Assembly: GCF_003008575.1 (NCBI RefSeq)
Contig: NZ_CP027667.1
Location: forward strand, 1,492,501-1,556,500
DNA length: 64,000 bases
Origin: Melaminivora suipulveris
GTDB taxonomy: Bacteria; Pseudomonadota; Gammaproteobacteria; Burkholderiales; Burkholderiaceae_C
Direction of reading: 5' to 3'
In this document: positions 1 through 64,000 of the stretch, piece after piece
Position numbering within the stretch: position 1 is the first letter of the stretch
Layout of the letters: each line of letters begins with the position of its first letter
Program-made: the position numbers and the translations under genes
Notes under the pieces: generated by a model
What the model saw: only the letters and a program-made list of their open reading frames with translations
Told to the model about the DNA's origin: nothing
Database searches by the model: none

Positions 1-1074
1 ACCGTCCTCGCCCTGCGGCTTGACCAGGGGGCGCAGGCCGACCCAGATGCTGCGCACATCCTGCGCCCGGGGCGCACGGCGCAGGTAGCGCGCTGCCTCG
101 CCCAGGATGAAGGCAACCTCGTCCCGCATGGCCACCGGCTCGCGCGCCAGATCGTGGCGCGGCGTGTCGGTCGTGCCCAGGATCAGCTTGCCCAGCCACG
201 GCACGGCAAACAGGACGCGGCCGTCGGCCGTCTTGGGCACCATCAGCGCATGGTCGCTGGGCAGGAAGTCACGGTCCACCACCAAGTGCACGCCCTGGCT
301 GGGCGCGACCATGGGCGCCAGTTGGCGGCCGGCCTGCGCGCCGTCGCGCTGGCGCAGGGCATCGACCCACACACCCGCGGCATTGACCACGCAGCGTGCC
401 CGCACTTGGAAACTGCGCCGCGTCTCGACGTCTTCGCAGACCACCCCGGCGATCTTGCCGGCGTCATACAGCAAATCGGTCACCGGGCAGTAGTTGACCA
501 AAAGCGCCCCCTTGGCGGCCGCCGTGCGCGCCAGCGCCAGGGCCAGGCGGGCATCGTCGAATTGCCCATCCCAATACTTGACGCCGCCCTTGAGGCCTTC
601 GGCCACTGCGGTGGGCAGGCAGCGCAGCGTCTCCATCCGGCCCAGCAGCTGCGTATCGCCCAGGCCCGCCTTGCCGGCCAGCGCGTCGTACATCTTCAGG
701 CCCGTGCCGTAGAACGGCGTCTCCCACAGCTTGTAGGACGGCATGACGAAGGCCAGCGGCTGCGCCAGGTGCGGGGCGTTGGCAAGCAGCGTGGTGCGCT
801 CGTGCAGGGCTTCGCGCACCAGAGCGATGTTGCCCTGGGCCAGATAGCGCACGCCGCCATGCACCAACTTGGTGGCGCGCGACGAAGTGCCCTTGGCGAA
901 GTCGTGCGACTCCAGCAGCACCACGGAAAAGCCGCGCGCCGCCGCATCCAGCGCCACGCCCAGGCCGGTGGCGCCGCCGCCGACCACCGCCAGGTCATAG
1001 GTGTGCGGCTGGGCGAGCTGCGCGAGCAGCGCGGTGCGGTCGGTCGGCAAAGGGTCGGTGGTGTCGGAAGTCAT
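1..1074 (-). CDS. glpD: Glycerol-3-phosphate dehydrogenase, 3' end cut by window edge
   Basis: FAD-dependent sn-glycerol-3-phosphate dehydrogenase, which oxidises glycerol-3-phosphate to dihydroxyacetone phosphate at the inner membrane and reduces quinone. 358 codons are present, from the ATG at 1074 to the left edge; the family is about 500-530 aa, so roughly the last third is missing. Residues 29-38 hold the FAD-binding [10 protein letters not shown] fold, followed by the family signature [15 protein letters not shown] and, close to the edge, LILGTTDTP. It is divergent from glpK over 124 bases, so the two glycerol genes probably share a control region. Family assignment is secure. Confidence 0.95.
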
Positions 1075-1108
1075 GGTGCGGATTTTCTCGCAGATGCGGC
1101 GGTCGATC

Positions 1109-1120
1109 CGGGTTTACCCG
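1109..1120. promoter_or_regulatory. Short inverted repeat between glpD and glpK
   Basis: CGGGTTTACCCG is a 5-bp perfect inverted repeat with a 2-base centre, midway in the 124-base divergent spacer. It could be an operator half-site for a GlpR-type repressor, but no regulator gene is in the window and the site is short, so this is only a candidate. Confidence 0.25.
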
Positions 1121-1198
1121 AGATCCTGCAGCACCCGCCGGGTTTGCGCGAGCGTACACGCACCACGCACCCCACCGCCCGCCGTATGCTCGCCCACC

Positions 1199-2722
1199 AT
1201 GACCCAGACCTACCTGCTGGCCCTCGACCAGGGCACCTCCAGCTCGCGCTCCATCGTCTTCGATGCGGGCGGCCACGTCGTCGCCCAGGCCCAGCTGGAG
1301 CTGCCGCAGATCTACCCGCGCCCCGGCTGGGTGGAGCACGACGCGCGCGAGATCTGGCGCACGCAGCTGGCCACCGCGCGCCAGGCGCTGGCGCAGGCCG
1401 GCATCACCGCGGCGCAGGTGCGCGCCATCGGCATCACCAACCAGCGCGAGACCACGCTGGTGTGGGACCGCAGGACCGGCGCGCCCATCCACCACGCCAT
1501 CGTCTGGCAGGACCGGCGTGCCGAGCCCGCCTGCGCGCGGCTGCGCGAGCAGGGCCACGAGGCGCTGATCCGCCAAAAGACCGGCCTGCTGATCGACGCC
1601 TATTTCTCCGCCACCAAACTGCAATGGCTGCTGGAGCACGTGCCCGGCGCCCGCACCGCCGCCGAGGCCGGCGAGCTGGCTTTTGGCACCATCGACAGCT
1701 GGCTGATCTGGCAGCTCACGGGCGGCGCACGCCACGTCACCGACGTGAGCAATGCCAGCCGCACCATGCTGCTGAACGTGCATAGCAACCAGTGGGACGA
1801 CGAACTGCTGGCGCTCTTGAACATCCCGCGCGCGCTGATGCCCGAGGTGCTGCCCTCGGCCAGCCTGGAGTTCGGCAGCACGGCGCCCGAGCTGCTGGGC
1901 AGCGCCATCCCAATAGCCGGCGTGGCCGGCGACCAGCAAAGCGCGCTCTTCGGCCAGGCCTGTTTTTCCGCCGGCATGGCCAAGAACACCTACGGCACGG
2001 GTTGCTTCATGCTGATGCACACCGGCCAGCGTTTCCAGCAAAGCGAAAACGGCCTGCTGACCACCAGCGCCGCGCAGACCACCGATGCGCCCGAGTACGC
2101 GCTGGAGGGCAGCGTCTTCGTCGGCGGCGCCGTGGTGCAGTGGCTGCGCGACGGCCTGCACGCCATCCGCGCCAGCAGCGAGGTCCAGCAGCTGGCCGAG
2201 AGCGTGCCCGACTCGGGCGGCGTGATGATGGTGCCGGCCTTCACCGGCCTGGGAGCGCCGTATTGGCAGCCCGATGCGCGCGGCACCATCACGGGCCTGA
2301 CCCGCGGCAGCACGCTGGCGCACATCGCGCGCGCGGCGCTGGAATCCATCGCCTACCAGAGCGCCGCGCTGCTCGGCGCCATGAGCCGCGACGCCGTCGC
2401 CGCCGGCGGCGCGCCGGTGTCCGAGCTGCGCGTGGACGGCGGCGCCTGCGTGAACGATCTGCTGATGCAGTTCCAGGCCGACCTGCTGGGCATTCCCGTG
2501 GTGCGCCCGCAGTGCGTGGAGACGACCGCCCTGGGCGCCGCCTATCTCGCAGGTCTTGCCAGCGGGGTGTACGCCGGCAAGGACGAGCTGGCCGCCCTGT
2601 GGCGCGCCGAGCGCCGCTTCGTGCCGACCATGGCGCGCGAGCAGGCGCAAAGCCTCATGGCGCGTTGGGAACATGCCGTGGCTCAGGCCGTACTGCAGCC
2701 CCAAAAATCAATAAAACAATAG
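1199..2722 (+). CDS. glpK: Glycerol kinase
   Basis: ATP-dependent phosphorylation of glycerol to glycerol-3-phosphate, the substrate of the neighbouring glpD product. The 507 aa length matches the family (about 500). FGGY-kinase motifs are visible: [17 protein letters not shown] at residues 6-22, the GITNQRET segment near 80, IVWQDRR near 100 and the C-terminal [16 protein letters not shown]. The ATG at 1199 places the ATPase fold right at the N-terminus, as is usual. The last codons (KSIKQ) and the TAG stop lie inside an AT-rich dispersed repeat (copy A), so the natural C-terminus seems to have been reset by repeat insertion. Confidence 0.96.
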
Positions 2723-2770
2723 CAAACTATCGTTTATATACACCGACTGCAAGCCTTTTTCATCCAAATC
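2702..2770 (+). repeat. ATAGC-type dispersed repeat, copy A
   Basis: AT-rich block in a GC-rich background with the family pattern: an ATAGC core, then ACACCGACTGCAAGCCTTTTTC. It supplies the last glpK codons and the TAG stop, and fills the glpK-proC spacer. The family consensus, by eye, is GATAGCT, about 15 variable bases, TTGATCCACGCCGACTGAAG, then GGCC with T-rich flank and CTTGAAA. Confidence 0.75.
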
Positions 2771-2816
2771 CGCCGGTTTTTGACCGCCGCGCAGCCCCCT
2801 CCCCTGCCCACGCGCC

Positions 2817-3659
<843 letters not shown>

Positions 3660-3661
3660 AA

Positions 3662-3706
3662 CTTCCTCTCCCGCGCCCTCTTCTCCAAAGGGACGAGGGA
3701 GCAAAG
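3662..3706. repeat. REP-like hairpin between convergent proC and ubiA
   Basis: The 57-base spacer between two convergent genes holds an imperfect palindrome built on CTCTCCCGCGCCCTC and GGGACGAGGGAG. It resembles the hairpin after livF (51381-51420) in composition (CCCTCTCCCGCG arm). It may end transcription from both sides, but there is no clear T-run. Confidence 0.35.
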
Positions 3707-3716
3707 GCGCCAGCGC

Positions 3717-4601
3717 TCAGCCGCGCAGCGCGTAACCCAGCGCCACGCCGACGAAGATCGCCGCGCCCATCCAGTGGCTCTTGCTGAAAGCGACGAAACA
3801 TCCCGCCCGCGTGCGGCTGCGGATCAGCGTGTAATGCCAGACGGCCTGCGCCGCCGCCGCGCCCAGGCCCAGCCACAGCGGCCAGCCCAGGCCCAGGGGT
3901 GACAGCACCGCGCCGGTCAGCACCAGCGCCAGTGCGAAGAACAGCGCCACCCCCGCCACGTCGAAGCGCCCCAGCGTGATGGCCGAGGTCTTCATGCCGA
4001 TCTTCAGGTCGTCGTCGCGGTCGACCATGGCGTACTCGGTGTCGTAGGCCAGCACCATGAACAGGTTGGCCAGCCACAGCACCCAGGCCTGGCCCGGCAC
4101 CTCGCCACGCACGGCGGCAAAAGCGATCACGATGCCGAAGTTGAAGGCGATGCCCAGAAAGGCCTGCGGCATGGCGAAAAAGCGCTTGGTGAAGGGATAC
4201 AGCACGGTGAACAGCACGGCCGGCACCGACCAGGCCACCGCCTGCCAGCGCGTGGAGAGCACCAGGGCGAAGGCCACCAGCGCCAATGCAGCGGCCAACA
4301 CCAGCGCCTCGCGCACGCTGACCTGGCCGGTGGTAATGGGCCGCGCCTGCGTGCGCTTGACGTGCCGGTCGAAGTCGCGATCGGCCACGTCGTTGACGCA
4401 GCAGCCGCTGCTCCTCATCAACACCGTGCCGGCCACGAAGACTGCCAGCAGGTGCCAGCCCGGAAAGCCTCCCGCCGCCACCCACAGCGCCGTCAGCGTC
4501 GGCCAGACCAGCACCAGCCAGCCGGCGGGTCGGTCGAAGCGGATCAGGTTCAGGTACAGCGCCAGGCGCGACGGCGCGGGCAGGGGTTGCGTCGGGGTCA
4601 T
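3717..4601 (-). CDS. ubiA: 4-hydroxybenzoate octaprenyltransferase
   Basis: Integral membrane prenyltransferase that joins 4-hydroxybenzoate to an all-trans polyprenyl diphosphate in ubiquinone synthesis. At 294 aa it has the family length. Both Asp-rich Mg-diphosphate motifs are present: [15 protein letters not shown] at residues 70-84 and [13 protein letters not shown] in the second half, separated by hydrophobic helices. It is the last gene of the minus-strand block recG-oxyR-dps-ubiA. The 59-base spacer from dps is filled by a dispersed repeat whose hairpin may act as a terminator, so ubiA may have its own promoter. Confidence 0.95.
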
Positions 4602-4660
4602 TTCAAAGCGAAAAAGGGCCGCAGCCCTTGTGTTTCAAGCGTGAGCAGCTATCAATTTCA
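4602..4660 (-). repeat. ATAGC-type dispersed repeat, copy B
   Basis: Read on the minus strand it shows TTGATAGCTGCTCACGCTTG and then an AAGGGC/GCCCTT hairpin and TTTGAAA. It fills the whole dps-ubiA gap and ends directly at the ubiA ATG. Confidence 0.7.
4608..4629 (-). terminator. Hairpin with T-run downstream of dps
   Basis: On the minus strand AAGGGC pairs with GCCCTT around a 4-base loop and is followed by TTTTCGC, 32 bases after the dps stop. It lies inside repeat copy B, so the repeat itself may work as a weak intrinsic terminator. Confidence 0.5.
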
Positions 4661-5185
4661 TCATTCAAGCAGCGAACGCAGCATCCACGCCGTCTGCTCA
4701 TGCACCGTCAGGCGCTGGGTCAGCAGGTCGGCAGTGGGCTCGTCGCTGGCCTTTTCGGCGGCGGGGAACATCTCGCGCGCGGTGCGCGCCACGGCCTCGT
4801 GGCCCTCGACCAGGATGCGCACCATCTCCATCGCCTCGGGTGGCGTTTCAGGCGCGTCGCGCAGGCTGGCCAGTTTGCCGAAGGCCGCGTACGAGCCCGG
4901 CGCGTGATGGCCCAAAGCGCGCATGCGCTCGGCGATCGGGTCGACGGCGTTCCACAGCTCGGTGTACTGCTCCATGAACATGGCATGCAGCGTGTTGAAC
5001 ATCGGGCCCGTCACGTTCCAGTGGAAGTTGTGCGTGGTCAGGTACAGCGTGTAGGTGTCGGCCAGCAGGCGCGCCAGGCCCTGCGCGATGGCCGCGCGGT
5101 CCTTGTCGCTGATGCCGATGTTGATGCGCGGCGCGCCGCCGGCAGCGGCGCTGGCGCGGGTCTTGGGGTTGGCGGACTTGGCCAT
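4661..5185 (-). CDS. dps: Dps ferritin-like DNA-protection protein
   Basis: Dodecameric mini-ferritin that oxidises and stores iron using peroxide and shields DNA. It has 174 aa. The Dps ferroxidase signature is clear: [19 protein letters not shown] (His52, His55) and then the helix ending [18 protein letters not shown] Lys/Ala-rich N-terminal tail (residues 1-15), typical of DNA-binding Dps, comes first. The ATG at 5185 has a strong AGGAGG-type ribosome site 8-10 bases upstream. It lies 50 bases downstream of oxyR, its usual activator in proteobacteria. Confidence 0.95.
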
Positions 5186-5235
5186 CTGGAAACTCCTCCT
5201 TCGAGCGGGTTGCGGGGACGGGTCTGGTGCGGGGC

Positions 5236-6201
5236 TCAGGATAGCCGCTTCACGCCCGGCAATTCGCAGGCGTACACGGCGTTGCGCAGCGCGGCGATCG
5301 CCTCGTAGCGCGTGAAGCTGCGCCGCCAGGCCAGCACCACCCGCCGCACGGGCGCGCCGCCGCCGTCGTCCGGCGTGATGGGCAGGTAGCGGATGTGCGC
5401 GTCGTCGCTCTTTCTGCGCCGCACGCCGGAGTGCAGCGCATCGCGCGGCACCGACAGGCGCGGCACCAGGGTCACGCCCATGCCCGCCGAGACCATGTGC
5501 TTGATGGTCTCCAGCGACGAACCCTCGAAGGTGCGCCGGATGCCCTCGGCGTTGCTGGCAAAGCGCGCGAACTCCGGGCAGACCTGCAGCACGTGGTCGC
5601 GAAAGCAGTGGCCCGCGCCCAGCAGCAGCATGGTCTCGTTCTTCAGCTCGGTTGCCGTGACCGCGTCCTGGTCCGCCAGCGGGTGGCTGGACGGCACGGC
5701 GGCCATGAAGGGCTCGTCGTACAGCGGCGCGATCGCCAGGCCCGTGTCGGGAAACGGCTCGGCCAGGATGGCGCAGTCGATCTCGCCGGTGCGCAGCATT
5801 TCCAACAGCCGGGCGGTGAAGTTCTCCTGCAGCATGAGCGGCATCTGCGGCGTGCTGGCGATGGCGTTGCGCACCAGGCCGGGCAGCAGGTAGGGGCCGA
5901 TGGTGTAGATCACGCCCAGGGTCAGCACGCCGGCCAGCGGGTCCTTGCCGCGCTTGGCGATTTCCTTGATGGCGGCGGCCTGCTCCAGCACGCTCTGCGC
6001 CTGGCGCACGATCTCTTCGCCCAACGCGGTCACGCTGACGTCGCCGGTGCTGCGCTCGAACAGCTTGACCTCCAGCTCGTCTTCGAGTTTTTTTACCGCC
6101 ACCGACAGCGTCGGCTGCGAGACGTAGCAGGCCTCGGCCGCGCGGCCAAAGTGCCGCTCGCGGGCGACGGCGACGATGTATTTGAGTTCGGTGAGGGTCA
6201 T
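5236..6201 (-). CDS. oxyR: OxyR hydrogen-peroxide sensor, LysR family
   Basis: LysR-type regulator that activates peroxide defence genes when a disulfide forms. It has 321 aa. The winged helix-turn-helix spans residues 1-60 ([24 protein letters not shown]). The redox pair falls exactly at Cys199 and Cys208 in [14 protein letters not shown], the numbering of the E. coli protein, which separates it from generic LysR proteins. It lies 21 bases after recG and 50 bases before dps. The recG-oxyR pairing is known in Burkholderiales and suggests co-transcription, with dps as a nearby target. Confidence 0.96.
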
Positions 6202-6222
6202 GCCTGTACGGTGCCGGCGTGT

Positions 6223-8400
6223 TCAAGCCTTGAGGTAGTCGGATTTTGAGCCCATCCAGCGCTCGATGTGCTGCGCCGCAAGCTCCGGGTACTGCTCCAG
6301 CATCAAAGGCGCCACTTCGCGCGCCCAGTCCAGGAGGCCGGTGTCGCCGGCCAGGTCGGCAAAGCGCAGCAGCGCGTCGCCCGACTGGCGCGCGCCCAGG
6401 AATTCGCCCGGCCCGCGAATGTCCAGGTCGCGCCGGGCGATCTCGAAGCCGTCGTTGGTCTCCTGCATGGCTTTCAGGCGCTCGCGCGCCGTCTCGCCCA
6501 GGCGGCCGGAGTCGCCCGTCGAATACAGCAGCACGCAGGCCGATGCCGCCGCGCCGCGCCCCACGCGGCCACGCAGCTGGTGCAGCTGCGACAGGCCGAA
6601 GCGCTCGGCGTGTTCGATGACCATCAGCGAGGCGTTGGGCACGTCCACGCCGACTTCGATCACGGTGGTCGAGACCAGCACGTGCATGCGGCCCGACTTG
6701 AACTCCTCCATGACGGTGCGCTTTTCCGCCGCCGGCATGCGCGAATGCAAGAGGCCCACGCGCATGTCCGGCAGCGCCTCGCTCAGCTCGGCGTGCGTGG
6801 CCGTGGCGTTCGAGAGGTCCAGCGCCTCGCTCTCCTCGATCAGCGGGCAGACCCAGTAGGCCTGCCGGCCGGCCGCCACCTGCGTGGCCAGGCGCTCTAT
6901 CAGTTCGTCCTTCCTGCTGTCGGCGATCAGGCGCGTGACCACCGGCGTGCGGCCGGGCGGCAGCTCGTCGATGGTGGACACGTCCAGGTCGGCGTAGTAG
7001 CTCATGGCCAGGGTGCGCGGGATGGGCGTCGCGCTCATCATCAGCATGTGCGGCTCCTGGCCCAGGTGGTCGAGCTTCTTGCGCAGCGCCAGGCGCTGGG
7101 CGACGCCGAAGCGGTGCTGCTCGTCGATCACCGCCAGCCCCAGGCGCGCGAACTGCACCTGCTCCTGGATCACGGCGTGCGTGCCCACCACCAGCGCCGC
7201 CGTGCCGTCGGCGATCGCCTCCAGCATGCTGGCGCGCTCGCGCTTTTTCTGGCCGCCGGCCAGCCAGGCCACGCCCTGGCCGCGTTCGCCCAGCAGCGGG
7301 CGCAGCCAGCCGATCAGCTTGGAAAAATGCTGCTCGGCCAGGATTTCGGTCGGTGCCATCAGCGCGCACTGCCAGCCGGCGTCGATGCAGATGCACGCGG
7401 CCAGCGCCGCCACCACCGTCTTGCCCGAGCCGACGTCGCCCTGCAGCAGCCGGTGCATGGGGCGGCTCAGGGCGAGATCGCCCGCGATCTCCTGGCACAC
7501 GCGCCGCTGCGCCGCGGTGAGCGCAAATGGCAGCGCCGCCAGCAGCTGCTCGTGCAGCGCCGGCGCCTGGGCGGCCGGGCGCAGCACCGGCGCCGCCAGC
7601 TGCGCTCGCTCACGCCGCGCGGCGTGCTGCGACAGTTGCTGCGCCAGCAGCTCCTCGGCCTTCAGGCGCTGCCAGGCCGGGTGGCTGTGGTCCTCCAGTG
7701 TGGCCAGCGCCACGTCCGGCGCCGGACGGTGCAAAAACAATAGCGCATCACGCAATGTCCACGCCGACTGATGGCCGTTTCTCCCATGAAACGCCATGGG
7801 CGGGGGCGGCAGGCCGGGCGCCAGCGTCTCGGGCAGCTGCACGCGCGCGAGCGCCGTGGCGATCGCCCGGCGCAGATAGGCCTGGGGCAGCTGCGCCACC
7901 GTCGGGTAGACGGGGGTGAGGGCGGCAGGCAGCTCCACGTCCGCGCTGCGCACCACCGGGTGCAGCATCTGCCGGCCCCAGAAACCGCCGCGCACCTCAC
8001 CGCGCGCACGCAGCCGTGCGCCCACGCCCATGGTCTTGTGGTGCGACGGGTAGAAGCTGAAAAAACGCAGCTCGCAGCTGCCGCTGGCGTCCTGCAGCGT
8101 CACCAGCAGCTGACGGCGCGGGTGCAGCTGCACCTGGCTTGCGGTCACCGTGCCTTCGATCTGCACGGCCTCGCCCTCGCGCGCGCTGGCGATGGCGGTG
8201 ATGCGGGTTTCGTCCTCGTAGCGCAGCGGCAGGTGCAGCGCCAGATCGATGTCGCGCACCAGGCCCAGCTTGTGCAGCGCCTGCTGCGCCGGGCTGGTGG
8301 CCGCTGCCTTGCGCGGGCGCGGCGGCGGCTCTGCGGTGTGGGCGGCGTCGGCGGTGGAGCGTCGGGCTTTGGGCACGCGGCAAAGGCTATCACGAGCCAC
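6223..8400 (-). CDS. recG: ATP-dependent DNA helicase RecG
   Basis: Branch-migrating helicase that reverses stalled forks and processes Holliday junctions. It is about 725 aa. The N-terminal wedge/OB domain is followed by helicase motifs: [17 protein letters not shown] (Walker A), [11 protein letters not shown] (motif II with DEQH), [11 protein letters not shown], and the second RecA domain with [21 protein letters not shown] and QLRGRVGRG. The start is uncertain: GTG at 8400 and an in-frame GTG at 8376 are both possible and neither has a good ribosome site. It is divergent from the GAF-protein gene and heads the recG-oxyR-dps group. Confidence 0.95.
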
Positions 8401-8507
8401 CCTGGCATTGCCTGCCGCAATAGGCCCGCACAGCCCTCAGTCAATGCCACAGGTTTGCATGCACCTGATCCGGGCGCCGCACAATTGCGGCCTGCCTCTT
8501 TCATGCC

Positions 8508-8987
8508 ATGCCCCAGCAACGCCCACCCTACGGTTTCTCGGACTTCGCGCTGACCGCGTCGGCGGCCGGCGTGCGCACGGCGCTGGCCGAGGTGCTGGCG
8601 CTGACCGACTTTCGCTTCATCGGCATCTGGCGCTTCCAGGGCGGCCGGGCCAATGCCGCCGTGCACTACGACCGGCTGCAGCCCGAAGTGCTCGCCGCCG
8701 AGGAAGTCGCCGAAACGGCCACCTACTGCTGCTACGTCAAGCAGTCCGGCGCGCCCTTCAAGACGGCGCACGCCCTGGTCGACGAGCGCCTCACCACGCA
8801 CCCGGCGCGCGAGGCCGTCGCCGCCTATGTCGGCGTGCCGGTCATGGACTCTCAGGGCACCATCATCGGCACGCTGTGCCATTACGACCTGCAGCCGCGC
8901 GACGTGCGCCAGGTCGACACCGCGCTGATGCTGATGATCGCCAGCTACCTGACCTTGAACGATCTGGTGCCGCCCTACCCCGGCTGA
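8508..8987 (+). CDS. GAF domain protein
   Basis: A 159 aa protein made of a single GAF-type sensor domain. The typical GAF C-terminal strand pair AAYVGVPVMDSQGTIIGTLC is at about residues 105-125. Cys73 and Cys74 (TYCCYVKQSG) and Cys125 are conspicuous and could bind a ligand or metal. There is no output domain, so it probably acts with a partner or as an isolated sensor. Its ligand cannot be told from the sequence. It sits between recG (divergent) and queA (66 bases downstream). Confidence 0.75.
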   Translation: MPQQRPPYGFSDFALTASAAGVRTALAEVLALTDFRFIGIWRFQGGRANAAVHYDRLQPEVLAAEEVAETATYCCYVKQSGAPFKTAHALVDERLTTHPAREAVAAYVGVPVMDSQGTIIGTLCHYDLQPRDVRQVDTALMLMIASYLTLNDLVPPYPG

Positions 8988-9053
8988 GCCGCCAACCCGC
9001 GGTTTGCGACAATCGCGCGCTTTCCCGCCGCCCGGCAGCCGGGCCCGCCACGC

Positions 9054-10138
<1,085 letters not shown>

Positions 10139-10142
<4 letters not shown>

Positions 10143-11362
10143 GCGGCGACGCCCCCGCGCTGCAGGCGGCGGCCGCCCCCGCCGCGCCGCAGGCCCAGGG
10201 CTTCGTGGTGCGCGTGGTCGGCGCGGCGGCGCTGGCGCACCTGCTCAACGACATGATCCAGGCCGTGCTGCCGGCGGTCTATCCGATGCTCAAGGCGCAG
10301 TTCTCGCTGAACTTCACGCAGGTCGGCTGGATTTCACTGGTCTACCAGCTCACGGCGTCGCTGCTGCAGCCGTGGATCGGCCTGTACACCGACAAGCGGC
10401 CCCTGCCCTACCTGTTGCCGCTGGGCATGTCGGTCACGCTGTGCGGCGTGGCGCTGCTGGCGCTGGCGCCCAGCTACCCGGTGCTGCTGGCGGCGGCGGC
10501 GCTGATCGGCGTGGGCTCATCGACCTTCCACCCGGAAGCCTCGCGCGTGGCGCGCATGGCCTCGGGCGGGCGCTTCGGCACGGCGCAGTCCACCTTCCAG
10601 GTCGGCGGCAACACCGGCTCGGCCATCGGGCCGCTGGTGGCCGCCGCCATCGTGCTGCCCTATGGTCAGGGGGCCATCGGCTGGCTGATGCTGGCGGCGC
10701 TGGCCGCCATTGCCGTGCTGTGGAAAATCACCGGCTGGACGCTCAAGCATGCCCCGGCGCGCCTGGCCGCCACGGCGCGGCACGCCGCGCCGGCACTGCC
10801 GCGCCGGGCGCTGGTGCGCGCGCTGGTGGTGATCGCGGTGCTGCTGTTCGCCAAGTTCGTCTACATCGCCACCTTCACCAACTACTTCACGTTCTATCTG
10901 ATGCAGCGCTTCGGGATGTCGGTGCAGCAATCGCAGCTGTACCTGTTCCTGTTCCTGGCGGCGGTGGCGGCGGGCACCTTCGCTGGCGGTCCGGTGGGCG
11001 ACCGCATCGGGCGCAAGGCCGTCATCTGGGTGTCCTTCCTGGGCGTGGCGCCGTTCGCGCTGGCGCTGCCGCATGCCGATGCGTTCTGGACGGCGGCGCT
11101 GGCGATCGCCATCGGCCTGGTCATGTCCTCGGCCTTCGCCGCGCTGGTGGTCTACGCGCAGGAGGCCGTGCCGGGGCGCGTGGGCATGGTCTCGGGCGTC
11201 ATGTTCGGGCTGATGTTCGGCATCGGCGGCATCGCCGCCGCCAGCCTGGGGCATCTGGCCGACAGCTACGGCATCGTGCGCGTGTACCAGTGGTGCGCCT
11301 GGCTGCCGCTGCTGGGCCTGGCCACGGCGCTTTTACCCGGCACGCGCGGCCTGGACAGGTAG
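10139..11362 (+). CDS. MFS exporter, fosmidomycin-resistance (Fsr) type
   Basis: Major facilitator family efflux protein of 407 aa with about 12 hydrophobic helices. The N-terminal [40 protein letters not shown] and [14 protein letters not shown] segments match the Fsr group, which exports fosmidomycin and probably native metabolites. The ATG overlaps the queA TGA (ATGA). A disordered Ala/Pro-rich stretch of about 20 residues precedes the first helix. The physiological substrate is unknown. Confidence 0.85.
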
Positions 11363-11365
11363 GTA

Positions 11366-12322
11366 TCAAAGCCGCCGGTGCATTGCCGCCGCGGCGATCG
11401 CGGCGCCGGCCATCGCGACGGTGATCTGGTTCAGGCCCTGCGACACGTCCCCGGCGGCCCACAGGCCGGGCACGCTGGTGGCGTGGTGGCTGTCGACCAC
11501 CAGATAGCCGTCGTCGTCGGTCTTTGCACCCAGCTGCTGCGCCAGGCCAGTGTGGATCTCCAGCCCCAGCGCACAGTAGAGCGAATCGCACACCGTCTCG
11601 CGCTTGCCGTGGTGCACGGTGATGCGGCCCTCCCAGTGGCGGATGCTGCCGATGGGCTCATCCGCCCAGGCGATACCGGCTTCGGCCAGCCGGCGCCGCG
11701 CGCCCTCGGAAAGCGCGGCCGCGCCCTGCTCCATGAACAGCGTGATGTGCGGCGTGAAGTGCCGCAGATACAGCGCCTCGCCGACGCCGGCCTCGCTGTC
11801 GGCAATGATGCCGACGGCCTGGTCGATCGCCTGGTAGCCGTCGCACACCGGGCAGTAGCGCAGCATGCCGGCGCGCAGCGCCTCCAGCACGTAGGGCATC
11901 GACGGCGGGATGTCGGTGACGCCGGTGGCCAGCAGCAGCTGCCGCGCGCGCGCCGAGCCGCCAGCCCAGCCGACCTCGAAGCCGCCCTCGCGCCGCTGCA
12001 CGGAGTCCACGTGGACCGCCGCCGTGTGCACGGGGTAGCGCAGCGTCTGCTCGCGCAGCATCGCCAGCAGGTCGCTGCCGGTGACGCCCTCGGTGAAGCC
12101 AGGGTAGTTGTGCGAGCGCGGGATTTTGGACAGCCGGCTCTGGGCCGCGTCGAGCAGCAACACCGAGCGGCGAAAGCGCGCCAGATACAGCGCCGCCGTC
12201 AGCCCGGCCGGACCGCCGCCGATGACGATGGCGTCGACTTGCGCGGGCAGGGGTGCGGCGTCCGCTGCCGAGGACGCGGACGTATTGAGGTCGGAGTTCG
12301 AAGAGGGCTGGTCGGTCGGCAT
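11366..12322 (-). CDS. Thioredoxin-reductase-like FAD oxidoreductase
   Basis: A 318 aa flavoprotein with the class II pyridine-nucleotide disulfide oxidoreductase fold: FAD site VIGGGPAGLTAALYLARF (residues 33-50), redox motif CPVC in RYCPVCDGY, and the C-terminal FAD loop VPGLWAAGDVSQGLNQI. The NADPH-binding GxGxxA motif expected between them is poorly kept (GIIADSEAGVGEAL), so it may be an NADPH-independent or atypical reductase. There is no partner thioredoxin nearby. An N-terminal extension of about 30 Ser/Ala-rich residues precedes the FAD fold. Confidence 0.8.
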   Translation of the reverse strand: MPTDQPSSNSDLNTSASSAADAAPLPAQVDAIVIGGGPAGLTAALYLARFRRSVLLLDAAQSRLSKIPRSHNYPGFTEGVTGSDLLAMLREQTLRYPVHTAAVHVDSVQRREGGFEVGWAGGSARARQLLLATGVTDIPPSMPYVLEALRAGMLRYCPVCDGYQAIDQAVGIIADSEAGVGEALYLRHFTPHITLFMEQGAAALSEGARRRLAEAGIAWADEPIGSIRHWEGRITVHHGKRETVCDSLYCALGLEIHTGLAQQLGAKTDDDGYLVVDSHHATSVPGLWAAGDVSQGLNQITVAMAGAAIAAAAMHRRL

Positions 12323-12357
12323 GGGGTCTCTCGGCGCGTGCCGCACTCCAAAGAGCG

Positions 12358-12648
12358 TCAAGCGCTTCGCACCAGGTCTTGCACCTCCGGATGCCGCTCG
12401 GCCCAGCCGGCCATGAAGCTGCACGCCGGGTCCACCCGCAGACCTTCGCGGCGGGCCGTGTCGAAGGCATGGCGCGCGAGCCGCGAGCCGACGCCCTTCC
12501 CCTCGAACTCGGGCTCCACCACGGTGTGCGGCAGCGTCAGCGTGCCGCCAGCGCGCTGGTAGTCGGCAAAGCCGGCGAGCGTGCCGTCGCCCGTGCGGGC
12601 CTCGTAGCGCCCGCGCTGCGGATCGTCGGTCACGGTGTAATGGCTCAT
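12358..12648 (-). CDS. Small GNAT-like N-acetyltransferase, YjdJ type
   Basis: A 96 aa minimal acyltransferase-fold protein. It shows the short GCN5-like core: THTVVEPEFEGKGVGSRLAR-type strand and acetyl-CoA loop (EFEGKGVGSRLA), then ARREGLRVDPACSFMAGWAERHPE. The ATG at 12648 is chosen because an AGGAG lies 8 bases upstream, while an overlapping ATG at 12653 is out of frame. Substrate unknown. It stands 35 bases upstream of the flavoprotein gene on the same strand, so both may be on one transcript. Confidence 0.82.
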   Translation of the reverse strand: MSHYTVTDDPQRGRYEARTGDGTLAGFADYQRAGGTLTLPHTVVEPEFEGKGVGSRLARHAFDTARREGLRVDPACSFMAGWAERHPEVQDLVRSA

Positions 12649-12768
12649 GGCATGGCTCCTGGTGAAGTGGCGGCGCGCGGCAAGGCGGCTCTGTCCGCAG
12701 CGCAGACTGTATGACGATGGCGCAGCCGCCATGCAAGCGCTGGTATCCAGGGCGCGCGGCGACGCCGG

Positions 12769-13494
12769 CTAATGGTCCTGGTGCTGCTGCCGAAATGCCC
12801 GCGCCTGGCTGAAGTGGCCGTTGCCGAGGAAGGGCAGCGGCGGCTTGGTGGCCGACAGCGGCGAGGGGTGGTTGGACACCAGCACCAGGTGGCCGCGGCC
12901 CGTAGGGATCAGCGCCCGCTTGGCCTGGGCGTGCGCGCCCCAGAGCATGAAGACCACCGGCCGCGCTCCCTGCGCCACGTGGCGGATGACGGCGTCGGTC
13001 AGTTGCTCCCAGCCCTTGCCGGCGTGGCTGGCCGCCTGGCCTTCTTCCACGGTGAGCGTGGTGTTGAGCAGCAGCACGCCGCCCTCGGCCCAGCGCACCA
13101 GGCTGCCGCCGGGATCGGGAAAGGGCGGCGGGGGCGTGCCCAGATCGCGCTGCATCTCCTTGAAGATGTTGCGCAGGGACGGCGGCACGCGCACGCCGGG
13201 ACGCACGGAAAACGCCAGCCCCTCGCCCTGGCCGCGGCCGTGGTACGGGTCCTGGCCCAGGATGACCACGCGCACGGCCTCCGGCGGCGTGAGCTGCAGC
13301 GCGCGCAGCGGCTGGGGCGGAAAGATCACCGCGCCCGCCTCCAGCCGCGCGCGCAGGAAGGCCAGCAGCGCCTGGCCGCGCGCGCTGGCGAAGAAGTCGT
13401 CGACCAGCGGCTGCCAGCCGGGCGCGACCGGCCAATCCAGCGGATTGGCGCTGCGCAGTTGCGCGGAATCGGCGGGCGGGGATGGATTTTTCAT
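12769..13494 (-). CDS. ung: Uracil-DNA glycosylase, family 1
   Basis: Removes uracil from DNA at the start of base-excision repair. It is 241 aa. The catalytic water-activating motif ILGQDPYHGRGQGEGLAFSV lies near residue 78, FMLWGAHAQAKRALI near 185 and the DNA-intercalation loop HPSPLSA near 210, all diagnostic for family 1. The start codon and its flank (ATGAAAAAT) coincide with the end of dispersed repeat copy C. Confidence 0.96.
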   Translation of the reverse strand: MKNPSPPADSAQLRSANPLDWPVAPGWQPLVDDFFASARGQALLAFLRARLEAGAVIFPPQPLRALQLTPPEAVRVVILGQDPYHGRGQGEGLAFSVRPGVRVPPSLRNIFKEMQRDLGTPPPPFPDPGGSLVRWAEGGVLLLNTTLTVEEGQAASHAGKGWEQLTDAVIRHVAQGARPVVFMLWGAHAQAKRALIPTGRGHLVLVSNHPSPLSATKPPLPFLGNGHFSQARAFRQQHQDH

Positions 13495-13553
13495 GAAAAC
13501 AGGCTTCAGTCGGCGTGGATCAACCGCTATGTGCTATTTATTCGATAGCAAAC
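13490..13553 (-). repeat. ATAGC-type dispersed repeat, copy C
   Basis: On the minus strand it reads GCTATCGAATAAATAGC, then GGTTGATCCACGCCGACTGA and GCCTGTTTTCATGAAAA. It supplies the final residues (LLSNK) and TAG of the diguanylate cyclase and the start codon of ung. Confidence 0.8.
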
Positions 13554-16224
13554 AAGCCCCGTCCACGGCGCGGTTGCGTCCGGCCACCTTGGCCTGGTAC
13601 AGGTGCCGGTCGGCGCAGGCCAGCAGGTCCTCGGGCGCGTGCTCGCCGTCGGGCACCAGCACGGCCACGCCGGCGCTCACCGTGACCACCGGCGCCGTGC
13701 TGGAGGCGCGGTGGGCGATCCCCAGCGCCTGCACCGCGCGGCACAGGGCTTCGGCCTTGGCCAGGGCGCCGGCGGCGTCGCTCTCGGGCAGCAGGCAGAC
13801 GAACTCCTCGCCGCCATAGCGCGCCACCACGTCGTGCGAGCGCGCCAGGCCCGAGCGCAGCGCGCCGGCGACGGCGCGCAGGCAGGCGTCGCCGGCCTGG
13901 TGGCCGTACGCGTCGTTGTATTGCTTGAAGTGGTCGATGTCGAACAGCACCAGCGCCAGGGGCTTGCGGCTGCGTCGGCAGCGGCGCCATTCCGCCGCCA
14001 GTGCCTGGTCGAAATGGCGCCGGTTGGCCACGCTGGTGAGGCTGTCCACGTAGGCCAGCTTGCGCAGCAGCTCGCTTTGCGCCTTCTGCTCGGTGCGGTC
14101 GAAGAAGGTCGCCAGGAAGTGGTCGCCGAACGCGAGCCCGCCGATGGCCATGGTGCGCTCGGTGCCGTCGCGTGCCGTGGTGCGGTATTCCTGCGGCTCG
14201 ATCTCGCCATTGCCCTGCGCGGCCTGCGCCACGGCACGCTCCCAGCTGCGCGCCACCTGCTCGCGGTAGCCCGGCTCGGGATAGGCGCGCCGCCACCAGT
14301 CCTGCAGCGTGGCCACCTCGGCCTCGGTGTAGCCGAAGTAGTCGAGAAAGCGCCGGTTGCGAAAGTACATGCGCCCGCTGCCGTCGACCATGCACAGGCC
14401 GAGGGGCATCTCGCTCATCAGGTGCTTGAGCAGGCGCTCGGTCTCCTGCAGCTGCAGCGCCTGCTGCTTGGCCTCGGTCACGTCCTGGATGTAGCCGTGC
14501 CACAGCAGCGCGCCGCTGGGCAGGCGCTGTGGGCGCGCATGGCCGCTGAGCCAGCGTTCGCCGCGCTCGGGCAGGAGGACCCGGTACTCGTGGCGCCAGG
14601 GCTGCAGCGAGTGCGCCGACGCCTCGATGCTGCCCTTCAATGCCTGCGCGTCGTCGGGGAGGATGCGGCCAAAGACCGGCAAGGCATCCTCGCGCAGCTG
14701 CTCGGGCGTGTAGCCGTAGACGTCCAGCGCGCCGGCGCTGGCGTAGGGGAAGGTGTTGCGCCCGTCGGCGTCGATCTGGTACTGATAGAGCATGCCCGGC
14801 ACCTGCGCGGCCAGCAGGTCCAGGCGCGCGCGCTCCTCGCCCTGCTCGGGCAGATCGCCGAAGGTGCCGACGAAATAGGTGGGCCGGCCCTGGCTGTCGC
14901 GCTCCAGCACGCGCCCGCGCGACAGCACCCAGCGCCAGCTGCCGTCCTTGCGGCGGATGCGGTGCGTGGCCTCATAGGACTGCGTATCGCCGCGCAGGTG
15001 GCGCGCCATCTGCGCCAGTACCTGTTCGCGCTCGTCGGGGTGCAGCCAGGCGCGCCAGTCCAGGCCATCGTCGGGTATTTCATCGTCGCCCCAGCCCAGC
15101 AGGCCCTTCCAGCCGGGGGAGAAGTAGGTCGGCTGGCCTTCGCCGCGCCACTCCCACACGCCCAGGCTGGTGGCCTGCAGCACGGCGCGCCAGCGCGCGC
15201 GCAGCTGCGCCTCCCTCTCTGCCAGGACGCGCGTGTGGCGGCGCAGCTCGCGGCGGCGCTGCTGAGCGACGTACAGCAGCGCCGCCGCGAGGGCGCCCAG
15301 CACCAGCCAGGCGGCGGCCAGCACCGCGGCGCCGGCGCGCCACTCGGCCAGCACGGCGTCCCACTCGCGCGCGGCGCTGGTCACGAAGGGCCTGTCCATG
15401 TGCAGGCCGGGCGGCTGAATGGTGCGCATCGCGGCCAGGTACTCGGTGGCGTCCTTGTCGGGCAGGAGCCGGCCACGCAGCTCGCTGATCGCCTCGCCGC
15501 TGGCGCGGTGGCGCGAAAACAGCGTCTGCGGCTGCCCCACGTCGATGCCGGGCGGCATCGGATGCTCGGAGGCCAGCAGAAAGCGCACGCCATCGCCGTG
15601 CACCAGCCCGGCGACCATGTCCGGCGCATAGCGCACGGATTCGAGCAGCGTCAGGAACTGCTCCGGATCCAGCGTGGCCATGACGGCGCCCGCGAACGAG
15701 CCGTCGTCCGCGCGCATGGTGCGCCCGAGCATCAGGTACCAGCCGCCGTCCAGCACCGCGCGAAACGGCGCGCCGACGATCAGCGCCTCGGGGTCGGTGG
15801 CGTCGCGCGCGGCGCGGTAGTAGTCGCGATAGGCGAAATTCTTGCCGATCAGCTCGTCGCGGTCGGAGGCCACCAGCGTGCCGTCGGCGTCGAGCATGCT
15901 GAGCGTGCGCACACCCGCCAGCGCCTCGCCGAAGGCGCGCAGCCGGGCGTTGACGCGCCGGCGCTCGGCGGTGTTGTCCGCAGTCGGCACGGGCTCCTCG
16001 GCCAGGCGTCCGAGCACGGTGTGGATGGCGCGCAGCTGGCGCGCCATGTTGTCGTGCACCATGCCGGTCTGCTGGCGCAGGTGGCGGCGCTCGGCCTTCA
16101 GGGTTTCCTGCCGGTCCCAGCAGACATAGACCACGCTCAGCACCCCCAGCACCAGCCACAAGGCGAACAGCCAGCGCCACTGCGTGGCGGGGCGGCTCAA
16201 GTTGGGGCGCAAGGTCGTGGACAC
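13534..16224 (-). CDS. Membrane diguanylate cyclase with periplasmic sensor and PAS domains
   Basis: Makes cyclic di-GMP from two GTP. It is about 896 aa. One transmembrane helix (about 15-36) and a second (about 295-318, ending LLYVAQQRRREL) bracket a 250-residue periplasmic sensor region. PAS-like domains follow at about 340-455, 460-590 and 595-720, then a GGDEF domain at about 728-890. The active motif is RYGGEEF (about 802-806), and RSHD five residues upstream is a canonical allosteric I-site. There is no EAL domain. The start is uncertain: GTG at 16224 is preferred over an in-frame TTG at 16281. It lies between trpC and ung on the same strand. Confidence 0.9.
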   Translation of the reverse strand: MSTTLRPNLSRPATQWRWLFALWLVLGVLSVVYVCWDRQETLKAERRHLRQQTGMVHDNMARQLRAIHTVLGRLAEEPVPTADNTAERRRVNARLRAFGEALAGVRTLSMLDADGTLVASDRDELIGKNFAYRDYYRAARDATDPEALIVGAPFRAVLDGGWYLMLGRTMRADDGSFAGAVMATLDPEQFLTLLESVRYAPDMVAGLVHGDGVRFLLASEHPMPPGIDVGQPQTLFSRHRASGEAISELRGRLLPDKDATEYLAAMRTIQPPGLHMDRPFVTSAAREWDAVLAEWRAGAAVLAAAWLVLGALAAALLYVAQQRRRELRRHTRVLAEREAQLRARWRAVLQATSLGVWEWRGEGQPTYFSPGWKGLLGWGDDEIPDDGLDWRAWLHPDEREQVLAQMARHLRGDTQSYEATHRIRRKDGSWRWVLSRGRVLERDSQGRPTYFVGTFGDLPEQGEERARLDLLAAQVPGMLYQYQIDADGRNTFPYASAGALDVYGYTPEQLREDALPVFGRILPDDAQALKGSIEASAHSLQPWRHEYRVLLPERGERWLSGHARPQRLPSGALLWHGYIQDVTEAKQQALQLQETERLLKHLMSEMPLGLCMVDGSGRMYFRNRRFLDYFGYTEAEVATLQDWWRRAYPEPGYREQVARSWERAVAQAAQGNGEIEPQEYRTTARDGTERTMAIGGLAFGDHFLATFFDRTEQKAQSELLRKLAYVDSLTSVANRRHFDQALAAEWRRCRRSRKPLALVLFDIDHFKQYNDAYGHQAGDACLRAVAGALRSGLARSHDVVARYGGEEFVCLLPESDAAGALAKAEALCRAVQALGIAHRASSTAPVVTVSAGVAVLVPDGEHAPEDLLACADRHLYQAKVAGRNRAVDGACLLSNK

Positions 16225-16342
16225 GGGACGGGCGGGTGGCGGAAGCGGTCGGAACGGACCCGCCCCGACGCGGGGCGTCAAGCCATTGTAGGGAGGCCGC
16301 GCACGCCGCAGCCGGGTAAAACGCGCAGCCTGGCGCAGGCCC

Positions 16343-17143
16343 TCAGCCGAACAGCCGCGCCAGCGCCAGGCCCGGCTCGTCCTCGCGCATGAAGGCTTCG
16401 CCCACCAAAAAGGCCTGTACGCCGGCGTCCCGCAGCCGCCGCACGTCCTCCCGCGTGGCGATGCCCGACTCGGCCACCAGCAGGCGATCTTCCGGCACCT
16501 CGCGGCGCAGGGCGAGGGTGGTGTCCAGGCTGACTTCGAAGGTGCGCAGGTCGCGATTGTTGATGCCGATGAGCGGCGTCCTCAGGGCCAGCGCACGCTC
16601 CAGCTCGCGCGCGTCGTGCACCTCGACCAGCACGGCCATGTCCAGGCTCCTCGCGATGGCCTCCAGCTCGGCCATCAAACCGTCCTCCAGGCAGGCGGCG
16701 ATCAGCAGGACGCAGTCGGCCCCCAGGGCGCGCGACTCGTAGATCTGGTAGGGATCGACCATGAAATCCTTGCGCAGCACCGGCAGGGCGCAGCTGGCGC
16801 GCGCCTGCTTGAGGTAGTCGCCCTGCCCCTGGAAGTACTGGCGGTCGGTCAGCACCGACAGGCAGGCGGCGCTCACGCGGCCGTCGCCCTCGGCGTAGCT
16901 TTGCGCGATGTCGGCGGGGATGAAGTCCTGGCGGATCACGCCCTTGCTGGGGCTGGCTTTCTTGATCTCGGCGATCACGGCCGCCTGGCCGGCGGCCATT
17001 TTTGCGCGCAGCGCGCCCGTGAAGTCGCGCGTCAGCACGCGGCTTTCCGCGTCGCGGCGCATCTCGGCCAGGGGCAGGCGCTTCTTGGCGGCGGCGACTT
17101 CCTCGCGCTTGGTCTCGCAGATTGTTTGCAGGATGTCGGACAT
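16343..17143 (-). CDS. trpC: Indole-3-glycerol phosphate synthase
   Basis: Closes the indole ring by decarboxylating CdRP in tryptophan synthesis. It is 266 aa, the monofunctional type (not fused to TrpF). The TIM-barrel motifs [15 protein letters not shown] (catalytic Lys), [39 protein letters not shown] and AESGI are all in order. The ATG at 17143 follows the small membrane protein gene by 17 bases. It is the last trp gene here; trpF, trpB and trpA are not in the window. Confidence 0.97.
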
Positions 17144-17160
17144 GGGACCTCGGTGAATGT

Positions 17161-17319
17161 TCAGGACTCGCCTGCGCCCCCGGGCGGAGGCGGCGGCGCG
17201 CGCAGCACGCGGCGGATGGCCAGGTGCAGCGCAACCGCCACGACGATGAATAGCAGCGACACGCCCAGCACGATCCAGGTGCCGCTGTCGCGCCAGATGG
17301 GAGCGTCCCACAGGCTCAT
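17161..17319 (-). CDS. 52-aa single-pass membrane protein inside the trp operon
   Basis: Very small protein with one central hydrophobic helix ([20 protein letters not shown], residues 15-34), a basic segment ([12 protein letters not shown]) and a short Gly/Ser tail. No signal-peptide cleavage site is visible, so it is probably an anchored microprotein with the C-terminus in the cytoplasm. It sits with 16-17 base gaps between trpD and trpC, so it must be co-transcribed. I do not recognise a family or function. Confidence 0.65.
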
Positions 17320-17335
17320 GCCGCGCCCCGTGCGT

Positions 17336-18385
17336 TCACGCGGCGGCGGCCGGCTGCGCCAGCGCCTGGGTGTGCGCCACCAGGGCCTGCAGGCGCCCCA
17401 GCGCAGCGCCGCTGTCGATGGCGGCCTGGGCGCGCGCCAGCCCATCGGCGATGTCCGGCGCGACGCCGGCGACGTACAGCGCCGCGCCGGCGTTCAGGCA
17501 CACGATGTCGCGCGCCGGGCCCTGCGCGCCTTCGAGCACCTGCATCAGCAGGGCGCGCGATTGCTCCGGGTTGTCCACGCGCAGCGCGCGCGTGCCGGCC
17601 ATGCGCAGGCCGAAGTCCTCGGGGTGGATCTCGTACTCGCGCACCACGCCATCCTTCAGCTCGCCCACCAGCGTGCCGGCACCCAGGCTGATCTCGTCCA
17701 GCCCGTCGCGGCCATAGACGACCAGCGCGCGCTCGGCGCCCAGGCGCTGCAGCGCGCGCACCTGGATGCCCACCAGGTCCTCGTGGAACACGCCCATCAG
17801 GATGTTGGGCGCGCCGGCCGGGTTGGTGAGCGGCCCCAGGATGTTGAACAAGGTGCGCACGCCCAGCTCGCGCCGCACAGGGGCGACGTTCTTCATCGCC
17901 GGGTGGTGGCTGGGGGCGAACATGAAGCCGATGCCGACCTCGCGGATGCACGCCGCCACCTGTTCAGGGGCCAGCATGATGTTCACGCCCAGCGCCTCCA
18001 TGGCGTCGGCGCTGCCGGATTTGCTGCTGACGCTGCGCCCGCCGTGCTTGCTGACGCGCGCGCCTGCGGCGGCGATCACGAAGGTGGCGCAGGTGGAGAT
18101 GTTGAAAGTGCCCGCGCCGTCGCCGCCGGTGCCGACGATGTCCACCAGATGCCGCGCATCGGGCACGTGCACCTTGCGCGCGAACTCGCGCATGACCTGC
18201 GCGGCAGCGGTGATCTCGCCAATCGTCTCCTTCTTCACGCGCAGGCCGGTGAGGATGGCCGCCGTCATGACCGGCGAGAGCTCGCCGCCCATGATCATGC
18301 GCATCAGGTGCAGCATCTCGTCATGGAAGATCTCGCGGTGCTCGATGGTGCGCTGCAGGGCTTCCTGCGGGGTGATGGGAGTCAT
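17336..18385 (-). CDS. trpD: Anthranilate phosphoribosyltransferase
   Basis: Transfers the phosphoribosyl group of PRPP to anthranilate. It is 349 aa. The glycine-rich PRPP motif [19 protein letters not shown] and [21 protein letters not shown] are at residues 78-120, with [20 protein letters not shown] further on. The ATG at 18385 is chosen because AAAGGAG lies 10 bases upstream. The 93-base gap from trpG is filled by dispersed repeat copy D, which also contributes to this ribosome-binding site region. Confidence 0.97.
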
Positions 18386-18396
18386 GTGGCTATTGC

Positions 18397-18460
18397 TCCT
18401 TTTTTCATAGCTACGGGCCATTGATACACGCCGACTGAAGGCCGATTGGGCTTGAAAACC
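18397..18460 (+). repeat. ATAGC-type dispersed repeat, copy D
   Basis: On the plus strand it reads TTTTTTCATAGCTACGGGCC, then ATTGATACACGCCGACTGAA and GGGCTTGAAAACC. It lies within the trp operon between trpG and trpD, inverted relative to transcription. Confidence 0.8.
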
Positions 18461-18478
18461 GTCCAGCGGCGCGATCCG

Positions 18479-19069
18479 TCAGGCCTTTTGCTCCAGGAAG
18501 TTCCTCAGCATGGCGTGGCCGTGCTCGGTCAGGATGCTCTCGGGGTGGAACTGCACGCCCTCGATGGCCAGCTGCCTGTGGCGCACGCCCATGATCTCGC
18601 CATCCTCGGTCCAGGCGGTCACTTCCAGCGCCTCGGGGCAGCTGTCGCGCTCGATGGCCAGCGAGTGGTAGCGGTTCACGGTGAATTCGCGCGGCAGGCC
18701 GGCGAACACGCCTTGCTGCGTGGTGGTGATGGTGCTGGTCTTGCCGTGCATCAGCTGCCGCGCGCGCACCACGTTGCCGCCGAACGCCGCGCCGATCGCC
18801 TGATGCCCCAGGCACACGCCCAGGATGGGCAGCCTGCCGGCGAAGTGCCGGATGGCCGCGACCGAGACGCCGGCCTCGGCCGGCGAGCAGGGGCCGGGCG
18901 AGATGACCAGCCGGTCAGGCGCCTGGGCCTCGATGCCGGCCAGGTCGATCTCGTCGTTGCGAAACACCTGCACCTGCGCGCCCAGCTCGGCCAGGTACTG
19001 CACGATGTTCCAGGTGAAGCTGTCGTAGTTGTCGACCATCAGCACGCGGGTCGTGGTGCGTTGCGTCAT
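18479..19069 (-). CDS. trpG: Anthranilate synthase component II (glutamine amidotransferase)
   Basis: Supplies ammonia from glutamine to TrpE. It is 196 aa. The triad is visible: nucleophile in [10 protein letters not shown] and the His/Glu pair in [13 protein letters not shown], plus [15 protein letters not shown] at the N-terminus. The ATG at 19069 overlaps the trpE stop (ATGA), implying translational coupling and equal subunit amounts. It could also serve as PabA for folate synthesis, since no separate pabA is seen here. Confidence 0.97.
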
Positions 19070-20565
19070 TCCAGGCCCTCCTCGACCAGTTCCGCCGCAC
19101 GCAGCAGCGCGCGCGCCTTGTGCTCGGTTTCCTTCCATTCCAGCTCGGGCACCGAGTCGGCCACCACGCCGGCCGCCGCCTGCACGAACAGTTCGCCGTC
19201 CTTGACGATGGCGGTGCGGATGGCGATCGCCACGTCCATGTCGCCGGCGAAGCTGAGATAGCCGCAGGCGCCGCCATAGATGCCGCGCTTGACGGGCTCC
19301 AGCTGGTCGATCAGCTCCATGGCGTGTACCTTGGGTGCGCCGGTCAGGGTGCCGGCGGGGAAGGTGGCGCGCAGCACGTCCATGCTGCTCATGCCGTCCT
19401 GCAGGATGCCCTCGACGTTGCTGACGATGTGCATGACGTGGCTGTAGCGCTCCACGGCAAAGGCTTCGGTGACCTTCACGCTGCCGGTCTTGGCGATGCG
19501 GCCGATGTCGTTGCGCGCCAGGTCGATCAGCATGACGTGCTCGGCGCGCTCCTTGGGGTCGTGGATCAGCTCCTGCTCGATGGCCCTGTCTGCCTCAGGC
19601 GTGGCGCCGCGCGCGCGCGTGCCGGCCAGGGGCCGGATGGTCACTTTCTGCCCCTCTGGCGTGGCCTCCTGGCGCACCAGGATCTCGGGGCTGGCGCCCA
19701 CCACGTGGAAGTCGCCGAAGTGGTAGTAGTACATGTAGGGCGAGGGGTTGAGCGAGCGCAGCGCGCGGTACAGGCTCAAGGGGCTCTCGGTATAGCGCTT
19801 GTGCATGCGCTGGCCGACCTGCACCTGCATGAAATCGCCCGCGGCGATCAGCTCCTTGGCGCGCAGCACCGCCGCCAGGTAGTCCTGCTTGGCGAAGCTG
19901 CGCTGCACCGGATGCGATTCGCCCGCGCGCACCTGCGGCGCGCTGACCGAATACCTGAGCTGGTCCTTGAGCTCGCGCAGGCGCTTCTTGGCCCTCGCGA
20001 ACGCCTCGGGCTGGCCTGGGTCGGCGTAGACGATCAAATACAGCTTGCCCGACAGGTTGTCGATCACGGCCAGCTCCTCGCACTGCAGCAGCAGGATGTC
20101 CGGGCAGCCCAGGGTGTCGGGCGGGCAGGAGTTCTCCAGCTTTTTCTCGATGTAGCGCACCGCGTCGTAGCCGAAGTAGCCGGCCAGGCCCCCGCAAAAG
20201 CGCGGCAGGCCGGGGCGCAGTGCGACCTTGAAGCGCTTTTGGTACTCGCTGATGAAGTCGAGCGGGTTGCCGGAGTGCGTCTCGGTGACCTGGCCGTCGG
20301 TCACCACCTCGGTTTTCGCCGCGGCGCCGAAGCCGCTGGCGCGCAGCAGCGTGCGCGCCGGCAGGCCGATGAAGCTGTAGCGCCCGAAGCGCTCGCCGCC
20401 GACGACGGATTCGAGCAGAAAGCTGTGCGCGCCGTCGCCCCTGGCGTGGGCCAGCTTCAGGTACAGCGACAGCGGGGTTTCCAGATCCGCGAACGCCTCG
20501 GCGATCAGCGGGATGCGGTTGTAGCCCTCGCGGGCCAGGCTTTTGAATTCAAGTTCGGTGATCAC
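19066..20565 (-). CDS. trpE: Anthranilate synthase component I
   Basis: Converts chorismate and ammonia to anthranilate, the first committed step to tryptophan. It is 499 aa. N-terminal LLES (feedback-site region), then the chorismate-binding core: [34 protein letters not shown] and [19 protein letters not shown]. The start is taken as GTG at 20565 because the family begins with (M)[10 protein letters not shown]; the upstream in-frame GTG at 20598 would add 11 unrelated residues. A 13-codon reading frame ends across this GTG (GTGA). Confidence 0.95.
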
Positions 20566-20603
20566 GCAAGAGGATTCCCAGCGGGGGCGGCGCGCCACGC
20601 CAT
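20562..20603 (-). other. 13-codon upstream reading frame overlapping the trpE start
   Basis: ATG at 20603 opens a short frame ([13 protein letters not shown]) whose TGA overlaps the trpE GTG as GTGA. It has one Trp codon only and no visible terminator/antiterminator pair, so it is not a classical attenuator leader, but it could couple translation into trpE. It may simply be chance. Confidence 0.25.
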
Positions 20604-20856
20604 GGCGGGCAGTGGGTGGGTGGACGCCGCGGGTTCAATCGGTCCGGCAGCGACGCGCCGGCTCGGGCGGCGCTGCCTCGGGCGCACGCTGGGGGTGCGG
20701 CCCAGGTGCATCGGTCACGGGTTCATGGATGCAGGCTTGCGCCAGGGCCAGGCTCCCCGGTCGCTGCGACCCGCAATGAATGTGCGATGCATGAACATGA
20801 TGGCCGCAAAGTGTAGCAAAGCGGCCCGCACCGGCCCGCGGGCGCGGAAAACCCTA
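20604..20856. other. Divergent spacer, trpE to the chalcone-isomerase-like gene
   Basis: About 250 bases with no convincing gene, repeat or structured RNA. It must contain the trp promoter on the minus strand, but I cannot pick out -35/-10 boxes with confidence. Confidence 0.4.
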
Positions 20857-20884
20857 TTGCTTGGCCCCTCTGAACAGGTAACAT
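20857..20884 (+). promoter_or_regulatory. Likely sigma-70 promoter of the chalcone-isomerase-like gene
   Basis: TTGCTT (-35) and TAACAT (-10) are 16 bases apart, 44 bases before the ATG at 20928, in a locally AT-richer stretch. A GAGGAG ribosome site follows at 20914-20919. Confidence 0.5.
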
Positions 20885-20927
20885 TCTGAAAAAAGCACGG
20901 ACGTTCTTTTTTTGAGGAGTTGCGTTC

Positions 20928-21533
20928 ATGTCCTTCATCTCTCGCCGCCTCGTGCTGCACTGGTGCAGCACCCTGGCCCTGTCGTTCGCCGCCCCTGTCC
21001 TGGCGCAAGCCGCCGAGCCTGTGCAGGCCGGCGGCGTGAGCTTTGCGCCCACGGCGCTGGTCGATGGCCGCACCCTGATGCTCAACGGCGCCGGCGTACG
21101 CTACAAGGCGGTCTTCAAGGTCTACGCCGCAGGCCTGTACCTGGAAAAGAAGGCCGCCACGGCCGCCGAAGTGCTGGGCCACAAGGGTGCCAAGCGCCTG
21201 GCCGTGACCATGCTGCGCGACATCGACTCCAGCGAGCTGGGCAAGCTGTTCTCGCGCGGCATGGAGGACAACCTGGACCGCAGCACCTTCTCCCGCCTGG
21301 TGCCAGGGGTGCTGCGCATGAGCCAGATTTTTTCCGAGCACAAGATGCTCAAGGCCGGCGACACCTTCGTGATCGACTGGCTGCCGGGCACCGGTACTTT
21401 GATCACCGTCAAGGACAAGCCGCAGGGCGCGCCGTTTCGCGAGCCCGAGTTCTTCGACGCCCTGTTGTCCATCTGGCTGGGCAACCAGCCGGCGGACTGG
21501 CAGCTCAAGGACGCGCTGCTGGGCAAGGGCTGA
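20928..21533 (+). CDS. Secreted chalcone-isomerase-like protein
   Basis: A 201 aa protein with a signal peptide ending at about residue 28 (SFAAPVLAQAAE) and one chalcone-isomerase-fold domain: YKAVFKVYAAGLYLEKKAAT, MLRDIDSSELGKLFSRGMEDN and LPGTGTLITVKDKPQGAPFR. Bacterial members of this fold are periplasmic, and their ligand or reaction is mostly unknown; flavonoid isomerase activity should not be assumed. It is a single gene with its own promoter and a strong ribosome site. Confidence 0.85.
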   Translation: MSFISRRLVLHWCSTLALSFAAPVLAQAAEPVQAGGVSFAPTALVDGRTLMLNGAGVRYKAVFKVYAAGLYLEKKAATAAEVLGHKGAKRLAVTMLRDIDSSELGKLFSRGMEDNLDRSTFSRLVPGVLRMSQIFSEHKMLKAGDTFVIDWLPGTGTLITVKDKPQGAPFREPEFFDALLSIWLGNQPADWQLKDALLGKG

Positions 21534-21630
21534 ACGGCGGAAAAGCCCGCCCTTTCAGGGCTACGGGACTGGTATGACCCTGTCTCATCGAGACTACAGT
21601 TCGCTCCATCAGTAACTTCAGGGGCGCAGT

Positions 21631-23367
21631 GTGCGGCTCGACGATATCAAGGTAGGGCCCCGGCTGGGGCTCGCGTTCGGTCTGGTGCTGCTCATCACGG
21701 TGCTGGTCGGAGGGCTCGGCGTATGGCGTTTGCAAAGCCTGTCCGATGCAGCCGAGCAGATCACCAGCGTAGACAATGCGCGCCTGCGCGCCACTGTCCA
21801 GTGGCGCAATGCCGTCGATCTGAACTGGGTGCGCACTCAGGCAGCCTTGATGGATTCCAGCAGTGACCGCCTGGCGTTCTGGCAACGGGACATGGACAAG
21901 ACCACCGAGGAAACGGCCAAGGCGCGAAAGACGGTGGAGAACCTGCTCCGGACTGAAGAAGAGCGCCAGCTTTTCGTGCAGATCGACCGGTCGCGCGAAG
22001 CCTTCCGCGCGGCGCGCGACGAAGCCATCAAGCGCAAGACCGCTGGCGAAGACATCTCGCAATTGCTGGAGGGTGAGCTCAAGACTCGCGCGGCCGCCTT
22101 CAGCCAGAGCCTGCATCAGTTTGCCCAGCATCAGGCTGAACTCGATCGCCGAGCGCACGAACGAAGCCAGGCCGAGGCAGCGCAAGGCCGGCTCATCCTG
22201 ACCCTTTGCACCCTGGCGGCGCTGCTGGTGGGCAGCATGGCCGCCTGGCTGCTGACGCGCTCGATCACCCGGCCGCTGGCACTGGCGGTGGAGCGCGCCG
22301 ACCAGATCGCCCAGGGCGACCTGACCCAGCCCATCGTCGCCCAGGGCCGCGACGAGGCCGCGCGCCTGCTGGCGGCGCTGCAGGGCATGCAGGCCAACCT
22401 GGCGCGCGTGGTCGGCGGTGTACGCAGCAACGCCGAGGGCGTGGCCACGGCGAGCAGCGAGATTGCCCAAGGCAACCAGGATCTGTCGGCGCGCACCGAA
22501 AGCCAGGCCAGCGCGCTGGAGCAGACGGCGGCGTCGATGGAGGAACTCGGCGCCACCGTGCGCCAGAACGCCGACAACGCCGCCCAGGCCAACCAGCTGG
22601 CGCAAAGCGCCAGCACCGTGGCGGCACAAGGCGGCAGCGTGGTGGCGCAGGTGGTGGACACCATGCGCGGCATCAACGAGGCCAGCCGCAAGATCGCCGA
22701 CATCATCCAGGTCATCGACGGCATCGCATTTCAGACCAACATCCTGGCGCTCAACGCCGCGGTGGAAGCGGCGCGCGCCGGCGAGCAAGGCCGGGGTTTT
22801 GCCGTGGTGGCCGGCGAGGTGCGCAGCCTGGCGCAGCGCAGCGCCGAGGCGGCCAAGGAGATCAAGCAGCTCATCACCGACAGCGTCGGGCGCGTCGAGC
22901 AGGGCACGCAGCTGGTGGATCGCGCCGGCGCCACCATGAGCGAGATCGTGACCGCCATCCGCCGCGTGAGCGACATCGTCGGCGAGATCAGCGCCGCCAG
23001 CCGCGAGCAGGCCAGCGGCGTGGCCCAGGTCGGCGAGGCCGTCACGCAGATGGATCAGGCGACGCAGCAAAACGCCGCGCTGGTCGAGGAAAGCGCGGCA
23101 GCCGCCAGCAGCCTGCGGGCGCAGGCGGCGCAGCTGGTGCAGGAGGTGGCGGTGTTCCGCGTCTCGGGCGCGCAGGCGGCCGTGCCGCCGGCCGCTGCTG
23201 CCGCCGCGCCACGCATGGCACCCGCCGCCGCGCCGCAAATGGCGCGCCCGGCCACCGCGCCGGCGCACAAGCCGGCCGCGCGCTCGTCGGCCCTGGCCGC
23301 GCCACCGGCCGCCGCACAGCCCGCGCGCGCCGCCGTTGGGGGCGACGACGACTGGGAAAGCTTCTGA
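21631..23367 (+). CDS. Methyl-accepting chemotaxis protein, four-helix-bundle sensor
   Basis: Transmembrane chemoreceptor of 578 aa. TM1 is at about 12-31 ([21 protein letters not shown]), then a periplasmic four-helix ligand domain to about 185, TM2 about 190-208 ([18 protein letters not shown]), HAMP and the signalling hairpin with the conserved tip [20 protein letters not shown]. After an Ala/Pro-rich linker it ends in DDDWESF, which resembles the WETF-type CheR/CheB tether. The start is GTG at 21631 with AGGGG upstream. No che genes are nearby and the ligand is unknown. Confidence 0.93.
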
Positions 23368-23401
23368 CCGGAGGGCGCCGCGCGGATTGCGCCGCCGCCC
23401 G

Positions 23402-24124
23402 TCAGCGGCGCAATTCGCTCAGGTCGTCCACGTAGCCGTCGGCATCCACTTCGCGCACCGGCCGGCCGTGGTTGTAGCCATAGCCGACCAGCACCACCGG
23501 GCAGCCGGCGGCACGGGCAGCCTGCGCGTCGTTGCTCGAGTCCCCGATCATCAAGGTGCGCGCAGGAGCGCTGCCCAGCGCCTCGCAGGTTTGCAATAGC
23601 GGCAGCGGATCGGGCTTCTTGCGCGCGAAGGCGTCGCCGCCAAAGACGTGCTCGAAGTTTTCCAGCAGGCCCTTGGCGCGCAGCAGCGGCACGGCGAAAT
23701 CCGTCGGCTTGTTGGTCAGGCAGGCCAGGCGCAGGCCCGCCGCGCGCAGCGCCGCCAGGCCTTCGGCGGCGCCCGGATAGACGCGGGCGAACTGGCCGTT
23801 GACGGCCAGGTAGTGGTGCTGGTAGCGCTCCCAGGCTTGCGGGTACAGACGCTCCGCCTGCGCTTCCAAATCAGTAGCACCAGGCGCTTGATCGGCGCCG
23901 GCCAGGACGTGTTTCAGCACTGAACGCAGCAGATGCTCGGAGCCCTTGCCGACCATGCGCTCGATGGACGCCGTGTCGATGGCCGGCAGTTGCAGATCGG
24001 CCAGCATGCGGCCCAGCGCCTCGGCGAAGTCGCCCAGCGTGTCCACGAGCGTGCCGTCCAGGTCCACGATGGCGGCGTCCACGCGCGCCAGCAGCGCGCT
24101 CAAAGGGGGGTTTTGGGTCTGCAT
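23402..24124 (-). CDS. gph: Phosphoglycolate phosphatase, HAD family
   Basis: Dephosphorylates 2-phosphoglycolate from DNA repair or carbon metabolism. It is 240 aa. HAD motifs: DLDGTLVDT (21-29), CLTNKPTD (135-142), Lys170 in ARKKPDP, and IGDSSNDAQAA (193-203). The ATG at 24124 has GAAAGGTG just upstream; an in-frame ATG at 24139 is the alternative. Residues about 76-88 (GADQAPGATDLEA) in the cap domain are encoded by an in-frame relic of the dispersed repeat (copy E). The neighbouring rpe gene is the common partner of gph. Confidence 0.93.
   Translation of the reverse strand: MQTQNPPLSALLARVDAAIVDLDGTLVDTLGDFAEALGRMLADLQLPAIDTASIERMVGKGSEHLLRSVLKHVLAGADQAPGATDLEAQAERLYPQAWERYQHHYLAVNGQFARVYPGAAEGLAALRAAGLRLACLTNKPTDFAVPLLRAKGLLENFEHVFGGDAFARKKPDPLPLLQTCEALGSAPARTLMIGDSSNDAQAARAAGCPVVLVGYGYNHGRPVREVDADGYVDDLSELRR
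23863..23905 (+). repeat. ATAGC-type dispersed repeat relic in gph, copy E
   Basis: Plus strand reads CTTCCAAATCAGTAGCACCA then GGCGCTTGATCGGCGCCGG. Aligned by eye with copy I it matches at about 28 of 38 positions, including a shared GATCAAGCGCCT/CATCAAGCGCCT block. It lies in frame inside gph. Confidence 0.55.
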
Positions 24125-24312
24125 CGGTGCACCTTTCATCAGCTTGAAAACTCGGTTGCGGCCCGCGCCGGCCCTGCTGGACCCACTGTGCGCGATGTCC
24201 GACAACGCGCGGGGCCGGGCGCGGACAGCGTGCGCCGGGGCGCGGCGCTTAGGCTTGAACGGCCTTTTTCCCGCTCACGAGCGCTCAACCGATCACCCAG
24301 GAGAACAGCACC

Positions 24313-24711
24313 ATGGCCCTGCCCCGCTTCACCACTTTTGTCTGTACCGCCGCATTGCTGCTGGGCGGCGCCGCCGCCCAGGCCGCCAGCGGCAACTCGA
24401 ACAACAACGCGCACCAGATGCGCGGCGACATGCAGCAGCGCCGCGCCGCCTGCGCGCAGATGCCCGAGGCCAGCCGCGCGCCCTGCCTGCGCGAGATCGG
24501 CGCCGCCGCCCAGGCCGCGCGCAGCGGCGATCTGTCCAGCCCCGGCGACAACACCTACGAGCGCAACGCCATGGCGCGCTGCGAAGTCTTCAAGACGCAG
24601 CAGGATCAGGCCGCCTGCCAGGCGCGCATGCGCAACAGCCCGGCGTCGGGCTCGGTCGATGGCGGCGGCGTGCTGCGCGAAGCCACCATCACCGTGCCGG
24701 CGCGCCAGTAA
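24313..24711 (+). CDS. Small secreted Cys-containing protein of unknown function
   Basis: A 132 aa protein with a clear signal peptide (TTFVCTAALLLGGAAAQA, cleavage about residue 25). The mature part is polar and helical with four or more Cys (RAACAQM, APCLREI, ARCEVF, AACQARM) spaced in pairs, which suggests disulfides in the periplasm. An Asn-rich stretch (SGNSNNNAHQM) starts the mature chain. AGGAGA lies 10 bases upstream of the ATG. I do not recognise a named family. Confidence 0.75.
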   Translation: MALPRFTTFVCTAALLLGGAAAQAASGNSNNNAHQMRGDMQQRRAACAQMPEASRAPCLREIGAAAQAARSGDLSSPGDNTYERNAMARCEVFKTQQDQAACQARMRNSPASGSVDGGGVLREATITVPARQ

Positions 24712-24721
24712 GACCCTGCGC

Positions 24722-25402
24722 TCAGGCCAGCTCGGCACGCATGGCGTCGATGACGGCGCGGTAGTCCGGCTGGCCGAAGATGGCGCTGCCAGCCACGAAG
24801 GTATCGGCGCCTGCATCGGCCACGCGGCGGATGTTGGCGGTCTTGATGCCGCCGTCGACCTCCAGCCGGATGTCGCGCCCGCTGGCCTCGATGCGCCGGC
24901 GCACCTGCTCGGTTTTCTTGAGCGTGCTGTCGATGAAGCTCTGGCCGCCAAAACCGGGGTTCACGCTCATGAGCAAAATCAGGTCGATGTCGTCGATGAC
25001 CCAGTCCAGCACGTCCACCGAAGCGGCCGGGTTGAAGGTCAGCCCGGCCTTGCAGCCGTGTGCCTTGATGTTCTGGATGCTGCGGTGCACATGTGCCGAT
25101 GCGTCGGGGTGAAAGCTGATGTAGTCGGCCCCGGCCTTGGCGAACGCCGCCGCCAGCTCGTCCACCGGCTGCACCATCAGGTGCACGTCGATGGGCACGG
25201 CCACGCCGTCAGGTGTGACGGCATGGGGCTTCAGCGCCTGGCAAATCATCGGCCCGAAGGTCAGGTTGGGGACGTAATGGTTGTCCATGACGTCGAAGTG
25301 GATCCAGTCGGCGCCGGCGGCGATCACGTTGCGCACTTCCTCGCCCAGGCGGGCGAAGTCGGCCGAGAGGATGGAGGGGGCGATGCGGTAGGTGCGGCTC
25401 AT
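24722..25402 (-). CDS. rpe: Ribulose-phosphate 3-epimerase
   Basis: Interconverts ribulose-5-phosphate and xylulose-5-phosphate in the pentose phosphate and Calvin pathways. It is 226 aa. TIM-barrel signatures: [34 protein letters not shown] (catalytic Asp, metal His), [22 protein letters not shown] and [12 protein letters not shown]. The ATG at 25402 fits the family N-terminus; an upstream in-frame start at 25432 would add 10 residues. It is convergent with the small secreted protein gene, 10 bases away. Confidence 0.96.
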
Positions 25403-25467
25403 GGGCGCGGATTGTCGCAGTCCGGCCTTCACCCCGTTGCAGTGGGGTCCGGGTTTACCATCGCGCG

Positions 25468-25887
25468 ATGCCTCAGTACCAGTTCCAGGTCGAAGTGCAG
25501 CCCGAGTACCTGCCCGAGCAATCGGCGCCTGGCCGCGGCATCCACAGCTTCGCCTACACCATCACCGTCACCAACACCGGCAGCGTGCCCGCGCAGCTGA
25601 TCGCGCGGCACTGGACCATCGTCGACGCCGGCGGGCATGTCGAGGAGGTCAAGGGCCTGGGCGTGGTCGGCCAGCAGCCGCTGCTGCGCCCTGGCGAGTC
25701 CTTTCAATACACCAGCGGCTGCCGCCTGCGCACCGCCAGCGGCACCATGCACGGCAGCTTTTTTTGCGTGGCCGAAAACGGCGAGCGCTTCGACTGCCCG
25801 GTGCCTCTGTTCGTGCTGGAGGCCGAGACGCCGCACGGCGGCAGCGCCAGCATGGGCGGCCCGCCTTCTGGCCGGGTGCTGCATTGA
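25468..25887 (+). CDS. apaG: ApaG protein
   Basis: Beta-sandwich protein of 139 aa linked in enterobacteria to Co/Mg sensitivity and diadenosine tetraphosphate metabolism; its exact role is unsettled. Characteristic segments: [55 protein letters not shown] and [20 protein letters not shown]. The stop codon overlaps the likely TTG start of the next gene. Confidence 0.94.
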
Positions 25888-27902
25888 GCGCAGCCTCCGC
25901 CTCGCTGGCCGACCTGCTGGCCACGCTGGACGCGCGCGCCGGCGTGGCGCAGCGGCACCTGCAACTGATCGCGCTGCTGGACTGGATCCGCGGCGATGGC
26001 CGCTCGGTCGAGGCGGCGACCGGCCGCGTGGCGCTGCTGGTGCAGGCCGCCGAGGAGTCGCCCGAGACGGCGGCGCGCCTGGCGCAGTGGTGGGGCGCGC
26101 TCACCCAGGCGCTGGACATCACCACGCTGCTGGGCGACTTCGGCTTCGCCCAGCGCACCTCCATGGGCAGCGAGCTGATGGAGCGCCTGCGCTACAAGCT
26201 GCTGCCCAGCAGCCCGGACACGCTGGACGCCTCCGAGCTGTTCATGCTGGCGCTGCCGTACGCCTTTGACGCGCGCTGGCTGGCGGCCATCGACGAGGAC
26301 GTGCTGGCGCGGCTGCGCGCCGTGATCGCCCCGGCCAGCCTGGAGGACGGCAACGGCGCCAACGCCTGGCAGTTGGCGCTACTGGACGCCATGACCTATT
26401 GCGCCGGGCAGATCCTGTCCACCGGCTTCGCGCCCGAGCTGCGCCTGCGCATGAGCGAGCAGGCGCGCGAGGCGCAGCCCTTTCACGCGCTGATCCGCGA
26501 CGTGGAGAGCCTGCGCGTGGAGGTGCTGCACCCGCTGCGCACCACGGAGCGGCGCGACGAGGCCGCACAGCGCCTGCGCGAGCGCCTGGACGCCTGCCGC
26601 GCCGCCGCCGCCACGGTCTACGACCACTTCCGCGACGAGGGCATCTCGGTCGGCCTGGTCTTTCGCCTGCGCCAGCTGCGCGAGCGCATCCTGCGCGTGC
26701 GCGATCTGCTCGACTGCCTGTTCACGGCCCGGCCGGCGGCCTCGGCGGTGCGCCTGCTGGCGCACTTGGTGGCCGTGGGGCGTGAGCGGCGCAGCGTGCG
26801 CGCGCTGCTGGCGTCCAGCTCGTCGCTGCTGGCCGCCAAGGTGGCCGAGCGCAGCGCCGAGACCGGCGAGCACTACATCACCCGCACGAGCGGCGAATAC
26901 CTGGCCATGGTGCGCATGGCCGCCGGCGGCGGCGTGGTCATGGCCTTCACCACCCTGGTCAAGCTGGGTCTGTACGCGCTGGCGCTGCCGGTCTTCTGGG
27001 GCGGCTTCATCGCCGGCATGAACTACGCCGCCAGCTTCGTGCTGATCCAGCTGCTGCACTTCACCGTGGCCACCAAACAGCCGGCCATGACGGCGCCGGC
27101 CATGGCCGCGCGGCTGGGCGACCTGCACGACGACGCCAGCGTCGAGGCCTTCGTGGACAAGGTGACCTACCTCGTGCGCTCGCAGGTCGCCGCCGTGCTG
27201 GGCAACGTGCTGCTGGTGTTCCCGGTGGCGCTGGCGCTGGCGCTGGGCATCGCCTGGATCAAGGACGAGCCGGCGCTTTCTGTGGCGCACGCGCGTCAGG
27301 TGCTGGATTCGCTGCACCTGCTCGGGCCATCGCTTTTGTTTGCCGCCTTCACCGGTGTGCTGCTGTTCGCCTCCAGCATCTTCGCCGGCTGGGTGGAGAA
27401 CTGGTTCGTGCTGCGCCGCCTGGACTCGGCCATCCACTACAACCCGCGCATCACCCGCACCCTGGGCGCGGCGCGCGCGGCGCGCTGGGCGCTGTACCTG
27501 CGCGAGAACATCTCGGGCTTTGCCGCCAACATCTCGCTGGGCTTCATGCTGGGCCTGACGCCGGCGTTCGCCGGCTTCTTCGGTCTGGCGCTGGAGGTGC
27601 GCCACGTGACGCTGTCGGCCGGCCAGGCCGGCGCGGCCGCCGCCTCGCTGGGCTGGCAGGCGCTGCACGAGCCGCTGTTTTGGTGGGCCATGGCGATGAT
27701 TCCGTTCAACGGCGCGCTGAACGTGCTGGTGAGCTTTTACCTGGCGTTCCGCGTGGCCCTGCGCGCGCACAACGTCAGCGGCGTGGACCGCGCGCGCATC
27801 TACCGCGCCCTGCGTGCGCGCCTGGCGCACGCGCCACTGTCGTTCTTCCTGCCGCGCCGCGGCGCCGAGCCGGGCTTGGCGGGCGAGGCGCTGCAATCCT
27901 GA
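25884..27902 (+). CDS. Gcr-type 'site-specific recombinase' membrane protein
   Basis: A 672 aa protein of the family annotated as site-specific recombinase after the gonococcal regulator. The N-terminal half is soluble and helical; the C-terminal half (from about residue 345) has six or more hydrophobic segments, with the family motif TKQPAMTAPAMAARLGD after the first pair. The recombinase label is historical and the membrane topology argues against a conventional recombinase. The start is probably TTG at 25884, overlapping the apaG stop (TTGA); no better start exists before residue AASASLADLL. Confidence 0.8.
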   Translation: MSAASASLADLLATLDARAGVAQRHLQLIALLDWIRGDGRSVEAATGRVALLVQAAEESPETAARLAQWWGALTQALDITTLLGDFGFAQRTSMGSELMERLRYKLLPSSPDTLDASELFMLALPYAFDARWLAAIDEDVLARLRAVIAPASLEDGNGANAWQLALLDAMTYCAGQILSTGFAPELRLRMSEQAREAQPFHALIRDVESLRVEVLHPLRTTERRDEAAQRLRERLDACRAAAATVYDHFRDEGISVGLVFRLRQLRERILRVRDLLDCLFTARPAASAVRLLAHLVAVGRERRSVRALLASSSSLLAAKVAERSAETGEHYITRTSGEYLAMVRMAAGGGVVMAFTTLVKLGLYALALPVFWGGFIAGMNYAASFVLIQLLHFTVATKQPAMTAPAMAARLGDLHDDASVEAFVDKVTYLVRSQVAAVLGNVLLVFPVALALALGIAWIKDEPALSVAHARQVLDSLHLLGPSLLFAAFTGVLLFASSIFAGWVENWFVLRRLDSAIHYNPRITRTLGAARAARWALYLRENISGFAANISLGFMLGLTPAFAGFFGLALEVRHVTLSAGQAGAAAASLGWQALHEPLFWWAMAMIPFNGALNVLVSFYLAFRVALRAHNVSGVDRARIYRALRARLAHAPLSFFLPRRGAEPGLAGEALQS

Positions 27903-27930
27903 GCGGCAAAGCTGGCGAAAGGCGCCGCAA

Positions 27931-27996
27931 TACTACTGTTTTGATAGCTACGCACGCTTCATCCACGCCGACTGAGGCCTGTTTTGGCCAAATTCC
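27931..27996 (+). repeat. ATAGC-type dispersed repeat, copy F
   Basis: TTTTGATAGCTACGCACGCT, then TCATCCACGCCGACTGAGGC and CTGTTTTGGCCAAATT. One of the most complete copies, free-standing in the 244-base gap between the Gcr-type gene and the antiporter gene. Confidence 0.85.
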
Positions 27997-28146
27997 CCCC
28001 TGTACGCGGCCGTGGGCGCACCGGGGCCGGGCGGCGCCTCTGCTAAGGTTCCCGACCCTGCGGCGTCCTACAACTTCGCGTCCCGCCGCGCCGATACATT
28101 CGGACATTCTTCGCTTACCGAACGCACTGCCGATGCTGGCTGCCAC

Positions 28147-29421
28147 ATGAATGAATTGATGAGTTTCTGGTCCCAGTGGTTGCGGCCCTCGGCCGGGCTG
28201 CCGACGGTGCAGTGGTCGCTGCTGCTGGCCGCCGCCACCGTGCTGGGCTACCTGGTGCAGCGCTACAGCGGCCTGCCCAAGGTGCTGGGCTACACCCTGG
28301 TCGGCGCGGCCGCCGGCCTGCTGGGTTTTTCCGGCGCGCTGTGGCCGCTGCAGGGCATCGGCCTGTTTTTGGTCGAGCTGGCCGTGGCGCTGGTGCTGTT
28401 CGAGGCCGGCGGGCGCATTCCGCTGCGCTGGTTCCGCCACAACCCCATGGTGCTGGTGCAAAGCGTGGCCGAATCGGCGCTGACCTGGGCTGCGGTGTTC
28501 TGGACGCTTACCTGGCTGGGCATGGACGAGCGCGCCGCCGCGCCACTGGCGCTGATCGCGCTGGCGGCCTCGCCCACGGTGCTCACGCGCGTGGTCGCCG
28601 ACACCCGCGCCGCCGGCCCGGTGACGGACCGCGCCATCGTGCTGGCCACGCTGTCGTCGCTGTACGCGCTGACCCTGGGCAGCGCCCAGGCCGGCCTGAC
28701 GGGCCAGCCCGTGAGCGACTGGCAAAGTGCGCTGTACCCGGTGCTGGTGGTGCTGGGCATCTCGATCGCCACCGGGGCGCTGCTGTCGCTCTTGGTGCGT
28801 CTGGCGCTGCGCGTGATGAGCCCCGGCAGCGAGAACACCGCCATCCTGCTGCTGACGCTGATCGCCGCTTCCACGGCGCTGGCGGCGCACCTGGGTGGCT
28901 CGGCGCCGCTGGCGGCGCTCTTGGGCGGCATGCTGCTCAAGCAGCTGCACCCGCGCCCCTGGGCCTGGCCGCGCCAGGCCAGCTCGGCCACGTCGCTGCT
29001 CACCATGCTGATGTTCGTGCTGGTCTCCACCGTGGCCGCGCAGGCCGACTGGAGCGCCACCGTGGCCGGCGTGGTGCTGGCGCTGATCGCCGTGCGCCTG
29101 GTGGCCAAGGCGGTGGGCGTGGGGCTGGGCAACATCGGCAGCGGCGCGAGCTGGCGCCAGGCGGTGTGGCTCAGCGGCGCCATGTCGCCGATGTCTGCCA
29201 TCGCGCTGCTGGTGGCCTCGCAACTGGTGGCGGCCGATGCCGAGCGCGGCGCGCTGGTGGCCAGCATCGCCCTGCCGGCGATTTTGCTGATGGAGGTGCT
29301 GGGCGCCGTGATCGCCACGCTGGCGATCTACCGCGCCGGCGAAAGCTCCAAGCCCTGGGCCGCCGCCGCGGCCGGGCGCGCCGCGGGCAGCAGCGAAAGG
29401 GACAGTCAACGTGAGCCTTGA
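28147..29421 (+). CDS. Cation:proton antiporter, KefB/KefC (CPA2) membrane domain only
   Basis: A 424 aa polytopic protein with about 12 hydrophobic segments and CPA2 features: [41 protein letters not shown] and [27 protein letters not shown]. It lacks the C-terminal TrkA-N nucleotide-binding domain of KefB/C, so gating must differ. The ATG at 28147 starts just before the first helix. The next gene, a YbdK-type ligase, starts 11 bases before this stop, so the two are translationally linked. Confidence 0.88.
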
Positions 29422-30535
29422 AGCCTTTCAACATTCCGAACCGCTGACGCTGGGCGTCGAGCTGGAGCTGCAGCTCGTGAACACGCACGACTATGACCTG
29501 GCGCCCTACGCCGAGGACATGCTGCGCCTGATGCTGAAGACCCCACTGCCCGGCAGCGTGGTGCCGGAGATGACCAACAGCATGATCGAGGTCTCCACCG
29601 GCATCTGCCACTCCAGCAGCGAAGTGCTGGGGCAGCTGACGCAGATCCGCGACGCGCTGGTCAAAAGCGCCGACAAGCTCAACATCGCCGTGGTCGGCGG
29701 CGGCACGCACCCCTTCCAGCAGTGGCACGAGCGGCGCATCTACGACAAGCCGCGCTTTCAGGAGCTCTCGCAGCTGTACGGCTACCTGTCCAAACAGTTC
29801 ACCATCTTCGGCCAGCACGTGCACATCGGCTGCCCGGACGCCGACGCGGCCCTTTTGATGCTGCACCGCATGAGCCGGTTCATCCCGCACTTCATCGCGC
29901 TGTCGGCGTCCAGCCCCTATGTGCAGGGGCAGGACACGGCGTTCGACTCGGCGCGGCTCAATTCGGTGTTCGCCTTCCCGCTGTCGGGCCGCGCGCCCTG
30001 CGTGCTGACCTGGGACGACTTCGGGCGCTACTTCGACAAGATGACGCGCACCGGCGTTGTCAAGAGCATGAAGGACTTCTATTGGGACATCCGGCCCAAG
30101 CCCGAGTTCGGCACCATCGAGATCCGCGTCTTCGACACGCCGCTGACCATCGAGCGCGCCGCGGCGCTGGCCGGCTTCGTGCAGTCGCTGGCGGCGTGGT
30201 TCCTCAACGAGCAGCCCTTCACGCCCGCCGAGGACGACTATCTGGTCTACACCTACAACCGCTTCCAGGCCTGCCGCTTCGGCATGGATGCGGTGTATGT
30301 GGACCCCGCCACGGGCGACCACATGCCGCTGCGCGAGCACATCGTGCAGACCATCGACCACATCGCGCGCCATGCCGGAGCGCATGGGGCGTCTGGCGCG
30401 CTGCACATGCTGCGCGGCGAGGCCGCGGCCGGGCAGAACGACGCGCGCTGGCTGCGCAGCCGCATGCGCGACGAGCAGCTGCTGGCCGAGGTCAGCCGCC
30501 AAGCCGCATTGCGCTTCAGGGGGGTACCCCCCTGA
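29411..30535 (+). CDS. YbdK-type carboxylate-amine ligase (GCS2 family)
   Basis: ATP-dependent ligase of 374 aa in the glutamate-cysteine ligase type 2 family; E. coli YbdK has weak gamma-glutamylcysteine synthetase activity and its real substrate is unclear. Motifs: [13 protein letters not shown] (metal-binding Glu residues), [35 protein letters not shown] and [11 protein letters not shown]. The start is GTG at 29411 with GAAAGGGA upstream, inside the antiporter gene. The last residues (GVPP) and stop are encoded by the edge of the GC-rich repeat at 30526. Confidence 0.93.
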
Positions 30536-30643
30536 GGCGCTGCGCGCCTTCCCCCCTCTTTGTCCGCGCTGCGCGCGGGAGGGGGGACTCCGCTGGTGGA
30601 CAGGCGAAGCCTGATCCACGGCGGCCGCTGGCCTGGGGCGCGC
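30526..30643 (+). repeat. GC-rich dispersed repeat, copy 1
   Basis: Begins ACCCCCCTGAGGCGCTGCGC, continues GCCTTCCCCCC and GCGCTGCGCGCGGGAGG, and ends CACGGCGGCCGCTGGCC. The same blocks in the same order occur on the opposite strand at 51432-51551. It contains self-complementary parts (GCGCTGCGCGC; CCTTCCCCCC with GGGAGGGGGG) that could fold. The ybdK-like stop codon lies in its left edge. Confidence 0.8.
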
Positions 30644-30682
30644 CAGTTTCGGGGCGGCGCCCCGATTTCCAGCTGCCGCACA

Positions 30683-31669
30683 ATGAACGCCATGGGTGAA
30701 TTCGACCTGATCGCACGCTACTTCCAGCGCCCGACGCGCGCGGGCAGCGGCGTGGCACTGGGCGTGGGCGACGACTGCGCGCTGCTGGCGCCCGCGCCGG
30801 GCATGCAGCTGGCGGTGTCCAGCGACATGCTGGTCGAGGGCCGGCATTTCTTCGCAGACGTGTATCCGGCGCACCTGGGCCACAAGGCGCTGGCGGTGAA
30901 CCTGTCGGACCTGGCCGCCTGCGGCGCCGAGCCGCTGGCTTTCACCCTGGCGCTGGCGCTGCCGCGCGTCGACGCGGTCTGGCTGCAGGGCTTTGCCGAC
31001 GGCCTGCTGGCCCTGGCCGACGCGCACGGCTGCCAGCTGGTCGGGGGCGACACCACGCAGGGGCCGCTCAACATCTGCATCACTGTATTCGGCCAGGTGC
31101 CGGCCGGCCGGGCGCTGCTGCGCAGCGGCACGCAGGCGGGCGACGACATCTGGGTCAGCGGCCGCACCGGCCAGGCGCGGCTGGCGCTGGACGCGCTGCG
31201 CGGGCAGATCCATGCGGACGATGCGCTGCTGACGCGCCTGCGCCAGCGCCTGGAGCGCCCCATGCCACGCCTGGCGCTGGGTCGGCGCCTGGTGGGCATC
31301 GCCAGCAGCGCCATCGACGTCAGCGACGGGCTGCTGGGCGACCTGTCGCACATCCTCGCGGCCTCGCGCGTGGGCGCGCGCATCGACGTCGATGCCGCGA
31401 CCGATCTGCTGGCCGGCGGCGCGCGCCTGGCCAGCGCCGGGCTTGATCGCGGCCTGTTGATGCGCTGCGCGCTGGCCGGCGGCGACGATTACGAGCTGGT
31501 CTTCACCGCCGCGCCGGCAGAGCGTGCCGCCGTGCGGCAGGCCGGCTCGGACAGCGCCACGCGCGTCACGCGCATCGGCAGCGTCGAAGCCGCGCCGGGC
31601 CTGCGCCTGGTCGACGGCCAGGGCCAGGCCGTGCGCGGGCAGTTCCCGGCCTTCGACCATTTCGCCTGA
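30683..31669 (+). CDS. thiL: Thiamine-monophosphate kinase
   Basis: ATP-dependent phosphorylation of thiamine phosphate to thiamine diphosphate. It is 328 aa from ATG 30683; ATG 30692 (MGEFDLIARYF) is equally possible and no ribosome site decides. Family motifs: GEFDLIARYF, GVGDDCALLAP (metal Asp), SSDMLVEGRHF, VNLSDLAACGAEP, VGGDTTQGPL, SAIDVSDGLLGDL and ALAGGDDYELVFTA. It is followed by a DUF4139 gene and then pgpA; thiL-pgpA is a common pairing. Confidence 0.96.
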   Translation: MNAMGEFDLIARYFQRPTRAGSGVALGVGDDCALLAPAPGMQLAVSSDMLVEGRHFFADVYPAHLGHKALAVNLSDLAACGAEPLAFTLALALPRVDAVWLQGFADGLLALADAHGCQLVGGDTTQGPLNICITVFGQVPAGRALLRSGTQAGDDIWVSGRTGQARLALDALRGQIHADDALLTRLRQRLERPMPRLALGRRLVGIASSAIDVSDGLLGDLSHILAASRVGARIDVDAATDLLAGGARLASAGLDRGLLMRCALAGGDDYELVFTAAPAERAAVRQAGSDSATRVTRIGSVEAAPGLRLVDGQGQAVRGQFPAFDHFA

Positions 31670-31738
31670 AGGCAGCGCCGCAAGCCGCAGGCACGCCGAT
31701 CCCGCCCATCCATCGCCCACCTCCGGAGCACCGCCGCC

Positions 31739-33364
31739 ATGACTTTTACGCTGCTGCACCGCCTGGCCCTGGCCGCTCTGCCTGCGGCCTTGCTGGCCTG
31801 GAATGGCGCCGCCACCGCGCAAGGCGCGCCGGTGGTCGAGTCGCGCATCAGCGCCGTCAAGCTCTATCCGGGCAGCGCCACGGTGGAGCGCACGGCACGC
31901 GTGCCCGCAGGCAGCCGCAGCGTGACTTTTGACTGCCTGCCGGCGGGCCTGGACGCACGCAGCGTGCAGGTGCAGGCCGCTGGCGCGCCGGTGGGCGACA
32001 TGGCGGTGCAGGTGCGCGACCGCGCGCTCGCCAGCAGCTGCGCCGGCGCGCAGGGCGAGCGTCTGCGCAGCCTGACGCAGCGCCTGGCCGAAGCGCGCGC
32101 CGAGACCGGCGCGCTGGAGCTGGCGCACAACTACCTGAAAAGCATCGCCGGCAACGCCCCCGGCACATCGCCCGCCACCGGCCCCGGCACGCCCGGCGCC
32201 GGCCAGATCGGCGCGACCACCGATGCACTGCGCAAATCCGGCCACGACACGCTGTTGCGCCTGCACCAGGCGCGGCAGCGCCAGGACGAGCTGGAGCAGC
32301 AGCTCAAGGCCCTCACCGCCGAGCGCGAGCGCGCCGGCGCAGCGCAGACGCGTGTGGCCAGCGTGACCGTTGCGCTGGCCGCGCCGCGCGAGGCCGAGCT
32401 GCGCCTGTCCTACCAGGTGCGCGGCCCGAGCTGGTCGCCCAGCTACCGCGCCACGCTGGACAGCAGCGGCGCGCAGGTGCGCCTGGAGCGCTTGGCGCTG
32501 GTCGCGCAGGACACCGGCGAGGACTGGAGCGACGCGCCGCTGACCCTGTCCACCGGCCAGCCGCTCGCCAGCGCCGGCGCGCCCCTGCCCCGGCCATGGA
32601 CGGTGGACGTGCGCCCGGCCCGCCCCGAAGTGCCCACGCTCGCCGCTGCCGCCCCGGCCCCCGTGGCACGCTCCGCCCGCGCCGAGGCGGCCGAGGCGGC
32701 GCCGGACGGCGAGCCGGCGCCGGACTTCACTGTCGCCATCGCCGAGGGCGCCTACGCCACCGAGTTCACCGTGCCGCAGCGCGTCAACGTGCCCTCGGGC
32801 GGCCCCAGGGTGGCGCTGGCGCTGCAGACGCAGCAGATCGGTGCCGCGCTGCTGGCGCGCAGCACGCCGGCGCTGGACGCCAGCGCCTACCTGGTGGCGC
32901 AGCTGCCGGCGCTGCCCGGCATCTGGCCCACCGGGCCGGTGGCGCTGTACCGCGACGGCGCCTACGTCGGCCAGAGCACGCTGGACGCCTCGCAGGCGCA
33001 GCAGGAGCTGTCCTTCGGCCGCGATGAGCGCATCACCGTCGAGGCCGAGCCCGAGCGCCAGCTGAGCGCCAGCGCCGGCCTGATCGGCACACGCACCGAA
33101 CGCAGCACCGAGCGCAGCTACACGCTGACCAACCGCCACGCACGCGCCGTGCAGTTGCAGGTGCTGCATGCCGCGCCGGTTTCGCGCGATGCGCAGATCA
33201 AGGTCGAGTCGCACTACGAGCCCACGCCCACCGAGACCGACTGGCGCGGCCGGCCCGGCACCATCGCCTGGAACCAGCAGCTTGCCGCCGGCGCCAGCGC
33301 GCGCTTCACCGCGCGCCACACGCTGCGCCACGACAAGGACGTGGTGCTGCGCGAGCGGCGCTGA
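31739..33364 (+). CDS. DUF4139-family secreted/periplasmic protein
   Basis: A 541 aa protein related to mucoidy-inhibitor-like (MuiA) proteins with DUF4140 and DUF4139 parts. A signal peptide is at 1-27 (LALAALPAALLAWNGAATAQG). The N-terminal DUF4140 region carries VVESRISAVKLYPGSATVER, then a coiled-coil about 105-200 (LRSLTQRLAEARAETGALE, RQRQDELEQQLKAL), then the beta-rich DUF4139 part from about 210 (ELRLSYQVRGPSWSPSYRA, LTLSTGQP). Function unknown. It lies between thiL and pgpA. Confidence 0.85.
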   Translation: MTFTLLHRLALAALPAALLAWNGAATAQGAPVVESRISAVKLYPGSATVERTARVPAGSRSVTFDCLPAGLDARSVQVQAAGAPVGDMAVQVRDRALASSCAGAQGERLRSLTQRLAEARAETGALELAHNYLKSIAGNAPGTSPATGPGTPGAGQIGATTDALRKSGHDTLLRLHQARQRQDELEQQLKALTAERERAGAAQTRVASVTVALAAPREAELRLSYQVRGPSWSPSYRATLDSSGAQVRLERLALVAQDTGEDWSDAPLTLSTGQPLASAGAPLPRPWTVDVRPARPEVPTLAAAAPAPVARSARAEAAEAAPDGEPAPDFTVAIAEGAYATEFTVPQRVNVPSGGPRVALALQTQQIGAALLARSTPALDASAYLVAQLPALPGIWPTGPVALYRDGAYVGQSTLDASQAQQELSFGRDERITVEAEPERQLSASAGLIGTRTERSTERSYTLTNRHARAVQLQVLHAAPVSRDAQIKVESHYEPTPTETDWRGRPGTIAWNQQLAAGASARFTARHTLRHDKDVVLRERR

Positions 33365-33389
33365 CGTTTCCCCTCTTTCGCCTATCGCC

Positions 33390-33902
33390 ATGCCCGCCAT
33401 CGCCCCGCACCAGTTGCGTCGCTTCCTGCTCAGCCATCCGGCGCACTTCATCGCGCTGGGGGCGGGCAGCGGCCTGTCGCCGGTCGCGCCGGGCACGGTG
33501 GGCACGTTGTGGGGCTGGCTGGCGTTTCTGGTGCTTCAGCTGTGGCTGGCGCCCGCCGCCCTGGGCTGGCTGGTGCTGGCGTCGCTGCCGGTCGGCTGGT
33601 GGGCCTGCACGGTGAGCGCGCGCCACATGGGCGTGGCCGATCCGGGCTCCATCGTCTGGGACGAGATCGCCGCCATCTGGCTCATCCTGTGGCTCGCCAT
33701 GCCCATGGGTTTCGTCGGCCAGGCGGTGGCGTTCGCGCTGTTTCGCTATTTCGACGCCGCCAAGCCGGGGCCGGTGGGCTGGGCCGACCGATTGTTCAAG
33801 GGCTTTGGCTGGCGCGGCGGCTTCGGGATCATGTTTGACGACCTGGTGGCCGCCGGCTGCACGCTGCTGGTCGTCGCGCTGTGGCGGCATTTTCTGGCGT
33901 GA
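33390..33902 (+). CDS. pgpA: Phosphatidylglycerophosphatase A
   Basis: Membrane phosphatase that converts phosphatidylglycerol phosphate to phosphatidylglycerol. It is 170 aa with about four hydrophobic segments. The active-site pattern is visible: GLSPVAPGTVGTLWG at residues 31-45, SIVWDEIAAIW near 87, RYFDAAKPGPVGWAD and GFGIMFDDLVAA near the end. The ATG at 33390 lies 26 bases after the DUF4139 stop. Confidence 0.93.
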   Translation: MPAIAPHQLRRFLLSHPAHFIALGAGSGLSPVAPGTVGTLWGWLAFLVLQLWLAPAALGWLVLASLPVGWWACTVSARHMGVADPGSIVWDEIAAIWLILWLAMPMGFVGQAVAFALFRYFDAAKPGPVGWADRLFKGFGWRGGFGIMFDDLVAAGCTLLVVALWRHFLA

Positions 33903-34045
33903 GCGGGTGCCGCAATCCCACGCGGCGCGCGCTGGGGCGACCGCAAGGTCGGGCGCAGCCGTCCGCCGCCGCCCCGGTGCGGGCGTTCGTCAATGCCGGT
34001 CGCGCCGCCGCGCACATGGCCGGCCCCTCAAGGAAGTCTCCCGCC

Positions 34046-34495
34046 ATGTCCCAACTTTTGCACTCCCCCATGCGCTCGTCTCGCGTCGCGCTGGCCGCCA
34101 CCTTCGCCGCGCTCAGCCTGGGCGCCGCGCCGCTGAGCGCGCAGGCGCAGATCCCCGCGCAACCTGCGGCGCAGACTCAGGCGCCGCAGACATGGAACCG
34201 CATCAACGTGCCGCCGTACCCGGCCAGCCAGCCGGACAAGCTGAAGGTGGACCAGGACGAGTACAAGCTGTACCTTCGCACCAGCGACGGGCCGCAGCAG
34301 GTGTTCGATTTCTACCGCGCGCAACTGGAGCAGCAGGGCTTTCGCGTCACCTCCAGCAAGGACAAGAAGCACGGCCAGAAGGCCTACTTGCAGCGCGGCG
34401 CCGGCAGCGCGCCCGAGGACCGCGTGGAGCTGGACGTCAAGCGCAAGGCGGGCGGCGTGATCAAGGTCGAGATCGAGATCGACGAGACGGACTGA
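34046..34495 (+). CDS. Secreted protein of unknown function, 149 aa
   Basis: Signal peptide 1-36 (RVALAATFAALSLGAAPLSAQAQ), then a Gln/Ala/Pro linker and a compact alpha/beta domain (YKLYLRTSDGPQQVFDFYRAQLEQQGF) of the kind seen in small periplasmic stress or envelope proteins. The ATG at 34046 has AAGGAAG upstream. It is followed by cinA 33 bases later. I do not recognise a named family. Confidence 0.75.
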   Translation: MSQLLHSPMRSSRVALAATFAALSLGAAPLSAQAQIPAQPAAQTQAPQTWNRINVPPYPASQPDKLKVDQDEYKLYLRTSDGPQQVFDFYRAQLEQQGFRVTSSKDKKHGQKAYLQRGAGSAPEDRVELDVKRKAGGVIKVEIEIDETD

Positions 34496-34502
34496 GCCGC
34501 TG

Positions 34503-34580
34503 ATTTTTCACTCTCGAAACCATAGCTGATGGCGCATACGTATAGCCGACTGAAGGCCGATTTGGCTCATATTTCTCAAA
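34503..34580 (+). repeat. ATAGC-type dispersed repeat, copy G
   Basis: CTCTCGAAACCATAGCTGAT, then ACGTATAGCCGACTGAAGGC and CGATTTGGCTCATATTTCTC. The cinA start codon and about its first 17 codons lie inside the repeat. Confidence 0.75.
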
Positions 34581-35020
34581 CGCTGCCGGCACGCGGCTGG
34601 ATGCTGGCCAGCGCCGAGAGCTGCACCGGCGGCCTGATCGCCGCCGCCTGTACCGACCTGGCGGGATCGAGCCAGTGGTTCGAGCGCGGCTTCGTGAGCT
34701 ACTCCAACGCCGCCAAGACCGAGCTGCTGGGCGTGCCGGCTGAACTCATCGAGCAGCATGGCGCCGTCAGCGAGCCGGTGGCGCGGGCCATGGCCGAGGG
34801 CGCCGTCGCCCGCTCACAGGCGCAGGTGGGCGTGGCCGTCACCGGCGTCGCCGGCCCCTCGGGCGGCAGCGCGGCCAAGCCGGTGGGCACCGTGTGGCTG
34901 GCCTGGCATGTGGATGGCCGCACGCACAGCGAACTGCAGCACTTCGACGGCGACCGCGCCGCCGTGCGCGCCGCCACCGTGGCGCGCGCGCTGGCGCGGC
35001 TGGCGCAGTTGCTGGGCTGA
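34529..35020 (+). CDS. pncC: CinA-family nicotinamide-nucleotide amidohydrolase
   Basis: Stand-alone CinA C-terminal domain (163 aa), which deamidates nicotinamide mononucleotide in NAD recycling. Motifs: LASAESCTGGLIAA (catalytic Ser region, residues 26-39), FERGFVSYSNAAKTELLGV, GAVSEPVARAMAEGA and VAVTGVAGPSGGSAAKPVGTVW. It lacks the N-terminal molybdopterin-like domain of full-length CinA. Residues 1-18 (MAHTYSRLKADLAHISQT) are encoded by repeat copy G, and no good ribosome site is visible, so translation start and N-terminus appear repeat-derived. Confidence 0.9.
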   Translation: MAHTYSRLKADLAHISQTLPARGWMLASAESCTGGLIAAACTDLAGSSQWFERGFVSYSNAAKTELLGVPAELIEQHGAVSEPVARAMAEGAVARSQAQVGVAVTGVAGPSGGSAAKPVGTVWLAWHVDGRTHSELQHFDGDRAAVRAATVARALARLAQLLG

Positions 35021-35052
35021 GCCCGAGTAACTGCGATGCCGGCCCGCCGGCT

Positions 35053-36726
35053 TCAGGCCGCTGGCGGCGCCGCCACGTGCTCGCGCCGCTGCACCACCAC
35101 GAAACGGTCGGCCACGAAGGCCAGCGTGGTGTAGCTGGCGTTCGCCGCGCGGTTGCCGCCCGTGGCGTGGTAGTCGGAGAACGCCGACGACTGGTTCACG
35201 TACACGCCCTGCGTCAGGTTGATGGACAGCGCGACGCGCGCGCGGCGCGACAGCTGCACGCTGCTCTCGATGAATGCCCTGTCGGTGGAATACACGCCCA
35301 GGGTCAGCGCGCCGTGCTCGCGCAGCGTGGCGTCGGCGGTCTGCAGCGCACCTTGCGCGCCCTCGGTGGCAACCAGGAAGGACACCGGTCCGAAGCACTC
35401 GCGCGCATAGGTGGCCCAGTCGCCCTGCGTCAGCGCGACGATGGTCGGCGTGTGCATGCGCGCCTGCGGGTAGTCGGGGTTGTCCACGGCGCGCGAGGCC
35501 AGCAGCACGCGGCCCTTGGTGGCCGCGTCCTGGGTGCGCTGCACCGTCTGCGGCGCGCTGATGGCGCCCAGCACCGCGCCGACCACGCGCGGGTCGGACA
35601 GCAGCTTGTCCACGGCCGCCGCCAGGTCCTGCCCGACCTGCTCGAAGCTCTTGTGGCCCTCGTCGGTGGCGATGCCGTCCTTGGGCACCAGGATGTTTTG
35701 CGTGGTGGTGCACATCTGGCCGCTGTACAGCGACAGCGTGAACGCCAGGTTGCGCAGCATGGCGGCGTACTGGTCGGTGGATTCGACGATCACCGTGTTC
35801 ACGCCCGCCATCTCGGCGTACAGGCGTGCCTGGCGGGCGTTGTCGGCAAGCCAGCGGCCGAACTCGTTGCTGCCCGTGAAATCGATGCTGGCCACGGCCG
35901 GGTGGCGCGCCAGCTGCTGGGTGTGCGCCGGGTCCTCGCTCAGCGCCAGCGTCACCAGGTTGGCGTCCAACCCCTGCTCGGCCAGCACCTCGCGCAGGAT
36001 GTTCACCGAGATCGCCGCCGGCAGCACGGCGTTGGGGTGCGGCTTGACGATGACCGGGTTGCCCGTGGCCAGCGCGGCGAACAGACCGGGATAGGTGTTC
36101 CAGGTCGGGAAGGTGGCGCAGCCGATGACCAGCGCCACGCCGCGCCCGACGACCTCGAAGTGCTTTTGCATGACCAGCGGCGGGTTCTTGCCCTGGGGCT
36201 TGTTCCACAGCGCCTCGCCGGGCACGTCGGCCATGGCTTTCCAGGCGTAGGCAATCGCCTCCAGCGCGCGGTCCTGCGCGTGCGGCCCGCCGGCCTGGAA
36301 GGCCATCATGGGCCCCTGGCCGGTGGTCAGCATCACCGCGTGGGCGATCTCGTGGCTGCGCTTGTGGATGCGCGTGAGCGCCTCCAGCAGCACGCCGGTG
36401 CGGCCGCGTGCGCCCAGCGCCTGCCACTGCGGCTCGGCGGCCTGCGCGGCGGCGACCAGCGCCTCGGGCGCGCACTCGGGGTAGCGCACGCCGATCTGCG
36501 CGCCATAGGGCGAGTCCTCGGTCGCCACGCGGCCCACCTCGCCCGGCTGGGCGAGCGGAAAGTCGCGTCCCAGCAGCGCCCGCACCGCCGCCTGGCCGTC
36601 CGCCTGCGCCGTCTCGCCATAGACCTTGGGCGAGGCCACTTCGGGGAAGGGCGACCAGTAGCCACGCGTGGCGCTGGCTTGCAGCGCGCCGTCCAGCAGC
36701 GCGCGGTGGGTGTCGAACAGGCTCAT
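35053..36726 (-). CDS. paaN: Phenylacetate-degradation aldehyde dehydrogenase PaaN
   Basis: NAD(P)-dependent aldehyde dehydrogenase of 557 aa of the PaaN type, acting on the semialdehyde formed after ring opening of phenylacetyl-CoA. ALDH features: VKPHPNAVLPAAISV, FTGSNEFGRWL (NAD loop), MAGVNTVIVES and the catalytic Cys in YSGQMCTTTQNILVP. Compared with E. coli PaaZ (about 680 aa) it lacks the C-terminal enoyl-CoA-hydratase-type ring-opening domain. The ATG at 36726 has AGGAGACC upstream. It is divergent from paaG over a 165-base regulatory region. Confidence 0.92.
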   Translation of the reverse strand: MSLFDTHRALLDGALQASATRGYWSPFPEVASPKVYGETAQADGQAAVRALLGRDFPLAQPGEVGRVATEDSPYGAQIGVRYPECAPEALVAAAQAAEPQWQALGARGRTGVLLEALTRIHKRSHEIAHAVMLTTGQGPMMAFQAGGPHAQDRALEAIAYAWKAMADVPGEALWNKPQGKNPPLVMQKHFEVVGRGVALVIGCATFPTWNTYPGLFAALATGNPVIVKPHPNAVLPAAISVNILREVLAEQGLDANLVTLALSEDPAHTQQLARHPAVASIDFTGSNEFGRWLADNARQARLYAEMAGVNTVIVESTDQYAAMLRNLAFTLSLYSGQMCTTTQNILVPKDGIATDEGHKSFEQVGQDLAAAVDKLLSDPRVVGAVLGAISAPQTVQRTQDAATKGRVLLASRAVDNPDYPQARMHTPTIVALTQGDWATYARECFGPVSFLVATEGAQGALQTADATLREHGALTLGVYSTDRAFIESSVQLSRRARVALSINLTQGVYVNQSSAFSDYHATGGNRAANASYTTLAFVADRFVVVQRREHVAAPPAA

Positions 36727-36776
36727 CGAAGGTCTCCTTGACTCGTATCTAGGGTTTGTCCCGGTGTTGGTTTGAC

Positions 36777-36806
36777 TTGCATCAGAAAGCGGTCGCAGCA
36801 TATTAT
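36777..36806 (+). promoter_or_regulatory. Likely paaG promoter
   Basis: TTGCAT (-35, 36777-36782) and TATTAT (-10, 36801-36806) are 18 bases apart. The palindromic operator begins at the last base of the -10 box, so a bound repressor would block transcription initiation. Confidence 0.5.
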
Positions 36807-36825
36807 TGACCGACCGATCGGTCAA
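36806..36825. promoter_or_regulatory. Probable PaaR (TetR-family) operator 1
   Basis: TTGACCGACCGATCGGTCAA: 8-bp inverted arms, with a perfect 12-bp GACCGATCGGTC core. It matches the second site at 39639-39654 (GACCGACC then TCGGTC) and is placed right after a TATTAT box between divergent paaN and paaG. A TetR-family gene (paaR) is in the same cluster. Confidence 0.75.
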
Positions 36826-36855
36826 CGATGTTTTGACCCATCGCAAAACAACAAC

Positions 36856-36877
36856 GCCGGCGCAGGCCGGCTTTTTT
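36856..36877 (+). terminator. Terminator-like hairpin in the paaG leader
   Basis: GCCGGC-GCAG-GCCGGC followed by TTTTTT, 15 bases before the paaG ATG and downstream of the likely promoter. It looks like a complete intrinsic terminator in the 5' leader, so it could attenuate paa transcription or insulate the divergent promoters. Confidence 0.6.
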
Positions 36878-36891
36878 GGGAAGCTCTCCTG

Positions 36892-37719
36892 ATGCCCGAG
36901 ACCACGCCTTCGTCCGCCGCCGATCCGCTGGTGCTGGCCGCCCGCAGCGGCCCGGTGCTGACGCTGACGTTGAACCGCCCGGCCGCCCTCAACAGCTTCA
37001 CCGGCGCGCTGCACGGCGAGCTGCTGGCCGCGCTGGAAGCCGCCGCCGCCGACAGCGCCGTGCGCTGCGTGGTGCTGACCGGCGCCGGCCGTGCGTTCTG
37101 CGCCGGGCAGGACCTGGCCGACCCGGCCGTCGCCCCCGACCCCGCGCCCGGTGCCGCGCCGCGCGACCTGAGCGAAGTCATCGACCAGCACTACCGCCCC
37201 CTGTGCCTGCGCCTGCGCAGCATGCCGGTGCCGGTGATCGCCGCCGTCAACGGCGTGGCCGCCGGCGCCGGCGCCAGCATTGCGCTTTCCTGCGACATCG
37301 TGGTGGCGGCGCGCTCGGCCAGCTTCATCCAGGCGTTTGCCAAGATCGGCCTGGTACCCGACAGCGGGGGCACCTGGCTGCTCCCGCGCCTGGTGGGCCG
37401 CGCGCGCGCGCTGGGGCTGGCGCTGCTGGGCGACAAGCTGGGCGCCGAGGAAGCGCAGCGCATCGGCCTGATCTGGCAGTGCGTGGACGACGCGCAATTG
37501 CAGCCCACCGTGCAGGCATTGGCCGAGCGGCTGGCGGCCATGCCGGTCAAGGCGCTGGCGGGCATCCGCGCCGCGCTGGACGACGCGTGGCTGCTGGACT
37601 GGCCGCAGGCGCTGGCGCGCGAGGCCCAGCAGCAGCGCGAACTGGGTTTCGCGCACGACTACCGCGAGGGCGTGCAGGCCTTTGGCGAAAAGCGTGCTCC
37701 AAGCTTCAAGGACCGTTGA
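36892..37719 (+). CDS. paaG: Epoxyphenylacetyl-CoA isomerase (enoyl-CoA hydratase family)
   Basis: Crotonase-fold enzyme of 275 aa that isomerises ring-1,2-epoxyphenylacetyl-CoA to oxepin-CoA. Visible: LTLNRPAALNSFTGALH (residues 23-39), GAGRAFCAGQDLAD (oxyanion loop), AAVNGVAAGAGASIALSCDIV and FAKIGLVPDSGGTWLLPRLVG with the catalytic Asp that distinguishes PaaG from PaaF. The ATG at 36892 fits the family; upstream in-frame codons run through the leader hairpin. It is first of the plus-strand paa genes. The C-terminal SFKDR and stop touch repeat copy H. Confidence 0.9.
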   Translation: MPETTPSSAADPLVLAARSGPVLTLTLNRPAALNSFTGALHGELLAALEAAAADSAVRCVVLTGAGRAFCAGQDLADPAVAPDPAPGAAPRDLSEVIDQHYRPLCLRLRSMPVPVIAAVNGVAAGAGASIALSCDIVVAARSASFIQAFAKIGLVPDSGGTWLLPRLVGRARALGLALLGDKLGAEEAQRIGLIWQCVDDAQLQPTVQALAERLAAMPVKALAGIRAALDDAWLLDWPQALAREAQQQRELGFAHDYREGVQAFGEKRAPSFKDR

Positions 37720-37765
37720 GCCGGCGCCAATCAATCGTTTAGTGCTATCAAAAAGATAAATCCCG
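37702..37765 (-). repeat. ATAGC-type dispersed repeat, copy H
   Basis: On the minus strand it shows TTTTTGATAGCACTAAACGA, then TTGATTGGCGCCGGCTCAAC. It bridges the paaG stop and the paaI start. Confidence 0.7.
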
Positions 37766-37768
37766 TCC

Positions 37769-38221
37769 ATGCCTGAAGCATCCATGACCGCCCAGCAGAC
37801 CGCCGACCATGTACGCGTCGGCATGCTGGCCAACGACCGCGCCACGCAAAGCCTGGGCATGCAGATCACTGCCATGGGCCCCGGCACGGCGACGCTGACC
37901 ATGCCCGTGCGCGCCGACATGCTCAACGGCCACGCCACCTGCCACGGCGGCTTCATCACCGCGCTGGCCGACTCGGCCTTTGCCTTCGCCTGCAACTCGG
38001 GCAACGAGCTGACGGTGGCCTCGGGCCTGGCGATCGACTTCGTGGCACCGGCGCGCGAAGGCGACGTGCTCACGGCCAGCGCCCACGAGGTTTCGCACGC
38101 CGGGCGCACCGGCGTGTACGACGCCAGCGTGCGCAACCAGCGCGGCGAGCTGGTGGCAGTGTTTCGCGGCCGCTCCTACCGCATGAAGGGCCGCCCGGCC
38201 GTGCCCCCGGCCGGCGCCTGA
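37769..38221 (+). CDS. paaI: Hydroxyphenylacetyl-CoA thioesterase PaaI
   Basis: Hot-dog-fold thioesterase of 150 aa that hydrolyses dead-end hydroxylated phenylacetyl-CoA products and frees CoA. The motif DMLNGHATCHGGFITALADSA (catalytic Asp/His/Gly region) is at about 51-70, followed by VASGLAIDFVAPAREGDVLTA and GRTGVYDASVRNQRGELVA. The start is ATG 37769 or the in-frame ATG at 37784 (MTAQQT). It lies between paaG and paaK with short gaps. Confidence 0.92.
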   Translation: MPEASMTAQQTADHVRVGMLANDRATQSLGMQITAMGPGTATLTMPVRADMLNGHATCHGGFITALADSAFAFACNSGNELTVASGLAIDFVAPAREGDVLTASAHEVSHAGRTGVYDASVRNQRGELVAVFRGRSYRMKGRPAVPPAGA

Positions 38222-38268
38222 ACCACCAGCGCCCAGATAAAAAAAGCAGGAACCACGGAGACCCCCGC

Positions 38269-39582
38269 ATGTCGCCCACCCGCCCCGCCCCCGGCGAACT
38301 TGAACCGATAGAGACCGCCAGCCGCGACGAAATCCAGGCGCTGCAGCTGCAGCGCCTGCGCTGGTCGCTGCAGCACGCCTACGACAACGTGCCGCACTAC
38401 CGGCGCGCCTTCGACGCCCGCGGCGTGCATCCGGGCGACCTGAAAACCCTGGCCGACCTGGCGAAGTTTCCCTTCACCACCAAGGCCGACCTGCGCGAGA
38501 ACTATCCGTTCGGCATGTTCGCCGTGCCGCGCCACCAGATCATGCGCATCCACGCCTCGTCGGGCACCACCGGCAAGCCCACCGTGGTCGGCTACACCGC
38601 GCGCGACATCGACACCTGGGCCGACCTGGCGGCGCGCTCGATCCGCGCCGCCGGCGGGCGGCCGGGCGACATGGTGCACATCGCCTACGGCTACGGCCTG
38701 TTCACCGGCGGCCTGGGCGCGCACTACGGCGCCGAGCGCGCCGGCTGCACCGTGGTGCCCATGTCCGGCGGGCAGACGGAAAAACAGGTGCAACTGATCC
38801 AGGACTTCAAGCCCGACCTGATCATGGTGACGCCGTCGTACATGCAGGTCATCGTCGAGGAGTTCGCCCGCCAGGGGCTGGATGCGCGCGAGAGCTCTTT
38901 GAGGGTCGGCATCTTCGGCGCCGAGCCCTGGACGGAGGCCATGCGCCGCGAGATCGAACACAGCGCCGGCATCAAGGCTGTGGACATCTACGGCCTGTCC
39001 GAAGTCATGGGCCCGGGCGTGGCCAGCGAGTGCGTGGAAACGCAGGACGGCCCCACCATCTGGGAAGACCACTTCTACCCCGAGATCATCGACCCGCTGA
39101 CGGGCGAGGTGCTGCCCGATGGCGAAGAGGGCGAGCTGGTCTTCACCACCCTGAGCAAGGAAGGCCTGCCGGTGATCCGCTACCGCACGCGCGACCTGAC
39201 GCGCCTGTTGCCGCCCACGGCGCGGTCGTTCAGGCGCATGGGCAAGATCGTCGGGCGCTCGGACGACATGCTCATCATTCGCGGCGTGAACATGTTCCCC
39301 ACGCAGATCGAGGAGATCGTGCTGGCGCACGAGCAGCTGTCGGGCCAGTACCAGATCGTCGTCTCGCGCGACGGCAACCTGGACCGGGTGGAGGTGCGCT
39401 GCGAGCTGCACCCCCACTGCCAGGCCGCGCCCGACGAGGTGCAGCAGATCAGCGGCTGGATCCAGCACCGCATCAAGACCCTGGTGGGCATCAGCACGCG
39501 CGTGAGCGTGCTGCCGCAGGACTCCATCGAACGCACGCTGGTGGGCAAGGCCCGGCGCGTAATCGACCAGCGCCCGCGCTGA
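38269..39582 (+). CDS. paaK: Phenylacetate-CoA ligase
   Basis: AMP-forming ligase of 437 aa that activates phenylacetate with ATP and CoA, the entry step of the pathway. ANL-family motifs: RIHASSGTTGKPTVVGYT (P-loop, about 98-114), YGYGLFTGGLGAHYGAE, DIYGLSEVMGPGVASEC, YRTRDLTRLLPP and GRSDDMLIIRGVNMFPTQIEE. A GGAGA lies 9 bases before the ATG. An intrinsic terminator follows the stop by 10 bases, so this appears to end the first paa transcription unit (paaG-paaI-paaK). Confidence 0.96.
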   Translation: MSPTRPAPGELEPIETASRDEIQALQLQRLRWSLQHAYDNVPHYRRAFDARGVHPGDLKTLADLAKFPFTTKADLRENYPFGMFAVPRHQIMRIHASSGTTGKPTVVGYTARDIDTWADLAARSIRAAGGRPGDMVHIAYGYGLFTGGLGAHYGAERAGCTVVPMSGGQTEKQVQLIQDFKPDLIMVTPSYMQVIVEEFARQGLDARESSLRVGIFGAEPWTEAMRREIEHSAGIKAVDIYGLSEVMGPGVASECVETQDGPTIWEDHFYPEIIDPLTGEVLPDGEEGELVFTTLSKEGLPVIRYRTRDLTRLLPPTARSFRRMGKIVGRSDDMLIIRGVNMFPTQIEEIVLAHEQLSGQYQIVVSRDGNLDRVEVRCELHPHCQAAPDEVQQISGWIQHRIKTLVGISTRVSVLPQDSIERTLVGKARRVIDQRPR

Positions 39583-39591
39583 CGCGGCTGA

Positions 39592-39625
39592 AACTGCGCC
39601 AGGCAGGGGCCGGCGCAGTTTTTTA
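39592..39625 (+). terminator. Intrinsic terminator after paaK
   Basis: AACTGCGCC pairs perfectly with GGCGCAGTT around an 11-base loop and is followed by TTTTTAT. It is the clearest terminator in the window and separates paaGIK from the downstream oxygenase genes. Confidence 0.85.
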
Positions 39626-39638
39626 TCCCGTATTCTTC

Positions 39639-39654
39639 GACCGACCAGTCGGTC
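39639..39654. promoter_or_regulatory. Probable PaaR (TetR-family) operator 2
   Basis: GACCGACCAGTCGGTC: 7-bp inverted arms. It matches operator 1 at 14 of 16 positions and also directly follows a TATTCT box (39631-39636), 49 bases before the diiron oxygenase start. No good -35 is seen upstream, but the shared layout suggests a second regulated promoter. Confidence 0.75.
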
Positions 39655-39702
39655 CAGTGCAGGTTCTTCACCCCCGCAACCGAGAGAGAGGAGACAAGCG
39701 CC

Positions 39703-40725
39703 ATGAACAAGGAAAAGCTCGCCCAGAGCATGGAGTTCCCGCCGGCCACGCCGCAGCCCAACGTCTACCCCCTGTCGTGGCACCAGCACACGAAAAAGCT
39801 GGAGGAGATCTGGGATGCGTCGCAGCGCGAGTACTGGGATGTGAAAAAGCTGCCCTGGGACACCTTCAAGGTCGAAAAGTACACCTGGGAGCAGCGCGAG
39901 GCGATTGCCTACTGGTGGACGCTGTTGTCGGTGTTCGACGCCTCGGCGCCGCCGGTGTTCGCCGCCGCCATGATCAAGACCTACGAGGCGCACGAGGAGG
40001 ACGCCGTGCGCCGGTGCTTCTTCAGCGTCACGCGCGACGAGCAGAACCACGAACAGATGTGCGGCATGGCCATCACCCGGTTCCTGGAGCACCCGGACCC
40101 GCTGACCTACCAGCCCAGGACCGAGCTGGGTCGCCGCCTGCAAAAGAACGCCCAATGGCTGTACTACAACGGCGGGCGCTACTGGAGCGGCTACAAGACG
40201 GCCGTGCCCAAGTACAGCCTGGCGGTGCTGTTCTCGTCCTTCCTGATGGGCGAGATCGCGGCCGCGACCATCTTCCACCAGATGGCGGCGGGCTGCACCG
40301 AGCCGGTGTTCAAGGAGGCGTTTCGCAACATCGGCAAGGACGAGGGCCGCCACATGGGCATCTGCCTGGCGCTGATGGAGCGCGACTATCCCAAGCTGCC
40401 GCCCGAGGACCGCAGCATCATCACCAAGCAGATCCGCGCCGGCTACCTGTTCCTGTCGGCCGTGCTGTTCGAGCCGCCGATGGATTTCTGGGACCTGCCC
40501 GATGACTTCATCGACAACCAGCGCGCGGGCGAGGCCGTGGCCCGCTCGGCCGGCTTTGCCATCCCCGAGTACGAGGCCAAGAAGGCCAACTGGCGCGGCG
40601 CCATCCTGAACCTGAAGGGCGCGCTGGACAAATACGGCATCCCCTTCCCGGCGATTCCCGAAGTGGGCATCACCGGCGAGGAAGTGTCCGACGTGGACCT
40701 GGACGACATCATCCCCGTGTTCTGA
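39703..40725 (+). CDS. R2-type diiron oxygenase of unknown substrate, in paa operon
   Basis: A 340 aa all-helical ferritin/ribonucleotide-reductase-R2-like protein. Metal ligands can be placed as two carboxylate-ExxH pairs: Asp79 (VFDASAP), Glu113-x-x-His116 (DEQNHEQ), Glu184 (MGEIAAA) and Glu214-x-x-His217 (DEGRHMG), with R2-like spacing (34 and 30). It is Trp/Tyr rich near the site (YWWTLL, WLYYNGGRYW). It is not PaaA or PaaC, which are encoded downstream. The next gene is a dedicated reductase, 10 bases away. An aromatic hydroxylase or N-oxygenase role is inferred; the substrate is unknown. The ribosome site GAGAGGAG precedes the ATG. Confidence 0.82.
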   Translation: MNKEKLAQSMEFPPATPQPNVYPLSWHQHTKKLEEIWDASQREYWDVKKLPWDTFKVEKYTWEQREAIAYWWTLLSVFDASAPPVFAAAMIKTYEAHEEDAVRRCFFSVTRDEQNHEQMCGMAITRFLEHPDPLTYQPRTELGRRLQKNAQWLYYNGGRYWSGYKTAVPKYSLAVLFSSFLMGEIAAATIFHQMAAGCTEPVFKEAFRNIGKDEGRHMGICLALMERDYPKLPPEDRSIITKQIRAGYLFLSAVLFEPPMDFWDLPDDFIDNQRAGEAVARSAGFAIPEYEAKKANWRGAILNLKGALDKYGIPFPAIPEVGITGEEVSDVDLDDIIPVF

Positions 40726-40735
40726 CAGGGCCGCG

Positions 40736-41770
40736 ATGACCGCCAACATCAAGCTGTACCCCTCGGGCCAGAGCGTCGCCTGCGATAGCGGCCAGACCGT
40801 GCTGGAGGCGCTGGAGCGCGCCGGCTACGCCCTGCCCAACAACTGCCGCGCCGGCGCCTGCGGCGAATGCAAGGTGCGCGTGCGCGCCGGCGAGTTCGAC
40901 CAGGGCTTCGTGCTGGACATGGCCTTGTTGCAGGACGAGCGCGCCGCCGGGTACGGCCTGATGTGCATGGCCAAGCCGCTGTCGCCCGAGCTCGAGATCG
41001 AGTGGGGCACGGCGGACGCCAAACCCAAACTGTTCCCGCCACGCGAGGCGCAGTACGCCGTGCTGGTGGACCGCATCGCGCGCACGCCGCGCATCACCGA
41101 GTTCGTGCTGCGCCCGCTGGGCGAGCCGATGCGCTTCTGGCCGGGCCAGTACGTGCTGCTGGGCGATCCGTCGCGCGGCATTCCCCAGCGCAGCTACTCG
41201 CTGGCGAACGCGCCGCGCCCGGACGGCGAATTCAAGCTGCAGGTCACGCGCGTCGATGCCGATGCGCCGGACACCCCGGCCGGGCGCACCAGCCGCTGGC
41301 TGCACGGCCAGGTGCAGCCCGGCGACCAGCTGCGCTATTCCGGCCCGCACGGCACCTTCATCGGCGATCCGTCGGTGGACACCCCCGTGCTGTGCCTGGC
41401 GGCCGGCTCGGGCCTGGCGCCCATCCTGTCGCTGACCGAGGCCGCGCTGCGCCGCGGCTACGCGCGGCCCGTGACGCTGATGTTCTCGGCGCGCGAGGCG
41501 GCCGACCTGTACGACGTCGGCCTGATGCGCTACTGGCAGGCGCGCCACCCCAACTTCCGCTACCTGCCCACGCTCACCCGCGGCCGGCAGGACGGCGTGG
41601 CGCAGGGCCGCATCCCGCAAACCCTGGGCCAGCATTTCCCCGACCTGAGCGGCTACAGCGTGTTCGCCGCCGGCGCCACCGGCTTCGTCGATGATTGCGT
41701 GGCCGCAGCGCGCGCGCTGGGCGCCGCCCTGCCGCAGATCCACACCGAGGGCTTTTTCGCGCAGGCCTGA
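40736..41770 (+). CDS. 2Fe-2S/FAD oxidoreductase partner of the diiron oxygenase
   Basis: NAD(P)H-dependent electron-transfer protein of 344 aa with an N-terminal plant-type ferredoxin (CRAGACGEC and the fourth Cys in LMCMAKP, residues about 38-82), FAD domain (RSYSLANAP near 152) and NAD domain (CLAAGSGLAPILSLTE near 222). The domain order is that of phenol and toluene monooxygenase reductases, and the reverse of PaaE (ferredoxin C-terminal), which is encoded separately downstream. It starts 10 bases after the diiron oxygenase and very likely feeds it electrons. Confidence 0.9.
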   Translation: MTANIKLYPSGQSVACDSGQTVLEALERAGYALPNNCRAGACGECKVRVRAGEFDQGFVLDMALLQDERAAGYGLMCMAKPLSPELEIEWGTADAKPKLFPPREAQYAVLVDRIARTPRITEFVLRPLGEPMRFWPGQYVLLGDPSRGIPQRSYSLANAPRPDGEFKLQVTRVDADAPDTPAGRTSRWLHGQVQPGDQLRYSGPHGTFIGDPSVDTPVLCLAAGSGLAPILSLTEAALRRGYARPVTLMFSAREAADLYDVGLMRYWQARHPNFRYLPTLTRGRQDGVAQGRIPQTLGQHFPDLSGYSVFAAGATGFVDDCVAAARALGAALPQIHTEGFFAQA

Positions 41771-41830
41771 ACGGCCCGCGAACCGCCCGCCCGCGCCCAC
41801 GCGACCGAGATACGAACGAAAGGAACCCGC

Positions 41831-42844
41831 ATGTACACCCAGGCCATGGATGTGATGGGCAAGGAAGCCCCCAGCGCAGCGCCGGCGCTGCGCAGCGCGC
41901 AGGAGCTGCAGCTGCAGCAGCGCTTCGACGCGCGCATCGACGCCGGCGAGTTCATCGAGGCGCGCGACTGGATGCCCGAGAACTACCGCAAGACGCTGGT
42001 GCGCCAGATCAGCCAGCACGCGCATTCGGAGATCGTCGGCATGCTGCCCGAGGGCAACTGGATCACGCGCGCGCCCACGCTCAAGAGGAAGGCCATCCTG
42101 CTGGCCAAGGTGCAGGACGAAGGCGGGCACGGCCTGTACCTGTATTCCGCCGCAGAAACGCTGGGCACCTCGCGCGATGAGATGCTGGCCGCGCTGCACT
42201 CGGGCCGCGCCAAGTACAGCTCGATCTTCAACTACCCGACGCTCACCTGGGCCGACGTGGGCGTGATCGGCTGGCTGGTCGACGGCGCGGCCATCATGAA
42301 CCAGGTGCCGATCTGCCGCTGCTCCTACGGCCCGTATGCGCGCGCCATGGTGCGCATCTGCCGCGAGGAGAGCTTCCACCAGCGCCAGGGCTACGAGGCA
42401 CTCCTGACCATGATGCAACGCGGCACGGACGCCCAGCGCGCCATGGTGCAGGACGCGGTGAACCGCTGGTGGTGGCCGTCGCTGATGATGTTCGGCCCGC
42501 CGGACGAGCTCTCGCCCAACACCGCGCAATCCATGCGCTGGGGCATCAAGCGCATCTCCAACGACGAGCTGCGCCAGAAGTTCGTCGACGCCGCCGTGCA
42601 GCAAGCCCAGGTGCTGGGCGTGCAGCTGCCCGACCCGGATCTGAAGTGGAACGAGGAGCGCGGCCAGCACGACTTCGGCGCCATCGACTGGGACGAGTTC
42701 TGGCGCGTGGTGGGCGGCGACGGCCCGTGCAACCGCGAACGCCTGGCCGCGCGCGTGAAGGCCTGGGACGATGGCGCGTGGGTGCGCGAGGCGGCCCTGG
42801 CGCACGCCGCCAAGCACGCCGAGCCGCAGCGCGCCGTGGCCTGA
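41831..42844 (+). CDS. paaA: Phenylacetyl-CoA 1,2-epoxidase subunit A
   Basis: Catalytic diiron subunit (337 aa) that epoxidises the ring of phenylacetyl-CoA. Ligand motifs: [22 protein letters not shown] helix ([19 protein letters not shown]) and [15 protein letters not shown], with the conserved [18 protein letters not shown] before them. Translation begins at an ATG with AAAGGAA upstream, 60 bases after the reductase. paaB follows after a 89-base gap filled by repeat copy I. Confidence 0.96.
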
Positions 42845-42908
42845 ATTTCAAGCCAAAAAGGCCGTCAGCCGGCGTGCATCAAGCGCCTTTAGCTATCAAT
42901 TTGGATGC
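42845..42908 (-). repeat. ATAGC-type dispersed repeat, copy I
   Basis: On the minus strand it reads AAATTGATAGCTAAAGGCGC, then TTGATGCACGCCGGCTGACG and GCCTTTTTGGCTTGAAA. A nearly full-length copy, sitting inside the paaABCDE operon right after the paaA stop. Confidence 0.85.
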
Positions 42909-42933
42909 AACCTCACCGTTGCGAACACACACC

Positions 42934-43242
42934 ATGAACACCACATCCGATACCGCAACCACCGCCGAATGGCCCCTGTGGGAAGTCTTCGTGCGCAGCA
43001 AGGCCGGCCTGGACCACAAGCACTGCGGCAGCCTGCACGCCGCCGACGCGAAAATGGCCATCCAGATGGCGCGCGACGTCTACACGCGCCGCCAGGAGGG
43101 CACCAGCATCTGGGTCGTGCCCTCGGCGCAGATCACGGCCAGCGAGCCGGCCGACAAGGACGCCTACTTCGATCCGGCCGCGGACAAGGTGTACCGCCAC
43201 CCCACTTTCTACGCCCTGCCCAAGGCCGTGGACCACATGTAA
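42934..43242 (+). CDS. paaB: Phenylacetyl-CoA 1,2-epoxidase subunit B
   Basis: Small structural subunit (102 aa) of the multicomponent epoxidase. The PaaB pattern is clear: WPLWEVFVRSKAGLDHKHCG at residues 13-32, HAADAKMAIQMARDVYTRR and GTSIWVVPSAQI, then the tail KVYRHPTFYALPKAVDHM. A 13-base gap leads to paaC. Confidence 0.96.
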   Translation: MNTTSDTATTAEWPLWEVFVRSKAGLDHKHCGSLHAADAKMAIQMARDVYTRRQEGTSIWVVPSAQITASEPADKDAYFDPAADKVYRHPTFYALPKAVDHM

Positions 43243-43254
43243 GGGGCGCGCCAC

Positions 43255-44025
43255 ATGCAAAGCATCCGCATCGGCCGCACGCCGCAATTGCAGTACCTGC
43301 TGCGCCTCTCGGACACCTGCCTGGTGCTGGGCCAGCGCATCAGCGAGTGGTGCGGCCACGCGCCCGTCCTGGAGGAAGACATCGCCCTGTCGAACATGGC
43401 GCTGGACCTGATCGGCCAGGCGCGTGCCCTGCTCACGCGCGCCGGCGAGCTGGACGGGCGCGGGCATGACGAGGACCAGCTGGCCTTTTTGCGGGACGAA
43501 GGCGACTACCTGAACGTGACCCTGGCCGAGCTGCCGCGCGGCGATTTCGCCCTGACCTGCCTGCGCAACGCCATGCTGGCGACGCTGCTCAAATTGCTCT
43601 GGCAGCGCCTGCAGGACTCCAGCGACCAGGAGCTCGCCGCCATCGCCGGCAAGGCCGTCAAGGAGGCGCGCTACCACCAGCAGCACGCGGCCGACTGGGT
43701 GGTGCGCCTGGGCGACGGCACGGATGAGTCGCGCCGGCGCATGCAGGACGCACTGGCCCAGCTGTGGCCCTACAGTGCCGAGCTGTTCGACGGCGATGCC
43801 GTGGACGAGGCCGCGCACGCCAGCGGCCTGGGGCCGCGCTGGGCCGATCTGCAAGGCGAGTGGCAGGGCGAGATGCAGGCCATCCTCGCCGCGGCCGACC
43901 TGAGCGCGCCGCAGACCACTGCCTTTCGCAGCACCGGCAAGCGCGGCGTACACAGCGAACACCTGGGGCCCATGCTGGCCGAGATGCAGTACCTGCAGCG
44001 CTCCTTTCCCGGAGGCGTGTGGTGA
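43255..44025 (+). CDS. paaC: Phenylacetyl-CoA 1,2-epoxidase subunit C
   Basis: Ferritin-like structural partner of PaaA (256 aa). Characteristic segments: LRLSDTCLVLGQRISEWCGHAP, EEDIALSNMALDLIGQARALL, FLRDEGDYLNVTLAELPRGDF and ARYHQQHAADWVVRLGDGT. Its stop overlaps the paaD start. Confidence 0.96.
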   Translation: MQSIRIGRTPQLQYLLRLSDTCLVLGQRISEWCGHAPVLEEDIALSNMALDLIGQARALLTRAGELDGRGHDEDQLAFLRDEGDYLNVTLAELPRGDFALTCLRNAMLATLLKLLWQRLQDSSDQELAAIAGKAVKEARYHQQHAADWVVRLGDGTDESRRRMQDALAQLWPYSAELFDGDAVDEAAHASGLGPRWADLQGEWQGEMQAILAAADLSAPQTTAFRSTGKRGVHSEHLGPMLAEMQYLQRSFPGGVW

Positions 44026-44552
44026 CACCAGCGCCCATGCCGGCCGAGGAGCGCGTGCAGCAGGCCTGGGCCGTGCTGCACCAGGTGCCCGACCCGGAAG
44101 TGCCGGCGATCTCGCTGTGCGATCTGGGCATCGTGCGCGACGTGCGCGAGGCTGACGGCGGCGTGCTGGACATCGTGCTCACCCCCACCTATTCCGGCTG
44201 CCCGGCCACCGAGGTCATCGAGGCCGACGTGCGCGCCGCCCTGGATGCTGCCGGCCTGGGGCCGGTGCAGGTGCTGCTGCAGCGCGCCCCCGCCTGGACC
44301 ACCGACTGGATCAGCGAAGCCGGACGCGAGAAGCTGCGCGCCTACGGCATCGCCCCGCCCGGCCCCGTCGCCGCAGATGCTGCCCGGCCCCTGGTCTTCA
44401 TGCCGCGGCGCAAGCCCGAGCCGGGCGTTGCCTGCCCGCGCTGCGCCAGCACGCACACCGAGCGCCTGTCGGCTTTCGGCTCCACGGCCTGCAAGGCGCT
44501 GTGGCGCTGCCTGGCCTGCCGCGAGCCGTTCGAGCATTTCAAGCCGATCTGA
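44022..44552 (+). CDS. paaD: PaaD, Fe-S/metal assembly factor of the epoxidase
   Basis: A 176 aa protein with an N-terminal MIP18/DUF59 domain (AWAVLHQVPDPEVPAISLCDLGIV, LTPTYSGCPATEVIEADV) and a C-terminal zinc-ribbon-like CPRCAS...CLACREPF, thought to mature the epoxidase metal site. The start is taken as GTG at 44022, overlapping the paaC stop, because GGAGG lies 6-10 bases upstream; ATG at 44037 is the alternative. Confidence 0.93.
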   Translation: MTPAPMPAEERVQQAWAVLHQVPDPEVPAISLCDLGIVRDVREADGGVLDIVLTPTYSGCPATEVIEADVRAALDAAGLGPVQVLLQRAPAWTTDWISEAGREKLRAYGIAPPGPVAADAARPLVFMPRRKPEPGVACPRCASTHTERLSAFGSTACKALWRCLACREPFEHFKPI

Positions 44553-44589
44553 CGCGCGCTGCGTCCCACTTTCGATACTGCCCTTTTCC

Positions 44590-45678
44590 ATGAGCGTCAC
44601 CTTCCACCCCCTGCGCGTGCGCGCCATCGAGCCCGACACGGCCGAGGCCATGATCGTCACCTTCGAAGTGCCGCCAGCGCTGCGCGAGGTCTTCGGCTTC
44701 ATCCAGGGCCAGTACCTGACGCTGCGCACGCGCGTCGCTGGCCAGGAACTGCGCCGCTCATACTCCATCTGCGCCGGCGTCGATGACGAGCACCTGCGCG
44801 TGGGCGTGCGCCGCGTGAACGCCGGCGTGTTCTCCAACTGGCTGCACACCGAGCTGAAGCCCGGCGACTCGATCGAGGTCATGGCGCCGCAGGGGCGCTT
44901 CTACGTGCCTTTGGCGCCCGACGCGCGGCGCCACTACCTGGCCGTGGCCGGCGGCAGCGGCATCACGCCCATCCTGTCGATCGCCAAGACGGTGCTGGCG
45001 CGCGAGCCGGGCAGCCGCGTCACGCTGCTGTACGGCAACCGCAACCTGCAGTCCACCATGTTCAAGGAGGAGCTGGAGGACCTGAAGAACCGCTACCTGG
45101 AGCGCCTGGCGCTGCACCACGTGTTCTCCGCCGAGCAGACCGACGCGGGCCTGAACATGGGCTTGATGAACCGCGACAAGGTGAGCGAATTCCTGCGCAC
45201 GCTGGTGCCGGCCGCCAGCATCGACGAGGCCTTCATCTGCGGCCCCTTCCAGATGAACGACGAGGCCGAAGCCGCGCTGCTGGCCGCCGGCGTGCCCGAG
45301 GAGCGCATCCACATCGAGCGCTTCGGCATCGCCCTGTCGCCTGCCGGCCAGGCCGGCGCGGTCGAGCACCGCGAGGCGCAGCCTGGCGACGCGGAGCAGT
45401 CGCGCATCACCATCGTGCGCGATGGCCTGTCGCGCGAATTCAACTACGCCAGCAGCCAGCCCAGCCTCCTGGACGCGGCCTCTGCCGCCGGGCTGGAGGT
45501 GCCGTTTTCCTGCACCTCGGGCGTCTGTGGCACCTGCCGCGCCAAGTGCCTGGAGGGCGAGGTGCGCATGGAGCGCAACTTCGCGCTGGACAAGGCGGAA
45601 GTGGCGGCCGGCTTCGTGCTGACCTGCCAGTGCCGCCCGCTGACGCCGCGCGTCACGCTGTCGTTCGACGAGCGCTGA
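44590..45678 (+). CDS. paaE: Phenylacetyl-CoA 1,2-epoxidase reductase subunit
   Basis: NADPH-dependent reductase (362 aa) that passes electrons to PaaA. FAD motif LRRSYSICAG (about 54-63), NAD motif YLAVAGGSGITPILS (about 115-130), CGPFQMND, and a C-terminal plant-type 2Fe-2S domain with CTSGVCGTCRAKC and LTCQCRP. The ferredoxin-last order is the PaaE type. It lies 37 bases after paaD. Confidence 0.96.
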   Translation: MSVTFHPLRVRAIEPDTAEAMIVTFEVPPALREVFGFIQGQYLTLRTRVAGQELRRSYSICAGVDDEHLRVGVRRVNAGVFSNWLHTELKPGDSIEVMAPQGRFYVPLAPDARRHYLAVAGGSGITPILSIAKTVLAREPGSRVTLLYGNRNLQSTMFKEELEDLKNRYLERLALHHVFSAEQTDAGLNMGLMNRDKVSEFLRTLVPAASIDEAFICGPFQMNDEAEAALLAAGVPEERIHIERFGIALSPAGQAGAVEHREAQPGDAEQSRITIVRDGLSREFNYASSQPSLLDAASAAGLEVPFSCTSGVCGTCRAKCLEGEVRMERNFALDKAEVAAGFVLTCQCRPLTPRVTLSFDER

Positions 45679-45696
45679 AGCGCGAGGCAGGCCCAG

Positions 45697-46317
45697 ATGG
45701 CACGCGGACGCTCAGCCGGCTACGAAGACCAGCGCGAACTGATCCTGGAGCGCGCGGCGCACCTGTTCGCCAAGCAGGGCTACACGGCCGCCTCGATGAA
45801 CGAGGTGGCCGAGGCCTGCGGGCTGTCCAAGCCGGCGCTGTACCACTACTTTCGCGACAAATACGACCTGCTGGTGCACATCGCCGAAGGCCACGTGAGC
45901 CGCCTGCAGCTGCTGGTGGCCGAGGTGGAGAGCCTGGGCCTGCCGCCCGAGCAGCGCCTGCGCACGCTGATCCAGCGCTTCGTGCTGGAGTACGCGCGCG
46001 CCAAGGACGCGCACCGCGTGCTGACCGAGGACGTGAAGTTCCTCACGGACGAGGACCGCGCCCGCATCCTGGGCAGCGAGCGCGCCGTGGTGGCGCACTT
46101 CAGCGGCGCCATCGGCGAGCACTGGCCGCAGGTGGCGGGCGCCCGGCTGGCCGCACCCACCGCCATGTTGCTGTTCGGCATGATCAACTGGATGTTCACC
46201 TGGTTCCGGCCCGAAGGCAGCCTGACCTACGAGGACCTTGCGCCCATGGTGGCCGATCTGTTCTTCGGCGGCGTGCCGGCGATGCGCCTGCCCCAGGCCC
46301 CGCAGGACCCCGCATGA
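45697..46317 (+). CDS. paaR: TetR-family regulator PaaR
   Basis: One-component repressor of 206 aa. The N-terminal helix-turn-helix spans about 11-57 (RAAHLFAKQGYTAASMNEVA, GLSKPALYHYFRDKYDLL). The C-terminal half is a TetR ligand domain with FGMINWMFTWFRPEG. Its place directly after paaE, plus two TetR-like palindromes upstream of the paa units, supports control of the pathway by phenylacetyl-CoA. Start follows paaE by 18 bases. Confidence 0.88.
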   Translation: MARGRSAGYEDQRELILERAAHLFAKQGYTAASMNEVAEACGLSKPALYHYFRDKYDLLVHIAEGHVSRLQLLVAEVESLGLPPEQRLRTLIQRFVLEYARAKDAHRVLTEDVKFLTDEDRARILGSERAVVAHFSGAIGEHWPQVAGARLAAPTAMLLFGMINWMFTWFRPEGSLTYEDLAPMVADLFFGGVPAMRLPQAPQDPA

Positions 46318-46447
46318 GTGCGACCACAGGCTATTTTCGACCGCCGGGTCAGGGCTTTGCCGGGGGCGCAAACCGCCCGCCATGCCCCACCATTTCGCCC
46401 CGTTCGCATTGATTTTTCTCAACGACCATTCCAACCGGAGACAAACC

Positions 46448-47599
46448 ATGAAGAAAACCTGTATCGCCCTCGCCCTGGCTGCCGCCGGCCTGCTGGCCGG
46501 CACCACCGCGCTGGCCGACATCAACGTCGGCGTCACCGTCTCGGCCACCGGCCCGGCGGCGTCGCTGGGCATTCCCGAGAAGAACACCATCGCGCTGATG
46601 CCGCGCACCATTGGCGGCGAGAAGATCAACTACATCGTGCTGGACGACGCCTCGGACACCACCAACGGCGTGTCCAACACGCGCAAGCTGATCAGCGAGA
46701 ACAAGGTCGACATCATGCTGGGCTCCAGCACCACACCGGTGTCGCTGGCGATGATCGACGTGGTCTCCGAAGCGAAGACGCCGATGATCTCCATGGCCGC
46801 TTCGGCACGCATCGTCGAGCCCGTCGATGACAAGAAGAAGTGGGTCTTCAAGACGCCGCAAAACGACATCATGATGTCGCTGGCGATTGCCGAGCACATG
46901 GCCGCCGCCGGCGTCAAGACCGTGGGCTTCATCGGCTTTTCCGACGCCTACGGCGAGGGCTGGTTCCAGGAGTTCACCAAGGCCGCCGATCTGAAGAAAC
47001 TCAAGATCGTCGCCAACGAGCGCTACAACCGCACCGACACCTCGGTGACCGGCCAGACGCTCAAGATCATGGCCGCCAAGCCCGACGCGGTGCTGGTCGC
47101 CGGCTCGGGCACGCCGGCCGCGCTGCCGCAAAAGACGCTCAAGGAGCGCGGCTACGCCGGCAAGTACTACCAGACGCACGGCGTGGCCAACGCCGACTTC
47201 CTGCGCGTGGGCGGCAAGGACGTCGAAGGCACGCTGCTGCCTGCCGGCCCGGTGCTGGTGGCCGATCAGCTGCCGGCCAGTCACCCGGTGCGCAAGTCGG
47301 CCATGGCTTATGTGAAGGCCTACGAGGACGCGCACGGCAAGGGCAGCGTCTCCACCTTCGGCGCGCACGGCTGGGACGCCGGCGTGCTGATGGCCGCCGC
47401 GGTGCCCGAGGCTTTGAAGAAGGCCAAGCCCGGCACGCCGGAGTTCCGCGCCGCGCTGCGCGACGCGCTGGAGCAGCTCAAGGAAGTGCCCGGCGCGCAC
47501 GGCATCTTCACCATGTCGCCCACCGACCACCTGGGCCTGGACCAGCGCGCACGCGTGATGGTCAAGATCGAGAACGGCGCCTGGAAGTACCAGCCCTGA
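46448..47599 (+). CDS. ABC transporter substrate-binding protein, branched-chain type
   Basis: Periplasmic binding protein of 383 aa in the Leu/Ile/Val/aromatic family. Signal peptide 1-23 (CIALALAAAGLLAGTTALA). The type I binding fold has ADINVGVTVSATGPAASLGIPE at the start of the mature protein and GFIGFSDAYGEGWFQEFTKA in the middle. It begins the transporter genes 130 bases after paaR. Uptake of phenylacetate or a related aromatic acid is inferred from position only. Confidence 0.9.
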   Translation: MKKTCIALALAAAGLLAGTTALADINVGVTVSATGPAASLGIPEKNTIALMPRTIGGEKINYIVLDDASDTTNGVSNTRKLISENKVDIMLGSSTTPVSLAMIDVVSEAKTPMISMAASARIVEPVDDKKKWVFKTPQNDIMMSLAIAEHMAAAGVKTVGFIGFSDAYGEGWFQEFTKAADLKKLKIVANERYNRTDTSVTGQTLKIMAAKPDAVLVAGSGTPAALPQKTLKERGYAGKYYQTHGVANADFLRVGGKDVEGTLLPAGPVLVADQLPASHPVRKSAMAYVKAYEDAHGKGSVSTFGAHGWDAGVLMAAAVPEALKKAKPGTPEFRAALRDALEQLKEVPGAHGIFTMSPTDHLGLDQRARVMVKIENGAWKYQP

Positions 47600-47677
47600 T
47601 GCCCGGCTGAGAAGCGGCCGGCCGGCTGCGTGCGCGGCCGGCCCGTCCGCGTGTGGTCCATCGACAGAAAGACAAAC

Positions 47678-48706
47678 ATGGATTTACAGATCGCCCTGCT
47701 GCTCGCGCAGGACGGGCTGGTCAACGGGGCCATCTACGGCCTGATGGCGCTGGCATTGGTGCTGGTGTTCTCCGTGACCCGCGTGATCTTCATCCCGCAA
47801 GGCGAGTTCGTCGCCTTCGGCGCGCTGTCGCTGGCGCTCATGCAGATGGGCCGCGTGCCGCCCACGCTGTGGCTGCTGGCGGGCCTGTCATTGGCGGTGC
47901 TGCTCATCGAGGCCTGGCGCGCCAGCCGCGGCACGGCCGTGAACTGGTTCGCCACGCTCGGCTGGTGCGTCGTCCTGCCGGGGCTGGCGGCGGCCATGGT
48001 GCTGCTGTGGCGGCCGCAACAGCTGTGGGCGCAAAGCCTGATCACGCTGCTGCTGATCGCGCCGCTGGGGCCACTGCTTTACCGCCTGGTCTACCGCCCG
48101 CTGGCGGGCGCGACCACGCTGATGCTGCTGATCGTCTCGGTGGCGCTGCACCTGGTCATGGTCGGCGCGGGCCTGCTGTTCTTCGGCGCCGAGGGCTCGC
48201 GCACGCCGGCGTTCTCGGATGCGCAATTCCAGTGGGGCGAGATGAGCGTCTCCGGCCAGTTCCTGGTGGTGCTGGGCACCACGGCGCTTTTGGTGCTGGT
48301 GCTGTTCGTGTTCTTCGAGCGCACCATGGTCGGCAAGGCGCTGCGCGCCGTGGCCGTGAACCGTGTGGGCGCGCGCCTGATGGGCATACCCACCGACATG
48401 TCGGGCGACGTGAGCTTTGCCCTGGCGGCCGTCATCGGCGGCGTCTCGGGGCTGCTGATCGGGCCCATCACCACGATTTATTACGACACCGGCTTTCTGA
48501 TCGGCCTGAAGGGTTTCGTCGCCGCCATCGTCGGCGGCCTGGCCAGCTACCCCGTGGCGCTGGCCGGCGCGCTGCTGGTCGGGCAGCTGGAATCGTTCTC
48601 GTCGTTCTGGGCCAGCGCGTACAAGGAAGTACTGGTCTTCACCCTGATCATCCCGGTGCTGTGGTGGCGCTCGCGCAATAGCCGCCACGTGGAGGACGAA
48701 GAATGA
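47678..48706 (+). CDS. Branched-chain-type ABC transporter permease (LivH-like)
   Basis: Inner membrane permease of 342 aa with eight or more hydrophobic segments. Family motifs: QDGLVNGAIYGLMALALVLVF, RVIFIPQGEFVAFGA, TMVGKALRAVAVNRVGARLMGI and FVAAIVGGLASYP. It carries a longer loop between the early helices than most LivH proteins (WRASRGTAVNW). Its stop overlaps the next start (ATGA). Confidence 0.92.
   Translation: MDLQIALLLAQDGLVNGAIYGLMALALVLVFSVTRVIFIPQGEFVAFGALSLALMQMGRVPPTLWLLAGLSLAVLLIEAWRASRGTAVNWFATLGWCVVLPGLAAAMVLLWRPQQLWAQSLITLLLIAPLGPLLYRLVYRPLAGATTLMLLIVSVALHLVMVGAGLLFFGAEGSRTPAFSDAQFQWGEMSVSGQFLVVLGTTALLVLVLFVFFERTMVGKALRAVAVNRVGARLMGIPTDMSGDVSFALAAVIGGVSGLLIGPITTIYYDTGFLIGLKGFVAAIVGGLASYPVALAGALLVGQLESFSSFWASAYKEVLVFTLIIPVLWWRSRNSRHVEDEE

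Positions 48707-64000: not shown

Follow-up and report, generated by a model that had tools for sequence, protein, structure and literature searches.

Our analysis of a 64,000-nucleotide stretch of the Melaminivora suipulveris genome (hereafter the window) suggested that two adjacent genes at positions 39703..41770 encode a real oxygenase without an assigned role, whose most likely function would be epoxidation of the ring of phenylacetyl-CoA, as a compact alternative to PaaABCDE. We put the probability that the two proteins form an epoxidase for phenylacetyl-CoA, with no relation to PaaABCDE, and that many of their owners keep it as a low-oxygen isozyme, at roughly 0.72. The same step as that of PaaABCDE is proposed because some genomes hold the pair and much of the paa pathway without PaaABCDE. 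An earlier note on this DNA had predicted a further oxygenase served by its own reductase, which we consider right, and had known of no assigned role; none is named in the titles and abstract beginnings of the CC-licensed PMC papers listed by our literature searches. Its expectation of a different oxygenation, for example pre-oxidation of a side chain, was not upheld, as the PaaABCDE-free genomes with the pair point to the same step.

The first gene (39703..40725, forward strand) codes for an R2-type diiron oxygenase of 340 aa, assigned from its open reading frame, ligand pattern and structural matches. The reading frames and the residue pattern agree with the previous description of a stand-alone R2-type protein with six listed ligands, the predicted metal ligands being Asp79, Glu113, His116, Glu184, Glu214 and His217. 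The predicted fold is that of R2, with R2lox and RNR R2 as top structural matches, and the structures of PaaA and BoxB are absent from the 50 structural matches listed. No Pfam or NCBIfam family scored above its cut-off, the PDB sequence search returned no relative (best E 0.17), the PaaA model TIGR02156 gave no match up to E 1, and BLASTP detected no similarity to the PaaA of the window. The radical tyrosine of R2 lies seven residues past the first ExxH glutamate; this position (Glu+7) is occupied here by Cys120, which is invariant in 64 sequences.

Two other readings of this protein have to be weighed against such properties. An AurF-like N-oxygenase for an amino-aromatic compound would agree with the weak similarity to PF11583 and with the precomputed PF11583 label found on many homologues. 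We consider it highly improbable, since the score of 27.7 bits lies below the cut-off of 29.6, the top structural matches are R2lox and RNR R2, and the neighbours are phenylacetate genes; the N-oxygenation named in the earlier note lost its footing on the same score. Five further copies also stayed below the PF11583 cut-off (15.9-24.1 bits), and no amine pathway was present among the annotated neighbours, which cover part of the loci. The R2 fold, together with the rubrerythrin or ferritin-like names that some homologues carry in their sources, could also indicate a redox or oxygen-scavenging diiron protein, a relative of ferritin, rubrerythrin or RNR R2 that stands in the operon by chance. 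There is very little to recommend this in view of the reductase pairing in all of the best 80 of 287 loci, the co-occurrence with paa genes, the PaaR-, PaaX- and FNR-type signals and the invariant Cys120 in place of the radical tyrosine. PF00268 was not matched by the window protein and was matched below cut-off in two relatives. Both the N-oxygenase and the RNR readings were set aside.

The second gene (40736..41770, forward strand) encodes the dedicated reductase, a protein of 344 aa with the domain order Fer2, FAD and NAD according to the domain search and the PDB sequence search. It follows the diiron gene after a gap of 10 bases, and the ferredoxin-first 2Fe-2S/FAD reductase described before was thus confirmed. 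Its nearest solved structure is the cytochrome P450 reductase 5ogx (E 1.9e-47, residues 10-340), which we take to be GcoB.

In the window the pair sits between paaK and paaABCDE. On the reverse strand, paaN, a PacL-type semialdehyde dehydrogenase (35053..36726), matched TIGR02288 with 836.6 bits (cut-off 578.75). The genes that follow lie on the forward strand: the epoxide isomerase gene paaG (36892..37719; TIGR02280 326.2 bits, slightly below the cut-off of 345.15), preceded by a PaaR-type palindrome, ACCGACCGATCGGT (36809..36822); a paaI-like thioesterase gene (37769..38221), 54.6% identical over 108 aa to the copy in locus L087, which is in turn 60% identical to an L037 copy above the TIGR02286 cut-off; and the phenylacetate-CoA ligase gene paaK (38269..39582; TIGR02155 721.1 bits, cut-off 646.3). 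Behind the pair come paaABCD (41831..44552; the canonical phenylacetyl-CoA epoxidase subunits and PaaD, above the NCBIfam cut-offs), paaE for the canonical reductase with its ferredoxin domain last (44590..45678; TIGR02160 446 bits, cut-off 420.8) and a TetR-family regulator gene (45697..46317; PF00440, PF17932), probably paaR, a name given by position.

Between paaK and the pair lie a terminator-like hairpin with a U-run (39590..39622, forward strand; z -3.0, equal stability in 2 of 200 shuffles) and the perfect PaaR-type palindrome ACCGACCAGTCGGT (39640..39653), which ends 49 bp 5' of the diiron ATG; the palindrome scan recovered both this palindrome and the one before paaG, and a consensus scan of the interval listed neither promoter nor terminator. 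The earlier placement of the pair ahead of paaABCDE and under a PaaR-like operator was therefore right. Because the hairpin stands behind paaK and the palindrome follows, the pair plausibly starts a transcript of its own that continues into paaABCDE.

Relatives of the pair were found at 287 encoding places in 84,980 species genomes, and the best 80 of the 287 were used. Among their owners are Comamonas-like bacteria, Azospirillum, Magnetospirillum, Azoarcus, Marinospirillum, Arcobacter-like Campylobacterota and Bacteriovoracia. The diiron and reductase genes are adjacent in 80 of 80 loci, and the pair is a fixed module. Among 369 genomes of the window's class, it occurred solely in the window's own genome, with one 19-bit match elsewhere, and the phage records searched gave no match. 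Examination of its spread alongside paa genes, which had been recommended earlier, revealed co-occurrence, with a PaaG-like protein even in genomes lacking PaaA. At an identity of at least 40%, paaK lies in the same stretch as the pair in 21 and canonical paaA in only 11 of these best 80 of 287 loci; genes at the loci were called as longest open reading frames, a crude procedure, so neighbour lists are rough where NCBIfam or Pfam did not check them.

The genomes that hold the pair without PaaA carry most of the argument. PaaA scored above cut-off in 54 of the 80 pair genomes (25/42 and 29/38; best 80 of 287), was weak or partial in six (G009, G025, G026, G027, G610, G638) and had no match at E<=0.001 in 20 (13 and 7). 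All 26 genomes without PaaA above cut-off contain a PaaG-like protein at E<=1e-50. By NCBIfam models, PaaG is above cut-off in 17 of them (12/17 and 5/9), including 14 of the 20 without any PaaA match. The PaaN search covered these 26 genomes and the genome G103, and PaaN exceeded the cut-off in 18 of the 26 (19/27 with G103), 15 of them among the 20 without a PaaA match, and in none of 14 control genomes. PaaC was above cut-off in none of 17 tested genomes without PaaA above cut-off, with weak matches in three. Of 42 pair genomes searched with the fused PaaZ model, 13 exceeded its cut-off.

Gene order in these genomes also suggested a phenylacetate pathway. The first part of the L037 cluster runs Liv transporter, enoyl-CoA hydratase, diiron protein and reductase, and the second PaaX-like regulator, an unknown, a KefF/G-like protein, PaaK, PaaJ, PaaI, PaaH, PaaG and PaaF. 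We retrieved nine more clusters; seven came from genomes that gave no PaaA match, and the other two from the Azospirillum isolates, which have a PaaA-like protein. BLASTP to annotated references (for PaaG, the L037 protein) found PaaN, PaaG, PaaJ and PaaK in nine of nine, PaaI in eight, PaaH in seven and PaaF in four, and PaaABCDE in none, two clusters (L092, L098) reaching a contig edge; the diiron gene lies within the same stretch in three (L093, L094, L095). In G103, a single contig of 2.378 Mb, PaaN, F, G, H, I, J, K and PaaX stand beside the pair, and no PaaA was found on searching. PaaN, PaaG and PaaJ are above cut-off there and PaaK (620/646 bits) and PaaX (241/265 bits) slightly below, the remaining assignments having been made by BLASTP. 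A sample of 200 Campylobacterota contained two genomes with the pair; these were also the only two with PaaG, and PaaA was absent from all 200. The sample had been centred on one of them, G001, for having the pair, so only G103 is independent (1/199).

These data also bear on whether the pair is, rather than an epoxidase, an accessory of PaaABCDE that clears or mends the toxic epoxide or shields the complex. Such a role would suit the nearby paaABCDE of the window and its relatives (the 11 loci above), and PaaABCE can itself deoxygenate its epoxide, according to the excerpt of PMC4498308. Nevertheless, it is very unlikely, because an accessory pair would have nothing to assist in a host without PaaA, as in the 20 of 80 pair genomes without a match (best 80 of 287) and in the single-contig G103.

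Some of the 26 genomes have to be read with care. Their titles mark almost every PaaA-less genome as a metagenome bin or a single-cell-type assembly. The isolate drafts among them, Azospirillum isscasi and A. soli, are not clean PaaA-less cases, because a PaaA_PaaC-family protein adjoins the pair in each (PF05138 84.7 bits in L054). In G610, a 60-residue PaaA piece lies in a 78-codon open frame on a short contig and is probably a gene cut by assembly, so that PaaA would be present. Four members of Bacteriovoracia/Oligoflexia show PaaG at merely 173-222 bits, three of them with a weak PaaA-like protein; no PaaN was found in the four, and fused PaaZ was above cut-off in two of the three searched. 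The PaaN search in G619, G629, G637 and G645 was likewise negative. For the PaaN-type genomes, no oxepin-CoA hydrolase gene was identified in this analysis; in L037, the enoyl-CoA hydratase next to the pair was not assigned this role, as it reached 179 bits with the model of the alternative oxepin-CoA hydrolase (cut-off 300).

Upstream sequences offered a possible reason for keeping two enzymes. We counted boxes with at most one mismatch within 250 bp 5' of 77 diiron genes and of 1058 other genes at the same loci, the latter being rough controls because of the crude gene caller. FNR-type boxes precede the diiron gene at 34 of 77 loci (20 perfect), as against 21 of the 1058 other genes (8 perfect), and six control palindromes of the same spacing occur in 0-2 of the 77 regions. 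Without Azospirillum, 20 of 61 loci retain such a box. Class II FNR promoters have their -10 element at a fixed distance behind the box. At exactly this distance, 22 nt, the best -10-like hexamer was found in 13.2 of the 20 non-Azospirillum loci (ties split), compared with a mean of 1.9 for shuffled flanks, 0 of 5000 of which reached 13.2. When the upstream regions of 14 Azospirillum species are aligned, the longest block without variation is the FNR-type box, TTGATCTGGATCAAT, with no clear -10 at the class II distance from it. Three Marinospirillum loci have one FNR-type box (at most one mismatch) 5' of the pair and a second 5' of paaA, and the related Nitrincola locus has only the box before the pair; the two Marinospirillum boxes would fit an oxygen-driven exchange of isozymes.

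PaaR-type boxes precede the diiron gene at 18 of 77 loci and 4 of the 1058 other genes; they occur before the pair in the window and in four of seven Comamonas-like loci (L002-L007, L011), and neither the window nor the Comamonas-like loci have an FNR box there even with two mismatches allowed. In 29 of the best 80 of 287 loci, a PaaX-like gene is found no more than 900 bp from the pair; three scanned genes exceeded the cut-off of TIGR02277 (PaaX), and those of L037 and L087 fell slightly below. If the regulators bind these FNR- and PaaR-type boxes, as we infer, this suggests that many owners switch the pair on when oxygen is scarce. Hints from the literature on oxygen and PaaABCDE are mixed. 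The available part of a Bradyrhizobium data set lists canonical Paa rows with positive fold values under micro-oxic conditions, and PaaABCDE is thus not generally a high-oxygen enzyme (PMC6515984). For Burkholderia cenocepacia H111 under micro-oxic conditions, the excerpt of PMC3759415 gives -34.8 and -10.4 for two subunits of the Paa oxygenase in one column and 'nd' and 2.9 in the other, the columns being unlabelled.

The family has a second subfamily. Members of the main one are about 80% identical across phyla; Variovorax plasmids encode diiron proteins 53% identical, with a reductase alongside. One such cluster contains PaaN (624.7 bits, cut-off 578.75), a PaaK-like ligase (283 of 646), a thiolase, hydratases, a dehydratase, a Liv transporter and indolepyruvate ferredoxin oxidoreductase. 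This 53%-identical branch is matched by 834 proteins, 120 of which were listed; for a Nonomuraea homologue, a scan of 10 of the 28 ORFs of at least 230 aa brought up no reductase next to it. The indolepyruvate ferredoxin oxidoreductase, the diverged ligase and the dehydratase nearby imply that substrates may vary across the family.

From here arises the most serious competitor, in which the pair oxidises another aromatic acyl-CoA or acid, for instance an arylacetyl-CoA with a hydroxyl group or an indole ring, and does no more than supply the lower paa pathway. The neighbours of the second subfamily speak for it, as does the point that weighs against the epoxidase reading, namely that the window and 54 of 80 pair genomes (best 80 of 287) keep PaaA too. 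We still hold it to be unlikely, because the PaaA-less genomes encode a ligase, an isomerase, a semialdehyde dehydrogenase and a regulator that score at or near the phenylacetate versions, and no other candidate for ring epoxidation was noticed there. The oxepin-CoA hydrolase step needs no oxygenase. A different reaction is the less likely case overall, and would be most plausible in the second subfamily. Combining both subfamilies, we would give even odds to the proposal that the pair founds a second, unrelated R2-fold class of aromatic acyl-CoA epoxidases, one subfamily FNR-induced and acting on phenylacetyl-CoA as a simpler, micro-oxic enzyme and the other acting on another arylacetyl-CoA.

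For the phenylacetyl-CoA epoxidase that we favour, a scheme of substrate, product, electron transfer, expression and difference in O2 affinity can be put forward by reasoning from genes and their contexts. Electrons from NAD(P)H would pass through FAD to the 2Fe-2S domain of the reductase and on to the R2-fold diiron protein, which, by analogy with BoxAB, would activate O2 and place one oxygen atom onto the ring of phenylacetyl-CoA. The likeliest product would be the 1,2-epoxide, to be isomerised by PaaG to oxepin-CoA. The pair alone may do the job of PaaABCDE in genomes free of the latter; in those with both, it may be retained as an isozyme, which many lineages would control through FNR-type (low oxygen) and PaaR/PaaX-type (substrate) signals.

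The accessible portion of PMC13186573 puts forward PaaA and PaaC as markers by which to recognise the aerobic phenylacetate pathway in genomes. If the pair is a second epoxidase, reliance on PaaA/PaaC would overlook pathways in Campylobacterota and in genomes of the Magnetospirillum, Telmatospirillum and Rhodospirillum types. In that case, too, evolution would have drawn the R2 fold into the epoxidation of aromatic rings, and swapping enzymes could sustain ring oxygenation at low oxygen.

Among known systems, class I RNR R2 has the ligand pattern Asp-ExxH-Glu-ExxH on the R2 fold, and the diiron protein shares it; the differences are Cys120 in place of the radical tyrosine, although some RNR R2 classes likewise lack this residue, and a location among catabolic genes. 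R2-like ligand-binding oxidase resembles the diiron protein in its R2 fold, predicted here, and differs from it at 12% identity in the structural alignment; we know of no dedicated reductase of the pair's kind for R2lox. Val72 and Tyr162 of R2lox are cross-linked to each other. Mapped by ligand offset rather than superposition, Glu69, Val72 and Tyr162 of R2lox, as numbered in the excerpt of PMC10867098, correspond to Asp79, Ala82 and Ser179. The GcoB-type P450 reductase 5ogx is the nearest solved relative of the pair's reductase, whose partner is a diiron protein instead of a P450.

The pair resembles PaaABCDE in its pathway slot between PaaK and PaaG, its diiron protein with a ferredoxin/FAD reductase and its putative CoA-ester substrate, and its genes accompany those for PaaK, PaaG and lower-pathway enzymes. 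It differs in having one diiron protein rather than PaaA, PaaB and PaaC, in having no PaaD, in the absence of detectable sequence similarity of the diiron protein to PaaA, in a ferredoxin domain that comes first instead of last as in PaaE, and in Asp and Glu as first and fourth ligands, compared with Glu42 and Asp126 of PaaA in the excerpt of PMC4498308. BoxB, in the part available of PMC5489048, has the ligands Glu120, Glu150, His153, Asp211, Glu240 and His243; this Glu-ExxH-Asp-ExxH order is not that of the pair, with its Asp79 and Glu184. BoxA carries two [4Fe-4S] clusters, as given in the same excerpt of PMC4498308, and the pair's reductase one 2Fe-2S domain, the BoxA model TIGR03224 giving 22.3 bits for the pair against a cut-off of 459.2. 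In organisation, BoxAB would be the best functional analogue of the pair, with a single diiron protein and a separate reductase that act on an aromatic CoA ester, as the pair presumably does.

A candidate PaaX operator emerged from the 300 bp upstream of the diiron oxygenase gene, where the TGATAC half-site was present at 22 of 30 loci adjacent to the regulator gene paaX versus 15 of 47 other loci, with a background rate of 0.07 per 300 bp. The regions carrying it included those of L037, L044, L049, L059 and L072, among others, and TGATACAATT was common to this upstream region in all five Campylobacterota loci. FNR-type boxes, palindromes tied to low-oxygen control, were found before paaA in three Marinospirillum loci (L022, 12286; L028, 12290; L050, 12282), in addition to the one upstream of the pair itself.

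In the Campylobacterota cluster L037, the genes between PaaX and PaaK (13245-14375, minus strand) encode a KefF/KefG-like oxidoreductase and a protein with no match in Pfam or NCBIfam, and relatives of both were present in other Campylobacterota loci. Within the window, ORFs 3' of the paa genes (46400-51400, plus strand) have the look of a branched-chain-amino-acid-type ABC transporter. Transporters of this kind adjoin the pair at many loci too, which makes uptake of phenylacetate or similar acids a possible role. The contig of L046 is labelled Stygiobacter, and its gene order and PaaN/PaaG scores resemble those of Magnetospirillum-type loci; the label is probably a binning error.

Two Azospirillum isolates that lack canonical PaaA encode a PaaA_PaaC-family protein of 272 aa adjoining the pair, on the minus strand in both (L054, 7588-8403, PF05138, 84.7 bits; L064, 7579-8397). 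The Bacteriovoracia/Oligoflexia genomes of L082, L083 and L084 each contain a single PaaA/PaaC-like protein (107-120 bits against the PaaA model TIGR02156) adjoined by a PaaG-like crotonase, possibly a further variant of the phenylacetate pathway. Finally, the Variovorax plasmid loci L100 and L101 carry CoA-ester pathway genes including the second-subfamily diiron protein. They also encode an indolepyruvate ferredoxin oxidoreductase and either a PaaK-like ligase or an AMP-binding protein, PaaN being among the listed genes of L101 only and not L100; this gene set may amount to an aerobic pathway for a different arylacetate.
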